Source of the DNA: a virus
Length of the DNA stretch: 64,000 nucleotides
IMG/VR virus record: IMGVR_UViG_3300048580_000994
Location: 18,430-82,429 of that record
Direction: 5' to 3' (one strand)
Positions 1 to 64,000 of the stretch are shown piece by piece. A program made the translations under genes and the position numbers. Within the stretch, counting starts at the first letter, position 1. The number at the start of each line of letters is the position of its first letter. The notes under the pieces are model-generated. The model saw only the letters and a list, made by a program, of their open reading frames with translations, did no database searches and was not told the DNA's origin.

Positions 1-25
1 GGGGTTCAATTCCCCGCAGTATCGC
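1..25 (+). tRNA. tRNA 3' end, cut by window edge
   Basis: The first bases form a T-arm (GGGG, loop TTCAATT, CCCC) followed by an acceptor-like strand. The rest of the tRNA lies before the window, so its identity cannot be read. Confidence 0.5.
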
Positions 26-32
26 ATAAAGT

Positions 33-90
33 AACTGTGGTACCCTGATGGGTTCCTTAATTAACCACCTTTAGTGTGGTAGCAGTTTTT
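33..90 (+). other. Hairpin spacer between tRNAs
   Basis: AACTG (33-37) pairs with CAGTT (83-87) and is followed by a run of T, enclosing a GTGG/CCAC helix. It could be a terminator or a tRNA-processing structure. No ORF is seen. Confidence 0.35.
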
Positions 91-93
91 AAT

Positions 94-162
94 GGGCTTT
101 CCGTATAGGACGGACCCTGCACTTGCAATGCGGGAGGGTCGGGGCAGTACCGACAAGGTCCA
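94..162 (+). tRNA. tRNA-Ala(TGC), non-canonical T-loop
   Basis: Acceptor GGGCTTT pairs with AAGGTCC using wobbles, and the anticodon loop is CTTGCAA. The T-loop is GGCAGTA instead of the usual TTCRANN, and the D-arm is very short (loop ATAGG). It belongs to the group of GG-type T-loop tRNAs in this window. Confidence 0.7.
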
Positions 163-177
163 CAAAAATAAAATAAT

Positions 178-250
178 GGGTAGATGGTGAAGCTAGTGCT
201 CACATCGTTCTGAAAAAGCGAAGACCAAGGTGCGATCCCTTGTCTACCCA
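178..250 (+). tRNA. tRNA-Phe(GAA)
   Basis: Acceptor GGGTAGA/TCTACCC is perfect. Anticodon stem TCGTT/AGCGA encloses loop CTGAAAA. No CCA is encoded. Confidence 0.88.
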
Positions 251-255
251 CTTAT

Positions 256-326
256 GGTCTGTTAGTTCAAAGGAAGAACAAACGCTTGATAAGCGTTAGA
301 TGGGATATCGTAATTCTCACGGACCA
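256..326 (+). tRNA. tRNA-Ile(GAT)
   Basis: Acceptor GGTCTGT/ACGGACC and anticodon stem AACGC/GCGTT with loop TTGATAA. Confidence 0.88.
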
Positions 327-331
327 CTTAT

Positions 332-402
332 AGGAGCGACTCAGGGCTAGTAAGCACGGCCGATAACCGTGTGATGTTGGAGTTCAAATCTCCCCGTTCC
401 TA
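332..402 (+). tRNA. tRNA-Ile-like (GAT), C at position 33
   Basis: Acceptor AGGAGCG/CGTTCCT and anticodon stem CACGG/CCGTG with loop CCGATAA. Position 33 is C instead of the near-universal U. The T-loop TTCAAAT is normal. It could be a second Ile tRNA or a tRNA of altered function. Confidence 0.7.
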
Positions 403-407
403 CTTAT

Positions 408-478
408 GCCATCTTAGTACAACAGTAGTATTACCGGTTGAAGCCCGGTCGATCTTGGGGCGGGACCAAGGGGTGGCA
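408..478 (+). tRNA. tRNA with GAA anticodon, non-canonical D and T loops
   Basis: Acceptor GCCATCT/GGGTGGC and anticodon stem ACCGG/CCGGT with loop TTGAAGC. The D-loop AACAGTA lacks GG, and the T-loop is GGCGGGA. Same unusual pattern as the gene at 608-680. Confidence 0.68.
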
Positions 479-483
479 CTTAT

Positions 484-556
484 GGGCTTATAGGCTAATT
501 GGATAAACCTTTGGACTACGAATCCGAAATTCCAGATTCGAATTCTGGTAAGCCCG
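484..556 (+). tRNA. tRNA-Arg(ACG)
   Basis: Acceptor GGGCTTA/TAAGCCC, anticodon stem TTGGA/TCCGA, loop CTACGAA, and canonical T-loop TTCGAAT. Its body resembles the Arg(CCG) gene at 33123. Confidence 0.9.
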
Positions 557-607
557 CTACACACTGGACTATATTAGCAATAATATAAAATAACAGTGTT
601 TCTACCC

Positions 608-680
608 ATAATATTAGTATAATAGTAATGCAACCAGCCAAAAGGGTTGGGTGATATCAAGGCAGGATTGATATATTATG
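608..680 (+). tRNA. tRNA-like gene, GG-type T-loop
   Basis: Acceptor ATAATAT/ATATTAT is perfect, with an extra C607-G680 pair. The D-arm is GTAT/ATGC with loop AATAGTA, and T-stem ATCAA/TTGAT holds loop GGCAGGA. The anticodon region (AACC/GGTT) has a nine-base loop, so its identity is unclear. The D and T loops match those of 408-478. Confidence 0.6.
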
Positions 681-687
681 GTTAAAT

Positions 688-761
688 GCTTCCATAGTGA
701 TAATTGGTTAACACGATTCTTTGGTAAGGAATAAATCTCGGATCATTCCCGGGTGGAAGCT
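688..761 (+). tRNA. tRNA-Thr(GGT)
   Basis: Acceptor GCTTCCA/TGGAAGC and anticodon loop TTGGTAA. The T-loop is ATCATTC, with A where T54 is expected. Confidence 0.85.
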
Positions 762-773
762 CTTAAACGATAT

Positions 774-856
774 GGAGAATGCCGGGGTTGGCTCCCCAAA
801 CAGTCTTGAAAACTGTGGTGACCGCAAGGTCAATAGTTCGATGCTATCATTCTCCG
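774..856 (+). tRNA. tRNA-Ser(TGA)
   Basis: Acceptor GGAGAAT/ATTCTCC, anticodon stem ACAGT/ACTGT with loop CTTGAAA, and a long variable arm (TGACC/GGTCA), as expected for Ser. Confidence 0.9.
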
Positions 857-871
857 CTTAACTTATTTTAT

Positions 872-952
872 GCCCGAGTGATGTAACAGCAGCCATGCAA
901 CGCTAAGAACGTTGTGCCGAAAGGCGTGCAGGTGCAATTCCTGTCTCGGGTA
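872..952 (+). tRNA. tRNA-Leu(AAG)
   Basis: Acceptor GCCCGAG/CTCGGGT, anticodon stem CAACG/CGTTG with loop CTAAGAA, and a long variable arm. The T-loop is TGCAATT. Confidence 0.85.
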
Positions 953-956
953 CTAA

Positions 957-1052
957 AAATTTTCAACGTAGGGACCAGTACCATGGCGAACACGAACAAA
1001 ATGGACAATATCAAGATAGTGATCATAGGCTTGATATTCGTTGAAAATTTTT
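957..1052 (+). ncRNA. Structured RNA closed by an A/U-rich helix
   Basis: AAATTTTCAACG pairs with CGTTGAAAATTT to close the unit, and AATATCAAG/CTTGATATT forms a second helix inside. It sits between tRNA genes and resembles three other clamped units at 55898, 57862 and 58502. The function is unknown. Confidence 0.45.
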
Positions 1053-1059
1053 TGATATG

Positions 1060-1131
1060 TCGGGTATGGCATGGTGCCTTCGAAGGGATTGGCCGTCTGG
1101 AGAAGAATGGGGTTCAAATCCACCGCCCGAT
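1060..1131 (+). tRNA. Degenerate tRNA-like gene
   Basis: TCGGG/CCCGA acceptor ends and a TTCAAAT T-loop are visible, but the T-stem and anticodon arm do not pair well. It is probably a decayed or highly divergent tRNA. It lies between two copies of the string ATTTTTTGATAT. Confidence 0.4.
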
Positions 1132-1223
1132 ACGAAAATTTTTTGATATTTTTGAAAAAAGTATTTGACAACATGGTTAAAAGTGGATATATTGTATAAA
1201 TAGAAAGTGATTAACGCACTTAT

Positions 1224-1302
1224 GCCCATGTGGTGGAATGGCAGACACGCCTGACTCAAAATCAGGTTCGAAAGAGTGGGGGTTCAAGTCCCTCCATGGG
1301 CA
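1224..1302 (+). tRNA. tRNA-Leu(CAA)
   Basis: Acceptor GCCCATG/CATGGGC, anticodon stem CCTGA/TCAGG, loop CTCAAAA, and T-loop TTCAAGT. Confidence 0.9.
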
Positions 1303-1508
1303 CTAAAAGTTTATTGATTCTTTTTAAAAATCAATTGGCGTCCCCGGTGAAAGGTCTGCTCATGGACCTCCAGTAATGGTGTCCGAATGGACATAAGATG
1401 TTGACCTTTGTGGCGATTGGTTAGTAACAAACATCGAAAAGGACAGAAGCCTCTGGTGCCCAACGTAAGTGTTGGGCTGGGCAGTCAAGAGCCAAGTAAT
1501 CTTGATAT
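1303..1508 (+). other. Structured intergenic region
   Basis: About 200 bases without an ORF between two tRNAs. Visible helices are ATTGATT/AATCAAT (1312-1334), a GCCCAAC/GTTGGGC hairpin near 1460, and AAAGGTC pairing with GACCTTT. It may be an RNA or tRNA remnants. Confidence 0.35.
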
Positions 1509-1581
1509 GCGGGCATAGCTCAGTTGGTAGAGTACAAGTTTTCCAAACTTGGTGTCGTCGGTTCAAGCCCGTCTGCCCGCT
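1509..1581 (+). tRNA. tRNA-Gly(TCC)
   Basis: Acceptor GCGGGCA/TGCCCGC, anticodon stem CAAGT/ACTTG with loop TTTCCAA, and canonical D and T loops. Confidence 0.92.
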
Positions 1582-1591
1582 CAAAACATTG

Positions 1592-1623
1592 AAATAGCAC
1601 AATTTTTAAAAATTGTGCTATTT
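1592..1623 (+). terminator. Bidirectional terminator
   Basis: Perfect inverted repeat AAATAGCACAATTTTT and its complement, between the tRNA array and the minus-strand HNH gene, with flanking T/A runs. Confidence 0.6.
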
Positions 1624-2337
1624 GTTTATATAAATTGGCATTGATGAATTATACCAATTATTATTATATTCAGAGTATTTGGTATTCCATTCGTCAATTT
1701 CTAATAATAATTGTTCTAAAGTAACTGATGAATTTCCACACTTGGAACAATTGTCCTTTTTTAATAAATATTCACAGTTGGCAGGATGTGACAATATCAT
1801 TGGATTTATATTGTTTTTATAACCATTAACGACTGAATAACGATGGTCTTTATCATAGTTGTTTCCTTCAATAATATTATTAAAACCTAATAAACAATGC
1901 TTAATATTGTCGTGTATTTTTTTAAATCTGGATAATGTTCTGTAGTTTTTAAATGGCTCGACATCTGCAATAGTTAGTCCAAATTTTTTGAGTAATGTGT
2001 TTCTTTGTTGTTCCCTTGATTTTTCTGAACGATTTTTATTAGAGTTATCTCCAGAACAAGTTTGTGAACAAAAAGAATTTCGTCTTTGTTCATAAGGAAT
2101 ATTGTTGCCACATACCAAACATTTTTTGACAAATGAAGCTGTTGATATTGCCAATCGTTCTTTATTGGTTAAAAATCCTGCTTCTTTAATTGCGTTACTC
2201 CAACTACCAAATGTTCTTTCAAAGTGTCCATAATGAATGCTTGGTGAAAAAGTAAAATCGTTTCTTGATGGTATTTTATTATGTTGATTATAAAAATTTT
2301 TTAGTTCTGAAATTAAAAAGTCTTTAGTATATTTCAT
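1618..2337 (-). CDS. HNH homing endonuclease
   Basis: A 239-residue protein. The N-terminal ~60 residues look like the helix-turn-helix domain found on many homing endonucleases (IPSRNDF then TFGSWSNAIKEAG). A CxxC...CxxxC zinc finger lies near residues 73-94, and the C-terminal HNH core carries DKDHRYS, HPANCEYLL and a final Asn. It would nick DNA at an intronless target site to spread the gene. The start ATG follows GGAG by ten bases at the end of the shared structured leader (2338-2452). It lies opposite in strand to the tRNA genes it interrupts. Confidence 0.9.
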   Translation of the reverse strand: MKYTKDFLISELKNFYNQHNKIPSRNDFTFSPSIHYGHFERTFGSWSNAIKEAGFLTNKERLAISTASFVKKCLVCGNNIPYEQRRNSFCSQTCSGDNSNKNRSEKSREQQRNTLLKKFGLTIADVEPFKNYRTLSRFKKIHDNIKHCLLGFNNIIEGNNYDKDHRYSVVNGYKNNINPMILSHPANCEYLLKKDNCSKCGNSSVTLEQLLLEIDEWNTKYSEYNNNWYNSSMPIYINK

Positions 2338-2452
2338 TTGACATAATCTCCGGTTTCGGGTTATAAATAAAGGAGTGGGACAAGCCCTCCTCCGGTTGGG
2401 TTTCTATTGCCGCCACAGCAATGGATACCACTAATTCTTTATATTATTTATC
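2338..2452 (-). promoter_or_regulatory. Endonuclease leader element, copy 1
   Basis: On the minus strand a GATAAATA late box (2445-2452) is followed by AGTGG, a variable hairpin, GAAACCC, a GGAG-rich loop, GGGCTTGT and CCACT. AGTGG and CCACT close the structure. A TATAAATA box faces the opposite way near the start codon. Seven copies exist in the window. Confidence 0.75.
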
Positions 2453-2745
2453 ATTTTAGTTGTAAAAGTCAATATTATTTTTATCTTTCTATAGTTTAAT
2501 TAGAAAATCAAGTATATCATTCCAGTACAACGTAAGAAAATTTCAGGAAATCATCAGCTAACAAATCGCAAGGCTATAAAAACATTGAGCCAAGGGAAGT
2601 GCTTGGACAGGGCGAAATGATGAAATGAAATTAGTAAGACGTTTGAAAAAATGATTGAAAGATGAGTATTAGGTAAAACACCGGCATAGCATTGCGATTG
2701 GAGCCGGAGATTCTGTTCAAGTCAGACATGAAAGGCTAATTTAAT
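2453..2745 (+). other. Non-coding region, possible structured RNA
   Basis: No convincing ORF. TCATC and GATGA near 2550 and 2620 can pair, CCGGC/GCCGG pairs near 2680-2705, and a T-arm-like hairpin (TCTG, TTCAAGT, CAGA) lies near 2715. TTTCAGG near 2549 could partly pair with CATGAAA near 2727, so this may be a tRNA carrying a long insertion. This is speculative. Confidence 0.3.
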
Positions 2746-2826
2746 GGAAGGGCTGGGTACGAGTGAACCCAAGAGTCTGTAAAACTCCCCTTAACTGTGT
2801 GATGGTGCAAATTCCGTCCCCTTCCA
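2746..2826 (+). tRNA. tRNA-Tyr(GTA)
   Basis: Acceptor GGAAGGG/CCCTTCC, anticodon loop CTGTAAA, and a long variable arm as expected for bacterial Tyr. T-loop TGCAAAT. Confidence 0.88.
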
Positions 2827-2837
2827 CAAACAGAACA

Positions 2838-2909
2838 ACTTGATATGGTGTAATGGCTGCACGGACCACATGGAGTGGTCAGGTATTGGTTCAAATCCTT
2901 TCTCATTGT
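2838..2909 (+). tRNA. Degenerate tRNA-Pro(TGG)-like gene
   Basis: D-arm GTGT/GCAC and anticodon stem GACCA/TGGTC with loop CATGGAG are clear, but the T-stem and acceptor pair poorly and position 33 is A. Probably a decayed tRNA. A sound Pro(TGG) exists at 28674. Confidence 0.4.
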
Positions 2910-3034
2910 TGAAGTTAAATCAAATCTGCAGGTTTGGTACTTCGTGTTCAGGGACGCTTGAACATTGTTCTGAAGATTTCCAGAGAGGTTTGTAAGTAGA
3001 CCCTGTAAGCGTTGACTGGGGAAACTTTCATTAT

Positions 3035-3120
3035 TCCGGGGTCGTCTAATTTGGTAGGACACCTGACTTTGAATCAGGGAGATTAACATCTCTGTGCAGG
3101 TTCGACTCCTGCTCCCGGAT
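3035..3120 (+). tRNA. tRNA-Gln(TTG) with long variable arm
   Basis: Acceptor TCCGGGG/TCCCGGA and anticodon stem CCTGA/TCAGG with loop CTTTGAA. The variable arm is a GAGAT/ATCTC hairpin, which is unusual because Gln tRNAs normally have a short variable loop. Confidence 0.82.
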
Positions 3121-3180
3121 CAAAAACAATAAGCGGTTGTAGGTGTAGACGTGTTAGATAGGAACCTTCATTTTTATTAT

Positions 3181-3256
3181 ATCGGTATAGTGTTAACGGT
3201 TAGCACGATGGTCTCCAAAACCACAAGTCAGGGTTCGAATCCTTGTACCGATGCCA
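3181..3256 (+). tRNA. tRNA-Trp(CCA)
   Basis: Acceptor ATCGGTA/TACCGAT, anticodon loop CTCCAAA, and encoded 3' GCCA. Confidence 0.9.
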
Positions 3257-3263
3257 AATTCAT

Positions 3264-3337
3264 ACTTCCGGATGGTGTGGGCACCTGTTATCCTTGACTC
3301 GGATGATGTTAGAGTTCAATTCTCTACGGAAGTACCA
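3264..3337 (+). tRNA. tRNA-Val(GAC)
   Basis: Acceptor ACTTCCG/CGGAAGT, anticodon loop TTGACTC between ATCC and GGAT, and encoded ACCA. The D-arm is short. Confidence 0.82.
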
Positions 3338-3431
3338 AAATTGCATTCGTTAGGGTACCTTGATTATGTTGGTAAAAAATCTTGAGTATCTCAAAGCAAT
3401 ACCATCCAACAATGGTTAGTAAGGTTCGAAC
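3338..3431 (+). other. tRNA-like remnant
   Basis: A T-arm (GTAAG, TTCGAA, CTTAC) near 3420 and hairpins TTGAG/CTCAA and ACCAT/ATGGT precede it, but no full cloverleaf can be assigned. It abuts the 3' end of the minus-strand HNH gene. Confidence 0.35.
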
Positions 3432-4253
3432 TTACTTGATATATCTGGGTAATGTGTGGTTGCCAAATTCCCATAATACTATTCGAAGAAATAGTTCATT
3501 CAATGTTATAGTTGATGATATTCTTCTGTTAAAATTTTCTTTATATGGAACCATTTCTGCGTTTGCAGGATGTTTTATTAATTCAAATGATATATTATTT
3601 TTATATCCTTCTTGTATTTGGTATAAATGGTCCCAAGTAACTCCGGTGGGGTTTGGGTTCATTGCTGAATGTGGTCTATACCACCCATAGTTTTTGATCA
3701 TTTCAAAATCAAATAATTCACTATGTTTTTTGGAAGATAATGAAAACCTGCAACTTTTTCTGTAAAATGTTTTATTTTCATATCTACATTTTGTGCAATA
3801 ACAAGAACTTCTTGATGCTGGACTGATAAATATAATATTACATTTTTCACATTGTTTGTATTTAATATTTGTGGTTGGGTATTCTTTTGGTGCTTTATAT
3901 GTTGGTGATTTTGTTCTTGGATTTTGTTGGAAATATATTTTTAATTTTTTAGAAACAGTTAATCCAATTTGTTGTTTAGAAACATCTGATAGTGTCCAGC
4001 CATTTTCAATTCGTTTTTTATTAGTATAAGTAGCAGAACAAGAATGATTGCAGAAATCTTTTCTTTTATTATCATAATCAATAATTATACCGCAGCACAA
4101 ACATTTTTTAGGGTTTTGGTTGTATAGTTTGATGTTTTCGTTTTTAGTATGGTTGCCCAAACATTGTTTTGAGCAATAAGTCATTGATCTTTTATCTTTG
4201 ATTATAAATTCTTTTTTACATTCTTGGCATATAGCAGTTTTTTTAATTTTCAT
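3432..4253 (-). CDS. HNH homing endonuclease
   Basis: 273 residues. Two N-terminal zinc-finger-like Cys pairs (CQECKKEF, then CSKQC; CLCCG, then CNHSC), a third Cys cluster near residue 140, and a C-terminal HNH core with TWDHLYQI, HPANAEMV and a terminal Asn. Related to the proteins at 1618, 10685, 28787 and 59064. Translation starts at the ATG ten bases after GGAG in leader copy 2. Confidence 0.88.
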   Translation of the reverse strand: MKIKKTAICQECKKEFIIKDKRSMTYCSKQCLGNHTKNENIKLYNQNPKKCLCCGIIIDYDNKRKDFCNHSCSATYTNKKRIENGWTLSDVSKQQIGLTVSKKLKIYFQQNPRTKSPTYKAPKEYPTTNIKYKQCEKCNIIFISPASRSSCYCTKCRYENKTFYRKSCRFSLSSKKHSELFDFEMIKNYGWYRPHSAMNPNPTGVTWDHLYQIQEGYKNNISFELIKHPANAEMVPYKENFNRRISSTITLNELFLRIVLWEFGNHTLPRYIK

Positions 4254-4368
4254 TTGACATAATCTCCGGTTTCGGGTTATAAATAAAGGAGTGGGACAAG
4301 CCCTCCTCCGGTTGGGTTTCCATTATCCGCTAAGTAATGGATACCACTAATTCTTTATATTATTTATC
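4254..4368 (-). promoter_or_regulatory. Endonuclease leader element, copy 2
   Basis: Nearly identical to copy 1. Only the variable hairpin differs (CCATTA/TAATGG), and it stays paired. GATAAATA lies at 4361-4368 on the minus strand, and TATAAATA faces the downstream tRNA-Val on the plus strand. Confidence 0.75.
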
Positions 4369-4399
4369 ATTTTGGTTGTAAAAGTCAATATTTAAATTA

Positions 4400-4475
4400 T
4401 GCTCGGTAGATCGCTGGGGCGACGATGATCCTTACAAGATTGTTGTGGTGGGTCCAATCCCCACACCGAGTACCA
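4400..4475 (+). tRNA. tRNA-Val(TAC)
   Basis: Acceptor GCTCGGT/ACCGAGT, anticodon loop CTTACAA, T-stem GTGGG/CCCAC, and encoded ACCA. Confidence 0.85.
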
Positions 4476-4564
4476 AATAAAAATTAAACTTCAATGGACA
4501 ATGGCGTATCCCGACATTGTGGGAAGTTTATACAGTTTTGTGGTATCTGTGTCAAACCACTTTT
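4476..4564 (+). other. Non-coding spacer with hairpins
   Basis: GTGGT/ACCAC pairs near 4540-4561. A possible tRNA-like arrangement could not be completed. Confidence 0.25.
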
Positions 4565-4644
4565 GGCCTGTGGGACTGCATGGTGTAGTCGCCCGCCTGT
4601 CACGCGGGAGGTTCAGAGGGGATCGTTACCCCTACAGGTCGCCA
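4565..4644 (+). tRNA. tRNA-Asp(GTC)
   Basis: Acceptor GGCCTGT/ACAGGTC, anticodon stem CCCGC/GCGGG with loop CTGTCAC, and encoded GCCA. The T-loop is ATCGTTA (A at 54). Confidence 0.85.
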
Positions 4645-4791
4645 AACCATCGCAGAGCAAGTCCTTTCATTTGGGACGAAAGAGGGAGTAGGCACTTGAA
4701 GTCGAAACCGTGAGTGGTGCTGCAACCAATTTCCGAAAGGACTGGACAATAAAAGTCCAAGACTCGCAGCGATTCCCACCTCTGCAACCAA
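4645..4791 (+). ncRNA. Structured RNA, possibly a split tRNA
   Basis: GCAGAG (about 4652) pairs with CTCTGC (about 4780), AGTCCTTTC with GAAAGGACT, and a D-arm-like GTCC/GGAC hairpin follows the first strand. The 5' end looks like an acceptor plus D-arm, but the T-arm cannot be completed. No ORF. Confidence 0.4.
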
Positions 4792-4867
4792 TTCAGGGTG
4801 TAGCTTAAAAGAAAAGTGCTGGTCTCGGAAACCAGAGACTGGGTTTGCAAGATACCCCATCCTGACA
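4792..4867 (+). tRNA. tRNA-Pro(CGG)
   Basis: Acceptor TCAGGGT/ATCCTGA and anticodon stem CTGGT/ACCAG with loop CTCGGAA. The D-loop AAAAGAA lacks GG, and the T-loop region is TTGCAAGA, so the D/T-loop contact must be unusual. Confidence 0.8.
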
Positions 4868-4878
4868 AAATGTTTTAT

Positions 4879-4952
4879 GGGCTGTGTAATGGGGTTACGG
4901 GTGACTTTTGCAAAGTTGCTGATTCAGGAGGGTTCGATTCCCCCACGGTCCA
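4879..4952 (+). tRNA. tRNA-Ala(TGC)
   Basis: Acceptor GGGCTGT/ACGGTCC, anticodon loop TTTGCAA, and canonical T-loop TTCGATT. Second Ala(TGC) besides the divergent gene at 94. Confidence 0.87.
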
Positions 4953-4958
4953 CTTAAT

Positions 4959-5030
4959 GGGGAATGGGCGAGGTACCCGGATAATCATGGCATGATTATA
5001 GCCTGATCGGAGCGTTACCGATATTCTCCA
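4959..5030 (+). tRNA. tRNA-Ala(GGC)
   Basis: Acceptor GGGGAAT/ATTCTCC, anticodon stem TAATC/GATTA with loop ATGGCAT, and T-loop AGCGTTA. Confidence 0.78.
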
Positions 5031-5153
5031 CAAACAATTACCAAGATTGTATCGGTGAAAAAGTCTACGTAAAGTCGGGACGAATCGAACAAAAAGGTGT
5101 TAGAATATTGTTCATTTTGGTTAAAGACTGTGACCAAAAATATTAATGCGGGT
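5031..5153 (+). other. Non-coding spacer
   Basis: No ORF. GGT/ACC hairpins near 5120-5136 and a possible AATATTGTT pairing are seen. Nothing can be assigned. Confidence 0.25.
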
Positions 5154-5221
5154 ATGATGTAAAGGTTGCCTGAAGCGTTGCCAACGCTTACTTGGGATTT
5201 CGATTCCATCTAGGTACTCCA
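5154..5221 (+). tRNA. tRNA-Gly(GCC)-like, degenerate acceptor
   Basis: Anticodon stem AAGCG/CGCTT with loop TTGCCAA is perfect. The acceptor (GGGTA/TACTC) and T-stem are weak. Either decayed or strongly edited. A sound Gly(GCC) lies at 5846. Confidence 0.5.
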
Positions 5222-5260
5222 CTCATATAAATACTAAGTACAATTACGGAGGATAATTTT

Positions 5261-5785
5261 ATGAAAATACATGAAATCATATATGAGACACTTGGTGCTA
5301 CGTCATATCCATGGAAGTTAGTGGATCGATCAGCATCTAGCAATACCTATGAGTTTTTCAACGCACAACAGATAAAGTATATTGTAGACTTAATGCACAG
5401 TACTCAATTCTCAGAATTAGTTAAAGCTAAAATCGATATTGCTCGTGTTGTTTTTAGAAATCAAGTTTCAATTGATTCGAGTAAAGAAAATCTACACATC
5501 ACCAATACTGGTGATGCTTGGGGAGTATTCTCTACAGTAATAGATATTATAAAACACGCAATAAACGAGTCAAACTTTGATATTATTGTTTTTGAAGCCG
5601 ACAAGAAAGAGCCTAGTAGGGTTAGGTTGTATTCTACATTTATGTCACGTGTACAGCAAGTCCTGCCTAATTATATTGCAGCACCAGCAGTTGATGCAGA
5701 CTGGCTAATCAGATACAGGCTTGTGAAAAAAGATTCACCTTTGAATACTCCACTATTCATGTCCCCAAAGAAGAAAAAGAAGTAA
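5261..5785 (+). CDS. Late protein of unknown function, GNAT-like pattern
   Basis: 174 residues. A TATAAATA late box lies about 35 bases upstream, and GGAGG precedes the ATG. The N-terminus MKIHEIIYETLG resembles the MRLYEL family of N-termini (see 30600, 31190, 62256). The C-terminal half (GDAWGVF, FEADKKEPSRVRLYSTFM) has the alternating pattern of phage GNAT-fold proteins, but no acetyl-CoA loop is certain. It ends in a Lys-rich tail. Possibly a packaged protein. Confidence 0.75.
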   Translation: MKIHEIIYETLGATSYPWKLVDRSASSNTYEFFNAQQIKYIVDLMHSTQFSELVKAKIDIARVVFRNQVSIDSSKENLHITNTGDAWGVFSTVIDIIKHAINESNFDIIVFEADKKEPSRVRLYSTFMSRVQQVLPNYIAAPAVDADWLIRYRLVKKDSPLNTPLFMSPKKKKK

Positions 5786-5826
5786 TTTAAGCCGCTGGTG
5801 TTGGTTCGATTCCCTTCTGGTCCACG
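5786..5826 (+). other. tRNA 3'-end remnant
   Basis: A T-arm (GTTGG, TTCGATT) and acceptor 3' strand TGGTCCA with no matching 5' half nearby. Confidence 0.4.
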
Positions 5827-5845
5827 GAAAGATAAATAATATAAT

Positions 5846-5930
5846 GCGGGTGTCGCATAGCGGCTATTGCGCTTGCTTGCCAAGCAAGAGACCCTAAAGG
5901 TCATCACGGATTCGAGTTCCGTCACCCGCT
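5846..5930 (+). tRNA. tRNA-Gly(GCC) with long variable arm
   Basis: Acceptor GCGGGTG/CACCCGC and anticodon stem CTTGC/GCAAG with loop TTGCCAA. The variable region is a GACC/GGTC hairpin, which is unusual for Gly. Confidence 0.85.
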
Positions 5931-5952
5931 CCTAATAATATTTAAAGTTTGA

Positions 5953-6023
5953 TTGGGTATCGTCTAGTGGTAAGACAAACGGCTGTTAACCGTTCAACCG
6001 AAGTTCGAATCTTCGTACCCGAA
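5953..6023 (+). tRNA. tRNA-Asn(GTT)
   Basis: Acceptor TTGGGTA/TACCCGA and anticodon stem AACGG/CCGTT with loop CTGTTAA. Confidence 0.9.
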
Positions 6024-6045
6024 CTGAAAAGATAAATACAATAAT

Positions 6046-6117
6046 GGATCGTTAGCAAATCAACTAATGCGGCCGGCTGCAACCCGGCAGGACTCAGGGT
6101 AGCACTGAGACGGTCCT
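6046..6117 (+). tRNA. tRNA-Cys(GCA), non-canonical T-loop
   Basis: Acceptor GGATCGT/ACGGTCC and anticodon stem GCCGG/CCGGC with loop CTGCAAC. The T-stem CTCAG/CTGAG holds loop GGTAGCA, and the D-loop has no GG. Member of the GG-type T-loop group. Confidence 0.78.
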
Positions 6118-6174
6118 CTACAATTTTTAAATAAATAAATTGACATTTGATGAATGAATATGATAAATAATAAT

Positions 6175-6792
6175 ATGACAAACTGTTATCAATATTATTA
6201 TTTATATCAAATCACTAATTTATTAGATGGTAAAATTTACATAGGAGTTCATAAAACAAATAATCTTGGTGATGGTTATTTGGGGTCTGGTACCCTTTTA
6301 TTGAGGGCATATAATAAGTATGGTGTTGAAAATTTTGAAAAACAAATTTTAGAATTTTTTGATAATGCTGATGATATGTTAATGAGAGAAAGTGTGGTTG
6401 TTAATTTGGATTTTATTAATAGGGATGATACTTATAATATTAAAACTGGTGGATTGCAGGGAATACTTGACCAACATACATTAAATAAAATAAAAGAAAC
6501 CTTTAAACTTAAAAAAATAAGTCATGGTGAGACAAATACACAGTTTGGTACAATGTGGATAACCAATGGGGTTGACAATAAAAAAATTAAAAAAGATGAT
6601 GAAATACCTTTTGGTTGGAAAAAGGGGAGGGTCATGCCATCTGATTGGGGTAAAAATATTGGGGATAAATTGAGGGGTAGAACTTTAGAGGATATTCAGG
6701 GTTATGAAAAAGCCCAACAAACTAAAAAACGTATTTCAAATTTTCAAAAAAATAAATATGCGTTGATTAAAAATAAAAATGATCTGGAGTGA
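6175..6792 (+). CDS. GIY-YIG homing endonuclease
   Basis: About 205 residues. The N-terminal catalytic domain has YLYQITN, then GKIYIGVH, GYLGSG, KYGVENFEKQIL and the Glu in RESVV, typical of T4 Seg-like enzymes. The C-terminal half is a basic DNA-binding region with an ITNG repeat. A GATAAATA box lies at 6163-6170, only a few bases before ATG 6175, so the late mRNA would be almost leaderless. An upstream in-frame ATG at 6154 is possible for read-through RNA. This copy lacks the shared structured leader. Confidence 0.85.
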   Translation: MTNCYQYYYLYQITNLLDGKIYIGVHKTNNLGDGYLGSGTLLLRAYNKYGVENFEKQILEFFDNADDMLMRESVVVNLDFINRDDTYNIKTGGLQGILDQHTLNKIKETFKLKKISHGETNTQFGTMWITNGVDNKKIKKDDEIPFGWKKGRVMPSDWGKNIGDKLRGRTLEDIQGYEKAQQTKKRISNFQKNKYALIKNKNDLE

Positions 6793-6922
6793 ATACCAGG
6801 GAGGACGATTACAAGATCGTAGATGAATGTCAGGATAATACAGAACCCCGGCTATAGGATGTTAAAAATATTTGTAAATACTATATAATCATATTATAAT
6901 AATGAATGATGGAGAATAAAAA
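6793..6922 (+). other. Spacer with a tRNA-like fragment
   Basis: ACGAT/ATCGT forms a hairpin near 6818 and resembles an anticodon arm, but no full tRNA fits. A promoter-like AT-rich stretch precedes the next gene. Confidence 0.25.
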
Positions 6923-7576
6923 ATGCGATTGCGAGAATTTTTACCGGGCAAATCATCTATTCAATTAATCTCTGAAGCCAGAGCGATGAAGGGTGATTAT
7001 GCTGCAGATGAACAATTCAAGGAAACGTTTTTATCACCATTGAGTAAAATAGTTTTTGAAAATAATTGGGAAGATTGTGATAATATTGATATTGATGGGC
7101 AAATAATGAAAATTATTGCCAGTAAATCGGATGACACTTATGCTGTTGGATATTGGAGAAATGATGAAAATCAGAAAACCATTTTTCAAAGAATTTGTGT
7201 TATACAACTTATTGATTGTTTGTATTTGGCGTCTAAGTTAAAAACTTATCCAGAAATGCGCCAAGTGACCATGATTTTTGTCACAGAAAGTTTTAGGAGT
7301 ACTAAAATTGCAAAAAAGATGTATCAATGGTTTGTTCAGCAAGGATTTTCATTAATAGGTGATGTTGAGCAATATTTTGGTGCAAGAAAATTGTGGTGTG
7401 CATTGTCAAAAATTTCCACTTTGCGTGTTGATGTTGTGAATAGGAACACAGGAACTATTATTCAACAAGGTAGAATTATAGAGCATGGTGAATTGGACCA
7501 TGAATTTGATAATGAGATATGGGCTTATGATAGTAGTAAAAATGATATTGGTTTGATATTGATTGATATTAGGTAA
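6923..7576 (+). CDS. GNAT-like acetyltransferase, probable late protein
   Basis: 217 residues starting MRLREFLPG, an N-terminus like the MRLYEL group. The central part (RQVTMIFVTESFRSTKIAKK, then YQWFVQQGFSLIG) fits beta-4, the acetyl-CoA-binding loop and helix 3 of the GNAT fold. The substrate is unknown. GGAG lies before the ATG. It may be packaged with the DNA like other members of the N-terminal motif group. Confidence 0.7.
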   Translation: MRLREFLPGKSSIQLISEARAMKGDYAADEQFKETFLSPLSKIVFENNWEDCDNIDIDGQIMKIIASKSDDTYAVGYWRNDENQKTIFQRICVIQLIDCLYLASKLKTYPEMRQVTMIFVTESFRSTKIAKKMYQWFVQQGFSLIGDVEQYFGARKLWCALSKISTLRVDVVNRNTGTIIQQGRIIEHGELDHEFDNEIWAYDSSKNDIGLILIDIR

Positions 7577-7583
7577 AAATTAT

Positions 7584-7658
7584 GGTGGTCGTGGCGGAAT
7601 TGGTAAACGCAACGGATTGTGATTCCGTAAACTGGGGGTTCGAGTCCCCTCGATCACC
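7584..7658 (+). tRNA. tRNA-His(GTG)
   Basis: Acceptor GTGGTCG/CGATCAC, an extra 5' G pairing with C73 as in all His tRNAs, and anticodon loop TTGTGAT. Confidence 0.92.
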
Positions 7659-7670
7659 CGGATAAAAAAT

Positions 7671-7759
7671 GGTGTAGTCCCATAATGGTATTGGAGCGGA
7701 TTGCTAATCCGTCGGACGTTAATAGCGTCTTCAGAGTTCGAGTCTCTGCTACACCGCCA
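7671..7759 (+). tRNA. tRNA-Ser(GCT)
   Basis: Acceptor GGTGTAG/CTACACC, anticodon loop TTGCTAA, long variable arm, and encoded GCCA. Confidence 0.92.
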
Positions 7760-7767
7760 ATAATAAT

Positions 7768-7840
7768 GGCTCGTCTGTTGGTTTTTACAGCACAAGGTCT
7801 TCGAAACCATGATGGAAATGTTCGATTCATTTACGGGTCA
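7768..7840 (+). tRNA. tRNA-Arg(TCG)
   Basis: Acceptor GGCTCGT/ACGGGTC (wobbles), anticodon loop CTTCGAA between AGGT and ACCA, and T-loop TTCGATT. Confidence 0.8.
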
Positions 7841-7848
7841 CTAAAAAT

Positions 7849-7889
7849 TTTGGGCGATGGAAACGGGATTCGATTTCCCACAGGTCCAC
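7849..7889 (+). other. Truncated tRNA remnant
   Basis: About 40 bases with an acceptor-like start GGGC, a T-arm (GGGA, TTCGATT) and end GTCCA. The D and anticodon arms are missing. Confidence 0.4.
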
Positions 7890-7893
7890 TTAT

Positions 7894-7983
7894 GGGTAGT
7901 AAAGTAGCTGGGAGCTACACAGGTTTGGAAAACCTGTTGGCGTTGAAAAACACGCTGGGGATCGAGACCTCTGCTACCCGCCA
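7894..7983 (+). tRNA. tRNA-Ser(GGA)
   Basis: Acceptor GGGTAG/CTACCC, anticodon stem CAGGT/ACCTG with loop TTGGAAA, long variable arm, and encoded GCCA. Confidence 0.9.
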
Positions 7984-8003
7984 ACAACAACTGAGGTACT
8001 ATC

Positions 8004-8201
8004 ATGATAGAAATAATTGGTGGTATATTAATAGTATTATTGATATTATTAAACATTCGTTTTAGAAATTTATTGAAAGATGCAAGAGATACCAGTCTTA
8101 AACTTTTAGAACAATTGGAAGAAAGTAAAAAACAAGTCATTGAATTACATAAACAAAATTCCCTATTAATGGGAGAAAACGTAAAGTTAAAATCAAAATA
8201 A
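8004..8201 (+). CDS. Small membrane-anchored coiled-coil protein
   Basis: 65 residues. Residues 3-18 form one hydrophobic segment (GGILIVLLILL) and the rest is a charged coiled coil rich in Leu, Glu and Lys. The layout suggests an inner-membrane anchor with a cytoplasmic helix. A spanin-like or membrane-adaptor role is possible, but no partner is visible. Confidence 0.65.
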   Translation: MIEIIGGILIVLLILLNIRFRNLLKDARDTSLKLLEQLEESKKQVIELHKQNSLLMGENVKLKSK

Positions 8202-8206
8202 ATTAT

Positions 8207-8288
8207 GCCGGTGTGATGTAATGGTAGCCTTGCCTCGCTTAAAACGAGGTGTCCTTGAGACGTGCAGGTTCAAATCCTGTCGCCGGTA
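8207..8288 (+). tRNA. tRNA-Leu(TAA)
   Basis: Acceptor GCCGGTG with CGCCGGT, anticodon stem CCTCG/CGAGG with loop CTTAAAA, and long variable arm. The body matches the Leu(TAG) gene at 10603. Confidence 0.9.
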
Positions 8289-8361
8289 CTTAAAAAATAT
8301 TGACAATACCCAATCTATCATGCAAAGATGATAATCTAATTTAATAAAAGGAACCAATTGA

Positions 8362-9099
8362 ATGGAAGATATGATTAATCGTGTATATTTGGGTAGTTGT
8401 TTAGATTTAATGGCTAAAATTCCAGATGGTAGTATTGATTTGGTAGTCACCGACCCGCCTTATGGCATTTTATTTGTGAACAACCATTCGAAAGAACAAT
8501 TTGAAGAAATATCAAATGATGATTTCGCAAGCACAAAACCATTGTTAGAAGAATATTTTAAAGAGTGCTATCGTATTTTAAAAGAAGATTCTGCTATTTA
8601 TAGTTTTTGTTCTTGGCATAAGGTTGATTTTTTTAAACAAGAAATTGAAAAATATTTTACAATGAAAAATTTATTATTATGGTCTAAAAAGGATGGTGAT
8701 ACCCCAACATCGAAGCCAATTCATACTACAGGTGATTTGGCTGGTGCATATGGAGTAAGTACCGAGTTGATAGTTTATGCCCATAAAGGTAGGTGTTTGA
8801 ATCGTGGGAAGCGTTATATTGATTTATTGTCATTTCCAAGGGAAAACACTAAATTAATAGGACACCCGACACCAAAACCACCATTGTTGCTAAAATTATT
8901 GATTGAAAATTCAAGTGATAAAGATGCAATTATTTTTGATGGATTCGCTGGTTCTGGGTCGACAGGGGTTGCCTGTGCAATGTCTGGAAGAAGATTTATA
9001 GGTGCAGAATTAAATGATGGTTATCATAAAATTGCCACAAAAAGAATTAATGATGAATTTGAAAAAATGAGTAACCCGTTAATTCAATGGGGGGATTAA
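8362..9099 (+). CDS. DNA adenine/cytosine-N4 methyltransferase (beta class)
   Basis: 245 residues. The catalytic motif DPPYG lies near residue 30 and the S-adenosylmethionine-binding motif DGFAGSGSTG near residue 193. Motif IV before motif I defines the beta class, which includes CcrM-like and orphan phage enzymes. It would methylate exocyclic amino groups of host or phage DNA, either to evade restriction or to mark genomes. No restriction gene is adjacent. A second beta-class gene at 52263 is frameshifted. Confidence 0.9.
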   Translation: MEDMINRVYLGSCLDLMAKIPDGSIDLVVTDPPYGILFVNNHSKEQFEEISNDDFASTKPLLEEYFKECYRILKEDSAIYSFCSWHKVDFFKQEIEKYFTMKNLLLWSKKDGDTPTSKPIHTTGDLAGAYGVSTELIVYAHKGRCLNRGKRYIDLLSFPRENTKLIGHPTPKPPLLLKLLIENSSDKDAIIFDGFAGSGSTGVACAMSGRRFIGAELNDGYHKIATKRINDEFEKMSNPLIQWGD

Positions 9100-9109
9100 T
9101 CCCCCATTG
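9085..9109 (+). terminator. Hairpin between convergent genes
   Basis: CAATGGGGG and CCCCCATTG form a strong stem around the methyltransferase stop codon. There is no long U-tract, so termination is only likely. Confidence 0.45.
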
Positions 9110-9119
9110 CTGGTTAATT

Positions 9120-10193
9120 TTATGGTATAAAATCACATTCCCATATGGTAATTAAATTAAATCCATCAGATAATAATTTATTTTCTCTTATTAATGTTGA
9201 TGTATATAGTTCACCGAATGTTTTCTTATTATTTGAATTAATATCTGATGGATTAAATTTAGATGGATTGCCGTGCCAATAATCACCATAAAATTCATAT
9301 ATAGTATTTGTTTCTGGGTTAAAGCCATCAACTTTTATTATTGATTTATCTGATAAAACTAATTCGATCTGTCTCATATTTTTTGGGATACCAATTGTGT
9401 CAAGCCATAAATTTTCTTTTTTACTTTGCAAACAATTTGGGCAATTCGAACCTGTCAAATGTAAGTCAGCTCTTTGTTGAAAAACACCATGTTTTTTACA
9501 AATTATATTGATTTTTGTTCTGGTGTTTATATATTCAACTAATGTGTAGTCATATTTATCACCATGAATTTTCTTGGCTTGTTCGATATATTCTGTTGTA
9601 GTTTTTCTGTTATTACCATAACATTTACTGCAACCAATACCAAGTAAATGTGTCCCAGGTGGTTGTTCAAAGTCGCCATGAATTGGGCAAGTTATTATTA
9701 TTTTTGTGGCTGCATTTATATATATAGTTTTATCATAATTATAAAAATTGTTGTGAATTGTTGATGCCTCTTTAATAAATTGTTCTTTTGTTTTTGTTTT
9801 ATTATCTGATGAGCACTTTGGGCATCCATGTCCACTAATATGATTGTCTGGTGTTTGTTCAAAATCACCATGAGTTGGGCATGTTATTACAATTTTATTA
9901 TCTGTTGATGTATAATTTATTTTATCATAATTATAAAAATTGTTGTGAATTGATGATGCTTCTTTAATAAATTGTTCTTTTGTTTTTCTACAACGTTGTG
10001 AGTTTTTTGCTCCTTTACATTTAGGACAACCATAACCTCTAGAATGGTTATCTGGTGTTTGTAAAAATATACCATGAGTTTTACAAATAATTTTTACTTT
10101 TTCTCTGGCTTTTTCATAAATGACAGATGTATAATCATATTTATTATTATGAATTTTTGATGATTTTTCTATAAATTTTAATAATTTTGACAT
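9120..10193 (-). CDS. Homing-type endonuclease with zinc-ribbon repeats and Vsr-like nuclease
   Basis: 357 residues. Four tandem ~60-residue repeats each carry IHNN.YDY, a CxTHG motif and a CPKC knuckle (DUF723-like zinc ribbons), which probably bind DNA. The C-terminal ~100 residues (VDGFNPETNTIYEFYGDYWH, WECDF) fit the Vsr/EDxHD nuclease fold used by some phage homing enzymes. It has no shared leader element. It lies opposite to the methyltransferase gene. Confidence 0.82.
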   Translation of the reverse strand: MSKLLKFIEKSSKIHNNKYDYTSVIYEKAREKVKIICKTHGIFLQTPDNHSRGYGCPKCKGAKNSQRCRKTKEQFIKEASSIHNNFYNYDKINYTSTDNKIVITCPTHGDFEQTPDNHISGHGCPKCSSDNKTKTKEQFIKEASTIHNNFYNYDKTIYINAATKIIITCPIHGDFEQPPGTHLLGIGCSKCYGNNRKTTTEYIEQAKKIHGDKYDYTLVEYINTRTKINIICKKHGVFQQRADLHLTGSNCPNCLQSKKENLWLDTIGIPKNMRQIELVLSDKSIIKVDGFNPETNTIYEFYGDYWHGNPSKFNPSDINSNNKKTFGELYTSTLIRENKLLSDGFNLITIWECDFIP

Positions 10194-10311
10194 AATTTGT
10201 ATCCTTTTTGTATTAATTATATATTATATAATAGTATTTATCTTTTTGTCAATTTTAATGGTGGTTATGGTGCTAAAAACGAACTTTTTTAATCTTTTTG
10301 AATTTTAGTCC

Positions 10312-10340
10312 TTGACATCTAAGAAAAATCCAGCTATACT
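10312..10340 (+). promoter_or_regulatory. Sigma70-type promoter
   Basis: TTGACA, 17 bases, TATACT, then a GGACAATTTAGGAG leader as in many early genes here. Confidence 0.75.
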
Positions 10341-10366
10341 ATGTGGACAATTTAGGAGTAACGACG

Positions 10367-10594
10367 ATGAACATTCATGTTATTGCGAAGAGCGCCAAGC
10401 AGAACCCCATCACTGAATGGGACGTTAGGATTGTTGGAAGCAATGAAGGAGAGCCTCTTGCCACCATTCGCAAGACTGATGAGGGGATTTTCATTCTTGA
10501 AGGTTTCGCTGAAGTGAAGGTTGGCAATAGTCTCAATGAAGTTAGGGACGAAGCCCAGTTTATTCTTGATAAGATGAGTGTGTTGATTAATTAA
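10367..10594 (+). CDS. Small protein of unknown function
   Basis: 75 residues. ATG 10367 is chosen because TAGGAG lies nine bases upstream. An upstream in-frame GTG at 10343 overlaps the promoter start. The sequence predicts a compact alpha/beta protein (WDVRIVG, FILEGFAEVKVG). Driven by its own promoter, probably early. Confidence 0.7.
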   Translation: MNIHVIAKSAKQNPITEWDVRIVGSNEGEPLATIRKTDEGIFILEGFAEVKVGNSLNEVRDEAQFILDKMSVLIN

Positions 10595-10602
10595 AAGGTT
10601 AT

Positions 10603-10683
10603 GCCGGAGTGATGTAATGGTAGCCTTGACGGTTTTAGAAACCGTTGTCGAAAGACGTGCAGGTTCAAGTCCTGTCTCCGGTA
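10603..10683 (+). tRNA. tRNA-Leu(TAG)
   Basis: Acceptor GCCGGAG/CTCCGGT, anticodon stem ACGGT/ACCGT with loop TTTAGAA, and long variable arm. Confidence 0.9.
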
Positions 10684-10684
10684 C

Positions 10685-11854
10685 TTATTTTTTGTGTCTT
10701 GTCATTCCTCGCCAGAAACCTTCTGGTATTGTATCGTTATGATTTAATCTTGTATTAATTATTCCATTGGTTATATAAATTTTTCCAGACATAGATGCAC
10801 TTATTTTTTCTTTGTGTTCTTGGGTTTTTGATAAATGTTTGGATGTTATTACTATTGGTTGGATATTATTTTTATCCCAAGTTTGAATTTTTTTTATTAA
10901 TTCTTCGATGGACATTCCGATTCCAGTACCTTTAGTGATATTATCTAAATTGGATAATAATTGACAATTCGCTGGGTGTGATATAATTTTTGGGTCAATA
11001 TTATTTCTCCAGCCATATTCGACTGATATTATATGGTCTCTACAAACACCTTGTTTGTTATTAGTTGAATTGTAGAACCCATATTTTAATAATAAATCAT
11101 AGCCTTGTATATTTGGGTATAAGAAAACATCGAATAAAAATTTACATTCTTTTTTATAGATTTTTTTCTTATCTGTCATTTTTGTACCAGATTGTATTCT
11201 GTAATTTTGGTTTGCTATGGTTAATGTTCTTAAATTAATTCCTATTATTTTTAAAAACATTCCAAAATCACTATATTGGATTTTTAGATAGTTTTTAATT
11301 TCTTTTGCAGACATTTTTTCATTTGTGTATAGTCTATCTAATTCTTTTATTGAATTATTAATGTTTATTTGTGTTTGTTGATTGCCTAATTGAAAATTAA
11401 ATATATTAGCTAATTTTTTTGCAATCGGGAGTTTTGTTGGGTTATCCCACCCTGTGGCTGGTTTTAATTTAGGATGGTATATATTGCCTGTGATTGGGGA
11501 ATATTTAATTTTGGTATGTTGGTATTTGTTTTTTATTTTAATTGGGTTTTGTTTATTAATTTTTAATTTTTCAGATATTTGTTTTTTTGCGGTTTCAGGC
11601 ATTGCCCACCCGGTTTCTTTTCGTTTTTTATTATTATATTTAGCAGAACAAGAACTACTACAAAAATTGTTTGATTTATTATCATATTTTATCAAAATTC
11701 CACAATATAGACATTTTTTTGGGTTTTGGTTATATGTTTTGATGTTTTCATTTTTGGTATGATCGCCATAACATTTTGGTGAACAAAAAGTTGATGTTGT
11801 TTTTGCTGGTATAAATTCTTTTTTACATTCTGGGCATATAGCAGTTTTTTTCAT
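10685..11854 (-). CDS. HNH homing endonuclease
   Basis: About 389 residues from ATG 11854 (an in-frame ATG at 11860 is also possible). N-terminal zinc-finger pairs (CPECKKEF, CSPKC; CLYCG, CSSSC), a central helical DNA-binding region with ATGWDNP, the HNH core (CRDHIISVEYGW, HPANCQLLS, then Asn) and a C-terminal YITNG repeat of the NUMOD type. The central region is shared with the protein at 59064. Expressed from leader copy 3. Confidence 0.88.
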   Translation of the reverse strand: MKKTAICPECKKEFIPAKTTSTFCSPKCYGDHTKNENIKTYNQNPKKCLYCGILIKYDNKSNNFCSSSCSAKYNNKKRKETGWAMPETAKKQISEKLKINKQNPIKIKNKYQHTKIKYSPITGNIYHPKLKPATGWDNPTKLPIAKKLANIFNFQLGNQQTQININNSIKELDRLYTNEKMSAKEIKNYLKIQYSDFGMFLKIIGINLRTLTIANQNYRIQSGTKMTDKKKIYKKECKFLFDVFLYPNIQGYDLLLKYGFYNSTNNKQGVCRDHIISVEYGWRNNIDPKIISHPANCQLLSNLDNITKGTGIGMSIEELIKKIQTWDKNNIQPIVITSKHLSKTQEHKEKISASMSGKIYITNGIINTRLNHNDTIPEGFWRGMTRHKK

Positions 11855-11968
11855 TTGCATTTTCTCCGAATAAAGTATATAAATAAAAGGAGTGGGACAA
11901 GCCCTTCTCCGATGGGTTTCCAATACTTCCGACGGTGTTGGATACCACTACTATTTATATTATTTATC
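11855..11968 (-). promoter_or_regulatory. Endonuclease leader element, copy 3
   Basis: Minus-strand GATAAATA at 11961-11968, AGTGG/CCACT closing stem, variable hairpin (TCCAACAC/GTATTGGA), GAAACCC...GGGCTTGT core. On the plus strand TATAAATA (about 11878) faces tRNA 12003. Confidence 0.72.
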
Positions 11969-12002
11969 ATTTTAGTTGTAATTGTCAATATTTAATTTTT
12001 AT

Positions 12003-12078
12003 GGGTGTGTGAAGGGAATTTGGTATACCTTGTGTTCTTAGAAATCACAGTTTGCAGGTTCGATGCCTGTCGCACCCA
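12003..12078 (+). tRNA. tRNA with TAG anticodon (Leu-type codon), short variable loop
   Basis: Acceptor GGGTGTG/CGCACCC and T-stem GCAGG/CCTGT are good. Anticodon stem GTGTT/ATCAC has one mismatch around loop CTTAGAA. A class I variable loop is unusual for Leu, so its charging identity is uncertain. Confidence 0.65.
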
Positions 12079-12093
12079 CTAAAATGTTTTTAT

Positions 12094-12167
12094 GGTCTTA
12101 TAGTGAAATTGGATATAACATCAGTCTACGAAACTGAAGATGGTGGGTTCAAATCCTCCTAAGACCG
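12094..12167 (+). tRNA. tRNA-Arg(ACG)
   Basis: Acceptor GGTCTTA/TAAGACC and anticodon stem TCAGT/ACTGA with loop CTACGAA. Second Arg(ACG). Confidence 0.9.
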
Positions 12168-12177
12168 CTTATATTAT

Positions 12178-12247
12178 GGCTGGGCTGCAAGGTGCAGGGC
12201 TGTCTCTCATAAGGACGGATGCGTGGATTCGATTTCCATACCAGCCA
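12178..12247 (+). tRNA. tRNA-Met(CAT)
   Basis: Acceptor GGCTGG/CCAGCC, anticodon loop CTCATAA, and T-loop TTCGATT. Could also be an Ile2 tRNA if its C34 is modified. Confidence 0.82.
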
Positions 12248-12258
12248 CTACTAAAAAG

Positions 12259-12370
12259 TTTTTGAGCCGTTTATAAAACGTTATCTTTTTTTGTCAAAAA
12301 GACCTGTCAGTTCGACTCTGGCGATGGGCGGATTCCCGGTTTACATGTTTTATTACCATTTGTTCAAAAA
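12259..12370 (+). tRNA. Permuted tRNA unit 0 (Asp-like), probably incomplete
   Basis: Clamp helix 2 is TTTTTGAGC (12259-12267) with GTTCAAAAA (12362-12370). Helix 1 is ATAAAACGT (12273-12281) with ATGTTTTAT (12345-12353). The internal loop is CGTTT against TACCATTT. The insert holds an anticodon arm with loop TTGTCAA (GTC), a T-arm (GTCAG, TTCGACT, CTGGC) and acceptor 3' strand GATGGGC, but no matching 5' acceptor or D-arm. It is either a decayed copy or a truncated RNA. Confidence 0.55.
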
Positions 12371-12372
12371 AT

Positions 12373-12458
12373 GCGGGTAGCAGACATCTGGGGGTGTCAC
12401 CGGTCTTCCAAACCGGCTACTGTAAAAGGTATTTTGGATTCGATTTCCACTACCCGCT
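12373..12458 (+). tRNA. tRNA-Gly(TCC)
   Basis: Acceptor GCGGGTA/TACCCGC and anticodon stem CCGGT/ACCGG with loop CTTCCAA. The variable region is unusually long (about 18 bases). Confidence 0.82.
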
Positions 12459-12460
12459 CT

Positions 12461-12593
12461 AAATTTGTGCCGAATAAGGAAGATTATCTCAAAACTGTGT
12501 GTTGTGATTTTCGAATGTCACCATCTTTTCGAAGATGTAGCTCAATGGTAGAGCAATAGTCAAAAACACTTCTTTAACACCTTGCATAAATTT
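12461..12593 (+). tRNA. Circularly permuted tRNA unit 1
   Basis: The 3' half comes first: T-arm and acceptor strand CATCTTT (12522-12528). The 5' half, GAAGATG plus D-arm GCTC/GAGC, follows at 12531 after a two-base linker. Outside them helix 1 is AAGGAAG/CTTCTTT and helix 2 is AAATTTGTGC/GCATAAATTT, with loop CGAAT against AACACCTT. The anticodon arm is ambiguous (loop CTCAAAA, Leu CAA, is one reading), and the T-loop is eight bases. Confidence 0.65.
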
Positions 12594-12599
12594 AAAATT

Positions 12600-12736
12600 T
12601 AAGAGCCGTATGAAAAATGTTATCCTGTTAAGATCGAAGTCGTGAGTTCGATTCTCACTTACCCCGCTAAAAATATATTATGGGGTAATAACTCAGTGGT
12701 AGAGTGCGTAAAGTGTTTTTCAACCATTTGCTCTTA
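12600..12736 (+). tRNA. Circularly permuted tRNA-Asn(GTT) gene
   Basis: 3' half 12622-12666: ATC, anticodon loop CTGTTAA, GATCG, T-arm GTGAG/CTCAC with TTCGATT, acceptor TTACCCC, G. A 15-base linker follows, then the 5' half 12682-12708: GGGGTAA, D-arm ACTC/GAGT, G, CG. Joining CG to ATC rebuilds a perfect five-pair anticodon stem CGATC/GATCG and a 72-base tRNA. Outside, AGTGTTTTTC pairs with GAAAAATGTT and GCTCTTA with TAAGAGC, around loop AACCATTT/CGTAT. Maturation needs a join in the anticodon stem and a cut at the acceptor. How this happens is unknown. Confidence 0.85.
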
Positions 12737-12739
12737 TAT

Positions 12740-12812
12740 CACCCTATCGTATAATTGGATAGTACCACACACTCTCAATGTGTAAATACGGGATCATAGC
12801 CCGTTAGGGTGA
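12740..12812 (+). tRNA. tRNA-Glu(CTC)
   Basis: Acceptor CACCCTA/TAGGGTG and anticodon stem ACACA/TGTGT with loop CTCTCAA. The T-loop is ATCATAG. It directly follows the clamp of permuted unit 2. Confidence 0.75.
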
Positions 12813-12951
12813 CGAAATCGTTATAGGGAACAACAACCTTTCGCAAGAATGGGTTGCCCTATGACGTAATAGGTCAACGACGACCAAGTTCAAGTGTTTA
12901 TCGTGCTTTGGAAAATCCCACTATACCGGTTGTGTGGGAACGATTATTTTT
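12813..12951 (+). ncRNA. Structured non-coding stretch
   Basis: ATAGGG pairs with CCCTAT (about 12823/12857), CAACC with GGTTG inside it, and CCCAC with GTGGG near 12928-12948. It may be another divergent tRNA or insertion-bearing RNA. Confidence 0.35.
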
Positions 12952-13022
12952 GCCCCTTGGCGCAACTGGTAGCGCAGCGCACTCTGAATGCGAAGGTTCC
13001 AATTTCGAATATTGGAGGGGCA
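12952..13022 (+). tRNA. tRNA-Gln(CTG)
   Basis: Acceptor GCCCCTT with GAGGGGC, anticodon loop CTCTGAA, and T-stem CCAAT/ATTGG with TTCGAAT. Confidence 0.87.
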
Positions 13023-13094
13023 GCTAAAATAAGCCGAAGGTAAATGGTTATCGCAAACATCAACTTTGAAAAAACATCATTCACCAACCCTTGC

Positions 13095-14135
13095 TTATTT
13101 TATTATTTTTTGTTTTGATAGAATTATATATCCTTTTATAGCTAATTTATCATAGCTTATCTTTGTAAAAATATTATGATTTTTTAGGAATTCTCTCATA
13201 TTATTTGTTGTTATAATTGATTTGTCAGGTAATTGAATTTTATACAGGAATTGTGGGTTAGGTTTTCTGGTTGTTGGTGATATATAATTTGGATTTTGTT
13301 GTTTAAGAAATTCTCTGGATTCTTTGGGTGTTCTTATTGATATATTTAATAATCTTAATAATTTATGCAAACCACCAGTGTTTTTATGATTAACTAACCT
13401 ACTAAGTTCTATAGAACTATATTTATTATATAAATTTTTGGCATAGTTTTTACATAATTCCCAATCAGTAATAAAGTTTGGTGTGCCTAAATTTGCCAGA
13501 TTCAAATTAAAATATTTGTTTAATCCTGGTAATGCTTGTTTACTCATATCTATTTTGCATATTTGGCATAGTGTTTTTGATTTATGTCTTGTGCCGCAAA
13601 ATGGACAGATCGTTAATTTTAATTTTTTTTCTTCTAATGATAATTTTGGTTGATAACCGTTTTTTGGCCCATACCATCCTTGTCCTATATATTCTTCTAT
13701 TAATGTTTTTGGGACTTGTTTTTGTAAGTTTATTATCCAAGAATGTGTGACCCAGCACATTCCATATCTTGGGTTTTTGCTACCTGTAAATTGTTGCATT
13801 GTTTTGCTCATGTTTTTTCTGGCATATTCATATAAATGGGAATTAAAATATCTATGATTATTTACAGTTGTTTTCATCATATTAAAAGCTCTGACCATAC
13901 TATACCAATTCTCTGTATTAATTGGTAACATTTTACAAAGAAGATAGTGGCATATAAAATGTTCTCTGGCAGTTAATAGAACTAAATTTTCTTTGGTGTT
14001 ATCCCCTTTCAATGATTTTGGTAATATATGGTGTTTTTCATAATATTGGGTTTTGGATTTAACCCTTGGTTGTGATTTGGCATTAGTAATAATATTATAA
14101 TACCAGTTGTAGTATTTATTTTTTATAAAAATCAT
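13095..14135 (-). CDS. HNH homing endonuclease (HHILP type)
   Basis: 346 residues. The HNH core is N-terminal: EKHHILPKSL, NLVLLTAREHFICHYLL. A zinc knuckle (CPFCG, CQIC) lies near residue 175 and the rest is a repetitive DNA-binding region. Closest relative in the window is 31846. It belongs to a different HNH subfamily from 1618 but uses the same leader (copy 4). Confidence 0.88.
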   Translation of the reverse strand: MIFIKNKYYNWYYNIITNAKSQPRVKSKTQYYEKHHILPKSLKGDNTKENLVLLTAREHFICHYLLCKMLPINTENWYSMVRAFNMMKTTVNNHRYFNSHLYEYARKNMSKTMQQFTGSKNPRYGMCWVTHSWIINLQKQVPKTLIEEYIGQGWYGPKNGYQPKLSLEEKKLKLTICPFCGTRHKSKTLCQICKIDMSKQALPGLNKYFNLNLANLGTPNFITDWELCKNYAKNLYNKYSSIELSRLVNHKNTGGLHKLLRLLNISIRTPKESREFLKQQNPNYISPTTRKPNPQFLYKIQLPDKSIITTNNMREFLKNHNIFTKISYDKLAIKGYIILSKQKIIK

Positions 14136-14245
14136 TTTGACTTATCTCCAGTCTAAAGTTATAAATAGATGAGCGGGACAAGCCCTACTCCAGTTGGGTT
14201 TCAATTATCGTCAAATAATTGATACCGCTCCTAATCTTATTTATC
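14136..14245 (-). promoter_or_regulatory. Endonuclease leader element, copy 4
   Basis: The closing stem here is GAGCGG/CCGCTC instead of AGTGG/CCACT, a compensatory change. The variable hairpin is CAATTAT/ATAATTG. GATAAATA lies at 14238-14245 on the minus strand, with TATAAATA facing the gene at 14300. Confidence 0.75.
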
Positions 14246-14299
14246 TTTTTGTTTCAGAATTGCGTATTTTATTTTTTTACCAATAAAGGAGGGACTATC

Positions 14300-14524
14300 A
14301 TGACCAATACACATACACAATGCGAGCTAAGACGTGGAAATTTCACACAAGTTGCTTGGATACCAAGCGAATATGCTACAGTCGGGAAGTATCTCAAATT
14401 GAAATATAATGGTACTTGGAACGATGGATGGAAAGTGGAACAATTGGGTTCATCCCAAGACAGTGACTTTACCAGAGAACGTTCACAAGATTATAAAAAT
14501 ATGAGAAAGATGACCGATATCTAG
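14300..14524 (+). CDS. Conserved small phage protein
   Basis: 74 residues. GGAGG precedes ATG 14300. The sequence (VAWIPSEYATVGKYLKLK, GWKVEQLG) resembles small conserved proteins of T4-like phages of unknown role. A strong terminator overlaps its stop region. The plus-strand TATAAATA of leader copy 4 could drive it. Confidence 0.7.
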   Translation: MTNTHTQCELRRGNFTQVAWIPSEYATVGKYLKLKYNGTWNDGWKVEQLGSSQDSDFTRERSQDYKNMRKMTDI

Positions 14525-14541
14525 GATATCGGTCTTTTTTT
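14512..14541 (+). terminator. Rho-independent terminator
   Basis: GACCGATATC/GATATCGGTC followed by seven T. Confidence 0.88.
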
Positions 14542-14703
14542 ATGACCAAAATTACAATTTTTAATTGTGGTTTGATAGTGTTGGAAATTCTAAGAATTTC
14601 TGTAACCATTAAAAACTATCACAACATTGCACCAATGGTCCAGTTGACGGGCATTGTTAGGAAACGTGCGAATCGTTCTTGGTGTACAACATGGAGAAAT
14701 ATC

Positions 14704-14979
14704 ATGGTAGGAAGAATCGAAAACTATATCCATTCGGATTCACAAATCACCCATAAGGGTGGGGTAATAGTCAAAGTAACAGCCCAAACAGATTTCGCTG
14801 CGAGAACGTTAGAGTTTATCCAGTTCGTTCAATTTATTCCAAAATATTGCTATGCTTGTGGGGGCGAAACATGGAATGACGTGATCGAAATGTTCCCAGA
14901 GTTGGAAGACAAACGTATCGCAGTTGAAAAAATCTTGAAAGAAACCATTCAGGTATCCTTCAAGACACTTCAAGTATAA
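14704..14979 (+). CDS. Minimal EF-Ts-like protein
   Basis: 91 residues. The start VGRIENYIHSD followed by GGVIVKVTAQTDFAARTLEF matches the core of elongation factor Ts (the YIH...TDFVAR motif that inserts into EF-Tu to eject GDP). The N-terminal UBA-like domain and the long C-terminal dimer domain are absent. ATG 14704 is preferred because GGAG lies seven bases upstream. The open frame runs back to 14542 but has no ribosome site. It may recharge or hijack host EF-Tu, as EF-Ts does in Qbeta replicase. Confidence 0.72.
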   Translation: MVGRIENYIHSDSQITHKGGVIVKVTAQTDFAARTLEFIQFVQFIPKYCYACGGETWNDVIEMFPELEDKRIAVEKILKETIQVSFKTLQV

Positions 14980-14982
14980 AAT

Positions 14983-15039
14983 AACCCGACACACAGTTAT
15001 CGCAACGATAATATCTGTTCAGTGTGTCGGGTCATTTTT
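14983..15039 (+). terminator. Bidirectional terminator
   Basis: ACCCGACACAC pairs with GTGTGTCGGGT across a loop, flanked by T on one side and A on the other, between convergent genes. Confidence 0.75.
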
Positions 15040-15537
15040 AATGAAAAAATTCTTGATCCTTTCTTTCGTTGAAAGTATCATAATCTTAAAATTATATGCA
15101 ATTTTTTTAACAATATTCCACACTGAAAGTGATGTGATATAATTGTGAATTCGTTGCTTTATGTTTTTAATATGGGTATATAAAAATAAAAACCATTTGA
15201 TACTTAAAAGCTTTTCTTTGGTTTGTTGAAATATCCAAACAGTGGGTATAAAACCAAATAATTTTGAACATACCCATATTATAGAGCCATTTATAAAATC
15301 ACCACCAGCTATTAATAAATATGCCCAACCAGCAACAATCTCACTAATACCAAATGGTATGGCAAATAATGTTAAAATAACATATGCATGAAATGTTTGT
15401 AGAAATAATCCAAACGCTATCATGTATGGATGATTGGATATGAATTTTAAAATCTGTCTTGAAGTATACCAAACAAATTCATATACCAAAAACAAAATCG
15501 CTGAAATGTATTTTATTAATAACGTAATTTTCTTCAT
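15019..15537 (-). CDS. Integral membrane protein
   Basis: 172 residues with hydrophobic segments near residues 8-25, 38-60, 62-80 and 85-105, then a basic Lys/Ile-rich cytoplasmic tail. No family recognised. Possible roles include envelope remodelling or superinfection control, but nothing in the sequence fixes this. Confidence 0.65.
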   Translation of the reverse strand: MKKITLLIKYISAILFLVYEFVWYTSRQILKFISNHPYMIAFGLFLQTFHAYVILTLFAIPFGISEIVAGWAYLLIAGGDFINGSIIWVCSKLFGFIPTVWIFQQTKEKLLSIKWFLFLYTHIKNIKQRIHNYITSLSVWNIVKKIAYNFKIMILSTKERIKNFFIKNDPTH

Positions 15538-15638
15538 AATAAATTATTTAGCATTTATTAAATGGTGTTTTCAAATTAAAAATGATAATATGATAAATGG
15601 AAATAAATTGTGTTTCCATAATAAAGGAAACCCATATT

Positions 15639-15806
15639 ATGAAAAAACCATTCGTGTCATGCTTCGCAGATATCGGGACTACCAGAGAACAATCACCAGA
15701 AATGAAAGCAGCCAAAGCCCATTATGCTAAAATGGTCAATGATCTAAGAATTAAAAATGAAAAGAAAGACCTTAAACCATTGGGTGAAGAAACTAAAAAA
15801 GAATGA
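15639..15806 (+). CDS. Small basic protein
   Basis: 55 residues. AAAGGA lies before ATG 15639. The Lys-rich helical C-terminus (RIKNEKKDLKPLG) suggests a nucleic-acid- or protein-binding peptide. Followed by a terminator. Confidence 0.55.
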   Translation: MKKPFVSCFADIGTTREQSPEMKAAKAHYAKMVNDLRIKNEKKDLKPLGEETKKE

Positions 15807-15808
15807 TG

Positions 15809-15843
15809 GATATGGGGACTAAAATCCCCCATATTTTTTTTAA
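15809..15843 (+). terminator. Rho-independent terminator
   Basis: ATATGGGGA/TCCCCCATAT and a run of T. Confidence 0.8.
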
Positions 15844-15934
15844 AAACGTTGAAAATAATTTGACACAAGTTGGATTATAGGGTATAAATAAAAGAATGGA
15901 AAGCGACGTTGGAAGGATTTTTGGAGATTTTTTA

Positions 15935-16147
15935 ATGATAAATAGTTTGGACCAAAAAATAAAATTACCAGATGGTGTATATACTTTAAAATTTTTATTT
16001 GATAATGGTAGAGCAGAATATTATCTTTGTCCATCTTTAGGTAGACCTTGGGGGATAACAACCCCAGCACACTTTATAGATTTTGATGGGTCAAAATTAT
16101 GTATCGAAATTAGTGAAAAATTAAAAAATAAATTAAAAATAATTTGA
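15935..16147 (+). CDS. Small protein of unknown function
   Basis: 70 residues. A TATAAATA box (about 15883) precedes it. ATG 15935 is preferred because GGAG is ten bases upstream, while ATG 15896 gives 83 residues and would sit at the mRNA start. Contains LPDGVYTLKFLFDNGRAEYY, a beta-rich pattern. Confidence 0.6.
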   Translation: MINSLDQKIKLPDGVYTLKFLFDNGRAEYYLCPSLGRPWGITTPAHFIDFDGSKLCIEISEKLKNKLKII

Positions 16148-16243
16148 CAAAAACGTTGGAGTAGAGTATAAATAAAGAATAGAAAGAAACGTTGAAGAAA
16201 AAAGTTAGACAGAAGTGTTAAATGGAATTTTAGAACACTTTAT

Positions 16244-16363
16244 GCCGGATTAGCAAAGCGGTCGAATGCACCGGTTTTGTTAAGCACAGAGGGCGTGGTA
16301 ATTCACGATGTGTGCTTTACAAACCGGTATCCCACAACGCAGGTTCGAATCCTGTGTCCGGCA
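16244..16363 (+). tRNA. tRNA-Thr(TGT) with 40-nt insertion in the anticodon loop
   Basis: Acceptor GCCGGAT/GTCCGGC and anticodon stem CCGGT/ACCGG are perfect. The loop reads TTTGT, then bases 16281-16320, then AA. Removing the insert gives loop TTTGTAA (Thr). The insert folds as AAGCACA/TGTGCTT, an internal loop, and CGTG/CACG. It is far too small for a known group I or II intron. Confidence 0.8.
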
Positions 16364-16420
16364 CTACACCTTATTGAAAAATAAGGATAATTTTCATTCA
16401 TCAATGATGAATGAAACCTC

Positions 16421-16593
16421 GGGGCTAAAGTGTTGACGGGGGCACGATAGATTTTTCCGTGGCGGGTAACGCTTCGGGTGGATTATGAAAAATTATAATC
16501 CTACTGATGGACAAGGGTTGAAGCCCCTTTATGTGCAAGTCATATAGTCCAAGTGGCATTCTATAAGGCGGGTTTCGATTACCCGTAGCTCCA
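16421..16593 (+). tRNA. tRNA-Ala(GGC) with ~101-nt insertion
   Basis: Acceptor GGGGCTA/TAGCTCC, D-arm GTGT/GCAC, anticodon stem ATAGA/TCTAT, and T-arm CGGGT/ACCCG. The anticodon loop is split. Joining T16452 to T16554 gives TTGGCAT. The insert 16453-16553 starts after U and ends in G as group I introns do, and has CATATAGTCC able to pair with GGAC upstream (P7-like). It lacks room for a full group I core. Confidence 0.75.
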
Positions 16594-16609
16594 CTAAGTA
16601 ATTTGTATT

Positions 16610-16645
16610 AAAGGACTCTATTAATTTAGAGTCCTTTTTCTTTTT
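16610..16645 (+). terminator. Bidirectional terminator
   Basis: AAAGGACTC/GAGTCCTTT with T-run, between the tRNA and the convergent endonuclease gene. Confidence 0.75.
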
Positions 16646-17492
16646 TAACATACTCCCAATTTAGATTTTCATATTTGTCTATGATAAGAAAATTCTTATT
16701 GTATATTTTTAACCATTTATCGATCCTAACCATTTGTTCTGGATTTTTCCAAGCCTTTGGGTCAAGATATAAATTAAAATCTGGTAAGAAAAAATCTGGT
16801 GTGTATGAACTGCCGCCACCAATCCAAAAATGATATGCTCGTTTCCATTTTATTCCTGCTTTATCAAGTTCATTTGCCATTTTCCATTCCCAAGTAGAAT
16901 CTAACTGGCATTCCCTTCCAAAAGAATCTATATATTGAATTTTTTTGGACCAACCACTGGCTGATCTCCATTCTGGGTGTAGTGCAATCCCGCTTGGGTT
17001 TGCCAAACAGCGTTGTCTGAGTTTTTCTTTTGTTTCGTCTGAGTGTGTGGTTTGTAATCCAGATGTAAATTGATTACCAAAAGATTCGTGGGTTGAACCT
17101 AATTTATATAAATGAGTATCTTGGTGTTGTATACCATTTTCAGTATGAGATAGCCAATAATGTGATAATAACGATGTTCTTGAATTAAAATTTTGTTGGC
17201 AATTCGGACATACCCATAAATTATTAATTAGACAATCATTTGTTATTATAGATGCAACATTAGTTTTTAATTTGTTTGGTCCAGTAAAATAAGTCCCGTC
17301 ACAGGAGTCATTGTGTTTTTTAAAATTGCTTTTAGATATTTCTCTGTTGCATTTTTCGCAGCATTTTGTTGCTTTTAATGCAGTTGATAAATTTTCGCTT
17401 CTGCATTTATCTGAACAATAATTTTTTCTTCTATTGGTTGTTGTGAATGCTGTTTTGCAGTGCTGGCATATTTTAGTTTTTTCTTTGCTCAT
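16626..17492 (-). CDS. Homing endonuclease, PD-(D/E)XK fold
   Basis: 288 residues. N-terminal zinc fingers (CQHCKTAF, CSDKC; CEKC...H; CPNCQQNF...H, C2H2-like) are followed by a nuclease core with WEWKMANELDKAG, YTPDFFLPDFN and YLDPK, matching the E...PD...DxK pattern of restriction-like homing enzymes. It shares its leader (copy 5) with HNH enzymes of unrelated fold, so the leader moves independently of the nuclease domain. Confidence 0.82.
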   Translation of the reverse strand: MSKEKTKICQHCKTAFTTTNRRKNYCSDKCRSENLSTALKATKCCEKCNREISKSNFKKHNDSCDGTYFTGPNKLKTNVASIITNDCLINNLWVCPNCQQNFNSRTSLLSHYWLSHTENGIQHQDTHLYKLGSTHESFGNQFTSGLQTTHSDETKEKLRQRCLANPSGIALHPEWRSASGWSKKIQYIDSFGRECQLDSTWEWKMANELDKAGIKWKRAYHFWIGGGSSYTPDFFLPDFNLYLDPKAWKNPEQMVRIDKWLKIYNKNFLIIDKYENLNWEYVKKEKGL

Positions 17493-17611
17493 TTTATTGA
17501 CCTCTCTAAAATTAAATGTTATAAATAAGAATTAGCGGGACAAGCCCATTCACTCTTGGTGGGTTTTCCGAACCTCAGAAATTTGGAATACCGCTACTAT
17601 TATTATTTATC
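17493..17611 (-). promoter_or_regulatory. Endonuclease leader element, copy 5
   Basis: Closing stem TAGCGG/CCGCTA, variable hairpin TTCC/GGAA, core CCCA...TGGGCTTGT. The GGAG loop motif is diverged to AAGAGTGAA. Minus GATAAATA lies at 17604-17611, and TATAAATA faces the gene at 17663. Confidence 0.68.
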
Positions 17612-17662
17612 AATTATGAATTAAAAAGTGTAATAAAGTCAATATAATAAGGAGAAATATAT

Positions 17663-18049
17663 ATGGAATTAATATCATTAACGCAGTTATTTAAACCAAT
17701 TATTGGGTTGTTTGAAACATTTAATAAGCCTTCATTTGATATAAACAAGCCCTCTGTATTAAATGTTAGTATTAAGGAAATTGATGTGTATAAAAAATAT
17801 GAATTGAATATTAAAAATAATGGGAATGGTTTGGCTACTAAAATAAATATCAAAGTTGGTGTCCATAGTCCATTTGAACAATTTATTGAAAATATGAATC
17901 CACAAGACAATAGAAATTTTGAATTTGTGCTAAAAGAAAGTAGGGATATAAAACAAGAAAAACGCAAACGTTATTTTGAATTTGAGATGACGTATATTGA
18001 ACCAAAAGCAGGAAAAAAAGAAATTACAGAAAGAATTTTTATCGAATAA
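17663..18049 (+). CDS. Protein with a CARDB-like beta fold
   Basis: 128 residues. After an N-terminal LFKPIIGLFETF helix, the sequence (YELNIKNNGNGLATKINIKV) resembles immunoglobulin-like CARDB domains. AAGGAG lies before the ATG. Role unknown. Confidence 0.6.
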   Translation: MELISLTQLFKPIIGLFETFNKPSFDINKPSVLNVSIKEIDVYKKYELNIKNNGNGLATKINIKVGVHSPFEQFIENMNPQDNRNFEFVLKESRDIKQEKRKRYFEFEMTYIEPKAGKKEITERIFIE

Positions 18050-18076
18050 AGTCAATATAATAAGGAAAACCCTCCA

Positions 18077-18316
18077 ATGAAAACTCATATTAGTATCCCT
18101 CGTTTAGAACTTTGGGAATTTTTGGAATGGATGACTGATAATAATGTTGTATATAATGTTACAGATGAAGATTTTTTAATGAATGTTGTTTCTGCGTCTG
18201 ATTCAAAATATGGTAGATTTTTTGGTTCAACATCCACTTTTAAGTTTCCCATTGAGATATTATCTAATGAGGTATTATTTAGATTGCGCTGGGGTGGGTA
18301 TGAATATTTGGAATAA
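18077..18316 (+). CDS. Small protein with shared C-terminal FRLRWG motif
   Basis: 79 residues. Near the C-terminus it carries EVLFRLRWGGYEYLE, related to the FKLKFG tail found on proteins at 24107, 24439, 27471 and 60667. The tail may be a common localisation or interaction tag. No enzyme motif. Confidence 0.6.
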   Translation: MKTHISIPRLELWEFLEWMTDNNVVYNVTDEDFLMNVVSASDSKYGRFFGSTSTFKFPIEILSNEVLFRLRWGGYEYLE

Positions 18317-18333
18317 AATTGATAAATACTCTT

Positions 18334-18513
18334 ATGATAATACTTTACCCTCTTGACCCATTTAAAACACAATTCATTAAAGATGAATATGAAAGGGGAG
18401 TGTCTTGTGTTGAATCTGCGAAAGAATGGGATAGAATATTAAACGAGAGCACTACTGATTATACAGAATTAATTAATGATTTAAAAGATATTATTAAAAA
18501 AGTTGATCTTTAA
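18334..18513 (+). CDS. Small acidic protein
   Basis: 59 residues from ATG 18334. A GATAAATA box lies at about 18322-18329, so its late mRNA would be nearly leaderless. An upstream TTG in the same frame overlaps the box. Helical, charged, unknown function. Confidence 0.5.
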   Translation: MIILYPLDPFKTQFIKDEYERGVSCVESAKEWDRILNESTTDYTELINDLKDIIKKVDL

Positions 18514-18523
18514 CAAAACCTTC

Positions 18524-18551
18524 TTGACAAAAAATTAAAATCTGGTATAGT
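18524..18551 (+). promoter_or_regulatory. Sigma70-type promoter
   Basis: TTGACA, 16 bases, TATAGT. Confidence 0.7.
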
Positions 18552-18583
18552 GGATAAAGTTAAACAATTGAGGAGTGCTGGTT

Positions 18584-19021
18584 ATGTATGCTATTGAGTC
18601 TTTTGATTTTAATGACACTTTTGAAAAATGCAAGAACATTGGTTGGGAGAGCTACGTTACAAAGGTGGAAAGTATTAAGGCTGCCAATAGTCGTCCTACT
18701 CGTGCGTTGACTTTTGGTGATATTACCAAGCGTTTGAAGAGGAATAATGTGGTTATTGTTTATTCTGCATCTCGTCATTTTCGGTCTGTTACTAAAGAGG
18801 TGATTATTGGTACTGGTGTTCATTATTTCAATAATGGCAGCAAGGATGCTTTTCTTAATAAGAAGGTTGTTTATTCTGGTGGTCTTGTGGACACTCTGCA
18901 TTTGTTTGTTGGTGATCGGAATCTTCGGGCTGGTATTGTTAATGGATATAATGATTGGTTTTTGTTTGCCAATCTGTATGATGCTGAACAGTGGTCCAAC
19001 AAGGAACATGTTGTTTGTTAA
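18584..19021 (+). CDS. Protein of unknown function
   Basis: 145 residues from ATG 18584, chosen because GAGGAG lies nine bases upstream. Alpha/beta composition with LTFGDITKRLKRNNVVIVYS. Own promoter and terminator, so a single-gene early unit. Confidence 0.65.
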   Translation: MYAIESFDFNDTFEKCKNIGWESYVTKVESIKAANSRPTRALTFGDITKRLKRNNVVIVYSASRHFRSVTKEVIIGTGVHYFNNGSKDAFLNKKVVYSGGLVDTLHLFVGDRNLRAGIVNGYNDWFLFANLYDAEQWSNKEHVVC

Positions 19022-19040
19022 ATTGAGACTGATAATGGAA

Positions 19041-19069
19041 AATAGAATTCCTAAAGGAATTCTATTTTC
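19041..19069 (+). terminator. Terminator
   Basis: AATAGAATTCC/GGAATTCTATT followed by T. Confidence 0.75.
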
Positions 19070-19090
19070 AAGAAATTATTTTAGATAATC

Positions 19091-19663
19091 TCAATTAATG
19101 TTTGAGTACTCATTTTTGACTTGTTCAAATATTGTATTTGGCAATTCTACTTGTAATAAATTTTTTAAATGTTTGATACATTCTTTTACTACTGCTACTG
19201 TTTCTACCAAATGTCCATTATTGCCTCTAACATCTGTTGGTGTGTATTCTCTCCAATATTTAATTAAAGTTTCTCCGTGTGTTGTTTTCAATTTGTTATT
19301 TACTGCGAAACCGAGTATGGATGCTTTATTGTTGGAATTATAAATTTTCCCTGTTACGTAGAATTTAAATTTTGTTTTTCTTTGACGGTTTGGGTTATTG
19401 CGTAATACATCATTATTATCAAAGGTATCATATGAAGCATCATTTCTTACCATTTCCACTTGAAAGTTTGGTTTTATTAATTTATTAAGTTTGTTTGCGA
19501 CTATTTTTAATTTATTGATTGTGTATATATATTCTTTACCTTCTTCTTCGAATGGTTCATCGAACAATGTGTTTTTGGCTGCAATGACTGATTTTTTGAT
19601 TGCATTGAAATCTTCGTTTATTTTGGTAGCTTCCATTAATTTTCTCATATCTGTGGCTGACAT
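19091..19663 (-). CDS. Protein with DMRKLMEA N-terminus
   Basis: 190 residues. The N-terminus SATDMRKLMEATKI matches that of the peptide gene at 44934 (SQDMRKLMESV), hinting at a common prohead-targeting or leader signal. The rest is basic and mixed alpha/beta with no recognised domain. Preceded by AAGGAG and a TATTTATT-type late box. Confidence 0.65.
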   Translation of the reverse strand: MSATDMRKLMEATKINEDFNAIKKSVIAAKNTLFDEPFEEEGKEYIYTINKLKIVANKLNKLIKPNFQVEMVRNDASYDTFDNNDVLRNNPNRQRKTKFKFYVTGKIYNSNNKASILGFAVNNKLKTTHGETLIKYWREYTPTDVRGNNGHLVETVAVVKECIKHLKNLLQVELPNTIFEQVKNEYSNIN

Positions 19664-19720
19664 AATAATTTCTCCTTAAAATTTGTTATATAAATATATT
19701 TATTTTTTCCATAAAATCGC

Positions 19721-19748
19721 TTGACTAAAAATTAAAATCTGTTATACT
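19721..19748 (+). promoter_or_regulatory. Sigma70-type promoter
   Basis: TTGACT, 16 bases, TATACT. Confidence 0.7.
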
Positions 19749-19776
19749 GATTTAATCAAATGATGGAGTGACTATT

Positions 19777-20073
19777 ATGAACATCGCCCGAGAAATTTTT
19801 CGTCAGCTTGGTGGGAATCGTTTTTCTGTTATGACTGGTTCGAAGAATTATACCAGCATTGGGAATGGGCTGCAGTTTAGCCTCCCCAAGCGATATAATG
19901 GTATTAATAAGATTTCCATTACTCTTGAAGGGGATGACACTTACACTGTGCGGGGATATTATTTTAGTGTGTCCAAGTTGACCTGTGATATGGTTCAAGA
20001 AGTTTCTGGGGTATATTGTGAAAATCTGCAGGAGGTATTTACTTCCATGACTGGATTGTATACTAGGCTTTAA
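19777..20073 (+). CDS. Protein of unknown function
   Basis: 98 residues from ATG 19777 (GGAG eight bases upstream). Contains ISITLEGDDTYTVRGYYFS, a beta-hairpin-rich pattern. First gene of a set of short units each ended by the same terminator. Confidence 0.6.
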   Translation: MNIAREIFRQLGGNRFSVMTGSKNYTSIGNGLQFSLPKRYNGINKISITLEGDDTYTVRGYYFSVSKLTCDMVQEVSGVYCENLQEVFTSMTGLYTRL

Positions 20074-20091
20074 AGAAAAATTTAAATATTG

Positions 20092-20117
20092 AAAAGCACC
20101 CTTGTGGTGCTTTTTTT
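20092..20117 (+). terminator. Terminator, repeated type, copy 1
   Basis: AAAGCACC, CTTGT, GGTGCTTT plus T-run. The same hairpin recurs at 20876 and 22018. Confidence 0.85.
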
Positions 20118-20255
20118 GTGAGTAATTTCTGAGTATAAAAATATATTATCTGAGTGTTGTGGAGATAATAAATTTGCATTGGTGTGCTCTGAGTGGTATA
20201 TTGGTGTTATAGAGTGAAGTTTTGCACTCACAACCATTATGGATAGGAGATTGCT

Positions 20256-20867
20256 ATGGGGAAAAATTTTATATTAAAAGTTGCTACTACATTATCTGAT
20301 GGTGGGGTTGATATTAAGAGTTTTAATTCTGAAGTAAATGAATTGATTTTGCGAGATTCAACTGGTGAAGAATACGTACTGATTAAAAAGTCTAATTTGC
20401 CTGTAACAATTATTCCAAGGATTCAGGCTCCTGTATTACAGCCAACACAGACCGCTGCACCAATTACTAGGAATACAAATGGTAGATTTGTTATTAATGG
20501 GCAGCTTGTTCGTTATACAAAGAAAAGGGTTATTAATGGTATTAATGTTGAACTTACTGCTAATGGTAGGACAACGTATAATTCAAATGGTAAACGTGGT
20601 GGGACTAACGGTATTACACTACTTGCGGGTTCGATGATTTTGGTTCATCATAGTAAAAATATGGGGGATAATATTATTGAAATAAAGAATGAATTATTAA
20701 ATGTTGGGTGGTTGAAACTTTGTCAGAATAATAATCTTGTTTATATTCTTGATAATGATGTTTATTTTGATAAAATATCATCAGCCACTACTCTTATCAA
20801 TGGGCAGCGAATGGATGGTTATCGGGCTAAAGTAATGTATAAACCAGATAATTGGCAATGTGTATAA
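20256..20867 (+). CDS. DUF4357-like protein, paralogue A
   Basis: 203 residues. The C-terminus YFDKISSATTLINGQRMDGY fits the DUF4357 pattern (Ser-Ala-Ala...G...NG). A middle block GRFVINGQLVRYTKKRVING is repeated in paralogue B (21028). The N-terminal ~70 residues include a Pro-rich linker. Role unknown. Such domains are often linked to nucleic-acid enzymes. Confidence 0.65.
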   Translation: MGKNFILKVATTLSDGGVDIKSFNSEVNELILRDSTGEEYVLIKKSNLPVTIIPRIQAPVLQPTQTAAPITRNTNGRFVINGQLVRYTKKRVINGINVELTANGRTTYNSNGKRGGTNGITLLAGSMILVHHSKNMGDNIIEIKNELLNVGWLKLCQNNNLVYILDNDVYFDKISSATTLINGQRMDGYRAKVMYKPDNWQCV

Positions 20868-20875
20868 AATATTAA

Positions 20876-20902
20876 AAAAAGCACCCTTGTGGTGCTTTTT
20901 TT
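20876..20902 (+). terminator. Terminator, repeated type, copy 2
   Basis: Same AAAGCACC/GGTGCTTT hairpin as at 20092. Confidence 0.85.
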
Positions 20903-21027
20903 GTGAGCAATTTTTAATCCTGAAAAAAAGTTAAAAAGAGTCGAAAAAGGTCTTGCAATAATTTCTAAACCTGCTATTATGATAATAACAGATGGATAGT
21001 CCAAATGTTCCAAAAGGAGATTATATT

Positions 21028-21561
21028 ATGGGTAACGAAATGATGTTGACTGTTGCGAAGCTTTTCTCCAACAGTGGTATTTCTTGGAGCGTTAATGAGG
21101 AACGGGATAGGATGACTGTTTTTGGTTCTGATGGTTCTGAGTATGTTTTTCAGAAAATTTCCAGTGACCTTCGCAATGAACAAGGTCGGTTTGTCGTTAA
21201 TGGGCAGAATGTTGTGATGAACAGTAAGCGCAAGATTAACGGGAAGATGGTTTCCTTTACTGCGACTGGTATTACCATGTATAATGGGTCGAAGAATTCT
21301 GATAATGGTGGTGCCAACTCTATTATGCTTGAAGCTGGGACGTTGGTGTGTAATGTTGAGCATCATGCTCGTGGGCTTCATGGGATTGGTGCTGACGTTG
21401 AAGCTCAGAAGATGATGTTTATCAATAATGATATTTTGGGTGAGTTTGATGAATATCGGATGATTCTTCGGGAAGATATTCATTTTGTGTCGATTTCAGC
21501 TGCTACTACTTTCATCCTTGGGAGGTTTGCCAACGGGTATGAGCATTGGGATTTGGTTTGA
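21028..21561 (+). CDS. DUF4357-like protein, paralogue B
   Basis: 177 residues from ATG 21028 (GGAG upstream). Shares GRFVVNGQNV, LEAGT and a C-terminal VSISAATTFILGRFANGYEH with paralogue A. Likely a tandem duplication with later divergence. Confidence 0.65.
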   Translation: MGNEMMLTVAKLFSNSGISWSVNEERDRMTVFGSDGSEYVFQKISSDLRNEQGRFVVNGQNVVMNSKRKINGKMVSFTATGITMYNGSKNSDNGGANSIMLEAGTLVCNVEHHARGLHGIGADVEAQKMMFINNDILGEFDEYRMILREDIHFVSISAATTFILGRFANGYEHWDLV

Positions 21562-21601
21562 TGGTTTTTGAGAAAAAAACCAGGGATTTACAGGAATTCA
21601 G

Positions 21602-21629
21602 TTGACAAGTGGTTTGAGTGTGATATAGT
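21602..21629 (+). promoter_or_regulatory. Sigma70-type promoter
   Basis: TTGACA, 16 bases, TATAGT. Confidence 0.7.
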
Positions 21630-21658
21630 AAATTATAAATCAACAATAGGAGGTATCA

Positions 21659-22009
21659 ATGACTACAAAAATTCAGAATGGTGATTTTGTGAAAACCAGC
21701 GCAAATCGCAAAATTGTTGGGGCACCAAATGGTGAAGTACATGTGTCGAGTGGTGGTAGGGCAACTATCATTGGTAAAAAATATTTGGTTGAAGTGTTTG
21801 AGAGTAGTACTGCGATTCATGAGAATCATCACACCAGTATTGACCCTAAAGAAGCAATTCTAAAGCAACGTCTTCTTGCTAATGGGGTTATTATCCCAGA
21901 TGGACCATTTAAATATGTTTTTGTCAAGCGATATGTTTTTGATAGCTTGAGTGCATACTCAAGGTTCATATCTGGTATTAGTTCCAATGGACATACCCAA
22001 GTAAAGTAA
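21659..22009 (+). CDS. DUF4357-like protein, paralogue C
   Basis: 116 residues. The C-terminal FDSLSAYSRFISGISSNGHT keeps the core pattern of paralogues A and B in a shorter form. GGAGG precedes the ATG. Confidence 0.6.
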   Translation: MTTKIQNGDFVKTSANRKIVGAPNGEVHVSSGGRATIIGKKYLVEVFESSTAIHENHHTSIDPKEAILKQRLLANGVIIPDGPFKYVFVKRYVFDSLSAYSRFISGISSNGHTQVK

Positions 22010-22017
22010 ATATTAAA

Positions 22018-22046
22018 AAAGAGCACCCTTGTGGTGCTTTTTTTCT
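22018..22046 (+). terminator. Terminator, repeated type, copy 3
   Basis: Same GAGCACC/GGTGCTTT hairpin with T-run. Confidence 0.85.
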
Positions 22047-22080
22047 TGATTAAAAGTATAAATATGATAGTATAAAGAAT

Positions 22081-22155
22081 GCTTTGATAGGTTAAGTGGC
22101 AAACCGCATTTCTCGTAAAAATGAGTCCCAGCTTCGACCGCTGGTCAAAGCACCA
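22081..22155 (+). tRNA. tRNA-Thr(CGT)
   Basis: Acceptor GCTTTGA/TCAAAGC, anticodon stem CATTT/AAATG with loop CTCGTAA, T-stem CCAGC/GCTGG, and encoded ACCA. Confidence 0.9.
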
Positions 22156-22171
22156 CTACAAGAAAGGTTTT

Positions 22172-22834
22172 ATGATGTTTACGTTTAATAACAAGACCAA
22201 CGAAGTTCCATGGGATGAATATTTTGACATGGCTCATCAGCTTGGTATTACTCCGAATATGTTTGAATTTGATTGGCAATTTGACAAAGAAAGTGTCAAG
22301 GAGCATTTGGAAAAATACTCCCGAGATTATTGGACTATTAATGGTTGTTATGTTGGGTTAGCATCCAATGCAGACGCTATGATGTTGGTGTTGAAATATT
22401 CTTGTAAGAAGATTGACGCCAAGGTATATTTTGGTGATATTAAGGATAGATTATCTTATAAAACCCATCCAAGAATTTTGGATAAATGCTCTGAAAAATA
22501 TTTGAAGGGGTTAATTTCTGCAATGATTCGGAAGAAGACCAAAAGCATTACTCCTAACATTTGTCCCAACTATAGCTTTACCCTTGGGGAGATCGAGGCT
22601 ATTTTGGAAGATAAGATTTACGAACGAAATCGAAAAGAAACCATTGCGAGGAAAGCCCCAGAAGAACTAAAGCGTATTTCCACTCGAAAGCTTTTGAGAG
22701 CATATAGGGATTGGGCTGCTTATGAATATTATGAGGGGATTTATATTGAAGGTGTTCTGTATGGTTCTTTGGTTGTCAAGGCTGTTTTGGACGTAAGGGA
22801 ACATTTGAAGAAGAAACCGAAAATTAGGAGATAA
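22172..22834 (+). CDS. Protein of unknown function
   Basis: 220 residues from ATG 22172 (AAAGG upstream). Mostly helical and basic, with aromatic-rich start FTFNNKTNEVPWDEYFDMA and a KKKPKIRR tail. No family recognised. It starts 17 bases after the tRNA-Thr, with which it is probably co-transcribed. Confidence 0.65.
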   Translation: MMFTFNNKTNEVPWDEYFDMAHQLGITPNMFEFDWQFDKESVKEHLEKYSRDYWTINGCYVGLASNADAMMLVLKYSCKKIDAKVYFGDIKDRLSYKTHPRILDKCSEKYLKGLISAMIRKKTKSITPNICPNYSFTLGEIEAILEDKIYERNRKETIARKAPEELKRISTRKLLRAYRDWAAYEYYEGIYIEGVLYGSLVVKAVLDVREHLKKKPKIRR

Positions 22835-22899
22835 ATATTGCTATATATGATGGGATTAAGGTAGTATATGGTGATATTGGGGTGAAAAACCCCAACAAT

Positions 22900-22981
22900 G
22901 GAGGGTAGCATCCGAGGTGGATAACTGGCTTCGAACCCCAGGCCAACCGCAAGGTTGAAGTTTCGACTACTTTACCTTCCG
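22900..22981 (+). tRNA. tRNA-Ser(CGA)
   Basis: Acceptor GGAGGGT/ACCTTCC and a long variable arm (CAACC/GGTTG). The anticodon region CTGGC, TTCGAAC, CCCAG has one mismatch. The class II shape supports Ser over Arg(TCG). Confidence 0.78.
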
Positions 22982-23026
22982 CTAAAAATTTGATAAATAC
23001 TTTTAACTCTAAAATGGATTCCAATT

Positions 23027-23521
23027 ATGCGTTTAAATGATTTATCGGAAATTAAAATTTATTCCTTACAACCTGTTGATTTTTCACCAGAACAATTGGA
23101 TGAAATTTGTGACCTTATCTGTACTGGTGGTGAAGTGACAAAAGTAGGATTGGAGAAAAGAATTCGCCAAGCCAAATTAATCGCAGTTGCTGAAAAAGAT
23201 GGTAGATTTGTTGCTTGTTCATCCATAAAAGTCCCAGACCCAATGTATAGAGCTAAAATTATACAAAGGGCAGGTATAATATTTAAACCTCAACTTGAAT
23301 TAGGATGGGGTTTTACCCTACCAGAATATCGCAACCAAAAACTTGGGACAAAACTGAAAGAAGAATTGTTTAAAAACGTCCCCCCAACAAATGTTTATGC
23401 CACTGTTAGATTGAAGAATAAACCAGCCATCAAGGGCATCGAAAAATTTGGGTTTAAGGCTGTTGGAACACCATATCAGGGAATGAGTGGGGATTTGATC
23501 TCCATATTTTTAGTCAGATAA
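23027..23521 (+). CDS. GNAT acetyltransferase
   Basis: 164 residues. ELGWGFTLPEYRNQKLGTKL is a clear beta-4/acetyl-CoA loop (R-N-Q-K-L-G), and VRLKNKPAIKGIEKFGFKAV gives the C-terminal strand-helix. It would transfer an acetyl group to an unknown amine. The N-terminus MRLNDLSEIK resembles the MRLYEL group. GATAAATA lies about 35 bases upstream, so expression is late. Confidence 0.82.
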   Translation: MRLNDLSEIKIYSLQPVDFSPEQLDEICDLICTGGEVTKVGLEKRIRQAKLIAVAEKDGRFVACSSIKVPDPMYRAKIIQRAGIIFKPQLELGWGFTLPEYRNQKLGTKLKEELFKNVPPTNVYATVRLKNKPAIKGIEKFGFKAVGTPYQGMSGDLISIFLVR

Positions 23522-23534
23522 AGGGCCGAATAAA

Positions 23535-23598
23535 ATTGATTATCGGATAATAGAATTGTTAATGCAGTTTTTAGATGGTTCAAGCCCATCAATCAATC
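23535..23598 (+). tRNA. tRNA-like RNA without a D-arm
   Basis: Acceptor ATTGATT/AATCAAT is perfect, T-arm GATGG/CCATC has loop TTCAAGC, and AATTG/CAGTT is the likely anticodon stem (six-base loop). Only about 12 bases stand where the D-arm should be. Could be a pseudogene or a truncated tRNA like some mitochondrial ones. Confidence 0.45.
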
Positions 23599-23674
23599 GC
23601 AAGATTGAAAAATTCAATTTTAAAACCTTGCCCTTTTGATTTTTTGTGATATGATGAATAAAAGGAGAATAATA

Positions 23675-23908
23675 ATGGATGCAACATTAGACATACCACT
23701 TCAAGTTACAGTTCGTTTGGGTAAAACAAAAATGTCCATCAAACAACTTTTGAAAATGGGTAGGGGTGCTGTATTGGAATTGGATAATTTAGTCACAGAC
23801 CCAATTGAACTATTAGTCAATGGAAAGGTTGTTGCATTGGGTGAAGTTGAAATTGTTGGTGATAATTATGGGATTAAGATAACTGAAGTTTTTGGGAAAA
23901 CAGCTTGA
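23675..23908 (+). CDS. fliN: FliN-type flagellar motor switch protein (SpoA domain)
   Basis: 77 residues, a single SpoA/FliMN_C domain with almost no flanks. LDIPLQVTVRLGKTKMSIKQ then LLKMGRGAVLELD, ELLVNGKVVALGEVEIV and YGIKITEV follow the FliN consensus end to end. In bacteria FliN forms the C-ring base and controls export and rotation. A phage copy could insert into or block the host C-ring and so change swimming or flagellar assembly. ATG 23675 follows AAGGAG. It forms a cluster with two small genes downstream. Confidence 0.88.
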   Translation: MDATLDIPLQVTVRLGKTKMSIKQLLKMGRGAVLELDNLVTDPIELLVNGKVVALGEVEIVGDNYGIKITEVFGKTA

Positions 23909-23978
23909 AAACTATAATGTGATATGATATGTTAATTAGACAAGCAGAAATTTCATTTTCGTTGTTTAGGAGAAGAAA

Positions 23979-24110
23979 ATGTTTGAACAATTTAAAGAAG
24001 AATGGGATGAATTAGATTTTTCAGATAAGTGTGGGTTCATACTTGAAATCGCCCCATCATTAGTTTCGATCAGTGTTGCGTTGATGTTGGTTGGATATCT
24101 TGCAATATGA
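23979..24110 (+). CDS. Small membrane protein
   Basis: 43 residues. Acidic N-terminus (FEQFKEEWDELDF) and a C-terminal membrane segment (PSLVSISVALMLVGYLAI). AGGAG precedes the ATG. The stop overlaps the next start (ATGA). Confidence 0.6.
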   Translation: MFEQFKEEWDELDFSDKCGFILEIAPSLVSISVALMLVGYLAI

Positions 24111-24439
24111 GTATTCAAGAAGCATATCAGAAAGCAAAACCAATATATGAAAAATCTGAAAAAGTTCGCAATATTAAAATTAAAGATCAATTGGATGATT
24201 TGGTATTTCTAATCCCAATTTCTGGTACTGCAGTTTCATCATCATATTACAATTGTATTAATCATTGGTGTAAGAAAAATTGTCAAGATATTTGGACTAT
24301 TGATTCTGGTACGCCAATAACAAATGTCATATATAGGGAAAACAGAGAACTATATGACAAAGGATATGATAATAATCATATTATAATAATCTTTGAAAAT
24401 CCCAGTGATGCAATGTTATTCAAAATGAGATGGGGATAA
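24107..24439 (+). CDS. Protein with C-terminal FKMRWG tail
   Basis: 110 residues. The C-terminus ENPSDAMLFKMRWG is the shared tail motif. The rest is mixed alpha/beta with LVFLIPISGTAV. Translationally coupled to the gene before it. Confidence 0.62.
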   Translation: MSIQEAYQKAKPIYEKSEKVRNIKIKDQLDDLVFLIPISGTAVSSSYYNCINHWCKKNCQDIWTIDSGTPITNVIYRENRELYDKGYDNNHIIIIFENPSDAMLFKMRWG

Positions 24440-24730
24440 TGATGTTATTTGTTCTTCAAAAACCAAGACAAGAAATAAATGAAATAATATTATGGTTAGG
24501 GAAGAATCTTGGGGAAGATTGGAAAATTGCGAACACGTCAAACCTATTTTGGAATGGCGAACTATATCTTGGGTTCGTTCTTGCCCCCAATACCTGGTAA
24601 AGCCATACATGATAAACTTTGTCATTTACGAGAAATTAATCAACCAATATTAAATTCAAATGTTAAAACGCTTGTCACGTTTGAAATCCCCAACGACAAA
24701 GCTTTATTATTTAAATTAAAATTCTGTTGA
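24439..24730 (+). pseudogene. Frameshifted gene with FKLKFC tail
   Basis: Frame 1 runs from ATG 24439 to TAA 24600 (53 residues, ending LGFVLAPNTW). Frame +1 carries on from the same point to 24730 and ends IPNDKALLFKLKFC. The two overlap at a run of five C near 24585, so a single-base change or +1 slippage would join them into one ~97-residue protein. Confidence 0.6.
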
Positions 24731-24754
24731 CAAATTCTTTATATCTGATATGAT
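24727..24754 (+). promoter_or_regulatory. Sigma70-type promoter
   Basis: TTGACA, 16 bases, TATGAT. Confidence 0.6.
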
Positions 24755-24775
24755 GGTTTTTTAGAAGGAGAAGCT

Positions 24776-25048
24776 ATGTTCTGTTATGATGAAAATCCAA
24801 TCAGAGGTAAGAATTTTTCGATGCCCGCTTGTGATCCCCATACCCAATGGGAGAAACATTATCGCAACATGATGTTTTTGGAATTTCTTGCGAAAAATCC
24901 GAAGGCGACTTTTGATGAAAAAAACCAAGCAGAGCGTGAATTGCTCATTGCCCATCGTAAATTGATTTGGTGGGAACGTTATCATGGGTTTTCGCATGAA
25001 ATTGCTAGTACCATCGCTGGAAAGGTTAAAAAGGAGTGGGGAAAATGA
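24776..25048 (+). CDS. Protein of unknown function
   Basis: 90 residues, helical and charged, rich in Trp and His (DPHTQWEKHYRNMMFLEFLA). GAAGGAG precedes the ATG. First gene of a tightly packed run ending with LpxC. Confidence 0.6.
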   Translation: MFCYDENPIRGKNFSMPACDPHTQWEKHYRNMMFLEFLAKNPKATFDEKNQAERELLIAHRKLIWWERYHGFSHEIASTIAGKVKKEWGK

Positions 25049-25314
25049 CAGATTCATTGTATGACCAAATAGAAAAACAATTAAATAACAAATACCCGAA
25101 ACGTCTTTTTGGGATATTTGTCTTGATTTTGTGTGCCATTGGAATTTTCGCAATCGTTCAGCGCAACAACGTAATTAACATCAAAGAACGTTGTGTCCAA
25201 GAAAAATTGAATTATATTGAATGTAATACTGTTGTGAGACTTATGAAGCATGGCAATAGCTGGAACATTGATGCTATGTCCTTTGAAGAATCGTTGTTGG
25301 TGATTAAAAAATGA
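25045..25314 (+). CDS. Single-pass membrane protein
   Basis: 89 residues. A transmembrane segment at about residues 20-40 ([18 protein letters not shown]), with an N-terminal cytoplasmic helix and a periplasmic domain holding two Cys. Overlaps the previous stop by four bases. Confidence 0.62.
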
Positions 25315-25433
25315 AAATTAGAAATTCACTAAAATCAGCCAAGACGAGGGATAAAAATTGCAAAATCGTCAAACGTCGTGGTAAAGTATATGTCATAAAC
25401 AAACAAAACCCAAGGTTCAAGGCAAGACAATAG
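25311..25433 (+). CDS. rpmJ: Ribosomal protein bL36
   Basis: 40 residues, starting [19 protein letters not shown] and ending [12 protein letters not shown]. This is the full length and pattern of the zinc-less, Alphaproteobacteria-type bL36 of the large subunit (only one Cys, no zinc quartet). It overlaps the previous stop (ATGA) and is followed by TAGGAG for the next gene. A phage copy could replace or add to host bL36 in ribosomes during infection. Confidence 0.9.
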
Positions 25434-25439
25434 GAGTAT

Positions 25440-25820
25440 ATGATGAAAACGCCAAAAGTTAGGGGTACTGATTGTAGAAAACAAAAACGCTATGTGAATG
25501 GACTTTTTAAAAAACTCAAAGTTGGTGGTTATTATACCAATTGCAACTATCATCCAGTTAGGTTGACTGAAAAAGTTTGGGAATGGCGTTTTGGTGCTGA
25601 AATTTCAGGTATTGATTTGATTACCAATGGACCAACGTCATGTTCAATGGTTCACTGTGGACCAACACCAATTTCTGAAAAATATGCCAACGAATTGGTT
25701 GAAACTTGGAAAGAAGGTGGTGACAAAGCCCTTGCGATTAAAGTTGGTGGATGGACACCAGAGGCGTATGATGAGTTTGAAAAAACTTGGAGAACCCCTG
25801 TGGAGGAAGGACGATTTTAA
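25440..25820 (+). CDS. Protein of unknown function
   Basis: 126 residues. TAGGAG just before the ATG. Basic start (RGTDCRKQKRYVNGLFKKLK) then an acidic half with SMVHCGPTP. Overlaps the start of the next gene by one base (TAATG). Confidence 0.6.
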   Translation: MMKTPKVRGTDCRKQKRYVNGLFKKLKVGGYYTNCNYHPVRLTEKVWEWRFGAEISGIDLITNGPTSCSMVHCGPTPISEKYANELVETWKEGGDKALAIKVGGWTPEAYDEFEKTWRTPVEEGRF

Positions 25821-26140
25821 TGATTCAAGAAGCCTTCAAAATCGTTGAACTGGAAAACGGGGAAATCAAAACCCTATTCCATGGCATCAACAACTCCCGA
25901 ACAATGCCGACGGGGGTTTGGTTAGAAGCAGACGAGAAAATTGTTCGTGACGGTTCTGGGGATCGCTATTATATTTCTGGTTGGCACACTTTACCAACGT
26001 ATGAGGATTGTGTAAAATATATGTCCAGATTTAAAAACAGGACAGACATCCTTACCATCGTCCCATGCGAAATTAAAGACATTAGACTAAAGGACCATTC
26101 CAAATCACCAGTGAATTTGTCCAAGTATATAAAATTTTAG
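25820..26140 (+). CDS. Conserved phage protein of unknown function
   Basis: 106 residues. NNSRTMPTGVWLEADEKIV and YYISGWHTLPTYEDC form a compact beta-rich core seen in many phage hypothetical proteins. Part of the same operon. Confidence 0.62.
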   Translation: MIQEAFKIVELENGEIKTLFHGINNSRTMPTGVWLEADEKIVRDGSGDRYYISGWHTLPTYEDCVKYMSRFKNRTDILTIVPCEIKDIRLKDHSKSPVNLSKYIKF

Positions 26141-26149
26141 GAGATTGAT

Positions 26150-26317
26150 ATGCCAAGAATGTTAGACGAAGAAACATCAGCGAAAATGATTTGTCCCTAC
26201 CTTCAAGATAAATGCCACACCCGCACTTGTATGGCTTGGCGTTTTGAAGACAAACCAATTCCAGAAGACGAGAAGAACCCTAAATTTAGAGGGTATTGTG
26301 TTATAATGGAAAAATAA
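26150..26317 (+). CDS. Small Cys-rich, probably zinc-binding protein
   Basis: 55 residues. Cys at CPYLQDKC, CHTRTC and GYC form a likely metal site. AGGAG precedes the ATG. Operon position suggests co-expression with bL36. Confidence 0.6.
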   Translation: MPRMLDEETSAKMICPYLQDKCHTRTCMAWRFEDKPIPEDEKNPKFRGYCVIMEK

Positions 26318-26469
26318 GAGTTGAATTCATTCTCATGTTGCCCAGCAGTGCAACATAAATGATAAAATCGCTAATTTAATATGCTCTATTGCGCTTTCAA
26401 GTATTAAATGTGCGTAAACCGGAATTCGTAAAATATTAAGGAAATTTTATCAACTGCACCATCTTATCC
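26318..26469 (+). other. Non-coding spacer
   Basis: No ORF. GTTGC/GCAAC hairpins and a GAATTC pair are visible. Nothing else is assigned. Confidence 0.3.
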
Positions 26470-26498
26470 TTGACACCAACTAAATATCTTGCTAATAT
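26470..26498 (+). promoter_or_regulatory. Sigma70-type promoter
   Basis: TTGACA, 17 bases, TAATAT, upstream of the small membrane protein and LpxC. Confidence 0.6.
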
Positions 26499-26524
26499 AT
26501 CCTGATGACGTTAGAAAGGATTGT

Positions 26525-26641
26525 ATGATGATTATCACCAGTGGGGTCATTTTTTTGATTTGGCTTCTTAGCTTATTTTCCAGTAAAGCACCAAGTGGAT
26601 TCATTTTCGTCATTTGGTTCTTTAGTCTTTTTTGTCTGTGA
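26525..26641 (+). CDS. Tiny hydrophobic protein
   Basis: 38 residues, almost entirely membrane segment with two repeats of the pattern FxxIWxxSLF. GAAAGGA precedes it. It ends just before LpxC, so it may help couple LpxC translation. Confidence 0.5.
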   Translation: MMIITSGVIFLIWLLSLFSSKAPSGFIFVIWFFSLFCL

Positions 26642-26646
26642 ATCAA

Positions 26647-27474
26647 ATGAAACAAAAAACATTAACCAAAACAATATCGTTCTCAGGTGTAGGACTTCAC
26701 AATGGTAAACAGGTTAATGTTTTACTCTTACCAGCCCCACTAAACACCGGAATTATTTTTCAGCGAACAGACGTTGGGGGAAATAATATCATCCCAGCCT
26801 TGTGGAACCTTGTCCACACAACCAACCTAAACACTTGTTTGAAAAATGACAACGACGTTACCATTTCCACAATTGAACACTTGATGGCAGCATTATCAGC
26901 CTCTAACGTCACCAATTGTCATATCCAAGTCAACGGACCAGAAATTCCAATTTTGGATGGCTCTGCAGATATTTTTTACCAGACAATCAAACCCGATACC
27001 ACAGAACAAAAACTGAACCAAAAATCCATCAAGATTTTGAAACCAATAACCACCCAAACAGTGTCTTTGATTCCGGCTGACGAATTTTCCATTGAACTTT
27101 TTATTGATTTCCCAGCCAAAATCATAGGGACACAATCATTCCACTATCGAGACAACTTCCCTGAAATCTCCCAAGCCAGAACCTTTGGGTTTGGGAACGA
27201 GATTGACTACCTTCGGAAAAATAACCTTGCCTTGGGTGGGAGTTTGGATAACGCTATCGTTGTGGCTAACGATGGGGAAACGATTTTGAACGATGGTGGG
27301 CTGAAATACAATGATGAATTCGTCCGTCATAAAGTCATCGATGCTATCGGGGATTTGTATCTCGCTGGTTACCCAATCATTGGTAAATTCATTGGGGTAG
27401 GTTCTGGACATTCAATGAATAACGCCCTATTGCGGGAACTTTTCAAAAACCAAGATTGTTGGGAGATGGTATGA
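26647..27474 (+). CDS. lpxC: LpxC, UDP-3-O-acyl-GlcNAc deacetylase
   Basis: 275 residues, full length for the zinc enzyme that makes the committed step of lipid A synthesis. Key elements are all visible: SGVGLHNG at the start, STIEHLMAAL (catalytic Glu and zinc His), EIPILDGSA, QARTFGF (catalytic Thr), HKVIDAIGDLYLAG (zinc His and Asp) and GSGHSMNNALL (His). A phage copy could keep lipid A synthesis running or change envelope composition during infection. ATG 26647 matches the family start. The stop overlaps the next start. Confidence 0.93.
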   Translation: MKQKTLTKTISFSGVGLHNGKQVNVLLLPAPLNTGIIFQRTDVGGNNIIPALWNLVHTTNLNTCLKNDNDVTISTIEHLMAALSASNVTNCHIQVNGPEIPILDGSADIFYQTIKPDTTEQKLNQKSIKILKPITTQTVSLIPADEFSIELFIDFPAKIIGTQSFHYRDNFPEISQARTFGFGNEIDYLRKNNLALGGSLDNAIVVANDGETILNDGGLKYNDEFVRHKVIDAIGDLYLAGYPIIGKFIGVGSGHSMNNALLRELFKNQDCWEMV

Positions 27475-27911
27475 AACCTGAAATAACATATTTTCCCAGT
27501 GGTCCAAAACATCAAGAAACTTGGTATTTGGATGATTATGACACTGTGCATCGTATTGGTGGACCTGCAAATCAACAATGGTACACAAATGGGTTATTAT
27601 TTAGCGAGGCATGGATGGAATATGGTTTGCTTCATCGTGTTGATGGACCTGCAATAAGATTTTGGTTTAGAAATGGGCAGTTGCGTTCGATTAGATGGGC
27701 TATCAATGGAAAAACACATCGTATTGGTGGTCCAGCATTTCAAACTTGGGATGAAAATTGGCAAAAACAAAAAGAACAATGGTGGGTGAATGACATTGAA
27801 AAAACCAATGAAATCCTTCAATGGATAGAAAAAGATAATATTGAGTTGGATGAAAATCACAGCATCGTCAAGAAGAACGATTTAATGATTTTTAAATTGA
27901 AATTTGGCTGA
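27471..27911 (+). CDS. HRxGGPA-repeat protein with FKLKFG tail
   Basis: 146 residues. Repeats of about 23 residues of the form WYxNG...HRxGGPA (three clear copies), then the shared tail KKNDLMIFKLKFG. Paralogue of the larger protein at 60667. Repeat proteins of this type occur in giant viruses and phages. Function unknown. Coupled to lpxC by ATGA. Confidence 0.68.
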   Translation: MKPEITYFPSGPKHQETWYLDDYDTVHRIGGPANQQWYTNGLLFSEAWMEYGLLHRVDGPAIRFWFRNGQLRSIRWAINGKTHRIGGPAFQTWDENWQKQKEQWWVNDIEKTNEILQWIEKDNIELDENHSIVKKNDLMIFKLKFG

Positions 27912-28118
27912 GTTATGTTATAATGAGAATTATCTATGTGTGTGCTGGGGAAGATTTTTCCCATTCGTATGTGACCCTGCTTTATTCTCAATCCGAGCAG
28001 GAGTGTACCCGAGACCAGCAGCAGTGTTCTTTAGTGAGCATCAGTCCCCAAATTTGAGACACTGGGAACGGTAGATAATAAACTAAATACCTTTATAACC
28101 CCTTTGAGAATTTTAATT
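27912..28118 (+). other. Non-coding region with hairpins
   Basis: CCTGC/GCAGG pairs near 27977-28002 and other short helices are present. No stable ORF (the frame from 27924 stops after about 16 codons). Possibly an RNA. Confidence 0.3.
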
Positions 28119-28352
28119 ATGGATAAAGATTTTGAAGATCATATAAAAAGTGTTAAAGAAAGTTCTGAAAAATTTAGAGAAGAACATGAGGAAGAACTGC
28201 TTGAACGATGCAGAAATGTATTAACAGATGATTTTGAAACAAGGGCTGCAGAATTGCAAATTCGTTCAAAAATTTTTAGAGAAGAAAATAAAGAAAAATT
28301 AAAATATATGCTTTTGAAAGCCAACGAAGGTCTTAAAAATATGGGAAAATAA
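28119..28352 (+). CDS. Coiled-coil protein
   Basis: 77 residues from ATG 28119, almost all Glu/Lys-rich helix with two similar halves (FREEHEEELLERC and FREENKEKLKYML), suggesting an internal duplication. Function unknown. Confidence 0.6.
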   Translation: MDKDFEDHIKSVKESSEKFREEHEEELLERCRNVLTDDFETRAAELQIRSKIFREENKEKLKYMLLKANEGLKNMGK

Positions 28353-28497
28353 TAAAAATAATTATTGACTGTAATGACATTTTAGGATATATTGGGAAAA
28401 TAAGAAGTAGGAAATAATTTTTTGAGAATCGTTGAAAAAAATTAAACGGATTTTGAAATGGACGATAAATAAAAATATGAAGTAAAGGTTACAATTT

Positions 28498-28569
28498 GCG
28501 TCGTTAGTTCAGCGGTAGAACTCTGTCTTTACACGGCAGCTGTCGGTGGTTCGATCCCATCACGACGCA
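28498..28569 (+). tRNA. tRNA-Val(TAC)
   Basis: Acceptor GCGTCGT/ACGACGC, anticodon stem CTGTC/GGCAG with loop TTTACAC, and T-loop TTCGATC. Second Val(TAC). Confidence 0.9.
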
Positions 28570-28579
28570 CTTATAATTT

Positions 28580-28651
28580 TGGGGTATAGTTCAGCGGTAG
28601 AACACCGGTCTGTTAAACCGGGAGCCATTGGTTCGAATCCAATTTCCCCAG
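28580..28651 (+). tRNA. tRNA-Asn(GTT)
   Basis: Acceptor TGGGGTA/TTCCCCA and anticodon stem CCGGT/ACCGG with loop CTGTTAA. Confidence 0.92.
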
Positions 28652-28673
28652 CTGATATGATAAATAAAGAGAT

Positions 28674-28749
28674 TCGGAGTGTGGGCCAAAGGCTGGCCGC
28701 CAGTTTTGGGAACTGGACATCGAGTGAGTTCGATTCTCACCACTCCGAC
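28674..28749 (+). tRNA. tRNA-Pro(TGG)
   Basis: Acceptor TCGGAGT/ACTCCGA and anticodon stem CCAGT/ACTGG with loop TTTGGGA. Confidence 0.92.
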
Positions 28750-28763
28750 TTACTAATAAAATC

Positions 28764-28797
28764 AATAGGTTAGCAGAAATGTTAGCCTATTTTTTAT
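28764..28797 (+). terminator. Terminator
   Basis: AATAGGTTAGC/GTTAGCCTATT with T-run, between tRNAs and a convergent HNH gene. Confidence 0.7.
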
Positions 28798-29389
28798 ATT
28801 TTTCTTCCCACAATCTTACTCTTTCAAATAACTCGTCTATCGTTATGGATGAATTATGGTTCTTGCGTGAATTATCAGATTGTGAAATTAATTTACAATT
28901 CGCTGGGTGACTTATAAAAAACGGGTCTATTTTATTTTTAAAACCATCAGCCATGCTATACATGTGATCCCTTGATATTCCCCCTTTATTTGTCAGAGAA
29001 TTAAACATCCCATGTTGTATTAATAATTTAAAATCAAATTCTTCTGGATAATCTTTGATGTTAAATAAAAACTTTGATTGTTCTTTGTATTGTTTTTTAT
29101 CGTTCATAAAATCAATTGGTTTAACACGTAATTCATTGTTGAATTTTGCAGCACAAGAACTTGAGCAGAACTTTCTTTGGTGCCATACTGTTAAATAATT
29201 ATCACAACAAATACATTTTCGTAGCTTTGATTGGTATTTTATTAATAAATCTGCAGCTATAATTCGTTTGGTTAAAATACAAGAACATTTTGGTCTTGTG
29301 ATTGTACCATTTGATAATCCATGCATTCTCATATGCCCAGATAGAGCATTTTGGTTTTTAAATTCTTTTTGGCATATATCACATTTCAT
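28787..29389 (-). CDS. HNH homing endonuclease
   Basis: 200 residues. N-terminal C2H2-like finger (CDICQKEF...HMRMH), a CICCD...CSSSC zinc pair, and the C-terminal HNH core (SRDHMYSMADGF, HPANCKLIS, then Asn). Start at the ATG near the end of leader copy 6. Confidence 0.88.
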   Translation of the reverse strand: MKCDICQKEFKNQNALSGHMRMHGLSNGTITRPKCSCILTKRIIAADLLIKYQSKLRKCICCDNYLTVWHQRKFCSSSCAAKFNNELRVKPIDFMNDKKQYKEQSKFLFNIKDYPEEFDFKLLIQHGMFNSLTNKGGISRDHMYSMADGFKNKIDPFFISHPANCKLISQSDNSRKNHNSSITIDELFERVRLWEEKYKK

Positions 29390-29501
29390 CTTGCGTTTTC
29401 TCCGGTATAAGTGTATAAATAATGAAAGTGGGACACCCCATCCTCCGGTGGACTTCAGTTGTCAACAATACTCCTGATCACCACTATTAGTATTATTTAT
29501 C
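29390..29501 (-). promoter_or_regulatory. Endonuclease leader element, copy 6
   Basis: Most diverged copy: AGTGG/CCACT stem kept, hairpin changed, core AGTCCACCGGAGGATGGGG keeps the CCGGAG loop. GATAAATA at 29494-29501 on minus, TATAAATA facing tRNA 29576. Confidence 0.65.
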
Positions 29502-29575
29502 ATTATGGTTATAAAAGTCAATAATTATGTTGACATGATTGCTAAATAAGTGTAGTATCTAAAAGTAAGATTAAT

Positions 29576-29650
29576 GGATCGGCCAGCGGTATTTACTGGA
29601 GGGTTTTCTTCTAAAAAACTCATATGCGGGTTCAACTCCCCAACGGTCCT
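29576..29650 (+). tRNA. tRNA-Arg(TCT)
   Basis: Acceptor GGATCG/CGGTCC, D-arm CCAG/CTGG, and anticodon stem GTTTT/AAAAC with loop CTTCTAA. Confidence 0.85.
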
Positions 29651-29700
29651 CTGAAAATGTTTGACAAAGTATGGAGAAAAAGGTATATTAATAAAATCAA

Positions 29701-29772
29701 CTGCCCATAGTAAAAGGGATATTACAGGAGTCTTCTAAACTCTTAGTCCAGGTTCGAATCCTGGTGGGCAGG
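29701..29772 (+). tRNA. tRNA-Arg(TCT)
   Basis: Acceptor CTGCCCA/TGGGCAG, anticodon loop CTTCTAA in GAGT/ACTC, and T-loop TTCGAAT. Second Arg(TCT), with a different body. Confidence 0.88.
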
Positions 29773-29818
29773 CTAAATTCTCCAACAATATCAATGACTT
29801 ACAACTAAAATCCCCCAT

Positions 29819-29852
29819 AAAATTCCAAGAATTATTTCTTGGAATTTTTTTT
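29819..29852 (+). terminator. Terminator
   Basis: AATTCCAAGAA/TTCTTGGAATT followed by eight T. Confidence 0.85.
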
Positions 29853-29959
29853 ATTGACAAATCATCAAAAATGGGACAAGATGATAAATAATAGTATGGA
29901 AAGAAATTCCATTGGGATTTTTAGAAGTTCCATATTAATCCAAGAAGGAGGATACAATT

Positions 29960-30208
29960 ATGGTAAGTGCAATATCTGGTGTTAGTCATTCTGCTCAACG
30001 GGCATATGCTGTTCAAATGCAGAGTATTTTATCACAAAACCGTCAAGAAGAGCGTCAAGCTGTAGCGGCGATTTCTGGTGTTTCGTCTGTATTATCTGGA
30101 CAAGTTCAAGCTGAACAAAAGCCAAAGGAAGAAAAGAAAACTGAACAACCAACCACACAATATGCTTCGGCTGAAGGTCGGGGTAAGAGTGTTAATATAG
30201 TGGTGTAA
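29960..30208 (+). CDS. Small protein of unknown function
   Basis: 82 residues. Ala/Ser/Gln-rich helical N-terminus (SGVSHSAQRAYAVQMQSIL), Lys/Glu/Pro-rich middle, and short hydrophobic end VNIVV, similar to the NIDILV end of the peptide at 31694. AAGGAGG precedes it. Possibly a minor virion or scaffold-like peptide. Confidence 0.6.
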   Translation: MVSAISGVSHSAQRAYAVQMQSILSQNRQEERQAVAAISGVSSVLSGQVQAEQKPKEEKKTEQPTTQYASAEGRGKSVNIVV

Positions 30209-30211
30209 GAA

Positions 30212-30451
30212 ATGGCAACAGAGAATGATTTTGTAAATTATCCGAGAATGGTTAGTGGATATTGGGTTCACAATGCTGCTGCAGATGCTGTAGCATCGAG
30301 GGGGCTTGATCCAAAGACTACACCACCAACACAAGATTATAGTTTACCTGTGACTGCATCATTTGCCAATACAGGATTAAACAATCGTTTATCTGGTGGG
30401 TTGAATAGTTTTATCAATGAACTATCGACTTCATATTCTAAAAAAGAGTAA
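30212..30451 (+). CDS. Small protein of unknown function
   Basis: 79 residues, low in charge, Ser/Asn/Gly/Thr-rich. Three bases after the previous gene, so co-expressed. Confidence 0.55.
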   Translation: MATENDFVNYPRMVSGYWVHNAAADAVASRGLDPKTTPPTQDYSLPVTASFANTGLNNRLSGGLNSFINELSTSYSKKE

Positions 30452-30480
30452 TTTATTCTTTTTTGATAAATAGTCATACT

Positions 30481-30603
30481 ATGGATGAATTTGACAAAAG
30501 ATTAAGACAGAAGATTAAAGAATATATAAGAAAAAACAAGGAGCGTTTGAAGAAGCTTTTCAAGCGCAAGAAACCTGTGTCTGAATCTGGTGAAAAGAAA
30601 TGA
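30481..30603 (+). CDS. Small basic peptide
   Basis: 40 residues, one Lys/Arg-rich helix (RQKIKEYIRKNKERLKKLFK). A GATAAATA box lies about 14 bases before the ATG, so it is a late, nearly leaderless gene. The stop overlaps the start of the kinase-like gene. Confidence 0.6.
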   Translation: MDEFDKRLRQKIKEYIRKNKERLKKLFKRKKPVSESGEKK

Positions 30604-31187
30604 GATTGTATGAAATAACACGAATAACAAAAAACTCCCAAGCCACCAGAATATTAAAAAGATCTGGGTGGGAAATTGCTGGTGAAGGCGCGAACGCTAC
30701 TGTGTATTTTCGTGAGGACAAACCATATGTTTTAAAAATATTTACTCCTTATGATAGTGCGTTTGTTGCTTATATAAAATTTTGTCAAAAAAATTCAAAC
30801 CCGCATTTCCCTAAATTTTATAAGGATATTGTTAAAATAACTAAAAATTTGTGTGCTATTAGAATGGAGAGGTTGTATCCATTGGATGAAACAGAAGAAA
30901 TTATAACAGGGTTAGAAATATTGGCTTCGTATATTTCAAAATATTCTATTGATCCATCGTTTCTTTCGCATTCACCAGAAAAATTAGAAAATTTTTTGAA
31001 AGAAGTGGTTGAAAAACGAAATGATGTTCTTAATTATTTTGATGAATCTGTGGTGGCAGCTGCAGAATTGGTACCTGATATTGCTAAAAATAGAGGACAT
31101 TTAGATATGCATCCACGTAATTTTATGCAACGATTGGATGGTACATTAGTTTTTTCTGACCCTATTACTACTTTTTTTGGGAGATAG
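30600..31187 (+). CDS. Protein kinase-fold protein, probable packaged effector
   Basis: 195 residues. GEGANATVYF resembles the glycine loop, PYVLKIF carries the ATP-binding Lys, ICAIRMERL lies at the hinge, and HLDMHPRNFM then VFSDPI match the catalytic HxD...N loop and metal-binding Asp. It is a compact phage kinase-like enzyme. The N-terminus MRLYEITRI belongs to the MRLYEL group and the operon has a late box, so it may be packaged and injected to modify host proteins. Confidence 0.78.
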   Translation: MRLYEITRITKNSQATRILKRSGWEIAGEGANATVYFREDKPYVLKIFTPYDSAFVAYIKFCQKNSNPHFPKFYKDIVKITKNLCAIRMERLYPLDETEEIITGLEILASYISKYSIDPSFLSHSPEKLENFLKEVVEKRNDVLNYFDESVVAAAELVPDIAKNRGHLDMHPRNFMQRLDGTLVFSDPITTFFGR

Positions 31188-31189
31188 AA

Positions 31190-31615
31190 ATGAGATTGTA
31201 TGAACTATCATTAGTTTCCAAAAAATGGTTAAATTCACCCACTGAAGGATTTTTGGAACCAACTGTGGAAAACATTTCGAAGGCGAAAGAGTTTGTATTT
31301 CGTAAATGGAAGGAGCGTGCTATTGAGCGAATGGAACGTGAACCATTAGATTTATCCACTGCTTGTAAATTCAGTTCATTATTTGTGAAGATGGTATTTG
31401 GCGGGACGATAAAGGGGACATGGGAGCATCAATACAATGACATTAATGGGGTAGTGGTTGACCTAAACAGCGATGCTGGGGACGTTTTAAGGCTACTGGA
31501 GCCACATAAGCATGATAGAAGGTTCATTGGTAACAGGGAGCATAATGAGTCGTTAGAGTCTTGCATTCCAAGGGTGAAACGTTGGGTAGAAGAATTTCAT
31601 AATAGTGTCAGTTAA
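31190..31615 (+). CDS. Transglutaminase/cysteine-protease-like protein
   Basis: 141 residues. CKFSSLFVKMVFGG then HQYNDINGVVVDLN gives a Cys...His...Asp order as in small transglutaminase-like and NlpC-like phage proteins. The N-terminus MRLYELSLV is shared with 30600 and 62256. Two bases after the kinase-like gene. Target unknown. Confidence 0.65.
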   Translation: MRLYELSLVSKKWLNSPTEGFLEPTVENISKAKEFVFRKWKERAIERMEREPLDLSTACKFSSLFVKMVFGGTIKGTWEHQYNDINGVVVDLNSDAGDVLRLLEPHKHDRRFIGNREHNESLESCIPRVKRWVEEFHNSVS

Positions 31616-31693
31616 TGGTCTGATTGTGGTGATAAATACTTTTGTGGAATAATCTTTCCACAAAAATCCCAACAATTTAGGAGTGATTTAATT

Positions 31694-31837
31694 ATGGTCA
31701 CCACAATAGCCAAGAACTACATTAATGAAATATTAAAAGGCGAGCGTCAACTTCAAAAGATTGAGAAGACTGAGCAGAAGGTTGAGCAGGAAAAATTCCG
31801 CAAAGACGAGTCAAAAAATATTGATATTTTGGTGTGA
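31694..31837 (+). CDS. Small charged peptide
   Basis: 47 residues, helical and rich in Lys, Glu and Gln (EKTEQKVEQEKFRKDESK). TAGGAG upstream. A GATAAATA box lies near 31628. Unknown role. Confidence 0.55.
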   Translation: MVTTIAKNYINEILKGERQLQKIEKTEQKVEQEKFRKDESKNIDILV

Positions 31838-31845
31838 TTTAAGTT

Positions 31846-32646
31846 TTATTTTTTGATAGCACTAAACCCCAACCTATTTAATAGGGAGTATACAGTCCCT
31901 ATGTTATCGTGTTTTATGATTTTAGTTATTTCTGAAACAGTATAATTATCACAAAGATTTTTTATATGTTGTTTCATGGAGTTCCAATCATTAATAAATT
32001 CTTTTGTTTTTAGGTTATCCAAACGTAATCCAAAATATTTATTACAACCTTTCATTATTTGGATTGAATAGTTTATATTACAAGAACAATCCTTTTTATG
32101 TTCTCCGCAGCAGTGACAAATTTTTATTTTCTCCCAAGATAATTTTGGGGTCCATGGTCCTTTTGGTCCTATCCACCCTTGACCAATATATTCTTCGATT
32201 AAATGTTTTGGGATTTTGATTCGTAAATTATCTATCCAAGAATGAACCATCCAAGTGGTTCCGAATTGGGAATTTAATTTTCCGCCTTGTGAGTTATTCA
32301 TTGTGACAGGCATATTTTTTCTGGCATATTCATAAAGATGAGAATTAAAATATCTATTTTGGTTGTGAGATATAGATGAACTTTTCATCATATTAAGTGC
32401 TTTAACCATACTATACCATTCTATGGATTTTTCAGGTAACATTTTACAGAGTAGATAGTGACAAATAAAATGTTCTCTGGCTGTTAATAAGATTAAATTA
32501 TTTGTATTATCCAATCCACCTAATGACCTTGGTAGTATATGGTGTTTTTCATAATAAGTTTCTTTGGATTTAATTCTTTGTTGTGATTTGGCGTTTTGGA
32601 TAATTCCATAATACCAGTTATAATATTTGTTTTTTATAAAAATCAT
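31846..32646 (-). CDS. HNH homing endonuclease (HHILP type)
   Basis: 266 residues, close paralogue of 13095: EKHHILPRSLGG, LILLTAREHFICHYLL, a zinc knuckle CHCC...CSCN, and a shorter C-terminal DNA-binding region. Uses leader copy 7. Confidence 0.88.
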   Translation of the reverse strand: MIFIKNKYYNWYYGIIQNAKSQQRIKSKETYYEKHHILPRSLGGLDNTNNLILLTAREHFICHYLLCKMLPEKSIEWYSMVKALNMMKSSSISHNQNRYFNSHLYEYARKNMPVTMNNSQGGKLNSQFGTTWMVHSWIDNLRIKIPKHLIEEYIGQGWIGPKGPWTPKLSWEKIKICHCCGEHKKDCSCNINYSIQIMKGCNKYFGLRLDNLKTKEFINDWNSMKQHIKNLCDNYTVSEITKIIKHDNIGTVYSLLNRLGFSAIKK

Positions 32647-32755
32647 TTTGACTTATCTCCAGTCTAAAGTTATAAATAGATGAGCGGGACAAGCCCTACT
32701 CCAGTTGGGTTTTTCAGATGGTCGAATCTCTGAAATACCGCTACTATTATTTATC
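32647..32755 (-). promoter_or_regulatory. Endonuclease leader element, copy 7
   Basis: TAGCGG/CCGCTC-type closing stem, variable hairpin TTCAGA/TCTGAA, core AAACCCAACTGGAG...GGGCTTGT. GATAAATA at 32748-32755 (minus), TATAAATA facing the split tRNA-Gln. Confidence 0.75.
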
Positions 32756-32824
32756 TTTTTCTTTCATTTTTGTGTAAAAATAATTTGACAAAATGATAAA
32801 TAAAGTTTACTATATAATTAATAT

Positions 32825-32998
32825 TCGGGGATCATCTAACGGTAGGATCGCAGACTTTGAGTGTGAATTTTTAATAAAATTCCAATATCCATTTATAAAT
32901 AAATGGATAATTGTGGGAGGAGGATTTAAGTCCTAAAGAGTGCAAATCTCAGCCCTCCACATTATCTGCTTGTCGGGGTTCGAATCCCTGTCCCCGAT
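32825..32998 (+). tRNA. tRNA-Gln(TTG) with 103-nt insertion
   Basis: Acceptor TCGGGGA/TCCCCGA, anticodon stem GCAGA/TCTGC, and T-loop TTCGAAT. The loop reads CTTTGA, insert 32861-32963, A. Removal restores CTTTGAA (between 37 and 38, the usual site of archaeal and eukaryotic tRNA introns). The insert folds as GAATTTT/AAAATTC, TATCCATTTA/TAAATGGATA and a GGGAGG/CCCTCC stem around two hairpins. Confidence 0.82.
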
Positions 32999-33017
32999 CT
33001 TATTTTTATCTAACCAT

Positions 33018-33091
33018 GGTCCTATGGTGAAATTGGATATCACGATAGCCTCCTAAGCTTTAATCCCAAGGTTCGAATCCTGGTAGGACCA
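33018..33091 (+). tRNA. tRNA-Arg(CCT)
   Basis: Acceptor GGTCCTA/TAGGACC and anticodon loop CTCCTAA in AGC/GCT. The lower part of the anticodon stem is weak. Confidence 0.82.
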
Positions 33092-33122
33092 CTCACAATC
33101 CCCATAAAATCATAAATACAAT

Positions 33123-33195
33123 TGATCTATAGGCTAATTGGACAAACCCTCTGAATCCGATTCAGATATTCCAGATTCGAGTTCTGGTAGGTCCG
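33123..33195 (+). tRNA. tRNA-Arg(CCG)
   Basis: Acceptor GATCTA/TAGGTC and anticodon stem TCTGA/TCAGA with loop ATCCGAT. The first acceptor pair is mismatched. Body like 484-556. Confidence 0.75.
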
Positions 33196-33257
33196 CTTTA
33201 TTTTTGTTGTAATTATTATTCATTTATGTTACAATGAATAATGAAGAGAGGTGTATT

Positions 33258-33716
33258 ATGTTACCTGTAATAAAATGGGACGACCAATATAGTGTTGGTA
33301 TTGATGCCATCGACAATGATCATCGAATGTTTTTTGAGATCACTGAAATGTTGAGTTGTATGGAAACATATGAAGAGGTATTGGTGATTCGTTGTTTGTC
33401 TATGTTCAACGAATGTCTTCATGGACATTTTTTACGGGAAGAATTGGCGATGGAGAAAGCCAACCATGATAATTATGCTGAACATAAGAGACAACATGAC
33501 GCTTTTAAAGAAAAGATTGCAGATATAATGGATTCATATTATAGTGGAAATTTAAATGCTATTGTTGGTTTTCCACAATTGATTTGTGATTGGGCATTAA
33601 CCCACATACCAAATAATGATTTATTATTCAAGGGTGCCATTTTACCAGAGCATGTTGACAATCGTTCCATTGCCGCATTAGCGATGGAAAGTTTTAAAAA
33701 ATCGATAAAGGGATAG
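33258..33716 (+). CDS. Bacteriohemerythrin
   Basis: 152 residues, one hemerythrin domain. The di-iron ligands appear in order: NDHRMF, CLHGHFLREE (His and Glu), EHKRQHDAF (two His) and THIPNND (His and Asp). Bacteriohemerythrins bind O2 for storage, delivery or sensing. In a phage it might buffer O2 or feed an oxygen signal. ATG 33258 follows GAGAGG and matches the usual family start. Confidence 0.9.
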   Translation: MLPVIKWDDQYSVGIDAIDNDHRMFFEITEMLSCMETYEEVLVIRCLSMFNECLHGHFLREELAMEKANHDNYAEHKRQHDAFKEKIADIMDSYYSGNLNAIVGFPQLICDWALTHIPNNDLLFKGAILPEHVDNRSIAALAMESFKKSIKG

Positions 33717-33730
33717 TTTCTATAAATTGT

Positions 33731-33758
33731 TTGACAATGCCACAAAATCTGCTATACT
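33731..33758 (+). promoter_or_regulatory. Sigma70-type promoter
   Basis: TTGACA, 16 bases, TATACT. Confidence 0.72.
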
Positions 33759-33785
33759 CTATATATGAATTTGTGAGGAGAGAAA

Positions 33786-33854
33786 GTGGAAATTTTTATG
33801 ATCATTGTCATATTTTTTGTTGCTGATACCATTTCCAAGGTTCGCAACAAGTAA
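33786..33854 (+). CDS. Tiny membrane peptide
   Basis: 22 residues from GTG (GAGGAG upstream), mostly hydrophobic (IFMIIVIFFVA) with a basic end. First in an operon of small proteins. Confidence 0.45.
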   Translation: MEIFMIIVIFFVADTISKVRNK

Positions 33855-33868
33855 TCAGGAGAGATGCC

Positions 33869-34036
33869 ATGGGAAAATTTGTAGTGTCGGTTGAATGGTC
33901 ACAGACTGATTCCACCAATTATTTAGTTTGTGCTGATAATAGGAAACAAGCTGAGATGAAGGTTAGGGAGCATCTTGTTGGGAAACGTTTTAGATATATT
34001 TGTGTTCGGGAAAAAATTGATATTGAACTTTTATAG
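33869..34036 (+). CDS. Small protein of unknown function
   Basis: 55 residues, alpha/beta (KFVVSVEWSQ, NRKQAEMKVREHLVG). AGGAG precedes the ATG. Confidence 0.6.
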   Translation: MGKFVVSVEWSQTDSTNYLVCADNRKQAEMKVREHLVGKRFRYICVREKIDIELL

Positions 34037-34045
34037 GAGAATGAA

Positions 34046-34243
34046 ATGGGTGCAGTAATGTTTATAGTATCTACTAAAATTGGGTTAATGATTGATTATA
34101 TTTTGGGGATGTTCATTGCAGGATTTGTTGCTGCAGATACTATTTCAAATGACACTCCGAATTACAAAATGAAGCGTCTTGGTATGATATTATTTTGGCC
34201 ATTTTATGTTGTTCGTTGGTTTTTTAGGACTGTGCTAAGATAA
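34046..34243 (+). CDS. Small membrane protein
   Basis: 65 residues with two membrane segments (residues 12-30 and 47-60) and a basic end RWFFRTVLR. Confidence 0.58.
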   Translation: MGAVMFIVSTKIGLMIDYILGMFIAGFVAADTISNDTPNYKMKRLGMILFWPFYVVRWFFRTVLR

Positions 34244-34289
34244 CCATTTGATAAAATCTGTTATTATGATGGAAATTGGAGAGTTTGAA

Positions 34290-34487
34290 ATGAATAATGA
34301 TGCACGAAAACAATGTGAAAAATTGGCGAATATTTTACTTGAACTTTTCGCAAATGCAGACCCTGATCCTGAAAGTGGTATGACATTCAAACAAGAATAT
34401 GAGCGTTGTGCTGGGGATGGCGAATTTGAAAAAATGGTTAGAAAGAATGTTGAGGGATATTTTGGGATTGAAGGAGAAAAAGAATGA
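34290..34487 (+). CDS. Small acidic protein
   Basis: 65 residues from ATG 34290 (GGAG upstream). Helical, Glu-rich. The stop overlaps the next start. Confidence 0.55.
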   Translation: MNNDARKQCEKLANILLELFANADPDPESGMTFKQEYERCAGDGEFEKMVRKNVEGYFGIEGEKE

Positions 34488-34666
34488 CTTGTAGGCATTG
34501 TGAAGCGAACAATGGGGTTAGGATTGTGGCATTGATTACCAATGGTGAATCTGTTGTTGCGCCTGTGGCTGTGACTTGTTCTCATATGTCTGATAAGGAT
34601 TGGCATAAGACGAGGCGAAAGCCCAAACCCAGACCAGTATTTACCCTTATTAAAAACCCAGATTAA
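34484..34666 (+). CDS. Small protein with CxxC
   Basis: 60 residues. TCRHCEANN at the start and a His/Cys pair later may bind metal. Basic Pro-rich tail. Ends at a terminator. Confidence 0.55.
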   Translation: MTCRHCEANNGVRIVALITNGESVVAPVAVTCSHMSDKDWHKTRRKPKPRPVFTLIKNPD

Positions 34667-34678
34667 TCTGGGTTTTAC
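34652..34678 (+). terminator. Bidirectional terminator
   Basis: AAAACCCAGATT/AATCTGGGTTTT between convergent genes. Confidence 0.75.
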
Positions 34679-35976
34679 TGTGAAATAGACCATCCTTTAT
34701 TTTTGCCACGAGTTGTGGGGGTGGTATTTTTTGTGTCTAACCTATCTAATAAACCACATGGAGTTAAATTATGGTCTATGCTAAATTGTTTTAATTGTTT
34801 TCTGGATAGTTCAAATTTATTATTGAATGGATCTGTAATAATAATTGGGGTCATTTTTCCATTGTTTCCTCTACCAATTTCCCATCCGTTATTTAAATAT
34901 TGGTCTAATTCTGTTGATTGAATCATTTTTGATTTTTGTGATGGGTGTTTGACCCATATAGTGTTCAATGCGTTGATGTTTGGTTTTCCTTTTGTTGGTG
35001 TTATTATTTCTCCTGTAATCCAACGAGGATCGTTTGTATTAATCCTTCCTAATTTTTCTCCTGTTTTAGTGTTAATTGCTGGACAGGTGTTTTTTAATTT
35101 TTTATTGGATGTCCCCTTGGATGAGTGAACTAATTCCCCACTTATATATCTTGGGTCTGTCGTATCAACCATCATATGTTTTCCTTCTTTGTCTTTCACT
35201 ACTACTTTTCCTGTAGTAGAGCCAATCAAGTTTGTGTTAGTCTCAAATTCTTCTTTTGATACAATTAAATGTTCACCTGTTGAATTTTTGGCTACAACCT
35301 TACCTTTGTTTGCCTTGCTTAAATTTTCACAATGTGTTTTTGATTTTCTTTTTCCTTTGGATGATGTAGATATTTTTTCTTTTATTTCAGGGCGAGATTG
35401 GTGGTGTTCAACATTATATAATGATAAACATTCAGTTTTTAGGTTTTCTTTGAAATCCTCTGATTTAAAATAATTATCAACTCCATAAATGGCTAAACAA
35501 CCTTTTTTATTGGCTTCTTTTCCTTCATCTGATTGTATGAAATAATCTGTTCCGTATAATTCTCTGTTGTTTTGTTTTATTTTTGGGTGTTCAAATCCTG
35601 TCGCAGATCCTTTAAAATTATTTGATATATTTATATAGGATAAATCGTTGACGCAATTATTTTCCATTATATATTTTGTTTCATAAACATATGCTAATGG
35701 TTGATTTTTGAACAAAGGATTTTCGTTGATGAAATTTTGTAAATCTCCAAAATCAGTTATTATTGATATTATTTCGAATGCAGAAATTCCTTTTTTCTGT
35801 ATAATTGATTTAATATATTTTGATGAAGTAAAATAACCATATTTGTGGTGTGAATTAAAAAATAAATCTGGGTGGGCATGGTTCCCCCATTTTGCTCCAA
35901 CATATAATCGTGAAGTGCTTTTTTCTTTTATTATATAAAAATATGGTGTATGTTGATAAATAATGTTGCTGGACAT
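34675..35976 (-). CDS. GIY-YIG homing endonuclease with repeat DNA-binding arms
   Basis: 433 residues. N-terminal GIY-YIG domain: PYFYIIKEKSTSRLYVGAKW, KYGYFTSSKYIKSII, and YETKYIMENN with the catalytic Glu. The middle carries three or four repeats of the form KGK...ATGEHLxVxxxD (minor-groove-binding arms). No standard leader, but GCAAGT/ACTTGC closes a small structure upstream and the tail AAAACGCAAAATG matches copy 6. Confidence 0.83.
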   Translation of the reverse strand: MSSNIIYQHTPYFYIIKEKSTSRLYVGAKWGNHAHPDLFFNSHHKYGYFTSSKYIKSIIQKKGISAFEIISIITDFGDLQNFINENPLFKNQPLAYVYETKYIMENNCVNDLSYINISNNFKGSATGFEHPKIKQNNRELYGTDYFIQSDEGKEANKKGCLAIYGVDNYFKSEDFKENLKTECLSLYNVEHHQSRPEIKEKISTSSKGKRKSKTHCENLSKANKGKVVAKNSTGEHLIVSKEEFETNTNLIGSTTGKVVVKDKEGKHMMVDTTDPRYISGELVHSSKGTSNKKLKNTCPAINTKTGEKLGRINTNDPRWITGEIITPTKGKPNINALNTIWVKHPSQKSKMIQSTELDQYLNNGWEIGRGNNGKMTPIIITDPFNNKFELSRKQLKQFSIDHNLTPCGLLDRLDTKNTTPTTRGKNKGWSISQ

Positions 35977-36040
35977 TTTGCGTTTTCCTTTGTCTAGAGC
36001 AAGTGGAAATTGGCGTTTCGCGACTTGCGTTATTTTGTGC

Positions 36041-36068
36041 TTGACTTTTTTTAGTCATCTGCTATAAT
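36041..36068 (+). promoter_or_regulatory. Sigma70-type promoter
   Basis: TTGACT, 16 bases, TATAAT. Confidence 0.75.
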
Positions 36069-36106
36069 CTATTTATCATTTAAATTAAAAAAGAAGGATT
36101 TTAATT

Positions 36107-37123
36107 ATGGGCGGAAATATCTGGAAGAATCCACCGACTGTTAGATTGGAAAAAGTAGGATATGAGGTATTAACTAATAAGATTCTTTCTGTGTTGGGGA
36201 AGAAATTTGGGGAGGAAAAATTTTTTCTGTTACCTTCTTTTCGTTCCAAGGAAGACTTTGGCGATGCTGATATCCTTGTGAAGAACGAGGGATATGTTAA
36301 TTTCAGTCAATTTGTTGAATTTGTGAAGGAGTCCTTTGGATTAACCAAAGATGATGTGTCTCGCAATGGACATTTCATTTCTGTTCGTATTGAAAATTTT
36401 CAGGTGGATTTCATTTTTCATCTGCCTGAAAACTGGGAAACTGCGAAGAACTATTATCGTTATTCTGACTTGGGTAATTTTATTGGGAGAATTTCGCATA
36501 AATGTTCGTTCAAGTTTGGGCATGACGGATTGAGCTTTATCTTCCGTGATGGCAACTACCAGTATGGCGAAGTGAATGTTTCCAAGGACACCAGTAAAAT
36601 CTTGCGTTTTCTTGGTTTCAATCCTGTAACTTTTTTTGAAGGATTTGAGACTTTGGAAGATATTTATCGTTATGCAGCGAGTTCCAAATATTTCAACAAG
36701 AGCATCTTTGCATATGAGAATCGTAATCATATCGCTCGTGTTCGTGATGAGAAGCGGGCTGCATATCGTGGATTTTTGGAATGGCTTGAGACTGAACAGA
36801 ACTTGACTGCTTATCCATGGGAGGATACTTCTGAACTTGGTGGGCGGGTTGAGAAGCCTGAATTCGTCCAGAAGGCTTTTGAATTTTTCCCAGAATTTGT
36901 GGAAAAGTACAATGCCATGAAGGCAGAGCACGCAGTTTGGAAACGTTCCAAAGAAGTTTTCAATGGTGAGCTTGTGTCCAAGTTGACAGGTTTTGTTGGA
37001 ACTGAGCTTGGTGGTTTTATGCAGCACCTAAAGAGGAACGCTCCAGAAAATTTTGCAGCTTGGGTTGTTGAAAAACCTGATGTTGCAGAATGGGTATTAA
37101 GTGAATTGTCCACATTTAAATAA
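36107..37123 (+). CDS. Nucleotidyltransferase-fold protein
   Basis: 338 residues. FRSKEDFGDADILVKNEGYV and later VDFIFHLPENW give the D-x-D...D metal triad spacing of Pol-beta-like nucleotidyltransferases. The C-terminal two-thirds is helical. It may add nucleotides to RNA (for example tRNA ends, which mostly lack encoded CCA here) or act as a toxin-like AMPylator. Substrate unknown. AAGAAGGA before the ATG, sigma70-type promoter. Confidence 0.7.
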   Translation: MGGNIWKNPPTVRLEKVGYEVLTNKILSVLGKKFGEEKFFLLPSFRSKEDFGDADILVKNEGYVNFSQFVEFVKESFGLTKDDVSRNGHFISVRIENFQVDFIFHLPENWETAKNYYRYSDLGNFIGRISHKCSFKFGHDGLSFIFRDGNYQYGEVNVSKDTSKILRFLGFNPVTFFEGFETLEDIYRYAASSKYFNKSIFAYENRNHIARVRDEKRAAYRGFLEWLETEQNLTAYPWEDTSELGGRVEKPEFVQKAFEFFPEFVEKYNAMKAEHAVWKRSKEVFNGELVSKLTGFVGTELGGFMQHLKRNAPENFAAWVVEKPDVAEWVLSELSTFK

Positions 37124-37170
37124 GAGGTGTAATATACCTCTTATTTAAATAAAAAGATAAATATTCTATT

Positions 37171-38586
37171 ATGGATATTATTTTAAAAAAAGCCAGATTT
37201 ATATCATTTTTTATTATTGCCAGTATAACGTTGGTAATAGTTATTAGTTTTTATTTCATGACCATGAATAATATTGACCAAGATCGTTTGGTTAAGATGA
37301 CTAATATTTATGGTCGAGGGGAAAGTGTTATAAAAGTATTAGATAGACATGTTCATAACTCAATCGAAGATGTTTATTGGGCATTGCGAGTATATGAAAA
37401 TAAATGGGTTGACACACCAGATGATGAATTTGTTGTTTGGGTTAGTAAGAATACTGTGAACACTTTTTATGCATCTAAGATAATAATCAATAGTGTTAGT
37501 GGTGTCTCTTATAGATATGAAGACAATAAAATAACCAAACAAAAAAGTGATAATAATTTTAATCAAAGTAGTATTATTGTTGGAACTAATTTGGTTATGG
37601 AAAATTCAAATGATGGGTTGGAAATAATTTTTAAATATACTATTAAGGGGAAGGGTGTTATTAATATTCATGTACCACAAAATTATTTGGTTGATATTTT
37701 TTCAAATCTTAGGCATCATTGGGAAATTTTGATAATAGATGTTACAAATAATATATATTCTGATTTAGTTAATGAAATTGATAAATCAATTTCTTCGTTT
37801 GATAAAAATAAAATATTAAATGATTATAAATGTAATACCAAACTGCTAATAAAAAATGAAAATGATGATTTTTCGTTTCTTGGTAATTGTTATAAATCTG
37901 TTTATTATAATTTATATTATGTGGTATTATATGATTATACTTATGAAATGTCTGGCTTTGTTGATAGAAGTAAGAAAACATTATCATCATTTTCATTGTT
38001 TGTTTTTATGATATTATTAATTGGTATAGCGTTATTAATAGTTTCTGATAAACAAATTAGAGTATATGTTGAGTTAAAACAAATGAAAGACGAGTTTGAG
38101 GAATTGTCGAGTATTGATGAATTAACTTCTGTTACCAATCGCAGGGCTGTTATGAAAAGGTTGGTTCAAGAAATGACCAGAATGTCTCGTCATGGTCGCC
38201 CACTATCCATTATGTCATTTGATATAGATTTTTTCAAAAAAATCAATGATACTTATGGGCATAATGTTGGAGATATAGTTTTGAAGAATTTGGTGATTGA
38301 GGTACAAAAATGCCTTCGTCAAACAGATTTGCTTGGTAGAATGGGTGGTGAAGAATTTTTGATATTGTTGGGCGATACCAAATTAGATGGTGCTACTATA
38401 TTGGCTGAACGTATTCGTGAAACTATACAAAACATACAGATAGTTAAAGACATTAACATCACCATTAGTGTTGGTGTTGGTGAATTTAAAAAGGGAGAGA
38501 TTACCAGTCAATTATTAGCACGTGTTGATTTGGCATTATATAGAGCTAAAAATGAGGGAAGAAATAAGGTTTGTATATCCATTTAA
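37171..38586 (+). CDS. Membrane diguanylate cyclase (GGEEF)
   Basis: 471 residues. Membrane segment at about 11-30, periplasmic sensor region to about 275, second membrane segment at 280-300, then a GGDEF domain. The domain has FDIDFFKKINDTYGH, RMGGEEFLIL and, five residues before GGEEF, an RQTD inhibitory site. Residues needed for making c-di-GMP from two GTP are intact. High c-di-GMP favours attachment over swimming, so the phage could shift host lifestyle on sensing an external signal. GATAAATA lies just upstream. Confidence 0.92.
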   Translation: MDIILKKARFISFFIIASITLVIVISFYFMTMNNIDQDRLVKMTNIYGRGESVIKVLDRHVHNSIEDVYWALRVYENKWVDTPDDEFVVWVSKNTVNTFYASKIIINSVSGVSYRYEDNKITKQKSDNNFNQSSIIVGTNLVMENSNDGLEIIFKYTIKGKGVINIHVPQNYLVDIFSNLRHHWEILIIDVTNNIYSDLVNEIDKSISSFDKNKILNDYKCNTKLLIKNENDDFSFLGNCYKSVYYNLYYVVLYDYTYEMSGFVDRSKKTLSSFSLFVFMILLIGIALLIVSDKQIRVYVELKQMKDEFEELSSIDELTSVTNRRAVMKRLVQEMTRMSRHGRPLSIMSFDIDFFKKINDTYGHNVGDIVLKNLVIEVQKCLRQTDLLGRMGGEEFLILLGDTKLDGATILAERIRETIQNIQIVKDINITISVGVGEFKKGEITSQLLARVDLALYRAKNEGRNKVCISI

Positions 38587-38638
38587 ATGTATGGTATTAT
38601 CATTTGATAATAAATAATGATTGCAAAGGAGAATTGGA

Positions 38639-38764
38639 ATGACACACAAAAATTTGTTACATAAAATAATATCATGGGTTGCTGAAAAATTTATGTCAAG
38701 GGACCATATTTTTTATCTTATTGAAGAACTTCAAATAATATCCTTGTCCAAAAGAATTTCTTGA
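38639..38764 (+). CDS. Small helical protein
   Basis: 41 residues, preceded by AAAGGAG. Contains HKIISWVAEKFMSRDH. Sits between the cyclase and the cyclase remnant. Confidence 0.45.
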   Translation: MTHKNLLHKIISWVAEKFMSRDHIFYLIEELQIISLSKRIS

Positions 38765-38806
38765 TTGCAACGCACAATAAATATGTTACAATGTGGCTTA
38801 TTTTTG

Positions 38807-38913
38807 GGGAATTTAAAAAGGGAGAGTCTACCAGTCAATTATTAGAACGTATTGATTTGGTATTATATAAAGCAAAGAATGATGGGCGTAATAGGGTGTG
38901 TAAATCTGTTTGA
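38807..38913 (+). pseudogene. Remnant of a second GGDEF gene
   Basis: About 105 bases closely match the last part of the cyclase gene (38482-38586): encoded FKKGESTSQLLERIDLVLY and KAKNDGRNRVCKSV versus the intact C-terminus. No start. Points to a past duplication or gene loss. Confidence 0.7.
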
Positions 38914-38978
38914 CAATTTTACTTGACTTTTGATTTGATGATGTTATTATACCTCTGTAACATTTAATGGAGGTTTTC

Positions 38979-40082
38979 GTGGGGTATTTTTGGGTAATCG
39001 TATTGTTTCCGTTGGTTTGGCCATGGATTGCAAGGGCAATTTTTAATACAGAATTGACCTATGCAGAAATGTCGTTGAACATCGTGATCGCATTTTTGCT
39101 ATCTGCAGGTATTTATTATGGTGGGCGATATTCTTCCATGGCAGATTATGAGGTATTGAATGGTGAGGTGATTGGGAAGTCCAGGGAAATCACTTCTTGT
39201 GAACATTCCTATTCTTGTAACTGTAGGACTGTTCAGAGTTGTAGTGGTTCTGGCAAAAACCGTTCATGTTCAACTTCCACAGTTTGCGATACCTGTTATG
39301 AGCATTCCAATGATTATGACTATAGGGTTAAAAGTAATGTTGGAGATTTTTTGATTAATAGGGTTGATCGTCAGGGTGTTAGTTATCCAAAACGTTGGGT
39401 TAGCGTTAAAAATGGTGATACAGTTGCCATGCTTCATGAATATGTCAATTATGTGAAGGCAGCATCTGACAGTCTTTTTCATAATGAACTGTCGATTTTG
39501 TCCACCTTCAATGGGAAGCTACCTGCATATCCCTTGGATATCAAGGACTATCAGTATATTGACAGGGTTTTGGTTGATGGTATCACCATTCCAAATATTT
39601 CTGAATGGAACGCCAAGTTGGCTAATATTTTGAAAACATTGGGACCACAACGTCAAATGAACGTTGTTCTTGTGATTACCACTAACACCAACCCTGAGTA
39701 TGCTCAAGCATTGAAGGCATATTGGCAAGGTGGTAAGAAGAACGACGCCATTATTGTGGTAGGGGTATCTGACTATCCAACGATTGGTTGGGTTCGGGTT
39801 CTTAGTTGGTCATCTGATGATATGTTCAACGTATCCTTGCGTGACAAGATTTGGGATTTGAAGACCCTTGCTGTTGACGAAGTTATGCGGGTCATCGAGA
39901 ATGAGTCTATGACGTATTTCAAACGTCGTCCAATGGCAGAGTTTGAATACTTGAAAGACGCCATTGAGCCATCAACTTGGGTGATTGTTCTTGCTGGTGT
40001 GCTTGGTGTGGTTGTGAGTTTGGGATTAACTGTTTTATTTTGTAGGCGTGATATTGATATCAAATTTCCTTGGCAGAGATAA
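38979..40082 (+). CDS. TPM-domain-like membrane protein
   Basis: About 367 residues. Two N-terminal membrane segments, a Cys-rich insert with CxC and CxxC motifs (residues ~80-110), a TPM-like domain (QRQMNVVLVITTNTNPEYAQ, DAIIVVGVSDY), and a C-terminal membrane helix. GTG 38979 is preferred because GGAGG is well placed. ATG 38967 lacks such a site. Paired with a LemA protein, as in many T4-like phages. Confidence 0.7.
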   Translation: MGYFWVIVLFPLVWPWIARAIFNTELTYAEMSLNIVIAFLLSAGIYYGGRYSSMADYEVLNGEVIGKSREITSCEHSYSCNCRTVQSCSGSGKNRSCSTSTVCDTCYEHSNDYDYRVKSNVGDFLINRVDRQGVSYPKRWVSVKNGDTVAMLHEYVNYVKAASDSLFHNELSILSTFNGKLPAYPLDIKDYQYIDRVLVDGITIPNISEWNAKLANILKTLGPQRQMNVVLVITTNTNPEYAQALKAYWQGGKKNDAIIVVGVSDYPTIGWVRVLSWSSDDMFNVSLRDKIWDLKTLAVDEVMRVIENESMTYFKRRPMAEFEYLKDAIEPSTWVIVLAGVLGVVVSLGLTVLFCRRDIDIKFPWQR

Positions 40083-40090
40083 TTTTGCCC

Positions 40091-40119
40091 TTGACAATTT
40101 GTAAAATATGTGCTATGGT
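40091..40119 (+). promoter_or_regulatory. Sigma70-type promoter
   Basis: TTGACA, 17 bases, TATGGT, with a ~110-base leader before the LemA gene. Confidence 0.5.
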
Positions 40120-40232
40120 TTGGTATAATAGTTTAGGGGATTTTATGGCTACGATTTTTGAGTTTGCTGCATAAAATTTCACCTAATGATGGGTGTGATT
40201 GATATTTTTGACATACAGAAAAGGAGAACTAA

Positions 40233-40790
40233 ATGAGTAAAGGTTTGATTGTTGCATTGAGTATTTTGGCTGTGGTATTACTTGGTGTTGGTGTTGTTGC
40301 GACGAGCTATATTGGTGCTTACAACGCTGGTAATCGTTATGAGAACCTTCTTGAAGGTTTCAATCGGAACAATGAGAATATTTTGGCTCAGTATGGGCAG
40401 AAAATTGCTGAAGCTGCTCAGGTTCCAAAGATGCAGTCTCAAGATTTGAAGGATTTGTTTTCTGGTGCAAATGCTGCAAGGTATGGGGCTGATGGTTCCA
40501 AGGCTGCGATGCAATGGTTAAAGGAGCAGAATCCAAATCTTGACCAGAGCACCTACGTTCAACTTCAGCGTATGATTGAGGCTGGGAGAAACGAGTTCAC
40601 TGTTTCCCAAACGAAGCTGGTGGATGTTCGTCGCCAATATGAGACAGAGTTGGGGAGTTTTTATCGAGGGTTTTGGCTTGGTGTTGCTGGATACCCGAAG
40701 AAAGACCTTTCAAAGTTTGATATTGTGTCGACCGACCGTGCATCTGAAGCTTTTAGGACGAAGAAAGAAGCACCATTGCAATTGCGATAG
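40233..40790 (+). CDS. LemA-family protein
   Basis: 185 residues. N-terminal membrane anchor (IVALSILAVVLLGVGVVA), then the LemA helical core: NRNNENILAQYGQKIAEAAQ, RYGADGSKA, EAGRNEFTVSQTKLVDVRRQ, FDIVSTDRA. Sits under its own promoter after the TPM-like gene. Such pairs are common in phages and large viruses, role unknown. Confidence 0.85.
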   Translation: MSKGLIVALSILAVVLLGVGVVATSYIGAYNAGNRYENLLEGFNRNNENILAQYGQKIAEAAQVPKMQSQDLKDLFSGANAARYGADGSKAAMQWLKEQNPNLDQSTYVQLQRMIEAGRNEFTVSQTKLVDVRRQYETELGSFYRGFWLGVAGYPKKDLSKFDIVSTDRASEAFRTKKEAPLQLR

Positions 40791-40801
40791 TGAATATTAA
40801 A

Positions 40802-40828
40802 AGAAAAGCCCCCAATGGGGGCTTTTTC
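40802..40828 (+). terminator. Rho-independent terminator
   Basis: AAAAGCCCCC/GGGGGCTTTTT. Confidence 0.9.
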
Positions 40829-40873
40829 GTATTATATGATAAATAAAATTGTGACTTATTTTTGGGGAATGAA

Positions 40874-41185
40874 ATGCCGTATCGTTTTATTCTATTGGAT
40901 TCATTGGAATCATTATCGAAGGGTAATCTATTAGTTAGATTCTCCACCATATCTTGCACACAACATTTAGAAGGTGTCCCGTTAGTTAGTTTGGTATCGG
41001 ATAGGTTGGTTCGTGATGGATTAGTTGAGCCTTATCAACTGCCAATATATGATTTAATAAATCACAGCAGTACAATTTATTATAAATTATCCCACGATGG
41101 CGAACGAGTATATCGTGAAGGGATGTGGCGATATAGTAAAATGACGATGCGTGATAAAATATTGGGGAGACTTGGGATAATTTAA
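40874..41185 (+). CDS. Winged-helix-like small protein
   Basis: 103 residues from ATG 40874. Predicted helices plus a beta hairpin (STIYYKLSHDGERVYREGMW) fit a winged-helix DNA-binding fold, as in PadR/ArsR-type regulators. GATAAATA upstream. Low certainty. Confidence 0.5.
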   Translation: MPYRFILLDSLESLSKGNLLVRFSTISCTQHLEGVPLVSLVSDRLVRDGLVEPYQLPIYDLINHSSTIYYKLSHDGERVYREGMWRYSKMTMRDKILGRLGII

Positions 41186-41401
41186 AAACTGCGATTTTTT
41201 AGTCATATCAGCCATGATTTTGGGAAAATGACTAAATATTAGTAACAATGAATGAATTCTTTGTTGGGGTCGTGCCCAACCATTGTTGCGTAGAAAATGT
41301 TGGTACATGTCCTGCCTATCCTGGCGACAAGAATTTTGCTACACAATCTCCTTGACCAACATTTAAGATTGTTTTCGGAACAATTCAAAACCGAGTAGCT
41401 G
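41186..41401 (+). other. Non-coding region, possible small RNA
   Basis: AAATGTTGGT (about 41297) pairs with ACCAACATTT (about 41356), preceded by a GTTGGG/CCCAAC hairpin. A 35-codon ORF from 41248 has no ribosome site. It ends in a terminator. An RNA gene seems at least as likely as a peptide. Confidence 0.4.
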
Positions 41402-41438
41402 AAAAGCCCCTTCTTTATTCTTAGAAGGGGCTTTTTTA
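41401..41438 (+). terminator. Bidirectional terminator
   Basis: AAAAGCCCCTTCT/AGAAGGGGCTTTT. Confidence 0.85.
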
Positions 41439-41442
41439 ATTT

Positions 41443-41775
41443 TCAACCAAAGTCGTGACGATCTCGTTCTTCATCGTCCATCAGCCCATATTCTCCATCA
41501 TCCCGAATAAAGGCGTCTGAACCATACATGGGCTGGATTGCAGCCCAATCCTTGGTATTGGGGGAATATTCTGATAGGGTGTGTAGGAACCGTCCAGCTT
41601 CATCGTTAGTCTTGAATGATGGTTCTGACAAAACCTTACGTTCACCTCGATCATTTGTGGCACGAATATAGAATAGCGAGCCATAAATTTCCCCACGAGG
41701 ATTATCATAATCTGCGAATTCAGGATCGGTCCTGACGCAAACAATATCCTCCATGACTTCAAAATTCCACTTCAT
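41443..41775 (-). CDS. Protein of unknown function
   Basis: 110 residues, acidic, beta-rich start (GSLFYIRATNDRGERKVL) and an Asp/Glu-rich tail. Second gene of a two-gene minus-strand operon. Confidence 0.6.
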   Translation of the reverse strand: MKWNFEVMEDIVCVRTDPEFADYDNPRGEIYGSLFYIRATNDRGERKVLSEPSFKTNDEAGRFLHTLSEYSPNTKDWAAIQPMYGSDAFIRDDGEYGLMDDEERDRHDFG

Positions 41776-41777
41776 GA

Positions 41778-42095
41778 TTAGTCCTCCATTTCGTCATTAA
41801 TGCGGTCATAATATCTCTGCTCATCAAGCCAATTCTCAAAATGCTCGTTCTCGGTCAACCCTTCACGATCAACCCCCTGCCCGATACCAATATAATCACC
41901 ATTTGCATTATAGGCAGAGTAACCATAACTATCAAAACCATCAGAGTCATAGTTGCCGAACATAGTCTCAGTATCATACTCGATACCAGCAGCCTTCATT
42001 TCTGGGTTCCACTCAGTGGGAATCTCACCCTTGGCGTTATAGATAAACTCACGCTCATGGCGGGGAAGGGTGGGGCTATATTTCCCATAAGACAT
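41778..42095 (-). CDS. Acidic protein of unknown function
   Basis: 105 residues, rich in Asp, Glu, Tyr and Asn, with repeats like YSAYNANGDYIG. GGGAG precedes the ATG. Two bases from the next gene. Confidence 0.6.
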   Translation of the reverse strand: MSYGKYSPTLPRHEREFIYNAKGEIPTEWNPEMKAAGIEYDTETMFGNYDSDGFDSYGYSAYNANGDYIGIGQGVDREGLTENEHFENWLDEQRYYDRINDEMED

Positions 42096-42122
42096 TTTGG
42101 TTACTCCCTAAATTGTCCTTAC

Positions 42123-42150
42123 AGTATAACAGGATTTTTCATAAAGTCAA
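42123..42150 (-). promoter_or_regulatory. Sigma70-type promoter (minus strand)
   Basis: TTGACT, 16 bases with AAATCCTG, TATACT, then GGACAATTTAGGGAG, the same module as on the plus strand near 57 kb. Confidence 0.8.
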
Positions 42151-42259
42151 CAGGTATTTTGTCTGCATACCATCTATCCATTTTTGATGATAGATTTCTC
42201 TTGCACTGCAACATAAATAGATATATAATAACCAAAGTTAAATAGAGAGGTTTTTTAAA

Positions 42260-42832
42260 ATGACAACTATTGTGTTTTTACATGGCGCGAATTCCAGTGA
42301 TAAATCGTTTAATTATATCAGGGCAAGATTGCCTAAACATACATCTGTACCATTAGAGTATGATACTAAGACTCCATTGGTGGAAAATATTGAACGAATA
42401 AAAGAGTCCATACTGGCTGTATCAAAGGATGATATTTCGATTGTTTCCCATAGCCTTGGGGGTGTTATAGCTGTGTCTGTGGCGAAAGAAATACCTGCCA
42501 TTAAAAAAATAGTTACAATGTCTACCCCATTTGGTGGGAGTCAATCTGCAGACATTTTAAAGTGGATGTTCCACAATAGCCAGTTATTAAAGGATATCTC
42601 TACCACAAATCCAGTCATATCCAATTTATCTAAGCGTGAAGATTTGGAAGTGTTGTCGTTTGTGTCTACCCTTGGTGCCAGTGATTTTATCAAGGGTGAG
42701 AACGATGGTGTGGTGACTTTGGAAAGTATGAAGTCATTATCTGGACCAACATATAAAGAAGTACCAACCAATCACTTTGAGATATTGTTAGACGATAGTG
42801 TTGTTGACGATATTAAAAAATTCTTATTTTGA
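42260..42832 (+). CDS. Alpha/beta hydrolase (lipase/esterase-like)
   Basis: 190 residues. FLHGANSSDKSF gives the oxyanion-loop region, IVSHSLGG the nucleophile elbow, ENDGVV the acid and NHFEIL the catalytic His. The fold resembles small PGAP1/triacylglycerol-lipase-like hydrolases. It may cleave an ester in lipid or polysaccharide. No signal peptide, so it acts inside the cell unless carried in the virion. Confidence 0.83.
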   Translation: MTTIVFLHGANSSDKSFNYIRARLPKHTSVPLEYDTKTPLVENIERIKESILAVSKDDISIVSHSLGGVIAVSVAKEIPAIKKIVTMSTPFGGSQSADILKWMFHNSQLLKDISTTNPVISNLSKREDLEVLSFVSTLGASDFIKGENDGVVTLESMKSLSGPTYKEVPTNHFEILLDDSVVDDIKKFLF

Positions 42833-42845
42833 AAAGGAGACTATT

Positions 42846-42995
42846 ATGAAAGAGAATAATACAGAAAGTTCATTTGACCTTGAGGTTAAGACTTTGTTTG
42901 ACAACATGTTAAAATATGCCCAATTGACATTGGATGAAAAGTATGACAAGATTCTTTATGAATTTGACAAGGAACAACCAACCTTGGAAAAATAA
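42846..42995 (+). CDS. Small acidic helical protein
   Basis: 49 residues, preceded by AAAAGGAG. Helical with LEVKTLFDNMLKYAQL. Possibly works with the hydrolase. Confidence 0.55.
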   Translation: MKENNTESSFDLEVKTLFDNMLKYAQLTLDEKYDKILYEFDKEQPTLEK

Positions 42996-43058
42996 CATTT
43001 GACATTTCCCCATTAACTTGGTATGTTGGGTTAGTATAACGAACGTGGAGTATCTGAC

Positions 43059-43241
43059 ATGAATATGTGGTCTGAACGAGAAGATGCAGAGAGAGAAGCC
43101 CTTTGGAAGAAAGTGGCTGAATTAGCTTCAATGCTTGGTGTGAAAATTCATCCAAATCTTGGGCTGAATGTTGAACCAAAATCCACTGATGAATTTGGGC
43201 ATTCAATGTCTGGGCGATATGACAATGGTGGTTGGCGATAA
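43059..43241 (+). CDS. Small protein of unknown function
   Basis: 60 residues. An N-terminal charged helix and a Gly/Asn-rich end. GGAG upstream. Overlaps the next start. Confidence 0.55.
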   Translation: MNMWSEREDAEREALWKKVAELASMLGVKIHPNLGLNVEPKSTDEFGHSMSGRYDNGGWR

Positions 43242-43546
43242 TGGCAATGAAATATGGCTGGTATTCCCCAGCAGCATTCAAAAAATTTTCGTCAAAAAGG
43301 CAGCATGACTTGGATAAAGTTTTATATGACCTCATGGTAACGTTGACTTCTGATATGTCAGAAGTAGAACACACCATTATAGGACATGGGCATTATATCC
43401 AAATTGGACCAAACAACGAGCGAGTAACTTGTTGGACTGATGATGAAGAAGGTGCTGACTATAAATGGGAAGACAAGATTTTGGTTGGATATTTTGAACC
43501 AAATTCTTTCAAATCTGTAAAAATCCCTATTGACAAACGCAGCTAA
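43241..43546 (+). CDS. Protein of unknown function
   Basis: 101 residues from ATG 43241 (TAATG overlap). Contains EHTIIGHGHYIQIG and a Trp/Asp-rich end. Unknown. Confidence 0.58.
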   Translation: MAMKYGWYSPAAFKKFSSKRQHDLDKVLYDLMVTLTSDMSEVEHTIIGHGHYIQIGPNNERVTCWTDDEEGADYKWEDKILVGYFEPNSFKSVKIPIDKRS

Positions 43547-43588
43547 ACCAACTATAATCTTTTCATAAACATTGGAAGGGAAATCAAA

Positions 43589-43807
43589 ATGTCTAACACA
43601 GTTTCTGTTCTTTGCCCAGATGGCAAGACCCGCCAAGCCACAATCACTTCTGTCGATTGTCTCCACACCAATATCTCGTTGCGTTTGGGGCACAACCAAA
43701 AGTCTTATAAGGGCATCCTTGTTGATGGCAAGTTCATGCCTCGTGCTGGTGGGACCAATGGTATGTTTTTCAAAAACATTCCTGTCGAGTTCAGGCACTG
43801 GATTTAG
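43589..43807 (+). CDS. Small protein of unknown function
   Basis: 72 residues, beta-rich (SNTVSVLCPDGKTRQATIT). Preceded by GGAAGGG and a sigma70-type promoter (TTGACA near 43530). Confidence 0.6.
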   Translation: MSNTVSVLCPDGKTRQATITSVDCLHTNISLRLGHNQKSYKGILVDGKFMPRAGGTNGMFFKNIPVEFRHWI

Positions 43808-43852
43808 TTTTAAAATTGGTACAAACGATTTAGTAAAAATGGGATGGGGGTA

Positions 43853-44059
43853 ATGGATTTTTCACCTGATTATGCAAGAAAATATTCATCGAGATATCTA
43901 ACTGAAAAACAATTTAATCAAAAATATGTTAGGGAAACCATCCCTATTAAAAAAGAAGATTTGGTTGTTTTGAAACCTGTCAATAAGATAGATATTCCGA
44001 CGAAAGATGAAATGGACCCAACTGCTTTACCGGGGACGTATGTGAACGTTCAGATTTGA
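43853..44059 (+). CDS. Small protein of unknown function
   Basis: 68 residues from ATG 43853. Basic N-terminus and an extended, Pro/Asp-rich C-terminus. Confidence 0.52.
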   Translation: MDFSPDYARKYSSRYLTEKQFNQKYVRETIPIKKEDLVVLKPVNKIDIPTKDEMDPTALPGTYVNVQI

Positions 44060-44067
44060 TATCTTGA

Positions 44068-44943
44068 TTATTTGTTAATCCACCCATCTGATAAGGTTCC
44101 ATCTTCGTACATGACTTTCTGTGGGGTAGCTTTGAAATATTTTTTAAAAACATGTCTAAATAATACTTTACAAAAATCAAAAAATCCAGCTTCACGTTGA
44201 CCTTCTGGTTGAACATTAAAACAAGAACGTTTTAATAACACTTTTGACTTTACATTCCAATGGTGGGAAATATCTGTTTGACAACCAAATGCGAAAGGTG
44301 ATTTCATTTTTATTCCCATTATTTTTTCATATGGTATAAATTCATCGCCGGGAACATTTTGGAGTTCGTTTAATTTAATTTCCCCTACACCAAAAGATGA
44401 CAATAACTCTATAGCTTTTCTCAATTCTTCTTTAGTGTCGAGTTCCCCTTTAACGATGTTGAGATTGATTCGTATTTTATGCCCATATTTTTCAGAAATT
44501 TCTTTTAATTGTTGGATTCGATTATGTTTGGACGATGCTTTTAGGATTTCGTTATTTCGTCCCCAATCATAATGTTGGATTGAAACGTTTATACCATCAA
44601 TCAATTCCAACACCCCTTGAACATCTGGATTCCAAATCATGGCTGCTTTTGGTAGGGAAGTTGTCATGAAAATTTCTTTCAAACGTGGACGAACACCTTG
44701 GACATAATGGAGTAATTTTTTTGGGTTGAGAAAAGGTTCACCACCAAGGATCAAAATGGTTTCACAGCCACTTTTCAAAGTGTTGTTGATCATATTTTCA
44801 ACATCTTGTCCTTGATTATCAATTCCATCTCGTTCAATACAAAATGAACAATCGTTATCACAAGATTTGATAAATCTTATGTCTAATGAATTATAGAATT
44901 TACCATCACAAGAATTAATCTTGAGGGGGTTTTTTAGTGGCAT
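44068..44943 (-). CDS. Radical SAM enzyme, candidate RiPP maturase
   Basis: 291 residues. SCDNDCSFC is the CxxxCxxC [4Fe-4S] site, LILGGEPFLNP the SAM-binding GGE motif, and INVSIQHYD and IRINLNIV are barrel strands. Further Cys (CQTD, KRSCF, FCKVL) in the last third could hold an auxiliary cluster. It has no closely recognisable metabolic family. It overlaps by ten bases the Cys/His-rich small protein upstream, so the two are translationally coupled and the small protein is the likely substrate. Confidence 0.85.
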   Translation of the reverse strand: MPLKNPLKINSCDGKFYNSLDIRFIKSCDNDCSFCIERDGIDNQGQDVENMINNTLKSGCETILILGGEPFLNPKKLLHYVQGVRPRLKEIFMTTSLPKAAMIWNPDVQGVLELIDGINVSIQHYDWGRNNEILKASSKHNRIQQLKEISEKYGHKIRINLNIVKGELDTKEELRKAIELLSSFGVGEIKLNELQNVPGDEFIPYEKIMGIKMKSPFAFGCQTDISHHWNVKSKVLLKRSCFNVQPEGQREAGFFDFCKVLFRHVFKKYFKATPQKVMYEDGTLSDGWINK

Positions 44944-45269
44944 CCACCACTCCAGCCCATTCTGCTACTTTTGGTTTGATGACAAGCTACAGCTTTTTTC
45001 TTTTTATCTATGGCTGGTTTTTTTGGTTTTGGACTATTTTCAAGTTCTTCATCATCTTCTTCGATTAGTTCGTCTTTGTCTAATCTACCATGACAACCAC
45101 CACCATGACAACCTGCAGATTCATTAATAAGGTCAATTAAATTGATCCACAATTTTTTATCTTTCTTGGTATAAGCTTCTGTTAAAGCATTGATGATTTT
45201 GTCTTTTAAAGATGGTTGTGTTTCAACGTCAACACTTTCCATTAATTTTCTCATATCTTGTGAACCCAT
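44934..45269 (-). CDS. Cys/His-rich candidate RiPP precursor
   Basis: 111 residues from ATG 45269 (TAGGAG seven bases upstream). Leader-like N-terminal half (GSQDMRKLMESVDVE, then a charged helix), a mid motif AGCHGGGCHGR, an acidic/Lys linker, and a C-terminal ACHQTK...GWSGGCH ending on the last residue. Three CH pairs and a free C-terminal Cys-His look like a modification core. The N-terminal DMRKLME is shared with 19091 and may instead target the prohead. A late-type TGATAAATTATA box lies upstream. Confidence 0.72.
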   Translation of the reverse strand: MGSQDMRKLMESVDVETQPSLKDKIINALTEAYTKKDKKLWINLIDLINESAGCHGGGCHGRLDKDELIEEDDEELENSPKPKKPAIDKKKKAVACHQTKSSRMGWSGGCH

Positions 45270-45371
45270 AATTAATCTCCTAAATAGTTGGTATAATTTA
45301 TTTATCATTTTGTTGACATATTGTGATTCTTATTATAGGATAATATATTATAGATGATGGAGGCAATATTT

Positions 45372-45845
45372 ATGTGTATGCAATGTATAGTGAACCCGTT
45401 ATATTGGTATGATGTTTTGCCAGGTTGGACGTTGATTCGTGCCAGACGTAAAGATGATGGTGAAATGAATGTTGGTGATTGGGGATTAGTGACAATCAAC
45501 GACCCTGATTTTATTTGGAAATCAACACCAAAAATGGACCCGAAATTCGAAATGACTGAAGAGGAAGAAGATAAATTTTGGGACCAAAACCCCGACTACG
45601 ATTCTATGCTACCGGATGATTTTTTGGATGCATTTGATAATTCTAGTGTTATGACTTCTTGGGAGTTGGTCGATGCAGCTATAAAGGCTGGGTATAATCA
45701 AGAAAAACATGGATGTGATGTTAAAAATTGGTTATTTCATTATTTGGCTTGTTGGATTCGAGATCATGAGCCAACTGTTGAAGAAGACCCATTTCCAAAT
45801 TTGGATGGAATGGTTGAACATAATTATGATTTAGGAAAGGAATAA
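45372..45845 (+). CDS. Acidic protein of unknown function
   Basis: 157 residues from ATG 45372 (GGAGG upstream). CMQC near the start, many acidic residues and Trp. Unknown. Confidence 0.6.
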   Translation: MCMQCIVNPLYWYDVLPGWTLIRARRKDDGEMNVGDWGLVTINDPDFIWKSTPKMDPKFEMTEEEEDKFWDQNPDYDSMLPDDFLDAFDNSSVMTSWELVDAAIKAGYNQEKHGCDVKNWLFHYLACWIRDHEPTVEEDPFPNLDGMVEHNYDLGKE

Positions 45846-45848
45846 CAA

Positions 45849-46286
45849 ATGGCTAATTATACAACAGCACATTTTAGAAAAAATAAAAAAATTACAGAAC
45901 AACAAATTGAACAAACTTTGTTGGATGCTATCAAATGGAAAGAAATAACTTTGAAGGATAGTGGTGTTGGTGTTTGGGAAATCCAATATAACGGAGAGTA
46001 TGCAGGAAGAATTTCATTTGGGAATAATGAATTGACTTGGCCACATCGAGGGGAAATGATAATTGAATGGTTGTTAGGGTATATTGGGGAATATACAGCT
46101 GAAAAAATGGGTGCTTATAAGATGACAGATGAGGGGGTTGATGATGTTTGGAAACCTAAATTTCATAATGAATATCCAGTATACTCTAAATATTATAACA
46201 TGATGCATTCTTTTATTATTAAAAAACGCCCATTTTTGAAATTTATGTTTATACCAGAAAAAGAATATGTGAAAATTTTTGGATAG
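45849..46286 (+). CDS. Protein of unknown function
   Basis: 145 residues, three bases after the previous gene. Contains WEIQYNGEYAGRISFGNN. Mixed alpha/beta. Confidence 0.6.
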   Translation: MANYTTAHFRKNKKITEQQIEQTLLDAIKWKEITLKDSGVGVWEIQYNGEYAGRISFGNNELTWPHRGEMIIEWLLGYIGEYTAEKMGAYKMTDEGVDDVWKPKFHNEYPVYSKYYNMMHSFIIKKRPFLKFMFIPEKEYVKIFG

Positions 46287-46300
46287 TGAGGTAATTAATA

Positions 46301-46503
46301 TGAAGATAACATTTCATCAATCTGTCGTATCATTGGTAAATTTTTGATGGGACGAAAAAGATTGGACATATTTTCAAATCAAATGATTTATACAATGCTC
46401 ATTTGTATGAAGATGGTTCTGTGATTTCTGGAAAACTTTTAAGAGATGTTAAATCACAAGTTAGAGATAAATATAAATATAAATATAAATATAAAGATAA
46501 ATA
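46301..46503 (+). pseudogene. Frameshifted small gene
   Basis: ATG 46301 runs 15 codons to a stop at TTTTTGA. Removing one T of the five-T run joins it to a 50-codon frame (GTKKIGHIFKSNDLYNAHLY...) ending in a DKYKYKYKYK repeat. The DNA repeat AAATAT (46469-46494) underlies that tail. Confidence 0.6.
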
Positions 46504-46527
46504 ACGTTTTATAATGGAGATATGATT

Positions 46528-46905
46528 ATGAGATATAATGAATTTGGTGGTGAAATAGCTAAAAAAGAAAAAAGGTCTTTCTTGATTAACCAATATAATA
46601 ATGAATTTGATGATATGGTTTCTTTTATAGGTTGCGTCGAAGATGTTGAAAGATTGTTCGGTATAGAGTTTGCTTGTGCTGTTGAAAATGGTGTTCCATT
46701 GTTTTTATCACAAAGCGACGAAATCATTGACAAATATGATGGGGAAGTTATTGACACGATTTTTAAATACAACGGGAAAGTGGTTGATACTTCTGTAAAC
46801 CCTTGTAGGTTTGAATTTTTATACAATGCAGACGCCCACAGGGATGGTAGTGAAGAGTTCACCAAGCCAAAAATTATTATTACAGGCAAAGGTTCTCGTT
46901 CTTAA
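46528..46905 (+). CDS. Protein of unknown function
   Basis: 125 residues from ATG 46528 (GGAG upstream). Start RYNEFGGEIAKKEKR, then an alpha/beta region. Unknown. Confidence 0.6.
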   Translation: MRYNEFGGEIAKKEKRSFLINQYNNEFDDMVSFIGCVEDVERLFGIEFACAVENGVPLFLSQSDEIIDKYDGEVIDTIFKYNGKVVDTSVNPCRFEFLYNADAHRDGSEEFTKPKIIITGKGSRS

Positions 46906-46928
46906 TACAGAAATGATTTTTATTTTCG

Positions 46929-46956
46929 TTGACATTTCCAAAAATCCTGTTATACT
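46929..46956 (+). promoter_or_regulatory. Sigma70-type promoter
   Basis: TTGACA, 16 bases including AAATCCTGT, TATACT. Confidence 0.78.
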
Positions 46957-46985
46957 TTACCTAACAATTAGGGAAGATGGGAAAA

Positions 46986-47510
46986 ATGTCGACTGGTGAT
47001 TTCAAAATTCGTGATGGAAAGATGCTCATGGTTCGCCTTGGACCAATGAATGGGCAGGTGCAGGTCCATCGTGAAGGGCATGTTGCCCCTTGCCGTCGTG
47101 GGATTTGGGCTTTTCCGTTCCCCTTCCATGATGCCTTTTTCTATCACCACATTTGGGAGCGTATGCTTCCGAAGGCTTTCACCTACCCCAAGTGCCCAGA
47201 ACGTGACGAAGAAAATTATGACCAAAAGTATCAGGAATGGACTGACAAGTGCAACGCCATTGATTATGAAGCTCGTGACAAGAAGCTTCGTGAAATCATG
47301 AAGTCCAACCCTGAAACCAAGTTTTGGTATGGTGGCGGTTTTTATTCATACATCAAGCCCCACAAGAACATGGCTGACGCTGAATGGTATTGGTACGATA
47401 GTCATCGTGAATTCATCGCTGTTGCGAAGAAGCATATCCTTTACCATTATGATGGAAAAATGCCAATCAAGTATTCTTCTGACCACCTTCAGCTTTTCAT
47501 CCCCTGCTAA
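46986..47510 (+). CDS. Protein of unknown function
   Basis: 174 residues from ATG 46986 (GGGAAG upstream). Rich in Trp, Tyr, His and Pro (GIWAFPFPFHDAFFYHHIWE, FWYGGGFYSYI). Codon use is more GC-rich than its neighbours. Single-gene unit with promoter and terminator. Confidence 0.65.
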   Translation: MSTGDFKIRDGKMLMVRLGPMNGQVQVHREGHVAPCRRGIWAFPFPFHDAFFYHHIWERMLPKAFTYPKCPERDEENYDQKYQEWTDKCNAIDYEARDKKLREIMKSNPETKFWYGGGFYSYIKPHKNMADAEWYWYDSHREFIAVAKKHILYHYDGKMPIKYSSDHLQLFIPC

Positions 47511-47524
47511 AAATTTTATATAAT

Positions 47525-47561
47525 GGTGGGGATTATTAGTTTTTCCCCACTCATTTTATTT
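47525..47561 (+). terminator. Terminator
   Basis: GTGGGGA/TCCCCAC followed by a T-rich stretch. Confidence 0.65.
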
Positions 47562-47651
47562 TTTACAACCCACTCTTTTATTTTGACAAAATAATACTAT
47601 TTTGTTATTATTACTATTAATAGTAATTTTAACATTTAGGAGGATAATATT

Positions 47652-49367
47652 ATGACAAGAAGACAAGCAATACCAGATGCGAAAGGGTTGGTTCATAGTT
47701 TAACAGCATCAAATTTAAAACCATATGATGCGATGAAAGAATTTGTTGACAATAGCATTGATGCTGGAGCTGACAAAGTTTGTGTATTAGTTCCACAATA
47801 TGATAGTAAAAATAATCCAGATTTGTTTAATGTTATAGAAATATTGGATAATGGTGTTGGTATGACAGACATGGAATTAAATAATGCTTGGAGATTGGGT
47901 GCAACCAGAAAATATAATAATAGTGAGCATGGAAAGTTTGGTATGGGTATGACAACAGCTACTTATAAAATCGCAAATACTATTAAAATAATTTCAACAA
48001 AAGATGGATATAATTTTAATACGTTATTTTGGTCACATGATATTGATAATTGGGAATATGATGGGTATGAATCAACTACTGATGAAATTGATGATTATAA
48101 AACCAAATCCAAAAAATTTAATATATCTGCGTTAAATCATGGAACATTAATTTCATTAGGCATTAAGGTAGAACATTTAGAATCAAAATCATTGGATACT
48201 TTACGAGAAAACGTGAGAAAAATTTTTGGGCAAACATATAGTGCTTATTTAAAAGGTGAGCGGGTGCGGTCTGATTCTTTAATTAATGAGCAATTGAGAA
48301 AAGTTGATATATATTTTAATACAATATTGATTGAACCATTTGATCCTTTTGATACAGAACAAGATGAATTTTATGATAGTCTTGTAAATAATGATCCATT
48401 GGTTACTTTGCCAGGGGCAAGATTGCGGGTTATTTTAGTAAAGGATTATCCATTAGAACGTTCAGAAAAAAAGATAACGTCAGAATATAAAGGTTTTTAT
48501 TGTAATAGAAATGGTAGATATATTGTGTGGGCAGATGCAACAAGATTTTTATTGCGTTATCATCATATATTTTTGCGTTTTGAATTAATTTGGGAACCAT
48601 CTGCTGATTGTAATATAGGTCTTACTTATAATAAAAATGAAGTTCAATTTACCAAAGAACAAATAAATGAAATGTCAGATAGAATTGCTCCTGCCAAGGC
48701 TAAAGCTATGGAGTTATATTATAAAAATAATAAAGATGTTAAATTGGGTAATAATCAACAAAAATTGTTGGATGCTTCAAAAACTGCGATAAACACCATT
48801 GGTGTTTGTATTGCTACTGGTGTGATTGATCCTGTTGAGGGTGAAATTATTAAAGAAACTAGAAAAACTGGTAATGGGAGTTCTGCAGGTTCAAAGCCAT
48901 CAGATAGTTCAGAAAGTTCTGGCAAATCAAGAACACCAAAAAATGTTGCTATTAATAAATGTAAGAGTGAGGTTGAGTTTGAATACATCAATCTTGATCC
49001 AGACGCTGGGTTTTTTGAATCAAGGCACGAAAATGGTAAATTTATTATATCAATAAATAAGGGGACAAGATTTTTTAAGACAATGTATTCAAGTTTGATG
49101 GATGAACCAAAATTAGTTGATGTTTTGAATTTGATGTTTTATTCAATGGCAGATGCTCAATATCGCATGAGGGATACTGAGTCTATTGCATATAGACAAG
49201 GCGCTGATAGAATGCTATCAAAAATGAATGCTACATTGGAAACTTTAATTAGAAATGCTGAGACAGATATAAAAGATAATACCACTGAATCAGATATGGT
49301 TGTTAATGTTGGTGTTCCAAAAACAACATCAGGGCAAACCAACAGTGATTTGTTTTTGATTGATTGA
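47652..49367 (+). CDS. GHKL ATPase (MORC/MutL/Hsp90-like)
   Basis: 571 residues. The Bergerat ATP site is complete: MKEFVDNSIDAGA (catalytic Glu and Mg-binding Asn), LDNGVGM, and KFGMGMTTATYK. A middle transducer-like domain follows (residues ~200-370), then a Ser/Gly linker (~430) and a C-terminal helical domain. It lacks a nuclease motif, so it may be a DNA clamp or chaperone-like ATPase. It could protect DNA, counter host defence or remodel complexes. AGGAGG precedes the ATG. Confidence 0.8.
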   Translation: MTRRQAIPDAKGLVHSLTASNLKPYDAMKEFVDNSIDAGADKVCVLVPQYDSKNNPDLFNVIEILDNGVGMTDMELNNAWRLGATRKYNNSEHGKFGMGMTTATYKIANTIKIISTKDGYNFNTLFWSHDIDNWEYDGYESTTDEIDDYKTKSKKFNISALNHGTLISLGIKVEHLESKSLDTLRENVRKIFGQTYSAYLKGERVRSDSLINEQLRKVDIYFNTILIEPFDPFDTEQDEFYDSLVNNDPLVTLPGARLRVILVKDYPLERSEKKITSEYKGFYCNRNGRYIVWADATRFLLRYHHIFLRFELIWEPSADCNIGLTYNKNEVQFTKEQINEMSDRIAPAKAKAMELYYKNNKDVKLGNNQQKLLDASKTAINTIGVCIATGVIDPVEGEIIKETRKTGNGSSAGSKPSDSSESSGKSRTPKNVAINKCKSEVEFEYINLDPDAGFFESRHENGKFIISINKGTRFFKTMYSSLMDEPKLVDVLNLMFYSMADAQYRMRDTESIAYRQGADRMLSKMNATLETLIRNAETDIKDNTTESDMVVNVGVPKTTSGQTNSDLFLID

Positions 49368-49377
49368 CTTTGTTTAT

Positions 49378-49411
49378 GTTAACGGAAAGACCATCGGTCT
49401 TTCCGTTTTCC
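49378..49411 (+). terminator. Terminator
   Basis: AACGGAAAGACC/GGTCTTTCCGTT with T. Confidence 0.88.
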
Positions 49412-49413
49412 CA

Positions 49414-49441
49414 TTGACAATTCTAAAAATCCTGTTATACT
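49414..49441 (+). promoter_or_regulatory. Sigma70-type promoter
   Basis: TTGACA, 16 bases with AAATCCTGT, TATACT. Confidence 0.78.
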
Positions 49442-49466
49442 AATCAGATAATCAAGGAGAAAATCA

Positions 49467-49727
49467 ATGGCTACTGTTGCTGAACTGATTGCATTTCTGG
49501 GACAGTTCCCCCCTGACACACAGGTTGAGGTTCTGGCTGGGAGTACTGGGCGCAACTACTCCCCCGATAGTTTTGGTAGGGTTGATATGAGTCTGGAAGA
49601 AGGCTATCGTTCCCCTGAAGGTGCTTGGCGTCAGAATGTTTCTGGTACGTCGTTTGAATTTGGTGGTGCCTATGAACATAATGGTATCCATCATGGGGCG
49701 ACTCTGTTTCTTGGTGAAGAAGATTAA
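49467..49727 (+). CDS. Small protein of unknown function
   Basis: 86 residues. Contains ELIAFLGQFPPDTQVEVLAG, a pattern seen in many small phage and bacterial proteins of unknown role. AAGGAG precedes the ATG. Confidence 0.62.
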   Translation: MATVAELIAFLGQFPPDTQVEVLAGSTGRNYSPDSFGRVDMSLEEGYRSPEGAWRQNVSGTSFEFGGAYEHNGIHHGATLFLGEED

Positions 49728-49748
49728 ACAACAGAAGGAGAAACTATC

Positions 49749-50147
49749 ATGTGTCTACGATCAAAAATTTCAGTTGAAGAATTGGTTTGTGGGTCTTTGA
49801 TTGATATTAAAAAGTATGATTGTGATATTTTACCAAACATCATTGATGCTGGTATTACCAACAATTATGTTGGTATTACCAACAATTATGTTGTCCTCGC
49901 CACAAAAAAAGTTGGTAATGTTTCCCTTTATGTGGTGAGGTTTGATGAAGGAACGTTTTGGTATTTTGGATATACAAAACTAACTGGTGTTCTTCTTATT
50001 GATGTTTCTCGTGATGTTAATAGAATTGTCAATAATTATATTGAAAATGTTCGTATTGGTTGGATCAATGAACAATTTGACTATAGAAATGAACGAGAAA
50101 AAGAAAAAGAAAAACTTGCCAATTCATATTGGTGGTGGTGTGTGTAA
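49749..50147 (+). CDS. Protein with a 7-residue tandem duplication
   Basis: 132 residues. A 21-base unit is exactly repeated (49851-49871 and 49872-49892), giving GITNNYV twice. The rest is alpha/beta with a charged helix and a WWWCV end. AGAAGGAG upstream. Confidence 0.6.
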   Translation: MCLRSKISVEELVCGSLIDIKKYDCDILPNIIDAGITNNYVGITNNYVVLATKKVGNVSLYVVRFDEGTFWYFGYTKLTGVLLIDVSRDVNRIVNNYIENVRIGWINEQFDYRNEREKEKEKLANSYWWWCV

Positions 50148-50159
50148 AGGAGAAATGGA

Positions 50160-50354
50160 ATGTTTGGAAGGACTATGGGTGATTTGAACGAAAACGAACT
50201 TGAACTTTATCATCAAGCCCATGATGAAGGGTATCTTGCTGGTATGGAGTTTCATATGGGGAATGGTGAACGAGCCGATAACCCATTTGATTATGAGTCA
50301 TTCCTTTATGTCGCTTGGGAAGATGGTTTCTGTGATGCTGGAATGGATAGTTAA
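50160..50354 (+). CDS. RMF/CrpP-like small protein
   Basis: 64 residues. AHDEGYLAGMEFH, NPFDYES and WEDGFCDAG follow the spacing of ribosome modulation factor (A..GY.AG...NPY...W..G). RMF dimerises 70S ribosomes into inactive 100S particles. A phage copy might park or recruit ribosomes, or be a CrpP-like relative. The match is short. GGAG precedes the ATG. Confidence 0.6.
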   Translation: MFGRTMGDLNENELELYHQAHDEGYLAGMEFHMGNGERADNPFDYESFLYVAWEDGFCDAGMDS

Positions 50355-50420
50355 ATTAATTTTTGACAACCATGAAATATATGGTATGGTTATATATGAT
50401 TTAAAAGAAAGGAAAAATAA

Positions 50421-51179
50421 ATGGGAGATTTAACAACTGCTGATTGTAAGGAAATGCTTGAAAATTTGGTTGATGGTGTTGAAGGCAAAGCTTGGAAACG
50501 AACCAGAAAATGGAATGAAGGTAAAACAGGCGTTGTTCGTTCGTTCAATAACATTCAAAATAATACCACAGCATTGATTGTGGACGAGGGTAATGGTAAT
50601 ACACATTGTCTTGCATATGAACCATCACGCCCATCATTTTGTATTGATTATGCAAGTATGAACCAAGCATATTCACACCTTGGATTTACCATTATTACCA
50701 ATAAAAAAGTATCATTTTCAGGATTTGAAGAAGAACGTAATTATAAAGATGATGGTTACAGTGATGGGGTTGGAATTGAGTACTCTGTTAAAGATTTAAA
50801 AACCGCCAAGGCGACATTATTGGCGAATGGTTTTATTGAAAGTCCAATGCTATTAGTTAATTATTGTGCATGGCCAAAATATTCAGCATTACAGGCGGCA
50901 AAATATTGGGAAGTAATGGATGGTAAAATTTCAATGCAATCGGTTGCTGGTCTTGGTTGGGTTTATGAAAAAATTGATGACGATGGTGATGTGATGTTCT
51001 TTGTTTTAGCAGCCAGAGATGTTGAATGTGATAATGACCAAGGTTTCCCATTTGATATTCAAGGGTTTGATGAATGTATGGAATGCACCTTGGAAGCAGA
51101 TTCTAATATTACAAATCCAGAAGCAGAATTAGAAAAAGTTGGTTTTGTAAAATCAAAGAAAAAAATGTCATTTTATTAA
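50421..51179 (+). CDS. Protein of unknown function
   Basis: 252 residues. A sigma70-type promoter (TTGACA 50362) precedes it. Contains TALIVDEGNGNTHCLAYEPS and SYL-like repeats. No family recognised. Confidence 0.65.
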   Translation: MGDLTTADCKEMLENLVDGVEGKAWKRTRKWNEGKTGVVRSFNNIQNNTTALIVDEGNGNTHCLAYEPSRPSFCIDYASMNQAYSHLGFTIITNKKVSFSGFEEERNYKDDGYSDGVGIEYSVKDLKTAKATLLANGFIESPMLLVNYCAWPKYSALQAAKYWEVMDGKISMQSVAGLGWVYEKIDDDGDVMFFVLAARDVECDNDQGFPFDIQGFDECMECTLEADSNITNPEAELEKVGFVKSKKKMSFY

Positions 51180-51194
51180 GAAAGGATTTTAATA

Positions 51195-52220
51195 ATGGGT
51201 TCATTCAACACAACTTGTTTCGTTACCAACCAAACCATTGCCAGTGAAGATCGAGTTAGACTCTTCCCTATCGCCCAACAAACTTCATATAATCCAGTCA
51301 AATTATCTTATAAAGATAAAGAATGGGAACAATTCTCTTATTGTTCATCTACCTGTTATCCAACAAGATTTTGGGAATTTTGTGGACCATGTTTGACTGG
51401 TGAATATGATGATTATGGACAATTCATTTTGGATAACACCCCAAAAAATCAAGATAGCATTCGTCGTGTTTTTAATTATCTTTTAGGGAATGCTGCAATC
51501 ACTAAAAAGGGCAAAAATGAATGCCATGATATTGCATTTGATATGTCAAAAATTTATTCAAAAGATAAAAAATATACTTTCAAACAGCTTATTAACATTT
51601 GGGAGAAAATGTGGACTGCAGTGGTTCATGAATGTCGGGTTTTCGTTCGTGATTATCAAGGAGCTTTCCGCCCATTTGGGTTCTCGGTTATGCATGAAAG
51701 TACTGCCAAATATCTTATCGACTTTTCTGAAAATTCAAAAGATTGGAATGGATTGGTGGAAACACGCTATGATTTCATCAAAAACACCTACAATGAACAT
51801 CATGTTATTGATTTGGTTAAAGAATATCTTTCAGATAAAGAAGCCAATTTTATGTCTATGTTTAGGATTGAAGGCATTGTGAGGGATTATCTTCGTTGTG
51901 GTGAAGGAATGGATGTCGCTCGTCATTATAATATTGATTATGATGCTGTCATTGTAAAAATCGCCAATGGAATGCTTGCTGGGATGGCGTCGGAAATTAC
52001 AGATGGTATTGTCAAGGATATCATGCCTTTGTTTGATTCGTTGTTTGATGCCCACTATATTATGGGTGGATTGAACGAGTTAAATATTTCCATTTCTCCA
52101 ATCGTTTATGCCAGCCAAGACTATAGTAACGATGTTGGAAAACAATATACAGAATTAGTCACTAAAGTATGCCAAGAAGTATCAGCTTTTAGAAAACAAA
52201 AGTATGGCGACGATGAGTAA
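51195..52220 (+). CDS. Large phage protein with N-terminal Cys motifs
   Basis: 341 residues. The N-terminus has TCFVTNQTI, then YCSSTC and FCGPC, a probable zinc site like those in other phage hypothetical proteins. The remainder is helical with HECRVFVRDY. AAAGGA upstream, 15 bases after the previous gene. Function unknown. Confidence 0.65.
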   Translation: MGSFNTTCFVTNQTIASEDRVRLFPIAQQTSYNPVKLSYKDKEWEQFSYCSSTCYPTRFWEFCGPCLTGEYDDYGQFILDNTPKNQDSIRRVFNYLLGNAAITKKGKNECHDIAFDMSKIYSKDKKYTFKQLINIWEKMWTAVVHECRVFVRDYQGAFRPFGFSVMHESTAKYLIDFSENSKDWNGLVETRYDFIKNTYNEHHVIDLVKEYLSDKEANFMSMFRIEGIVRDYLRCGEGMDVARHYNIDYDAVIVKIANGMLAGMASEITDGIVKDIMPLFDSLFDAHYIMGGLNELNISISPIVYASQDYSNDVGKQYTELVTKVCQEVSAFRKQKYGDDE

Positions 52221-52262
52221 AAATTTATTGACAGCGTTCCAAAATTTTTGATACCATAACGA

Positions 52263-53070
52263 ATGATGAATAATACAAAGGAGAATGGGGTAGGGCAACG
52301 ATTTCGTTTAATAAACGATGATTGTTTGGTCGCTTTGAGTCAGATCGAGGATAAATCCATCGATATGGTTCTTTGTGACTTGCCCTACGGTTAGCACCAC
52401 AGCATGTCAATGGGACTCTATAATCCCATTAGAACCACTTTGGGGGCACTATGATAGGGTTTGTAAGGATGATGGGGTGATAGTCCTCACAGCATCTCAA
52501 CCCTTCACAACCACCCTTATATCGTCCAACATTAAAAATTTCAGGTATGAATGGATATGGGAAAAGCCTCAAGGCACCAATCCATTACTGGTCAATCGTA
52601 TGCCACTAAAGAACCATGAGAGCATTTTGGTGTTCTATAAAAAAACCTCTCGCTATTATCCCCAGATGGAACAAGGGACTCCCTATGGAAGTTTTCATTC
52701 CAATGACGCAACGATTGGGGAAGCGTATGGGAGTTTGGCATCAACTCATCGTGACAATCCAGATGGTACCCGCTTCCCAAAGACAGTTCTGAAATTCCCC
52801 CAAGACAAGGGTTACCATCCCACCCAAAAACCAGTTTCCCTAATGGAGTACCTGATCAAAACTTATACCAAATTGGGCGAAATTGTTCTTGATAATACAA
52901 TGGGTTCTGGGACGACTGGTGTTGCTTGTATGAATGTTGGTAGGGAATTCATTGGGATAGAGAAGGACGAAAAATACTTCCAAATCGCCAAGGATAGGAT
53001 TGAAGAAGCCCAGCAGCTAACAGCCTTTTTGGAATTTGAAGAAGAGTCCTTGTTTGATTTTTCCACTTGA
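52263..53070 (+). pseudogene. Frameshifted beta-class DNA methyltransferase
   Basis: Frame 1 from ATG 52263 gives [20 protein letters not shown] and MVLCDLPYG, then meets TAG at 52392. Removing the four bases TTAG (52391-52394) restores LPYGTTACQWDS and continues through NHESILVFYK, HPTQKP, DNTMGSGTTGVA to 53070. The break lies exactly after the catalytic DLPY. As it stands the enzyme is inactive unless ribosomes bypass the stop. A TTGACA promoter starts at 52228. Confidence 0.82.
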
Positions 53071-53094
53071 CAAATTTTTGATTTCTGATATTAT
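53067..53094 (+). promoter_or_regulatory. Sigma70-type promoter
   Basis: TTGACA, 16 bases, TATTAT. Confidence 0.65.
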
Positions 53095-53124
53095 GGACAA
53101 AGTTAAACAAATGGAGTAACGATT

Positions 53125-53499
53125 ATGGGTGATAACGTTGTGACTTTTGAAAATGGGCTGGCTCGTCTTCTCCCCATTGATGAATCCAAGTTTGAAGATT
53201 TGGGTGTGAGTCCCTTGGGCTTTGACGATGAATACACTGAATTTATGGAAATGTGGGACGAAGAATTTATGGTTCGTCTAAACGAGCGTCGTGAAGCATA
53301 CGAGCATCTTCACCCAAGCCCTGAATGGGATGCTATGGACAAGATTGCCTACGATGAGGTTATTCTGCAGATGGACAAACTTCATGGTACCAACGTTTCT
53401 GGTAAAATGATAGAGCAGAAGATTGGGCGAGTTATGACCAATGGTGAATCACGAGATAATGTTATCCATGTTGATTTCACAAAGAAGAAGGGGAAATGA
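53125..53499 (+). CDS. Acidic protein of unknown function
   Basis: 124 residues. GGAG upstream of the ATG. Acidic N-terminal half (FEDLGVSPLGFDDEYTEF), and a C-terminus NVIHVDFTKKKG. The stop overlaps the next start. Confidence 0.62.
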   Translation: MGDNVVTFENGLARLLPIDESKFEDLGVSPLGFDDEYTEFMEMWDEEFMVRLNERREAYEHLHPSPEWDAMDKIAYDEVILQMDKLHGTNVSGKMIEQKIGRVMTNGESRDNVIHVDFTKKKGK

Positions 53500-53681
53500 A
53501 AATGAAAGTATCATCAATTATTTTTTTGCTTGGGTGTGTGTATATGGGGTTCATTCTTGGGGTAGCTGGTATCAACTATACCATGCCAATTTTTTATGCT
53601 ATCCTTGGACCAGTATGCGCGATTGGTGTAGTTGCGAAAGGATTTTTTGAACGAGAAATCCGTGCAGAATATGGGGATTAA
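53496..53681 (+). CDS. Small membrane protein
   Basis: 61 residues with two hydrophobic segments (IIFLLGCVYMGFILG and FYAILGPVCAIGVVA). Coupled to the previous gene. Confidence 0.58.
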   Translation: MKMKVSSIIFLLGCVYMGFILGVAGINYTMPIFYAILGPVCAIGVVAKGFFEREIRAEYGD

Positions 53682-53689
53682 AAATTCGC

Positions 53690-53718
53690 TTGACAACCTT
53701 TTGAAAAACCATTATAGT
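53690..53718 (+). promoter_or_regulatory. Sigma70-type promoter for the non-coding block
   Basis: TTGACA, 17 bases, TATAGT, followed by no ORF for about 690 bases. Confidence 0.7.
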
Positions 53719-54412
53719 GTATGAATGAATTGGGAAGAAACCTTCCCTGCTTTTTGAAATGTGAATAAGATTGTCGTGTTAAATGGAAAGGAGGGTTCGA
53801 ATCCCTCGCCTACGAGCGTAACAGCCATGGAACGACCCCAGGTTGAGAGTGGGGCGCGGCAATTTTAATTTTTATTAGGGCTAATAGTTAAAACGGTGGG
53901 CTTAGAGGCAGCCATCCGATAATGAGTGAGACGAACCGCCCATCCCGCTTCAGGGGTGGGGATACAACGTGGATAGTAAAAGATCACCCCTTAACAGGTA
54001 AGGATCGATTTCTCTTTGGCGTAGCAGCACATTTAACTATTATAGATATTATAGTTTGAGAATATAGTTGGCGATAAGGCGGGGCATCCTGATAGTCTTA
54101 TCGTAAAAGCTGACAGGGATTGTTGGAACGGCAGTAGCAACTATTTTGAATATGGGCCAAGTCTAGGGCGGCTTGGTAGGTTGGCCCGCAAGGGGCCTCC
54201 CAAGTTGGGTTTCGATTACCCATTGGTCCACGAATTTTAGTTTGGGCATGGAAATGATTCGCCCACGATCTCTCTAACGTTTGCAGACTTGAAGGTCGCA
54301 GTAAATCGTTTGTCGTGGTCCCCGAAGAAGTGAAAATCTTCCCCAAAGCCAATGTAACGGGTTGATAGTGACTGAAGATAAGGAACTATTCAAAATATGA
54401 AAGGAAAATAAT
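53719..54412 (+). ncRNA. Large structured non-coding RNA candidate
   Basis: No credible ORF in about 690 bases with its own promoter. Many helices are visible: GGGAAG/CTTCCC, GAGGG/CCCTC around TTCGAAT, CCCCA/TGGGG, GGTGGGC/GCCCATC, GGGGTG/CACCCC, AACTAT/ATAGTT, GATAAG/CTTATC, CCACGA/TCGTGG. A tRNA-like segment lies inside (54155-54231). Size, phage location and nearby tRNAs recall the ROOL and GOLLD classes, but I cannot match a consensus. Confidence 0.55.
54155..54231 (+). tRNA. tRNA-like segment within the large RNA
   Basis: GGGCCAA pairs with TTGGTCC as an acceptor, and GGGT/ACCC with TTCGATT forms a T-arm. The middle (GGCC/GGCC with loop CGCAAGG) does not give a normal anticodon loop. 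Confidence 0.45.
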
Positions 54413-54760
54413 ATGGCAAAAGCACCAAAACCAAAATTTCATTTAAAATTCAAACCATATAGTGATGATGAAATCCCAAACCCAGATAATTTTAACGCTT
54501 ATCGTCAACCATTAGCGAGACTTGGGGATTTGGTTTATTGTGGTTCGAATAGGGTAATGAGTGCAGGAACAGTTGGAAGATTGGTTGGGTTTAAATCACA
54601 ATTTAATGAAGTATGGGCAGAAATCGAATGCCTTGATGGTGAAACCCGCCAGTTTCGAACATACTATCCTGGTGTGATTGATGAAACCCAGCTTCAAGAA
54701 GTGAAAGATTATTATATCAACGTTGAACAACGACCAGAACGAATTAAAGTGTCTTGGTAA
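54413..54760 (+). CDS. Protein of unknown function
   Basis: 115 residues. AAAGGAAAA upstream. RLGDLVYCGSNRVMSAGTVG suggests an SH3-like or KOW-like beta barrel. Role unknown. Confidence 0.6.
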   Translation: MAKAPKPKFHLKFKPYSDDEIPNPDNFNAYRQPLARLGDLVYCGSNRVMSAGTVGRLVGFKSQFNEVWAEIECLDGETRQFRTYYPGVIDETQLQEVKDYYINVEQRPERIKVSW

Positions 54761-54762
54761 TT

Positions 54763-55107
54763 TCACCAAGAATGCCCATAAGTTTCAAATTGTGTTCTCG
54801 CCCAAATCATCGCAGGATGGTTTGGGTGCCATTCCATTCCATGTTCAAATGCAATACCAAGTCCAATTTCCCAAGCAAGCCCTTCCCTTGATAACATTGA
54901 GAAAAAATGGGCACGACCTTTAATAACAGTGTCGCTTAGAGCGTGCCCAAGTTCGTGGAAAAATGCCAAGGTTTCTTTATCTGGTTCATCAAAACTGCCC
55001 ATACGAATGGTTTTACCTTCACAAAATGCTTGGTTTAAAATTGAGCTATCATTGATTACAGTCACCCCATGATGGTTTGCGATGTCGAGCATAATTTGTG
55101 TTACCAT
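54763..55107 (-). CDS. ImmA/IrrE-like zinc metallopeptidase
   Basis: 114 residues. LAFFHELGHAL is the HExxH zinc site and REGLAWEIG supplies the third ligand Glu, as in ImmA/IrrE-type peptidases. It lacks the usual N-terminal HTH partner. It could cleave a regulator. It faces the neighbouring gene with two bases between stops. Confidence 0.82.
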   Translation of the reverse strand: MVTQIMLDIANHHGVTVINDSSILNQAFCEGKTIRMGSFDEPDKETLAFFHELGHALSDTVIKGRAHFFSMLSREGLAWEIGLGIAFEHGMEWHPNHPAMIWARTQFETYGHSW

Positions 55108-55129
55108 AATGATATTTATTCGTTTGATG

Positions 55130-55160
55130 TTGACTTTTTCAAATTTTTTATATACTATAA
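55130..55160 (+). promoter_or_regulatory. Sigma70-type promoter
   Basis: TTGACT, then TATACT/TATAAT, upstream of the structured leader of the DenV gene. Confidence 0.6.
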
Positions 55161-55165
55161 TTAAA

Positions 55166-55340
55166 TAGCAGTCACCCCCGACCGAACGAGCGGTGACATG
55201 GTGATGGGGCTTCGGAACCCACGATCATCGGGGTCAGGCTGCAAGGGCTTGACAAAGTGTGGAGGAACGCATACTCGGGCGATTGGTCTCCGGACGCAAC
55301 CTGAAAGATGTGTTCAAGGGTGGTGGCACCACACAATTTT
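55166..55340 (+). ncRNA. Structured 5' leader of the DenV gene
   Basis: About 175 GC-rich bases without ORF: CCCCGA/TCGGGG, ATGGTG...ATCAT, GCAG/CTGC, and GGTGG/CCACAC helices. It stands out from the AT-rich surroundings. Could be a riboswitch-like leader or a divergent tRNA-type RNA. Confidence 0.45.
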
Positions 55341-55355
55341 TTGAAAGGGAACCTT

Positions 55356-55757
55356 ATGACGAGAATCAACTCTAACATCCCACCTATGGAACTAAAACGA
55401 GTCCATTTAGTGGCTGAACTTCGTGAAATCACAATGGTCCCTGCCGCCTTGCGTCGTTCACTAAAAACGAAACGCCCAACAGAAATATTGACAACGATTC
55501 CAAAAACCTTTACCCTAAATGCTGGGCATGTGAAATTTTTTTATAACAAACTGGAATTTTTACGCAAACGCTTCAGCGAATTATCCAACGAGATGGAACG
55601 CAGGGGATATATTCCAAACCGCTCAAGGATCATTGCCTTTGATGGCTTTGACAAAATTTGGTATGGCGATTGGGACTCGTCAAGGGCAGACGATGATTTG
55701 GTTCGTGAACGAATCGCCCTCAGAATTTCCCAAAAACCACACCTTTATAATGAATAA
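55356..55757 (+). CDS. denV: T4 endonuclease V-like pyrimidine dimer glycosylase
   Basis: 133 residues. TRIN at the start supplies the catalytic N-terminal Thr2 and Arg3, AELREI the catalytic Glu, and AGHVKFFYNKLEFLRKR the conserved core. ISQKPHLY matches the end. The enzyme cuts the glycosyl bond at UV-induced cyclobutane dimers and nicks the abasic site. ATG 55356 follows GAAAGGG. Confidence 0.92.
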   Translation: MTRINSNIPPMELKRVHLVAELREITMVPAALRRSLKTKRPTEILTTIPKTFTLNAGHVKFFYNKLEFLRKRFSELSNEMERRGYIPNRSRIIAFDGFDKIWYGDWDSSRADDDLVRERIALRISQKPHLYNE

Positions 55758-55797
55758 ATTTGACACCAACAGTTAAATAGAGTATGTTTTAATAAAT

Positions 55798-55887
55798 GGG
55801 AGGGTGGGTGAGTGGTTATAAACCAGCTGTCTACTAAACAGCCATACGTCTTAAAGCGTATCAAGAGTTCGAATCTCTTTCCTCCCG
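55798..55887 (+). tRNA. tRNA-Ser(ACT)
   Basis: Acceptor GGGAGG/CCTCCC, anticodon stem GCTGT/ACAGC with loop CTACTAA, long variable arm ATACG/CGTAT, and T-loop TTCGAAT. Confidence 0.9.
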
Positions 55888-55897
55888 CTTATAGTAT

Positions 55898-56038
55898 TTT
55901 TTGGTTAAAGAGAAAGACGACTAACCATCGACCCCACTGTGTAGGGGCAGACACTGCCAAGGATGTTATCTGTGGTGGATAATATCGCAAGGTGGGAAGC
56001 CAATATGGGAACCCTTAAAATTGAACACAGACCAAAAA
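55898..56038 (+). ncRNA. Structured RNA closed by a U/A-rich helix
   Basis: TTTTTGGT pairs with ACCAAAAA to close the unit. Inside are CCCC/GGGG near 55941 and GATGTTATC/GATAATATC near 55970. No ORF. Like the units at 957, 57862 and 58502. Confidence 0.5.
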
Positions 56039-56058
56039 TTATTAAATAGCGAGGAATA

Positions 56059-56493
56059 ATGACTGAAACTTTGCATTGTGTTATATATATGAGTTCTTCT
56101 TGGAATAAAATGAACAACGCCGAACTTGTTTCCCTTACAGAAAAAGCATCTATGAAAAATAAAATATTGGATGTTAGTGGTGTGTTACTTTATCATGATA
56201 TGCATTTTTTACAAGTCCTTGAAGGAAGTGAACCTTTATTAAATAAATTATATGAATTGATACAGAATGATAAACGTCATTATGGATTTATTACTTTGTA
56301 TGATGGGAAAATTAAAACAAGAAATTTCCAAAATTGGGGCATGGCATTGGTTAATGTGGATAATCTCAAAACAGAAAATGTAGAATTGTTCAAAACAATT
56401 GAAAATGCTACCCCTTGGGAAACCCCACAAACCACAATGAATTTTCGTGTTGATAATCTTATTAATGCATTCAAACAAGCTGTTGGATATTAA
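56059..56493 (+). CDS. BLUF blue-light photoreceptor
   Basis: 144 residues, a stand-alone BLUF domain. HCVIYMSS holds the flavin-contacting Tyr, MKNKILDVSGVLLY the Asn, and FLQVLEG the Gln that flips on illumination. RHYGF and RNFQNWGMAL complete the fold. It lacks an output domain, as do short BLUF proteins that regulate partners such as EAL or GGDEF enzymes. GAGG precedes the ATG. Confidence 0.92.
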   Translation: MTETLHCVIYMSSSWNKMNNAELVSLTEKASMKNKILDVSGVLLYHDMHFLQVLEGSEPLLNKLYELIQNDKRHYGFITLYDGKIKTRNFQNWGMALVNVDNLKTENVELFKTIENATPWETPQTTMNFRVDNLINAFKQAVGY

Positions 56494-56500
56494 TTTCTCC

Positions 56501-56528
56501 TTGACTTCCCCATAAATCCTGCTACAAT
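56501..56528 (+). promoter_or_regulatory. Sigma70-type promoter
   Basis: TTGACT, 16 bases with AAATCCTGC, TACAAT. Confidence 0.72.
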
Positions 56529-56557
56529 GGTCAAAGTTAAACAATTGGAGAAAAATC

Positions 56558-56743
56558 ATGGAAACTCTTATCACAGTTGTTCTGGTTGTCGCCACCCTTT
56601 ATGGTACCTTTATGACTTTTAGAATTGAATCTTATACTTTTTTTGGGTGGTGTATTTATAAACTCCCTGCCCTTACCCTTATGGTTGGTGGTGCCTTGGC
56701 TGTCCTGTATAAGTTCGGGTTCGTCCTTGTTGTCGCAATCTAA
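56558..56743 (+). CDS. Small membrane protein
   Basis: 61 residues with two membrane segments (ETLITVVLVVATLYGTFM and LTLMVGGALAVLYKFGF). GGAG upstream. Confidence 0.62.
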   Translation: METLITVVLVVATLYGTFMTFRIESYTFFGWCIYKLPALTLMVGGALAVLYKFGFVLVVAI

Positions 56744-56754
56744 GGAGAATTATT

Positions 56755-57099
56755 ATGGGAGTTTCCAAAACTGACTTGAACAATATTTGTGTCAAAGTGT
56801 ATGGAGAAAAGGTGGCTAATAATCTCTTTAATTCTCTTGCAGCCCCAAAAATTGTGGAAATGGTAATCGTTGAAGATTGGGATAAGAATATTCTCAATAC
56901 TGCAGAACGAACTGCCATTCGTTTGGTGTGGAAAGGATTGCAGGTTGCTGGTGCTTTTCATTTTGACCCAGATGATATTAAACGCAATTGTAATAATTGT
57001 GCCAATGTTACTAAAGATGGAAAGGATTGTTCTGTATTCAGTTCCCAAGGCACCTGTCATCTATCAATCCCAAATTTGTGGGTTGCTAAAACTTCTTGA
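56755..57099 (+). CDS. Protein with Cys-rich C-terminus
   Basis: 114 residues. CNNCANVTKDGKDCSVF and GTCHL form a likely metal site near the end. The N-terminal part is helical. Preceded by AAGGAG, in the same unit as the membrane protein. Confidence 0.6.
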   Translation: MGVSKTDLNNICVKVYGEKVANNLFNSLAAPKIVEMVIVEDWDKNILNTAERTAIRLVWKGLQVAGAFHFDPDDIKRNCNNCANVTKDGKDCSVFSSQGTCHLSIPNLWVAKTS

Positions 57100-57123
57100 C
57101 TTTTCAATAAATCCTGTTATACT
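57096..57123 (+). promoter_or_regulatory. Sigma70-type promoter
   Basis: TTGACT, 16 bases with AAATCCTGT, TATACT, then GGACAATTTAGGGAG. Confidence 0.82.
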
Positions 57124-57150
57124 GTAAGGACAATTTAGGGAGTTAACATT

Positions 57151-57339
57151 ATGGCATATATTAATATTCGTTCAGCAGAAACTGTTGATGGTGATATGAT
57201 TATGTTGGGAGTAGATGATACTACCCAAGTGTATGTTGTGACAAAATATGTTGGTGGGCATATGTTGGATGACCGCTATGACACCACAGATTTGGAATTC
57301 GCTAATAATTATTTTGAATCGCTATTGACTTCTCAATAA
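57151..57339 (+). CDS. Small protein of unknown function
   Basis: 62 residues, acidic beta-rich (DMIMLGVDDTTQVYVVTKYV). GGGAG upstream. Single-gene early unit. Confidence 0.58.
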   Translation: MAYINIRSAETVDGDMIMLGVDDTTQVYVVTKYVGGHMLDDRYDTTDLEFANNYFESLLTSQ

Positions 57340-57352
57340 ATCCTGCTATAAT
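57325..57352 (+). promoter_or_regulatory. Sigma70-type promoter
   Basis: TTGACT, 16 bases with AAATCCTGC, TATAAT. Confidence 0.82.
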
Positions 57353-57378
57353 GGTTGGGTAATTAGGGAGTAACCAAA

Positions 57379-57600
57379 ATGTCTTATGATCCTACCAAGA
57401 TTGAAGAATGGGTTGTGAGCAGCTCTGGCTTCTGGCACAAGGGTACAGTCAATACTACCAAATTTATTGTTCAGTTCACAGGGACTTGGGAGCAGGTCAA
57501 CTCCCGTATGTTGCAGATGCGTGAGATGGAAAAGCGTCATGCTCAGGAACGTGCTGAACTCGAAGCGAAACATCTTGAAGAGCGAAAGATGTTCTGGTAG
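57379..57600 (+). CDS. Small protein with C-terminal helix
   Basis: 73 residues. A beta-type start (EEWVVSSSGFWHKGTVN) and a charged C-terminal helix (REMEKRHAQERAELEAKH). GGGAG upstream. Confidence 0.6.
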   Translation: MSYDPTKIEEWVVSSSGFWHKGTVNTTKFIVQFTGTWEQVNSRMLQMREMEKRHAQERAELEAKHLEERKMFW

Positions 57601-57610
57601 TAATATCCTA

Positions 57611-57638
57611 TTGACTTTTCCATAAATCCTGCTATACT
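57611..57638 (+). promoter_or_regulatory. Sigma70-type promoter
   Basis: TTGACT, 16 bases with AAATCCTGC, TATACT. Confidence 0.82.
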
Positions 57639-57664
57639 ATAAGGACAATTTAGGGAGAATGAAA

Positions 57665-57844
57665 ATGTTTTACCATTTTGTTTGTGACGCTGAAGCCAAG
57701 GTGGATGAATTTGTCAAAGAAGGCAAGATCACTGAAGAAGCAGCCAATGAAATCAAAAAGATGTTTGATAACCTTACCGAATCATCTTATGAAAATGGTA
57801 TGGGTGATGCCATCCAATATGAACGCAGATATCAAGACGAATAA
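57665..57844 (+). CDS. Small acidic helical protein
   Basis: 59 residues from ATG 57665 (GGAG seven bases upstream, while ATG 57659 is too close). Contains KITEEAANEIKKMFDNL. Unknown. Confidence 0.58.
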   Translation: MFYHFVCDAEAKVDEFVKEGKITEEAANEIKKMFDNLTESSYENGMGDAIQYERRYQDE

Positions 57845-57861
57845 AAAATTTGGTATTGGGA

Positions 57862-57999
57862 TTTTTGTAGTAGTTCAAAGAACTCCAGTGGGATGTTTCT
57901 TACCGTGTGACCCAAAATATGAACATAATTGTTTTGGGCTAACTGTATACCTAATGATAAGGTGAATTGATCATTGGGCGAAAGTCGGGTCTACAAAAA
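57862..57999 (+). ncRNA. Structured RNA closed by a U/A-rich helix
   Basis: TTTTTGTAG pairs with CTACAAAAA. Inside, AGTTC/GAACT, CCCAAAA/TTTTGGG and ATGAT/ATCAT form hairpins. An overlapping frame exists but has no ribosome site. Confidence 0.5.
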
Positions 58000-58058
58000 C
58001 TTTTTAAAATAATTCTTGACTTTGATAAATATTAATATATTTTTGGGAGAAAATTATT

Positions 58059-58412
58059 ATGGCAGATGAAATTATCAATAATGCTAAAACTGCAATGGAA
58101 GAAATTGAACAAATTTTAATCAGTGAAGCCAAGGATATGTCTTCCCCAGCATCAAGAGAAGAAGTATATCGATCAATGGAGTTAATTGATGGGAAAATAG
58201 ATAAAATCAATAGTAAGTTAGATTCACAACAAAAACAACTTCTTAAAATTACCAGAACAGTTGAACAACATGATGAACAATTTAAAAAAATTGACCAACG
58301 CTTTGAACAAGTCGACCAGCGTTTTGAACAGATGATGGAACAATTTAGAATTCAAAATGAAAATATGACGTTGGTAAATTCTAAATTAAATACTTTGTTG
58401 GCTAAAAAATAA
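58059..58412 (+). CDS. Coiled-coil protein
   Basis: 117 residues, heptad-rich with a near-exact repeat (KKIDQRFEQ, VDQRFEQ). TGGGAG upstream. Looks like a trimeric or SNARE-like coiled coil. Could be a fibre, scaffold or membrane-tether part. Confidence 0.65.
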   Translation: MADEIINNAKTAMEEIEQILISEAKDMSSPASREEVYRSMELIDGKIDKINSKLDSQQKQLLKITRTVEQHDEQFKKIDQRFEQVDQRFEQMMEQFRIQNENMTLVNSKLNTLLAKK

Positions 58413-58438
58413 TTCTTGAAAAAATTTGAAAAAAACGT

Positions 58439-58467
58439 TTGACTTTGATAGCCAATCCTGATACACT
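58439..58467 (+). promoter_or_regulatory. Sigma70-type promoter
   Basis: TTGACT, about 17 bases with CAATCCTGA, TACACT, upstream of the clamped RNA. A similar one starts at 58654 before the tRNAs. Confidence 0.65.
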
Positions 58468-58501
58468 AATAAAGTAAAGAGTGAATGAAAGGTAAAGTGA
58501 A

Positions 58502-58622
58502 TTTTTGATATGTGTCCTTAGCGGGAGAGCGACGACCAGAGCGGAATGCCTATCGGTGTCTGGCAGTAGTTCGTAACACGTCCCCAAGAGTAAGATGGCA
58601 TGAGGGGCGTCCATATCAAAAA
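58502..58622 (+). ncRNA. Structured RNA closed by TTTTTGATATG helix
   Basis: TTTTTGATATG (58502-58512) pairs with CATATCAAAAA (58612-58622). Inside, CCAGA/TCTGG and ACGTCCCC/GGGGCGT form strong hairpins. It has its own promoter. Not a tRNA by any reading I could find. Confidence 0.55.
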
Positions 58623-58729
58623 CAATTTTGACTCAAAGTGACTAAATAATTCTTGACTTTGATGCAAAATACCTGTATAGTCGTTAAATAGTGAGGGAAA
58701 AGTAAAGGTAAGATAGATAAATAGTTAAT

Positions 58730-58803
58730 GCTCCTGTGTCCCAACTGGCAGAGGAATGCGACTTAAAATCGCAGTGTTATCGGTTCGAATCCGATCAGGA
58801 GCA
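58730..58803 (+). tRNA. tRNA with TAA anticodon (Leu codon), class I shape
   Basis: Acceptor GCTCCTG/CAGGAGC, anticodon stem TGCGA/TCGCA with loop CTTAAAA, and T-loop TTCGAAT. The variable loop is short, unlike normal Leu tRNAs. Confidence 0.85.
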
Positions 58804-58830
58804 CGAAATAAAAAGTATAAATAGAGTATT

Positions 58831-58902
58831 GCCTCTCTATCATAAAGGAAATGAACTCGTCTCATAAACGAGGCTATGCAGTGTCAGGATCTGCGGGAGG
58901 CA
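58831..58902 (+). tRNA. tRNA-Met(CAT), non-canonical T-loop
   Basis: Acceptor GCCTCTC/GGGAGGC and anticodon stem CTCGT/ACGAG with loop CTCATAA. The D-loop is AAAGGAA and the T-loop region TGTCAGGAT, a relative of the GG-type loops. Confidence 0.8.
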
Positions 58903-58976
58903 CTTAAATTAAATATTGACATAAAAGGAAAATAAAGGTATAGTTTTTATAGTGAAAAGATAAATAAATATAACAT

Positions 58977-59048
58977 GCTCTGGTAACTCAAAGGAAGAGT
59001 ACTCGTCTCATAAACGAGCTGTTGGGATGTCGGGATTCCCCCGGAGCA
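58977..59048 (+). tRNA. tRNA-Met(CAT), non-canonical T-loop
   Basis: Acceptor GCTCTGG/CCGGAGC and anticodon stem CTCGT/ACGAG with loop CTCATAA. D-loop AAAGGAA, T-loop region TGTCGGGAT. Sister of 58831. Confidence 0.8.
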
Positions 59049-59051
59049 CTG

Positions 59052-59084
59052 AAAAAAAGGAGGCTATATAGCCTCCTTTTTATT
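59052..59084 (+). terminator. Bidirectional terminator
   Basis: AAAAGGAGGC/GCCTCCTTTT between the tRNA and the convergent HNH gene. Confidence 0.85.
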
Positions 59085-60098
59085 TTTAGTTTCGATGCCT
59101 ATGTTTATTAAAAACATATTAAAACCTTTATATTCAACCCCGAACATTTCTTGGATTTTTTTAGGTGTTAAATTTTCTTTATGATATAATCTTGACAATT
59201 CATTGATTGCAGAAATTATGTTATTTTCTGTTTCATAAGGATTTCCCAACTCAAAATTAAACATTTTCGCCAATACTCTTGCTGACACCATATTTGGATT
59301 ATCCCATCCTGTTGCTGGTTTTAGTTTGGTGTTATAAATTTTTCCAGTTATAGATGAATATTTAATTGGGGTATAATCATATTTATTATTATCTGGTTTT
59401 GGTAACATAACAGGATCGATTTTAATGTTAAATAAATTTATATCAAAGTTGTCATTATATTTTTCATTCCATTGTATAATTCTGTTTTTTAATTCATCTA
59501 ATGTTATGTGCGATTCTGCTTGTTTTCTGCTATTATCAACATTCATTAAAAACTGACAATTTGCTGGATGTCCAATAATTGATGGGTGTATAAAATTATC
59601 AAACCCATTTTTTACAGAAAAAATGTGGTCTAATGTTGCTCCTTGGATATCAGGTGTTTTTGTGTCCCAAAAACCATATTTTAAATATAGTTCATACCCA
59701 TCAATTAAATGATATATATCTTTCATAAAAACGAAACGACATAATATCCTATAACTTTCATAATTAACCCGATAATCATCTGTTAATCCATTTGTCTTTA
59801 ATAGCGTTTCTCGTTGTTTCATTCTTGATTCTTTTGTTCTGTTTTCATTTGATTTTTTTGCAGCACAAGTCATCGAACAATATTTTTGTTTAGTTTCTCT
59901 GTCCTCATATTTGATGATTGTGTTGCATGTTGGGCATATTATTGGATTTTCATAATATAATTTTCTTGTTTTAATTGATTTATGTGTTTTAACACATTGG
60001 TCACAACAGTAAGATGTGAACCTTTTGTCCTTTGGTATAAAATCTTTTCCACAATCTGGATTTTGGCATTTAAATGTTTCTTTAATTTTTGTAGCCAT
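59064..60098 (-). CDS. HNH homing endonuclease
   Basis: 344 residues from ATG 60098 (GGAGG eight bases upstream). N-terminal zinc pairs (CQNPDCG, CCDQC; CPTC, CSMTC), the HNH core (LDHIFSVKNGF, HPANCQFLMN, then Asn) and a C-terminal ATGWDNP region shared with 10685. It is the second gene of an operon with a small coiled-coil protein, an arrangement not seen for the other endonucleases. Confidence 0.88.
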   Translation of the reverse strand: MATKIKETFKCQNPDCGKDFIPKDKRFTSYCCDQCVKTHKSIKTRKLYYENPIICPTCNTIIKYEDRETKQKYCSMTCAAKKSNENRTKESRMKQRETLLKTNGLTDDYRVNYESYRILCRFVFMKDIYHLIDGYELYLKYGFWDTKTPDIQGATLDHIFSVKNGFDNFIHPSIIGHPANCQFLMNVDNSRKQAESHITLDELKNRIIQWNEKYNDNFDINLFNIKIDPVMLPKPDNNKYDYTPIKYSSITGKIYNTKLKPATGWDNPNMVSARVLAKMFNFELGNPYETENNIISAINELSRLYHKENLTPKKIQEMFGVEYKGFNMFLINIGIETKNKKEAI

Positions 60099-60100
60099 AA

Positions 60101-60277
60101 TCATATCCTCCCCATATCTTTTTCCAAAAGTTCTTCGATCATAAGTGACTCATACCAAATCGAGGCAATCCTATCATAATCATCTTTTCTTCTTCTCAAT
60201 TCCAACGTTACTTTTTTAGTTTCTGCCTTTTGTTCTTCCAATAGATTTTTAATCATATCCTTATTTAAATTTGACAT
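60101..60277 (-). CDS. Small coiled-coil protein upstream of an HNH gene
   Basis: 58 residues from ATG 60277 (GGAGG upstream). Charged helix (NLLEEQKAETKKVTLELRRR). The stop overlaps the endonuclease start region. Confidence 0.6.
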   Translation of the reverse strand: MSNLNKDMIKNLLEEQKAETKKVTLELRRRKDDYDRIASIWYESLMIEELLEKDMGRI

Positions 60278-60392
60278 AATACTGTCCTCCATAATATAAA
60301 TATTGTTGTATAAGAAAGAAAAAGTGGATACCTCCATTTTCACTGATTAATAATGTTAGAGCATTATTAATCTCTTTCTTATATATCTATTT
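60278..60392 (-). promoter_or_regulatory. Divergent leader element (three-way junction)
   Basis: On the minus strand GATAAATA is followed by AAGAAAGA, hairpin ATTAATAATG/CATTATTAAT, AGTG...ATGGAGGTAT...CACT, then TCTTTCTT closing the structure. Same plan as the seven leader copies (closing stem, variable hairpin, GGAG-bearing loop) with different sequence. Confidence 0.55.
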
Positions 60393-60433
60393 ATCACTTT
60401 ACCCAAAAAAGTGGCTCAAATAGATGAAAAAAT

Positions 60434-60670
60434 TCATTTTTTTGATTTATATTTTTCCTTATTTTTGATGCTGATTTCTTCTTTATGGGTTTCATAATAT
60501 TTTTTCTTATATTCTTTTAATTTATCAGTGACATAATTAGCATTGACAACTCTTTGACATTGCACACAATTTCCATTTCCGGTATATCGGTCTGATATAT
60601 GTCCTTTTGGGCAAGGCTTTCCTGTATTATACTGTGAAAGCCCCAACGCTTTAGCTTCTCTCCTTTTCAT
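60434..60670 (-). CDS. Zinc-ribbon protein, possible HNH fragment
   Basis: 78 residues. GKPCPKGHISDRYTGNG then CVQC is the zinc ribbon often found in front of HNH endonucleases, followed by a Lys-rich tail. No nuclease core, so either a DNA-binding remnant or a small regulator. Overlaps the previous gene. Confidence 0.65.
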   Translation of the reverse strand: MKRREAKALGLSQYNTGKPCPKGHISDRYTGNGNCVQCQRVVNANYVTDKLKEYKKKYYETHKEEISIKNKEKYKSKK

Positions 60671-61365
60671 CCTCTTCCTCCAAATTTCAACATAAAAATC
60701 ATTTTATCGTTTGGTTTAACGATGCAACGATTTTCGTCTAACTGAATTTTATGTTTTTCGATCCAATTTTCTATTTCTTTAGTTTTATCTTCGTCATTTA
60801 TGAACCAACCTTCTCTTATTATATGACTATCTCTATCAAATTTGGTTATTGCTGGTTCGAATAATTTATGAACATCTCCATTTTTGGTCCATACAATGAC
60901 TTCTAAATCACCGTTTTCGTACCAAGATGCATATGCTGGTTCGTTTTCTCTGTGTATCTCACCATTTTTATACCATGTTGCAGTGTGTACATCGCCGTTA
61001 TCATAACAGTCAATTGATGCTGGTTCGTCATTTTCTCTGTGAAGTCTACCATTTATATACCATAATTCTTTTTTTAACTGTCCATCTTGGCAATACTCCA
61101 ACCTTGCTGGGCCATTTTCTCTATGTAGAACATCATTTAGATACCAACTTTCTGATGCTTTTTTGCCATCATCATTGTAGAATATCATTGCAGGACCATC
61201 TTCTCTGTGGCGGCGTCCATCAATAAACCATTGTTCATACTTCCCGTTGGTGTGTTGGTCCCAACATTGATGGGCTGGACCATCTTCCCTGTGTAGAACA
61301 TCATTTAGAAACCATTCTTCGGATGCTTTTTTGCCATTTGGAAAATATATTATTTCTGGGTTCAT
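60667..61365 (-). CDS. HRExGPA-repeat protein with FMLKFG tail
   Basis: 232 residues. About six repeats of ~22 residues (WYLNDVLHRENGPA type), the last part ending KPNDKMIFMLKFGGRG. Larger paralogue of 27471. Likely a beta-repeat rod of the MORN-like kind. Binding partner unknown. Confidence 0.7.
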   Translation of the reverse strand: MNPEIIYFPNGKKASEEWFLNDVLHREDGPAHQCWDQHTNGKYEQWFIDGRRHREDGPAMIFYNDDGKKASESWYLNDVLHRENGPARLEYCQDGQLKKELWYINGRLHRENDEPASIDCYDNGDVHTATWYKNGEIHRENEPAYASWYENGDLEVIVWTKNGDVHKLFEPAITKFDRDSHIIREGWFINDEDKTKEIENWIEKHKIQLDENRCIVKPNDKMIFMLKFGGRG

Positions 61366-61367
61366 AA

Positions 61368-61583
61368 TTAATCCTTTTTATATAATTTATCCCATTTTGT
61401 GACTGACTTTAGGAATGTTGATGCTTCAATGGATGATGGTGGTAATCCTTTTCGTCTTTTGATACTATGTTGTATAATTGATTCTAAAGATAAATGTGGT
61501 GGTTCATACAATGGGTGGTTTATTGGAAGTTCGTCTTCTTTAGTTTTTCCAAATACCCCTTTTAACCATGTTATAATATTCAT
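61368..61583 (-). CDS. Small protein of unknown function
   Basis: 71 residues from ATG 61583 (GAGG upstream). Hydrophobic start (NIITWLKGVFG) and a basic middle. First gene of a three-gene minus-strand operon. Confidence 0.58.
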   Translation of the reverse strand: MNIITWLKGVFGKTKEDELPINHPLYEPPHLSLESIIQHSIKRRKGLPPSSIEASTFLKSVTKWDKLYKKD

Positions 61584-61655
61584 CTCATTCACCTCAAATT
61601 AAAACTCCATTAATAGTATATAGGATATTTACCCATTGATGCAATAAAAAATCTC

Positions 61656-61684
61656 TTGACAAAATTTGAAAACGTGGTATTATC
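61656..61684 (+). promoter_or_regulatory. Sigma70-type promoter
   Basis: TTGACA, 17 bases, TATTAT. Confidence 0.65.
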
Positions 61685-61710
61685 TATATATCAACTTTGG
61701 GGAAAACATC

Positions 61711-62163
61711 ATGAAGATCGAACTCAAGGGTTTCAAGTATGCTGCTTTTGCCAGTGACGAAACTCATTGTTATGAAGCGACTGTTTATGTGAATGGTAAG
61801 AAGGCATTTTATGCTTCCAATGAGGGTCGTGGTGGTCCTGATTTTTATCGTCCTATTGACAAGGGCTTGTATGAACAGGCTGTTGCGTATGTGAAGAGTC
61901 TCCCTCCCCATTCAGATAAGTATGGTGACATGGAAATGGACATGGAACTGTTCATTGGTGATTTGGTTGATGAAAAGTTGGCTGAGAAGGAAGTGAAGAA
62001 GCTATTGCGAAAGACTGTTATGGTTGATGGTGGGAAGCTTTACACTTTGAAGGCACCTTATTCTGCGGCACTTGAGGCTCAGATTATGAAGAAGTATCCC
62101 ACTGCGACTGTTCTGAATGCGATTCCTTTTGATGAAGCTGTGAAGGTATTTCTTTCGCTTTAA
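61711..62163 (+). CDS. Protein of unknown function
   Basis: 150 residues from ATG 61711. KIELKGFKYAAFASDETHCY and YVNGKKAFYASNEGRGGPDF suggest a compact alpha/beta domain seen in other phage and bacterial hypothetical proteins. Single-gene unit with terminator. Confidence 0.65.
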   Translation: MKIELKGFKYAAFASDETHCYEATVYVNGKKAFYASNEGRGGPDFYRPIDKGLYEQAVAYVKSLPPHSDKYGDMEMDMELFIGDLVDEKLAEKEVKKLLRKTVMVDGGKLYTLKAPYSAALEAQIMKKYPTATVLNAIPFDEAVKVFLSL

Positions 62164-62181
62164 AGAAAAAATTGTTCAATG

Positions 62182-62213
62182 AAAGCACCATGAGAAATCG
62201 TGGTGCTTTTTTG
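62182..62213 (+). terminator. Terminator
   Basis: AAAGCACCA/TGGTGCTTT plus T-run. Related stem to the repeated terminators near 20-22 kb. Confidence 0.85.
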
Positions 62214-62255
62214 TTTTTGTGCTAAATAGTATTGCAACAATTTAGGAAATTTAGA

Positions 62256-62903
62256 ATGAGATTATATGAATTAGACAAGATGAAATTCAATCATGCCAAA
62301 GAATTTCTTCAAGACATTGATCAAGGGCGTGGACGAATAAAGGAATTTATATCTGAATATCCTTGGTTGGTTGAACATTGTCGCAAGAAGGCTATAGAAG
62401 AATTGGGGAATGAAATTTCTGTTTATCGTGGGGTAACGTTATACAAGCCATTGCGAAAAGAAGCCATTGTTAGTACCACTTTGGATTGGCAAGTTGCGTA
62501 TGGGATTATAGATAGCAGTCCTGGTGTAATTTTTAGTCACAATGAAACGATAGTGACGAAGAAGGCGTTGTTGCGTTATAAAATTAGTCCAAATGATATA
62601 ATGATATGGATTGATGCTGCGTTACCATTTGTCAAGGCTGCGATTGGGAAGCGTGAAAATTATAGGATTGAGAATCGTTATTCTGAATTGGTTCGTATTA
62701 GGAGTGTTTTAGAATTTTTGGATAAGAATCCTGAGCGTGAAATTATAGCGAATGTCGGGCAACTATCTCCAAGGGTTTTGGAATTTGAGTCTCATATGGA
62801 TGGAAGGACGAAGATGGCAATGTTCAGGGAATTCATGGATGGAAAGAAGTCCAAAGAATTGACACCTGAAATGGAGATAGAGTTTCGGAATTTTCTTGAA
62901 TGA
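62256..62903 (+). CDS. Mono-ADP-ribosyltransferase-like protein
   Basis: 215 residues from ATG 62256 (TAGGA upstream). VYRGVTLYKPL holds the NAD-binding Arg, AIVSTTLDW the Ser-Thr motif, and PEREIIANVG the E-x-E that selects Arg targets, the R-S-E signature of ADP-ribosyltransferases such as T4 Alt and ModA. N-terminus MRLYELDKM joins it to the MRLYEL group. T4 Alt is packaged and injected, and the same is likely here. Confidence 0.78.
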   Translation: MRLYELDKMKFNHAKEFLQDIDQGRGRIKEFISEYPWLVEHCRKKAIEELGNEISVYRGVTLYKPLRKEAIVSTTLDWQVAYGIIDSSPGVIFSHNETIVTKKALLRYKISPNDIMIWIDAALPFVKAAIGKRENYRIENRYSELVRIRSVLEFLDKNPEREIIANVGQLSPRVLEFESHMDGRTKMAMFREFMDGKKSKELTPEMEIEFRNFLE

Positions 62904-62952
62904 AATTGAATTTGTGGTATTATGAATTATCAATTTTAGAAAGGAGATTATC

Positions 62953-63324
62953 ATGAAACTTTATAGCGTTAAAAAAGGCAAGGAAAGTGTTGTCAATCCA
63001 AAAAAAGTAGACGATTATAATTTTCACCAAGATCATGATTATGATTGTGATGATGAAGAAATCAAAGGACCATCAAGGGTTGGTCTTATGAACTGTAGTA
63101 ACGATATACCTGATTATATTGTTGAACTTGAAAAAGGTGATACAATGATTTTTAATGATAGTAAAGGCAAGATTATTTGTAAGAATGGTGATATTTTTGG
63201 ATTTGGGAATGAGCCATGTCAATATGAAGTTGAAGATTATATTGAAATGTTAGAAGAAAATGGTGAATATAGTGCTAAAACTTTTAAAAAATTTAATCTT
63301 GATGTTGTCATTGATAATAGTTAA
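62953..63324 (+). CDS. Acidic protein of unknown function
   Basis: 123 residues. AAAGGAG upstream. His/Asp-rich stretch (FHQDHDYDCDDEE) could bind metal. C-terminal half mixed alpha/beta. Confidence 0.6.
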   Translation: MKLYSVKKGKESVVNPKKVDDYNFHQDHDYDCDDEEIKGPSRVGLMNCSNDIPDYIVELEKGDTMIFNDSKGKIICKNGDIFGFGNEPCQYEVEDYIEMLEENGEYSAKTFKKFNLDVVIDNS

Positions 63325-63346
63325 CGTTTAAATGGGGAAATAAAAA

Positions 63347-63541
63347 ATGAAAAAATTTGCAGTTGCTGTATATTGGGGTAAAATGAACGAAACTGGTGTG
63401 CCTGATTCAATAATGTCAGTTAAAGCTGTTGACAGAAATTCTGTTTTTGAAATTGTTGATAAGTATATTACTACTTTTAATAGTGGTGTTCCTGTTAGGT
63501 ACCAGATTGATATTATTGGTGAAATTGACGTTGAAATCTAA
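63347..63541 (+). CDS. Small protein of unknown function
   Basis: 64 residues. KKFAVAVYWGKMNETGVPDS gives a beta-alpha-beta pattern. Precedes the deoxyribosyltransferase-like gene by 15 bases. Confidence 0.58.
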   Translation: MKKFAVAVYWGKMNETGVPDSIMSVKAVDRNSVFEIVDKYITTFNSGVPVRYQIDIIGEIDVEI

Positions 63542-63556
63542 GAAAGGGTTTTCGGA

Positions 63557-64000
63557 TTGAAAATTATCAAATGTCCAACTGAATATTCAGAATCTCACAA
63601 GTCAGTATTTTTGGCTGGTGGTATTTCAGGGTGTTGGGATTGGCAATCAAGAATTACTGATTTGGTTGAAGAAAAAGGGCTTGATATTGTTCTTTTAAAT
63701 CCTCGTCGTGAAAATTTTGATATAACTGACCCAACAATGTCAAGGCAACAGATTATTTGGGAACGGGAACATTTGATTAAAGCTGATATTATTTTGTTTT
63801 GGTTCCCAAGTGAAACGATGTGTCCTATTACTTTGTATGAGTTAGGTTTTTGGACGAACAGTGACAAACCATTAATTATTGGCTGTGATGAAAACTATCA
63901 GCGAAGGTTTGACGTTGAAATTCAGACGAGTTTGAGTCGTGATACTGTTGTTCATGATTCGTTAGAAAAATTGGTTGAAGAATTGGGGAGGATGATATGA
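63557..64000 (+). CDS. Nucleoside 2-deoxyribosyltransferase-like protein
   Basis: 147 residues from TTG (AAAGGG upstream). SVFLAGGISGCWDWQSRI, NPRRENFDI, IIWEREHLIKADIILFWFPS and LYELGFW match the Rossmann-like fold of nucleoside 2-deoxyribosyltransferase relatives. It probably handles nucleosides or nucleotides in salvage or base modification. The stop is the last codon in the window. Confidence 0.8.
   Translation: MKIIKCPTEYSESHKSVFLAGGISGCWDWQSRITDLVEEKGLDIVLLNPRRENFDITDPTMSRQQIIWEREHLIKADIILFWFPSETMCPITLYELGFWTNSDKPLIIGCDENYQRRFDVEIQTSLSRDTVVHDSLEKLVEELGRMI

What the first reader, a model, noticed from the sequence alone, without database searches (positions are those of the whole stretch)
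53719..54412. ~690-base structured non-coding block with its own promoter
A sigma70-type promoter leads into a GC-richer, ORF-free stretch full of strong hairpins, with a tRNA-like piece near the 3' end. Large ornate RNAs of the ROOL and GOLLD classes occur in phages near tRNAs, and this fits by size and setting. Sequence identity to them is not established.
Basis: partly seen in the sequence, partly recalled or inferred. Interest (0 to 1): 0.63.

Follow-up and report, generated by a model that had tools for sequence, protein, structure and literature searches.

The report
Phage RNA mimicking a ribosome domain
Inside this unannotated stretch of a tRNA-rich phage lies a previously undescribed RNA, shared by well over a hundred phage contigs, that copies the part of the bacterial ribosome which binds protein L11 (the GTPase-associated centre) and carries an extra RNA domain inserted into it, suggesting that phages make soluble decoys or docking sites for ribosomal proteins.

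Summary
The block is real non-coding DNA behind a good sigma70-like promoter, but its overall folding energy is ordinary and it is neither ROOL nor GOLLD. Its core, 53882-54042, is a 161-nt RNA module homologous to the GTPase-associated centre of 23S rRNA (GAC; E. coli 1051-1108; the uL11-binding domain, helices 42-44), split between positions 1090 and 1091 by a structured insert. The same two-part element occurs in 139 distinct loci: named jumbo and other tRNA-rich phages, IMG/VR contigs and a few bacterial contigs. Of 119 loci found by the 3' half alone, 109 carry the 5' half upstream; at least six of the other ten are cut too soon to tell. In 103 dereplicated cores, an unbiased scan of all column pairs puts exactly the GAC pairs (H42, H43, 1082-1086) plus a new insert stem on top. 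Phage-specific marks are U1101A with U1090, and relaxed tRNA/factor-facing loop tips. No Rfam family covers it and I found no paper on it. Neighbouring tRNAs lie on the same strand. Best mechanism: a trans-acting RNA that binds uL11 (fold strongly supported; binding inferred). Two phage lineages also carry an L1-stalk mimic.

The parts
53690..53718 (+). sigma70-type promoter-like site (TTGACA-17-TATAGT) upstream of the RNA
   Evidence: 11 of 12 consensus matches; expression not tested
53882..54042 (+). Whole GAC-like RNA element (helices 42-43-44 of 23S rRNA with an insert)
53882..53892 (+). H42 5' strand (TAATAGTTAAA), 11 bp perfect with 54032-54042
   Evidence: (repeat I5); H42 covaries over 103 cores
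53893..53927 (+). GAC 5' half = E. coli 23S 1056-1090 (ACGGTGGGCTTAGAGGCAGCCATCCGATAATGAGT)
   Evidence: 18-mer GGCTTAGAGGCAGCCATC exact in 40 IMG/VR contigs; position-by-position comparison with 33 bacterial 23S sequences
53894..53918 (+). H43: 53894-53896 pairs 53916-53918 (1057-1059/1079-1081) and 53899-53902 pairs 53910-53913 (1062-1065/1073-1076)
   Evidence: covariation A-U/C-G and U-A/G-C/A-U/C-G
53919..53923 (+). AUAAU = 1082-1086 loop closed by the pair 1082-1086 (A-U here)
   Evidence: C-G 37, U-A 36, A-U 17 of 103
53928..54018 (+). Insert between 1090 and 1091: stem Pins 53928-53931/54011-54014, hairpin 53939-53960, then UUUG linker
   Evidence: Pins covaries (z 6.7-10.3 over four pairs); hairpin from MFE
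53982..54006 (+). Insert class A hairpin GATC-ACC-CCT(TAAC)AGG-TAAG-GATC (conserved CACC..GGUAAGG, covarying tetraloop stem)
54019..54031 (+). GAC 3' half = 23S 1091-1103 (GCGTAGCAGCACA), H44 upper hairpin with hexaloop; phage-specific A at 1101
54032..54042 (+). H42 3' strand (TTTAACTATTA)
53791..53807 (+). Isolated tRNA/tmRNA-type T-arm GAGGGTTCGAATCCCTC; probably a tRNA remnant, membership in the RNA unproven
   Evidence: tmRNA model 347-363 only, 10.5 bits
54139..54229 (+). Sub-threshold tRNA-like piece; membership in the RNA unproven
   Evidence: ARAGORN -ps85 only

Best explanation
What it is (strongly supported by sequence): a phage-encoded RNA whose core is a homologue of the GTPase-associated centre of 23S rRNA (the ~58-nt uL11-binding domain, helices 42-44). 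The H44 5' strand is opened between 1090 and 1091 to hold a variable structured domain, and the H42 stem closes the module. How it most likely works (inferred): the RNA acts in trans. It folds into the GAC tertiary structure and is bound by the host ribosomal protein uL11, possibly also by the uL10-bL12 stalk complex through H42. This either takes these proteins (or factors that look for the GAC) away from ribosomes, or tethers the insert domain to them; the insert is the phage-specific effector part. Location in tRNA clusters on the tRNA strand suggests co-production with phage tRNAs and a role in remodelling translation during infection. Steps shown: the RNA element, its GAC architecture, its spread, its linkage to tRNAs. 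Steps inferred: transcription, uL11 binding, effect on translation. My confidence in the identity is about 0.95, in uL11 docking as the function about 0.5.
For: 53-nt GAC of E. coli 23S confirmed; same module in phages. 109 of 119 loci picked by the 3' half alone also hold the 5' half upstream on the same strand; of the other 10, six have at most 204 bases of upstream sequence held, one has 284, and two (L110, L121) show a 5' half with matched H43 changes GGA/TCC; a 5' half lies downstream in 1 of 165. Unbiased column-pair scan of 103 dereplicated cores: the top 13 pairs are exactly H42, H43 1057-1081 and 1058-1080, the 1082-1086 pair and the new insert stem (z 6.3-12; best other pair 3.4). 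RNAalifold without constraints on 14 class-A elements gives H42, H43, insert stem, tetraloop hairpin and H44 hairpin. Against 33 distinct bacterial 23S GACs, core positions (1059, 1060, 1063, 1064, 1072, 1074, 1079, 1084, 1085, 1088, 1091-1094, 1098-1100) are invariant in both; U1101 is A in 103/103 phage cores, with U at 1090 in 100/103 (a standard U-A pair where E. coli has A and U); loop tips 1067, 1068, 1070, 1096 are relaxed in phages. uL11 is the known partner of this RNA fold (PMC8373061, PMC10161774). 89 of the 165 elements have a tRNA within 1 kb, all 89 on the same strand.
Against: No binding or expression data. No phage protein gene recurs next to the element and bL12 genes are rare in carriers (4 of 40 records with any match). 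The insert in H44, and in about 18 elements a second insert between 1077 and 1079, could affect protein access; I could not model it in three dimensions. In the window itself the element also lies upstream of an ORF (54413), so a cis role there cannot be excluded.
Confidence: 0.6

Rival explanations
1. tRNA or translation-factor handler: the GAC touches the elbow of incoming tRNA and the elongation factors in the ribosome, and the phage RNA uses the same surface to hold, protect or channel phage tRNAs; an L1-stalk mimic in some phages would do the same for the elbow from the other side.
For: Placement inside tRNA arrays on the same strand; in two lineages a second RNA resembling the 23S L1 stalk, a known tRNA-elbow binder (PMC4810234), lies 0.5-3.5 kb from the GAC element.
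Against: The factor/tRNA-facing loop positions 1067, 1068, 1070 and 1096 are the ones relaxed in the phage RNA, while the fold core is invariant. The L1-stalk mimic is rare: of 40 carrier records only those of L140, L063 and L111 have it.
Confidence: 0.2
2. Pure RNA building block: the compact GAC fold is reused as a rigid junction that organises the variable insert, without any ribosomal protein.
For: The insert varies (25 to 441 nt after position 1090 in type I) while the junction is fixed; the loop-loop core is kept.
Against: Identity to 23S extends over nearly every core position, far more than a generic T-loop junction would need; descent from rRNA plus continued selection for the same surface is simpler.
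Confidence: 0.15
3. Cis-regulatory leader: in the window the RNA is the 5' leader of the ORF at 54413-54760 and uL11 or another protein switches its expression.
For: Promoter 53690-53718 and a ribosome-binding-like AGGAAAAT before ATG at 54413; no terminator-like site on the + strand between element and ORF.
Against: In many loci the element sits between tRNA genes with different or no ORF behind it; no neighbouring protein family recurs; it is 370 nt from the ORF.
Confidence: 0.08
4. ROOL or GOLLD relative.
For: Size of the ORF-free block, phage, tRNA array.
Against: No Rfam ROOL/GOLLD match even at E<=10 or in 20 related loci.
Confidence: 0.01
5. A non-functional fragment of host 23S rRNA picked up by recombination, or degraded tRNAs.
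For: High identity to 23S in the core; isolated T-arm and weak tRNA-like piece nearby.
Against: Compensatory changes across 103 diverged cores, a phage-specific fixed A1101 and a conserved insertion point; no further 23S sequence around it.
Confidence: 0.01

Closest known systems
GTPase-associated centre (L11-binding domain) of 23S rRNA, E. coli 1051-1108, H42-H44
   Same: Same helices, same 1082-1086 loop pair, same invariant core; the 36-nt 5' half matches 23S almost letter for letter
   Different: Stand-alone in phages, split between 1090 and 1091 by a 25-441-nt insert (sometimes a second insert at 1077/1079), A1101 and U1090 fixed, H42 sequence unrelated, loop tips relaxed
ROOL and GOLLD RNAs (phage ornate RNAs, PMC12286853)
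   Same: Phage/prophage, near tRNA islands, structured, function unknown; ribosomes have been reported to bind GOLLD in pull-downs (cited in that paper)
   Different: No sequence or covariance-model match; much shorter conserved unit; rRNA-related core
Autogenous r-protein leaders that mimic rRNA sites (e.g. L10 leader, L1 operator)
   Same: rRNA protein-binding site copied into another RNA
   Different: Not in front of r-protein genes; phage-borne; whole GAC domain rather than a partial mimic; no Rfam leader match
L1 stalk of 23S rRNA (H76-H78), seen as a second mimic in L111, L140, L063
   Same: Another ribosomal stalk RNA copied into tRNA-rich phages
   Different: Separate RNA, only two lineages found

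Membership tests
23S rRNA GTPase-associated centre (as homologous RNA domain) | H42-H43-H44 arrangement with 3-bp H43a, 4-bp H43b and the 1082-1086 loop | tested here: met
23S rRNA GTPase-associated centre (as homologous RNA domain) | Invariant core nucleotides of bacterial GACs | tested here: met
   103 phage cores against 33 distinct bacterial 23S sequences
23S rRNA GTPase-associated centre (as homologous RNA domain) | Uninterrupted H44 | tested here: not met
   insert between 1090 and 1091 in all elements; hence not filed as a GAC of a ribosome but as a GAC-derived domain
23S rRNA GTPase-associated centre (as homologous RNA domain) | Lies within a 23S rRNA gene | tested here: not met
   no other 23S sequence nearby
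23S rRNA GTPase-associated centre (as homologous RNA domain) | Binds uL11 | not testable with these tools
   needs a binding assay
ROOL | Match to the Rfam ROOL covariance model | tested here: not met
ROOL | Phage origin next to tRNA islands | tested here: met
GOLLD | Match to the Rfam GOLLD covariance model | tested here: not met
tRNA or tmRNA | Detectable tRNA/tmRNA in 53719-54412 | tested here: not met
   only a T-arm and a sub-threshold piece
r-protein autogenous leader | Upstream of the r-protein gene it controls | tested here: not met
   in the window the neighbouring ORFs have no r-protein match; no protein family recurs next to the elements

The most novel reading that the evidence does not exclude
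Tailed phages have a general strategy of soluble ribosomal-stalk RNA mimics: a GAC mimic (common) and an L1-stalk mimic (rare) made with the phage tRNAs, which take uL11 and uL1 or their partners off host ribosomes, for instance leaving L11-poor ribosomes that cannot trigger the RelA stringent response, while variable insert domains add further functions.
Probability: 0.25. Interest if true: 0.95.

Novelty: categorically new. Interest (0 to 1): 0.87.

Why it matters
As far as I could find, it would be the first described family of phage RNAs built around a copied ribosomal RNA domain. It is widespread in tRNA-rich and jumbo phages, missing from Rfam 15 and from every phage annotation examined, and gives a directly testable prediction (uL11 binding) about how such phages take over translation. 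It also offers a natural, heavily varied GAC for studying RNA folding and uL11 recognition.

Tried and rejected
ROOL/GOLLD and all other Rfam families: no match. Folding energy of the whole block as evidence: z -0.28, dropped. tRNA cluster remnants: only sub-threshold. A second copy of GCGTAACAGC behind the T-arm (about 53818-53827) looked like another GAC half; a scan for T-arm + GCGTAAYAGC found only 2 viral contigs, so treated as chance. Relatives of the flanking proteins 53125-53499 and 54413-54760: none found, so the extent of the transcript outside 53882-54042 could not be settled by synteny. Linked protein partner: none recurs in more than 11 of 139 distinct loci; bL12 not linked. Six of 18 GTDB hits of the 3' pattern lack the 5' half, close to the ~7 expected by chance in 257 Gb, so not counted. 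Plasmid hits of the 36-mer and many 'phage' hits are, as far as annotated, 23S genes or contaminating 23S contigs and were not used. Literature: ten searches over PMC open papers found no description; subscription papers and preprints were not searchable. A fold call with an over-long item (62) and three calls with disallowed arguments returned nothing.

Full report
Observation. The window is bases 18430-82429 of an 82,429-base virus record with 32 ARAGORN tRNAs in the window and 10 more upstream, plus homing endonucleases and DNA methyltransferases. The reported block starts behind a TTGACA-17-TATAGT site (53690-53718), has no convincing ORF and is GC-richer (0.451 against 0.350). Its folding energy as a whole is ordinary (z -0.28). 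The tRNA-like 3' piece is below ARAGORN and Rfam thresholds.

The lead. Rfam gave nothing, including ROOL and GOLLD at E<=10. Blastn against phages gave short weak matches mainly at one place, query 246-289 = window ~53895-53938, in unannotated gaps of Serratia phage BF, Erwinia and Xanthomonas jumbo phages and Pseudomonas phage UNO-G1W1 (regions). The shared word, GGCTTAGAGGCAGCCATC, resembles the L11-binding domain of 23S rRNA; the E. coli 53-mer I wrote down was confirmed at 100% in annotated 23S genes. The word occurs in 40 IMG/VR contigs, with a second shared word, TTTGGCGTARYAGCACACC, further downstream.

The element. Of the 119 loci checked, 109 carry the upstream word on the same strand; of the ten that do not, six have at most 204 bases and one 284 bases of upstream sequence held, and two show a 5' half with matched H43 changes, GGA/TCC. 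The upstream word is found within 700 nt upstream in all 165 collected elements (this is partly how they were collected) and downstream in one. In GTDB contigs 12 of 18 hits are complete elements; the other six are about the number expected by chance. Named carriers include Serratia BF, Cronobacter GAP32, Pectobacterium CBB, Xanthomonas XacN1, XbC2 and XaC1, Aeromonas 4_4572, and Pseudomonas pf16, Astolliot, Milchi and UNO-G1W1. None is annotated as RNA at the match.

Structure. For 103 dereplicated cores I scanned all pairs of 88 columns. The 13 best pairs are exactly six H42 pairs, two H43 pairs (1057-1081, 1058-1080), the 1082-1086 loop pair and four pairs of a new stem that opens directly after 1090 and closes before the UUUG that leads to G1091 (z 6.3 to 12; the next pair 3.4). 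RNAalifold on 14 elements of the window's insert class recovers the same helices without being told them. In the window H42 is 11 perfect base pairs, 53882-53892 with 54032-54042. The insert class of the window (class A, 31 elements) ends in a CACC-CCN-tetraloop-N'GG-UAAGG hairpin whose closing pair varies as G-C, A-U, U-A and G-U with GNRA or UAAC/UAAA loops. About 18 elements have a second insert between 1077 and 1079, after which the strand that pairs with H43 resumes.

Comparison with 23S. Against 33 distinct bacterial 23S sequences (gathered; comparison), the fold core is invariant in both. Phage cores differ at fixed points: A instead of U at 1101 in all 103, U at 1090 in 100, G at 1054 in 96. 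In E. coli 1090 and 1101 are A and U; the phage has U and A, a matched swap next to the insertion point. Positions 1067, 1068, 1070 and 1096, in the loop tips, are relaxed in phages. From established knowledge, those tips contact tRNA, factors and thiostrepton, while the core carries uL11; uL11 stabilises this fold and has negligible affinity for the GAC without Mg2+ (PMC8373061, PMC10161774).

Setting. 89 of 165 elements have a tRNA within 1 kb, all 89 on the same strand, 58 within 60 nt; random positions in the same loci fall within 1 kb of a tRNA in 40% of draws, so the distance alone (54%) is a modest excess and the strand agreement and close adjacency are the stronger signs. Twenty related loci hold no Rfam family over the element. 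No protein family recurs next to it.

Second mimic. Searching whole E. coli 16S and 23S against the loci, the only other recurrent stretch is 23S 2104-2176, the L1 stalk, in L111, L140 and L063, on the strand of the GAC element and 0.5-3.5 kb away, outside any 23S gene. L140 and L063 are related to each other (88%); L111 is separate. The L1 stalk holds tRNA by the elbow (PMC4810234).

Interpretation. Shown: a widespread, selected, phage-borne RNA family with a GAC core and a variable insert. Inferred: that it is transcribed as a separate RNA, that uL11 binds it, and that this changes translation. I rate uL11 docking as most likely because the conserved part is the fold core rather than the loops for tRNA and factors; tRNA or factor handling is the main rival because of the tRNA arrays and the L1-stalk mimic. 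Novelty rests on Rfam 15 and ten searches of open-licence papers; unpublished or subscription work is not excluded.

Noticed in passing
L111:1723-1807 (+), L140:373-456 (-), L063:1626-1709 (-): RNA resembling the L1 stalk of 23S rRNA (E. coli 2104-2176) outside any 23S gene, on the strand of and near the GAC element; two independent phage lineages.
   Followed up: partly
L162 (element at 531), L160, L155, L156, L124 and others: Second insertion site between 23S-equivalent 1077 and 1079; in L162 this insert is about 450 nt long. L124 has two GAC elements in a row.
   Followed up: partly
window 12373-12457: Rfam tRNA-Sec model hit (49.1 bits, gathering 47) that ARAGORN does not report; a selenocysteine tRNA in a phage would be unusual.
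   Followed up: no
L009:6723-6944: Permuted tmRNA (RF04321, 73 bits) a few hundred bases from the GAC element of another phage contig.
   Followed up: no
window 37171-38586: Phage protein with a GGDEF diguanylate cyclase domain (PF00990, 147 bits).
   Followed up: no
window 53818-53827: A second GCGTAACAGC, the same 10-mer as the H44 hairpin, directly behind an isolated T-arm; a wider scan found only two similar contigs, so probably chance.
   Followed up: yes
window 53732-53747: Terminator-like hairpin (GGGAAGAAACCTTCCC TGCTTTTTGA) immediately downstream of the promoter-like site.
   Followed up: no

What the first reader, a model, noticed from the sequence alone, without database searches (positions are those of the whole stretch)
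56059..56493. BLUF blue-light receptor in a phage
All flavin-contact residues (Tyr, Asn, Gln in FLQVLEG) are present. Short BLUF proteins act by binding partners, often c-di-GMP enzymes. A phage that senses light could time lysis, repair or host behaviour. It is close to a DenV gene that repairs UV lesions, which may be chance or a light-stress group.
Basis: partly seen in the sequence, partly recalled or inferred. Interest (0 to 1): 0.78.

Follow-up and report, generated by a model that had tools for sequence, protein, structure and literature searches.

The report
Blue-light sensor gene in jumbo phage
A virus that infects bacteria carries an intact gene for a small blue-light sensor of the BLUF type, a sensor found in none of the properly classified phage genomes searched here; several other uncultivated phages turn out to carry one too, but what it does during infection is unknown.

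Summary
Window 56059-56493 (+) encodes a 144-aa single-domain BLUF protein (Pfam PF04940, 89.8 bits, cut-off 25; AlphaFold pLDDT 90.6; best solved-structure matches PixD, BlrB, BlsA). The residues the photocycle needs are all present: Y10, N34, Q52, W93, M95. The 82-kb record is a fragment of a large T4-type phage: topoisomerase II subunits, DenV, about 40 tRNA genes, and codon usage of the BLUF gene like that of its neighbours. No properly classified record among 50,697 phage records holds a BLUF. I found about ten further phage contigs in IMG/VR that do; they span unlike phage types and include a phage-only clade. One published sentence already reports BLUF on two viral scaffolds from rain. 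The c-di-GMP link is suggestive only: the record carries an intact diguanylate cyclase 17.5 kb away, one relative has BLUF beside a GGDEF-EAL gene, another overlaps a virion protein with a GGDEF-like domain (3 of 7 BLUF contigs of at least 20 kb, against 0 of 22 controls). Verdict: a real phage-borne short BLUF photoreceptor; light output in infection inferred, untested.

The parts
56059..56493 (+). short BLUF photoreceptor gene, 144 aa; BLUF core residues 5-96, C-terminal helices 105-116 and 124-141
56051..56055 (+). Shine-Dalgarno-like GAGGA of the BLUF gene
   Evidence: read
55889..56058 (+). 170-nt untranslated stretch between tRNA-Ser and BLUF; weak promoter-like site 55954-55983; no Rfam family; fold not beyond shuffles (z -1.65)
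55798..55888 (+). tRNA-Ser gene between DenV and BLUF
55356..55757 (+). DenV-type pyrimidine dimer DNA glycosylase (PF03013), neighbour, not shown to be a functional partner
56501..56528 (+). copy of the phage's repeated promoter-like motif (TTGAC-N9-AATCCTG-TATA type) 8 nt after the BLUF stop, serving the next gene; none precedes BLUF
37171..38586 (+). membrane-anchored diguanylate cyclase (GGDEF, GGEEF at residues 392-396, RxxD I-site), candidate but unproven signalling partner

Best explanation
The gene makes a short, single-domain BLUF photoreceptor encoded by a large T4-type phage. Mechanism: it binds a flavin from the infected cell; blue light rearranges hydrogen bonds among Tyr10, Gln52, the flavin and Met95/Trp93; this moves strand b5 and the two C-terminal helices, which changes which protein it binds. 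Shown here: the gene, the intact residues, the fold and the phage context. From established BLUF work: the photocycle and the partner-binding mode. Inferred: that it is expressed in infection, and that its output is host behaviour control, most likely c-di-GMP signalling (motility or biofilm state), through a host EAL/GGDEF protein or the phage's own cyclase. My split: works as a light sensor 0.8; output through c-di-GMP 0.3; direct pairing with the window's own cyclase 0.15.
For: BLUF family match far above cut-off; intact photocycle residues; confident fold with C-terminal helices as in PixD and BlrB; phage hallmark genes on the record; BLUF codon usage typical of the record's genes; further BLUF genes embedded in phage gene blocks, one ending at the start of a portal gene; Tyr, Asn and Gln kept in every phage BLUF whose sequence covers them; dN/dS about 0.14 between two phage BLUFs; GGDEF on 3 of 7 BLUF-bearing phage contigs of at least 20 kb against 0 of 22 DenV-bearing controls, Fisher p 0.01, or 0.04 with the window left out; short BLUFs PapB and PixD act on biofilm and phototaxis (PMC4844311).
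Against: No flavin or light data. No close relative of this BLUF (best about 35-38% identity), so selection on this very gene cannot be measured. The cyclase is 17.5 kb away with its own sensor region. Four of seven larger BLUF phage contigs show no GGDEF, though they are fragments. The control set was chosen by DenV, not matched for sample or phage type. The BLUF gene does not share the promoter motif of the genes after it.
Confidence: 0.72

Rival explanations
1. Light-independent interaction protein: the phage keeps the BLUF fold as a decoy or lock for the host's own BLUF signalling partners (for example an anti-repressor target or an EAL protein), in one fixed state regardless of light.
For: BLUF proteins act by protein contacts (PMC4844311); phages often use host-domain mimics (general knowledge); Met95 is replaced in several phage BLUFs (G002, L210, L211, L218).
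Against: Tyr, Asn and Gln of the photocycle are kept in all phage BLUFs that cover them; a decoy would not need them, although BlsA mutants show that such residues also affect solubility (PMC6695109).
Confidence: 0.12
2. Passenger gene: captured host gene with no benefit to the phage.
For: No close relative and no conserved neighbours; the nearest tree neighbours are bacterial, with weak support.
Against: Intact ORF, ribosome-binding site, codon usage like the phage's own genes; BLUFs recur in unlike phages and are under purifying selection in one pair.
Confidence: 0.1
3. UV/light-stress module: BLUF and DenV form a functional pair that couples blue-light sensing to UV repair.
For: 300 bp apart on the same strand, possibly one transcript through tRNA-Ser. 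Published rain-water viral scaffolds carry BLUF and UvdE (PMC10564846).
Against: DenV is common in phages; of 28 records chosen by DenV relatives only one has BLUF, 90 kb from DenV; no photolyase; no shared neighbours; 9 of 11 BLUF phage contigs lack DenV, several of them short fragments.
Confidence: 0.05
4. Bacterial contamination or a chimeric contig.
For: The only named-phage hit is a mislabelled Acinetobacter assembly, so such errors do occur.
Against: BLUF sits between DenV plus tRNA-Ser and small genes with the phage promoter motif; smooth composition; phage-like codon usage.
Confidence: 0.02

Closest known systems
Slr1694/PixD and TePixD (Tll0078), short BLUF photoreceptors of cyanobacteria
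   Same: single-domain BLUF, same order of secondary structure, all photocycle residues, C-terminal helices
   Different: cellular; about 25% identity; PixD works with PixE, and no PixE was identified here
BlrB (Rhodobacter sphaeroides) and BlsA (Acinetobacter)
   Same: short BLUF; BlrB has the best TM-scores (0.78/0.82)
   Different: cellular; low sequence identity
PapB-PapA (Rhodopseudomonas palustris) and BLUF-EAL proteins BlrP1 and YcgF
   Same: short BLUF acting on c-di-GMP turnover is the model for a possible output; BlrP1-type BLUFs are among the nearest sequences (35-38%)
   Different: no EAL domain on this record; the cyclase present is a separate, distant gene
BLUF and UvdE genes on two viral scaffolds (270 and 496 kb) from rain (PMC10564846, 2023)
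   Same: BLUF reported on large viral scaffolds
   Different: one sentence, linked to Flavobacteriaceae; no residue, structure or relationship analysis in the passage read
PHROG 19899 (phage family of unknown function)
   Same: matches this protein (3.7e-15) and the L216 phage BLUF (4.8e-21)
   Different: listed as unknown function; these matches suggest it is a BLUF family

Membership tests
BLUF domain (PF04940) | profile match over the full domain | tested here: met
   89.8 bits, cut-off 25, positions 1-92 of 92
BLUF domain (PF04940) | conserved Tyr and Gln of the photocycle and flavin-binding Asn | tested here: met
   Y10, Q52, N34 aligned with Slr1694 and 49 other BLUFs
BLUF domain (PF04940) | Trp/Met on strand b5 | tested here: met
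   W93, M95
BLUF domain (PF04940) | ferredoxin-like BLUF fold | tested here: met
   AlphaFold pLDDT 90.6; Foldseek to PixD, BlrB, BlsA
BLUF domain (PF04940) | binds flavin and shows a red-shifted lit state | not testable with these tools
   needs purified protein
short (single-domain) BLUF proteins | no fused effector, about 100-aa core plus C-terminal helices | tested here: met
   144 aa; helices 105-116 and 124-141
short (single-domain) BLUF proteins | signals by light-dependent partner binding | not testable with these tools
   no interaction data
BLUF-c-di-GMP module (PapB-PapA-like) | EAL partner encoded nearby | tested here: not met
   no EAL on the record; met in relative G002, where BLUF adjoins a GGDEF-EAL gene
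phage gene (not host contamination) | embedded among phage genes with phage-like composition | tested here: met

The most novel reading that the evidence does not exclude
Unrelated lineages of large phages have taken up short BLUF photoreceptors and use them together with phage-encoded c-di-GMP enzymes to set host behaviour or infection timing by ambient blue light: a phage-encoded optical control of host second-messenger signalling.
Probability: 0.15. Interest if true: 0.88.

Novelty: new member of a known kind. Interest (0 to 1): 0.56.

Why it matters
Phages are known to exploit host light physiology by carrying photosynthesis genes, but a dedicated phage-borne photoreceptor would be a direct light input to infection. 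BLUF is absent from all properly classified records among 50,697 phage records and from the BFVD library of viral protein structures at E up to 0.001, yet recurs in uncultivated phages of unlike type. That gives several proteins on which light sensing by a virus can be tested at the bench.

Tried and rejected
Light-stress cluster with DenV: rejected. Riboswitch in the 170-nt leader: no Rfam match and no unusual fold. Operon with the next genes: the following gene has its own promoter-like motif. Close bacterial donor or close viral relative: none found. Single origin of phage BLUFs: unresolved; the tree needs 5 label changes, but the AU test does not reject one clade (p 0.21). A first collection pattern was one base off and gave 3 chance hits; this served as a background estimate against 38 hits for the right one. 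The named hit 'Acinetobacter phage MD-2021a' is bacterial chromosome by gene content. The L028 contig, where BLUF adjoins a GGDEF gene, looks bacterial and is not counted as phage. Many of the IMG/VR BLUF hits are probably bacterial flanks of prophages and are not counted.

Full report
Observation. The ORF at 56059-56493 (+) is real: 144 codons from ATG to TAA, with GAGGA just upstream. Pfam BLUF matches over its whole length at 89.8 bits, cut-off 25, and the nearest solved structures are BLUF photoreceptors. Tyr10, Asn34 and Gln52 align with Tyr8, Asn32 and Gln50 of Slr1694; Trp93 and Met95 on strand 5 are also present. AlphaFold with 31 relatives gives mean pLDDT 90.6 and the strand/helix order of a short BLUF protein with two C-terminal helices. 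Foldseek finds TePixD (E 4.6e-12), BlrB (TM 0.78/0.82) and BlsA.

Is it a phage? The window is bases 18430-82429 of an 82,429-base IMG/VR record. The record has both T4-type topoisomerase II subunits, dCMP deaminase and PRPP synthetase, DenV, 32 tRNA genes in the window plus others before it and many homing endonuclease-like genes. The large topoisomerase subunit is 50% identical to that of Xanthomonas phage X1 and 44% to jumbo phage XacN1. BLUF codon usage lies within the range of the record's own genes. No structural gene lies near BLUF, and the record is a fragment. I take it as part of a large T4-type phage of Gram-negative bacteria; the LpxC gene fits that host type.

How unusual? tblastn with three different phage BLUFs against 50,697 phage records finds only two contigs labelled 'Acinetobacter phage MD-2021a', whose gene content is bacterial chromosome. 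BFVD has no structural match at E up to 0.001. In IMG/VR, two motif scans (background 3 hits from an off-register pattern) find BLUF ORFs on many contigs. Many are probably bacterial flanks of prophages, but about ten are in phage gene blocks: L020 beside T4-type clamp and clamp-loader genes; L024 and its sibling L018, with the end of BLUF overlapping the start of a portal gene in a terminase-portal-capsid block; L038 overlapping the gene of a 3,160-aa virion-type protein; and L203, G002 (L209), L210, L211, L216, L218. Five of these (L203, G002, L210, L216, L218) form one supported phage clade (97/86). The window's BLUF does not join it; its place is unresolved, and one origin for all is not rejected (AU p 0.21). 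Between L018 and L024 dN/dS is about 0.14, so at least this phage BLUF is under purifying selection. A 2023 paper reports BLUF on two large viral scaffolds from rain in one sentence (PMC10564846), so phage BLUF as such is not wholly unreported.

What does it do? Established for the family: flavin binding, a hydrogen-bond switch, and signalling through partners; short BLUFs PapB and PixD control biofilm and phototaxis, and PapB works with an EAL protein (PMC4844311). Mutation of the matching residues in BlsA disturbs its light responses and its solubility (PMC6695109). For this phage a partner is not shown. A diguanylate cyclase with GGEEF and an RxxD I-site lies 17.5 kb upstream and has two membrane segments enclosing its own sensor region; a response regulator lies about 61 kb upstream in the record; there is no EAL. 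In G002, which also has a DenV 71% identical to the window's, BLUF is the convergent neighbour of a GGDEF-EAL gene. In G029 the overlapped virion protein contains a GGDEF-like domain. Together, 3 of 7 BLUF contigs of at least 20 kb have GGDEF, against 0 of 22 DenV-bearing controls (p 0.01; 0.04 without the window). This is small and unmatched, so I treat it as a lead.

Transcription. A strong promoter-like motif recurs in the window (9 matches with up to 3 mismatches, none in 100 shuffles). One copy begins 8 nt after the BLUF stop and precedes the next gene; none precedes BLUF. BLUF is therefore probably read alone or from a promoter before tRNA-Ser, not as part of the downstream gene set (inference).

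Light-stress idea. DenV occurs in over 1,000 phage records. Only one of 28 records chosen by DenV relatives has BLUF, and it is 90 kb from DenV. No photolyase was found. The adjacency is best read as chance.

Limits. Motif scans miss variant BLUFs; records are fragments; no expression or light data exist; the tree rests on about 110 columns with long branches.

Noticed in passing
26647-27474 (+): LpxC (lipid A biosynthesis deacetylase, PF03331, 298 bits) on a phage record; among named phages only Vibrio phages K566/K567 (28% identity) look like real phage carriers.
   Followed up: partly
37171-38586 (+): Complete-looking membrane diguanylate cyclase (GGEEF, RxxD I-site) in a phage; GGDEF genes also occur in Bacillus phages G and SP-15.
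   Followed up: partly
56501, 57096, 57325, 57611, 46929, 49414, 42123(-) and others: Recurrent promoter-like motif TTGAC-N9-AATCCTG(C/T)TATA(C/A)T, 9-10 copies, none expected by chance.
   Followed up: partly
12373-12457 (+): tRNA scoring as selenocysteine tRNA in Rfam (49.1 bits, cut-off 47) but with what reads as a UCC anticodon: possibly an allo-tRNA-like gene in a phage.
   Followed up: no
52200-53070 (+): N6/N4 DNA methylase gene (PF01555) whose first part, ending in a CDLPYG motif, lies in another frame: frameshifted, or a sequence error.
   Followed up: no
2369, 4285, 11886, 14167, 32678: A 65-nt element repeated 5 times, each about 30 nt before the start of a minus-strand homing-endonuclease-like gene: a conserved 5' leader.
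   Followed up: no
33258-33716 (+) and record bases 13313-13645: Bacteriohemerythrin-like protein and a lone response-regulator receiver domain on the same phage record.
   Followed up: no
L198 (G002) 37-8087: Phage contig with GGDEF-EAL, BLUF and a PrkA-DUF444-SpoVR gene set side by side.
   Followed up: partly
L038 759-10241 (-): A 3,160-aa virion-type protein with an internal GGDEF-like domain (SGDEF) in a 25.6-kb phage contig.
   Followed up: no
L003 (CAKLQH020000004.1): 'Acinetobacter phage MD-2021a' records in the phage collection are bacterial chromosome by gene content.
   Followed up: yes
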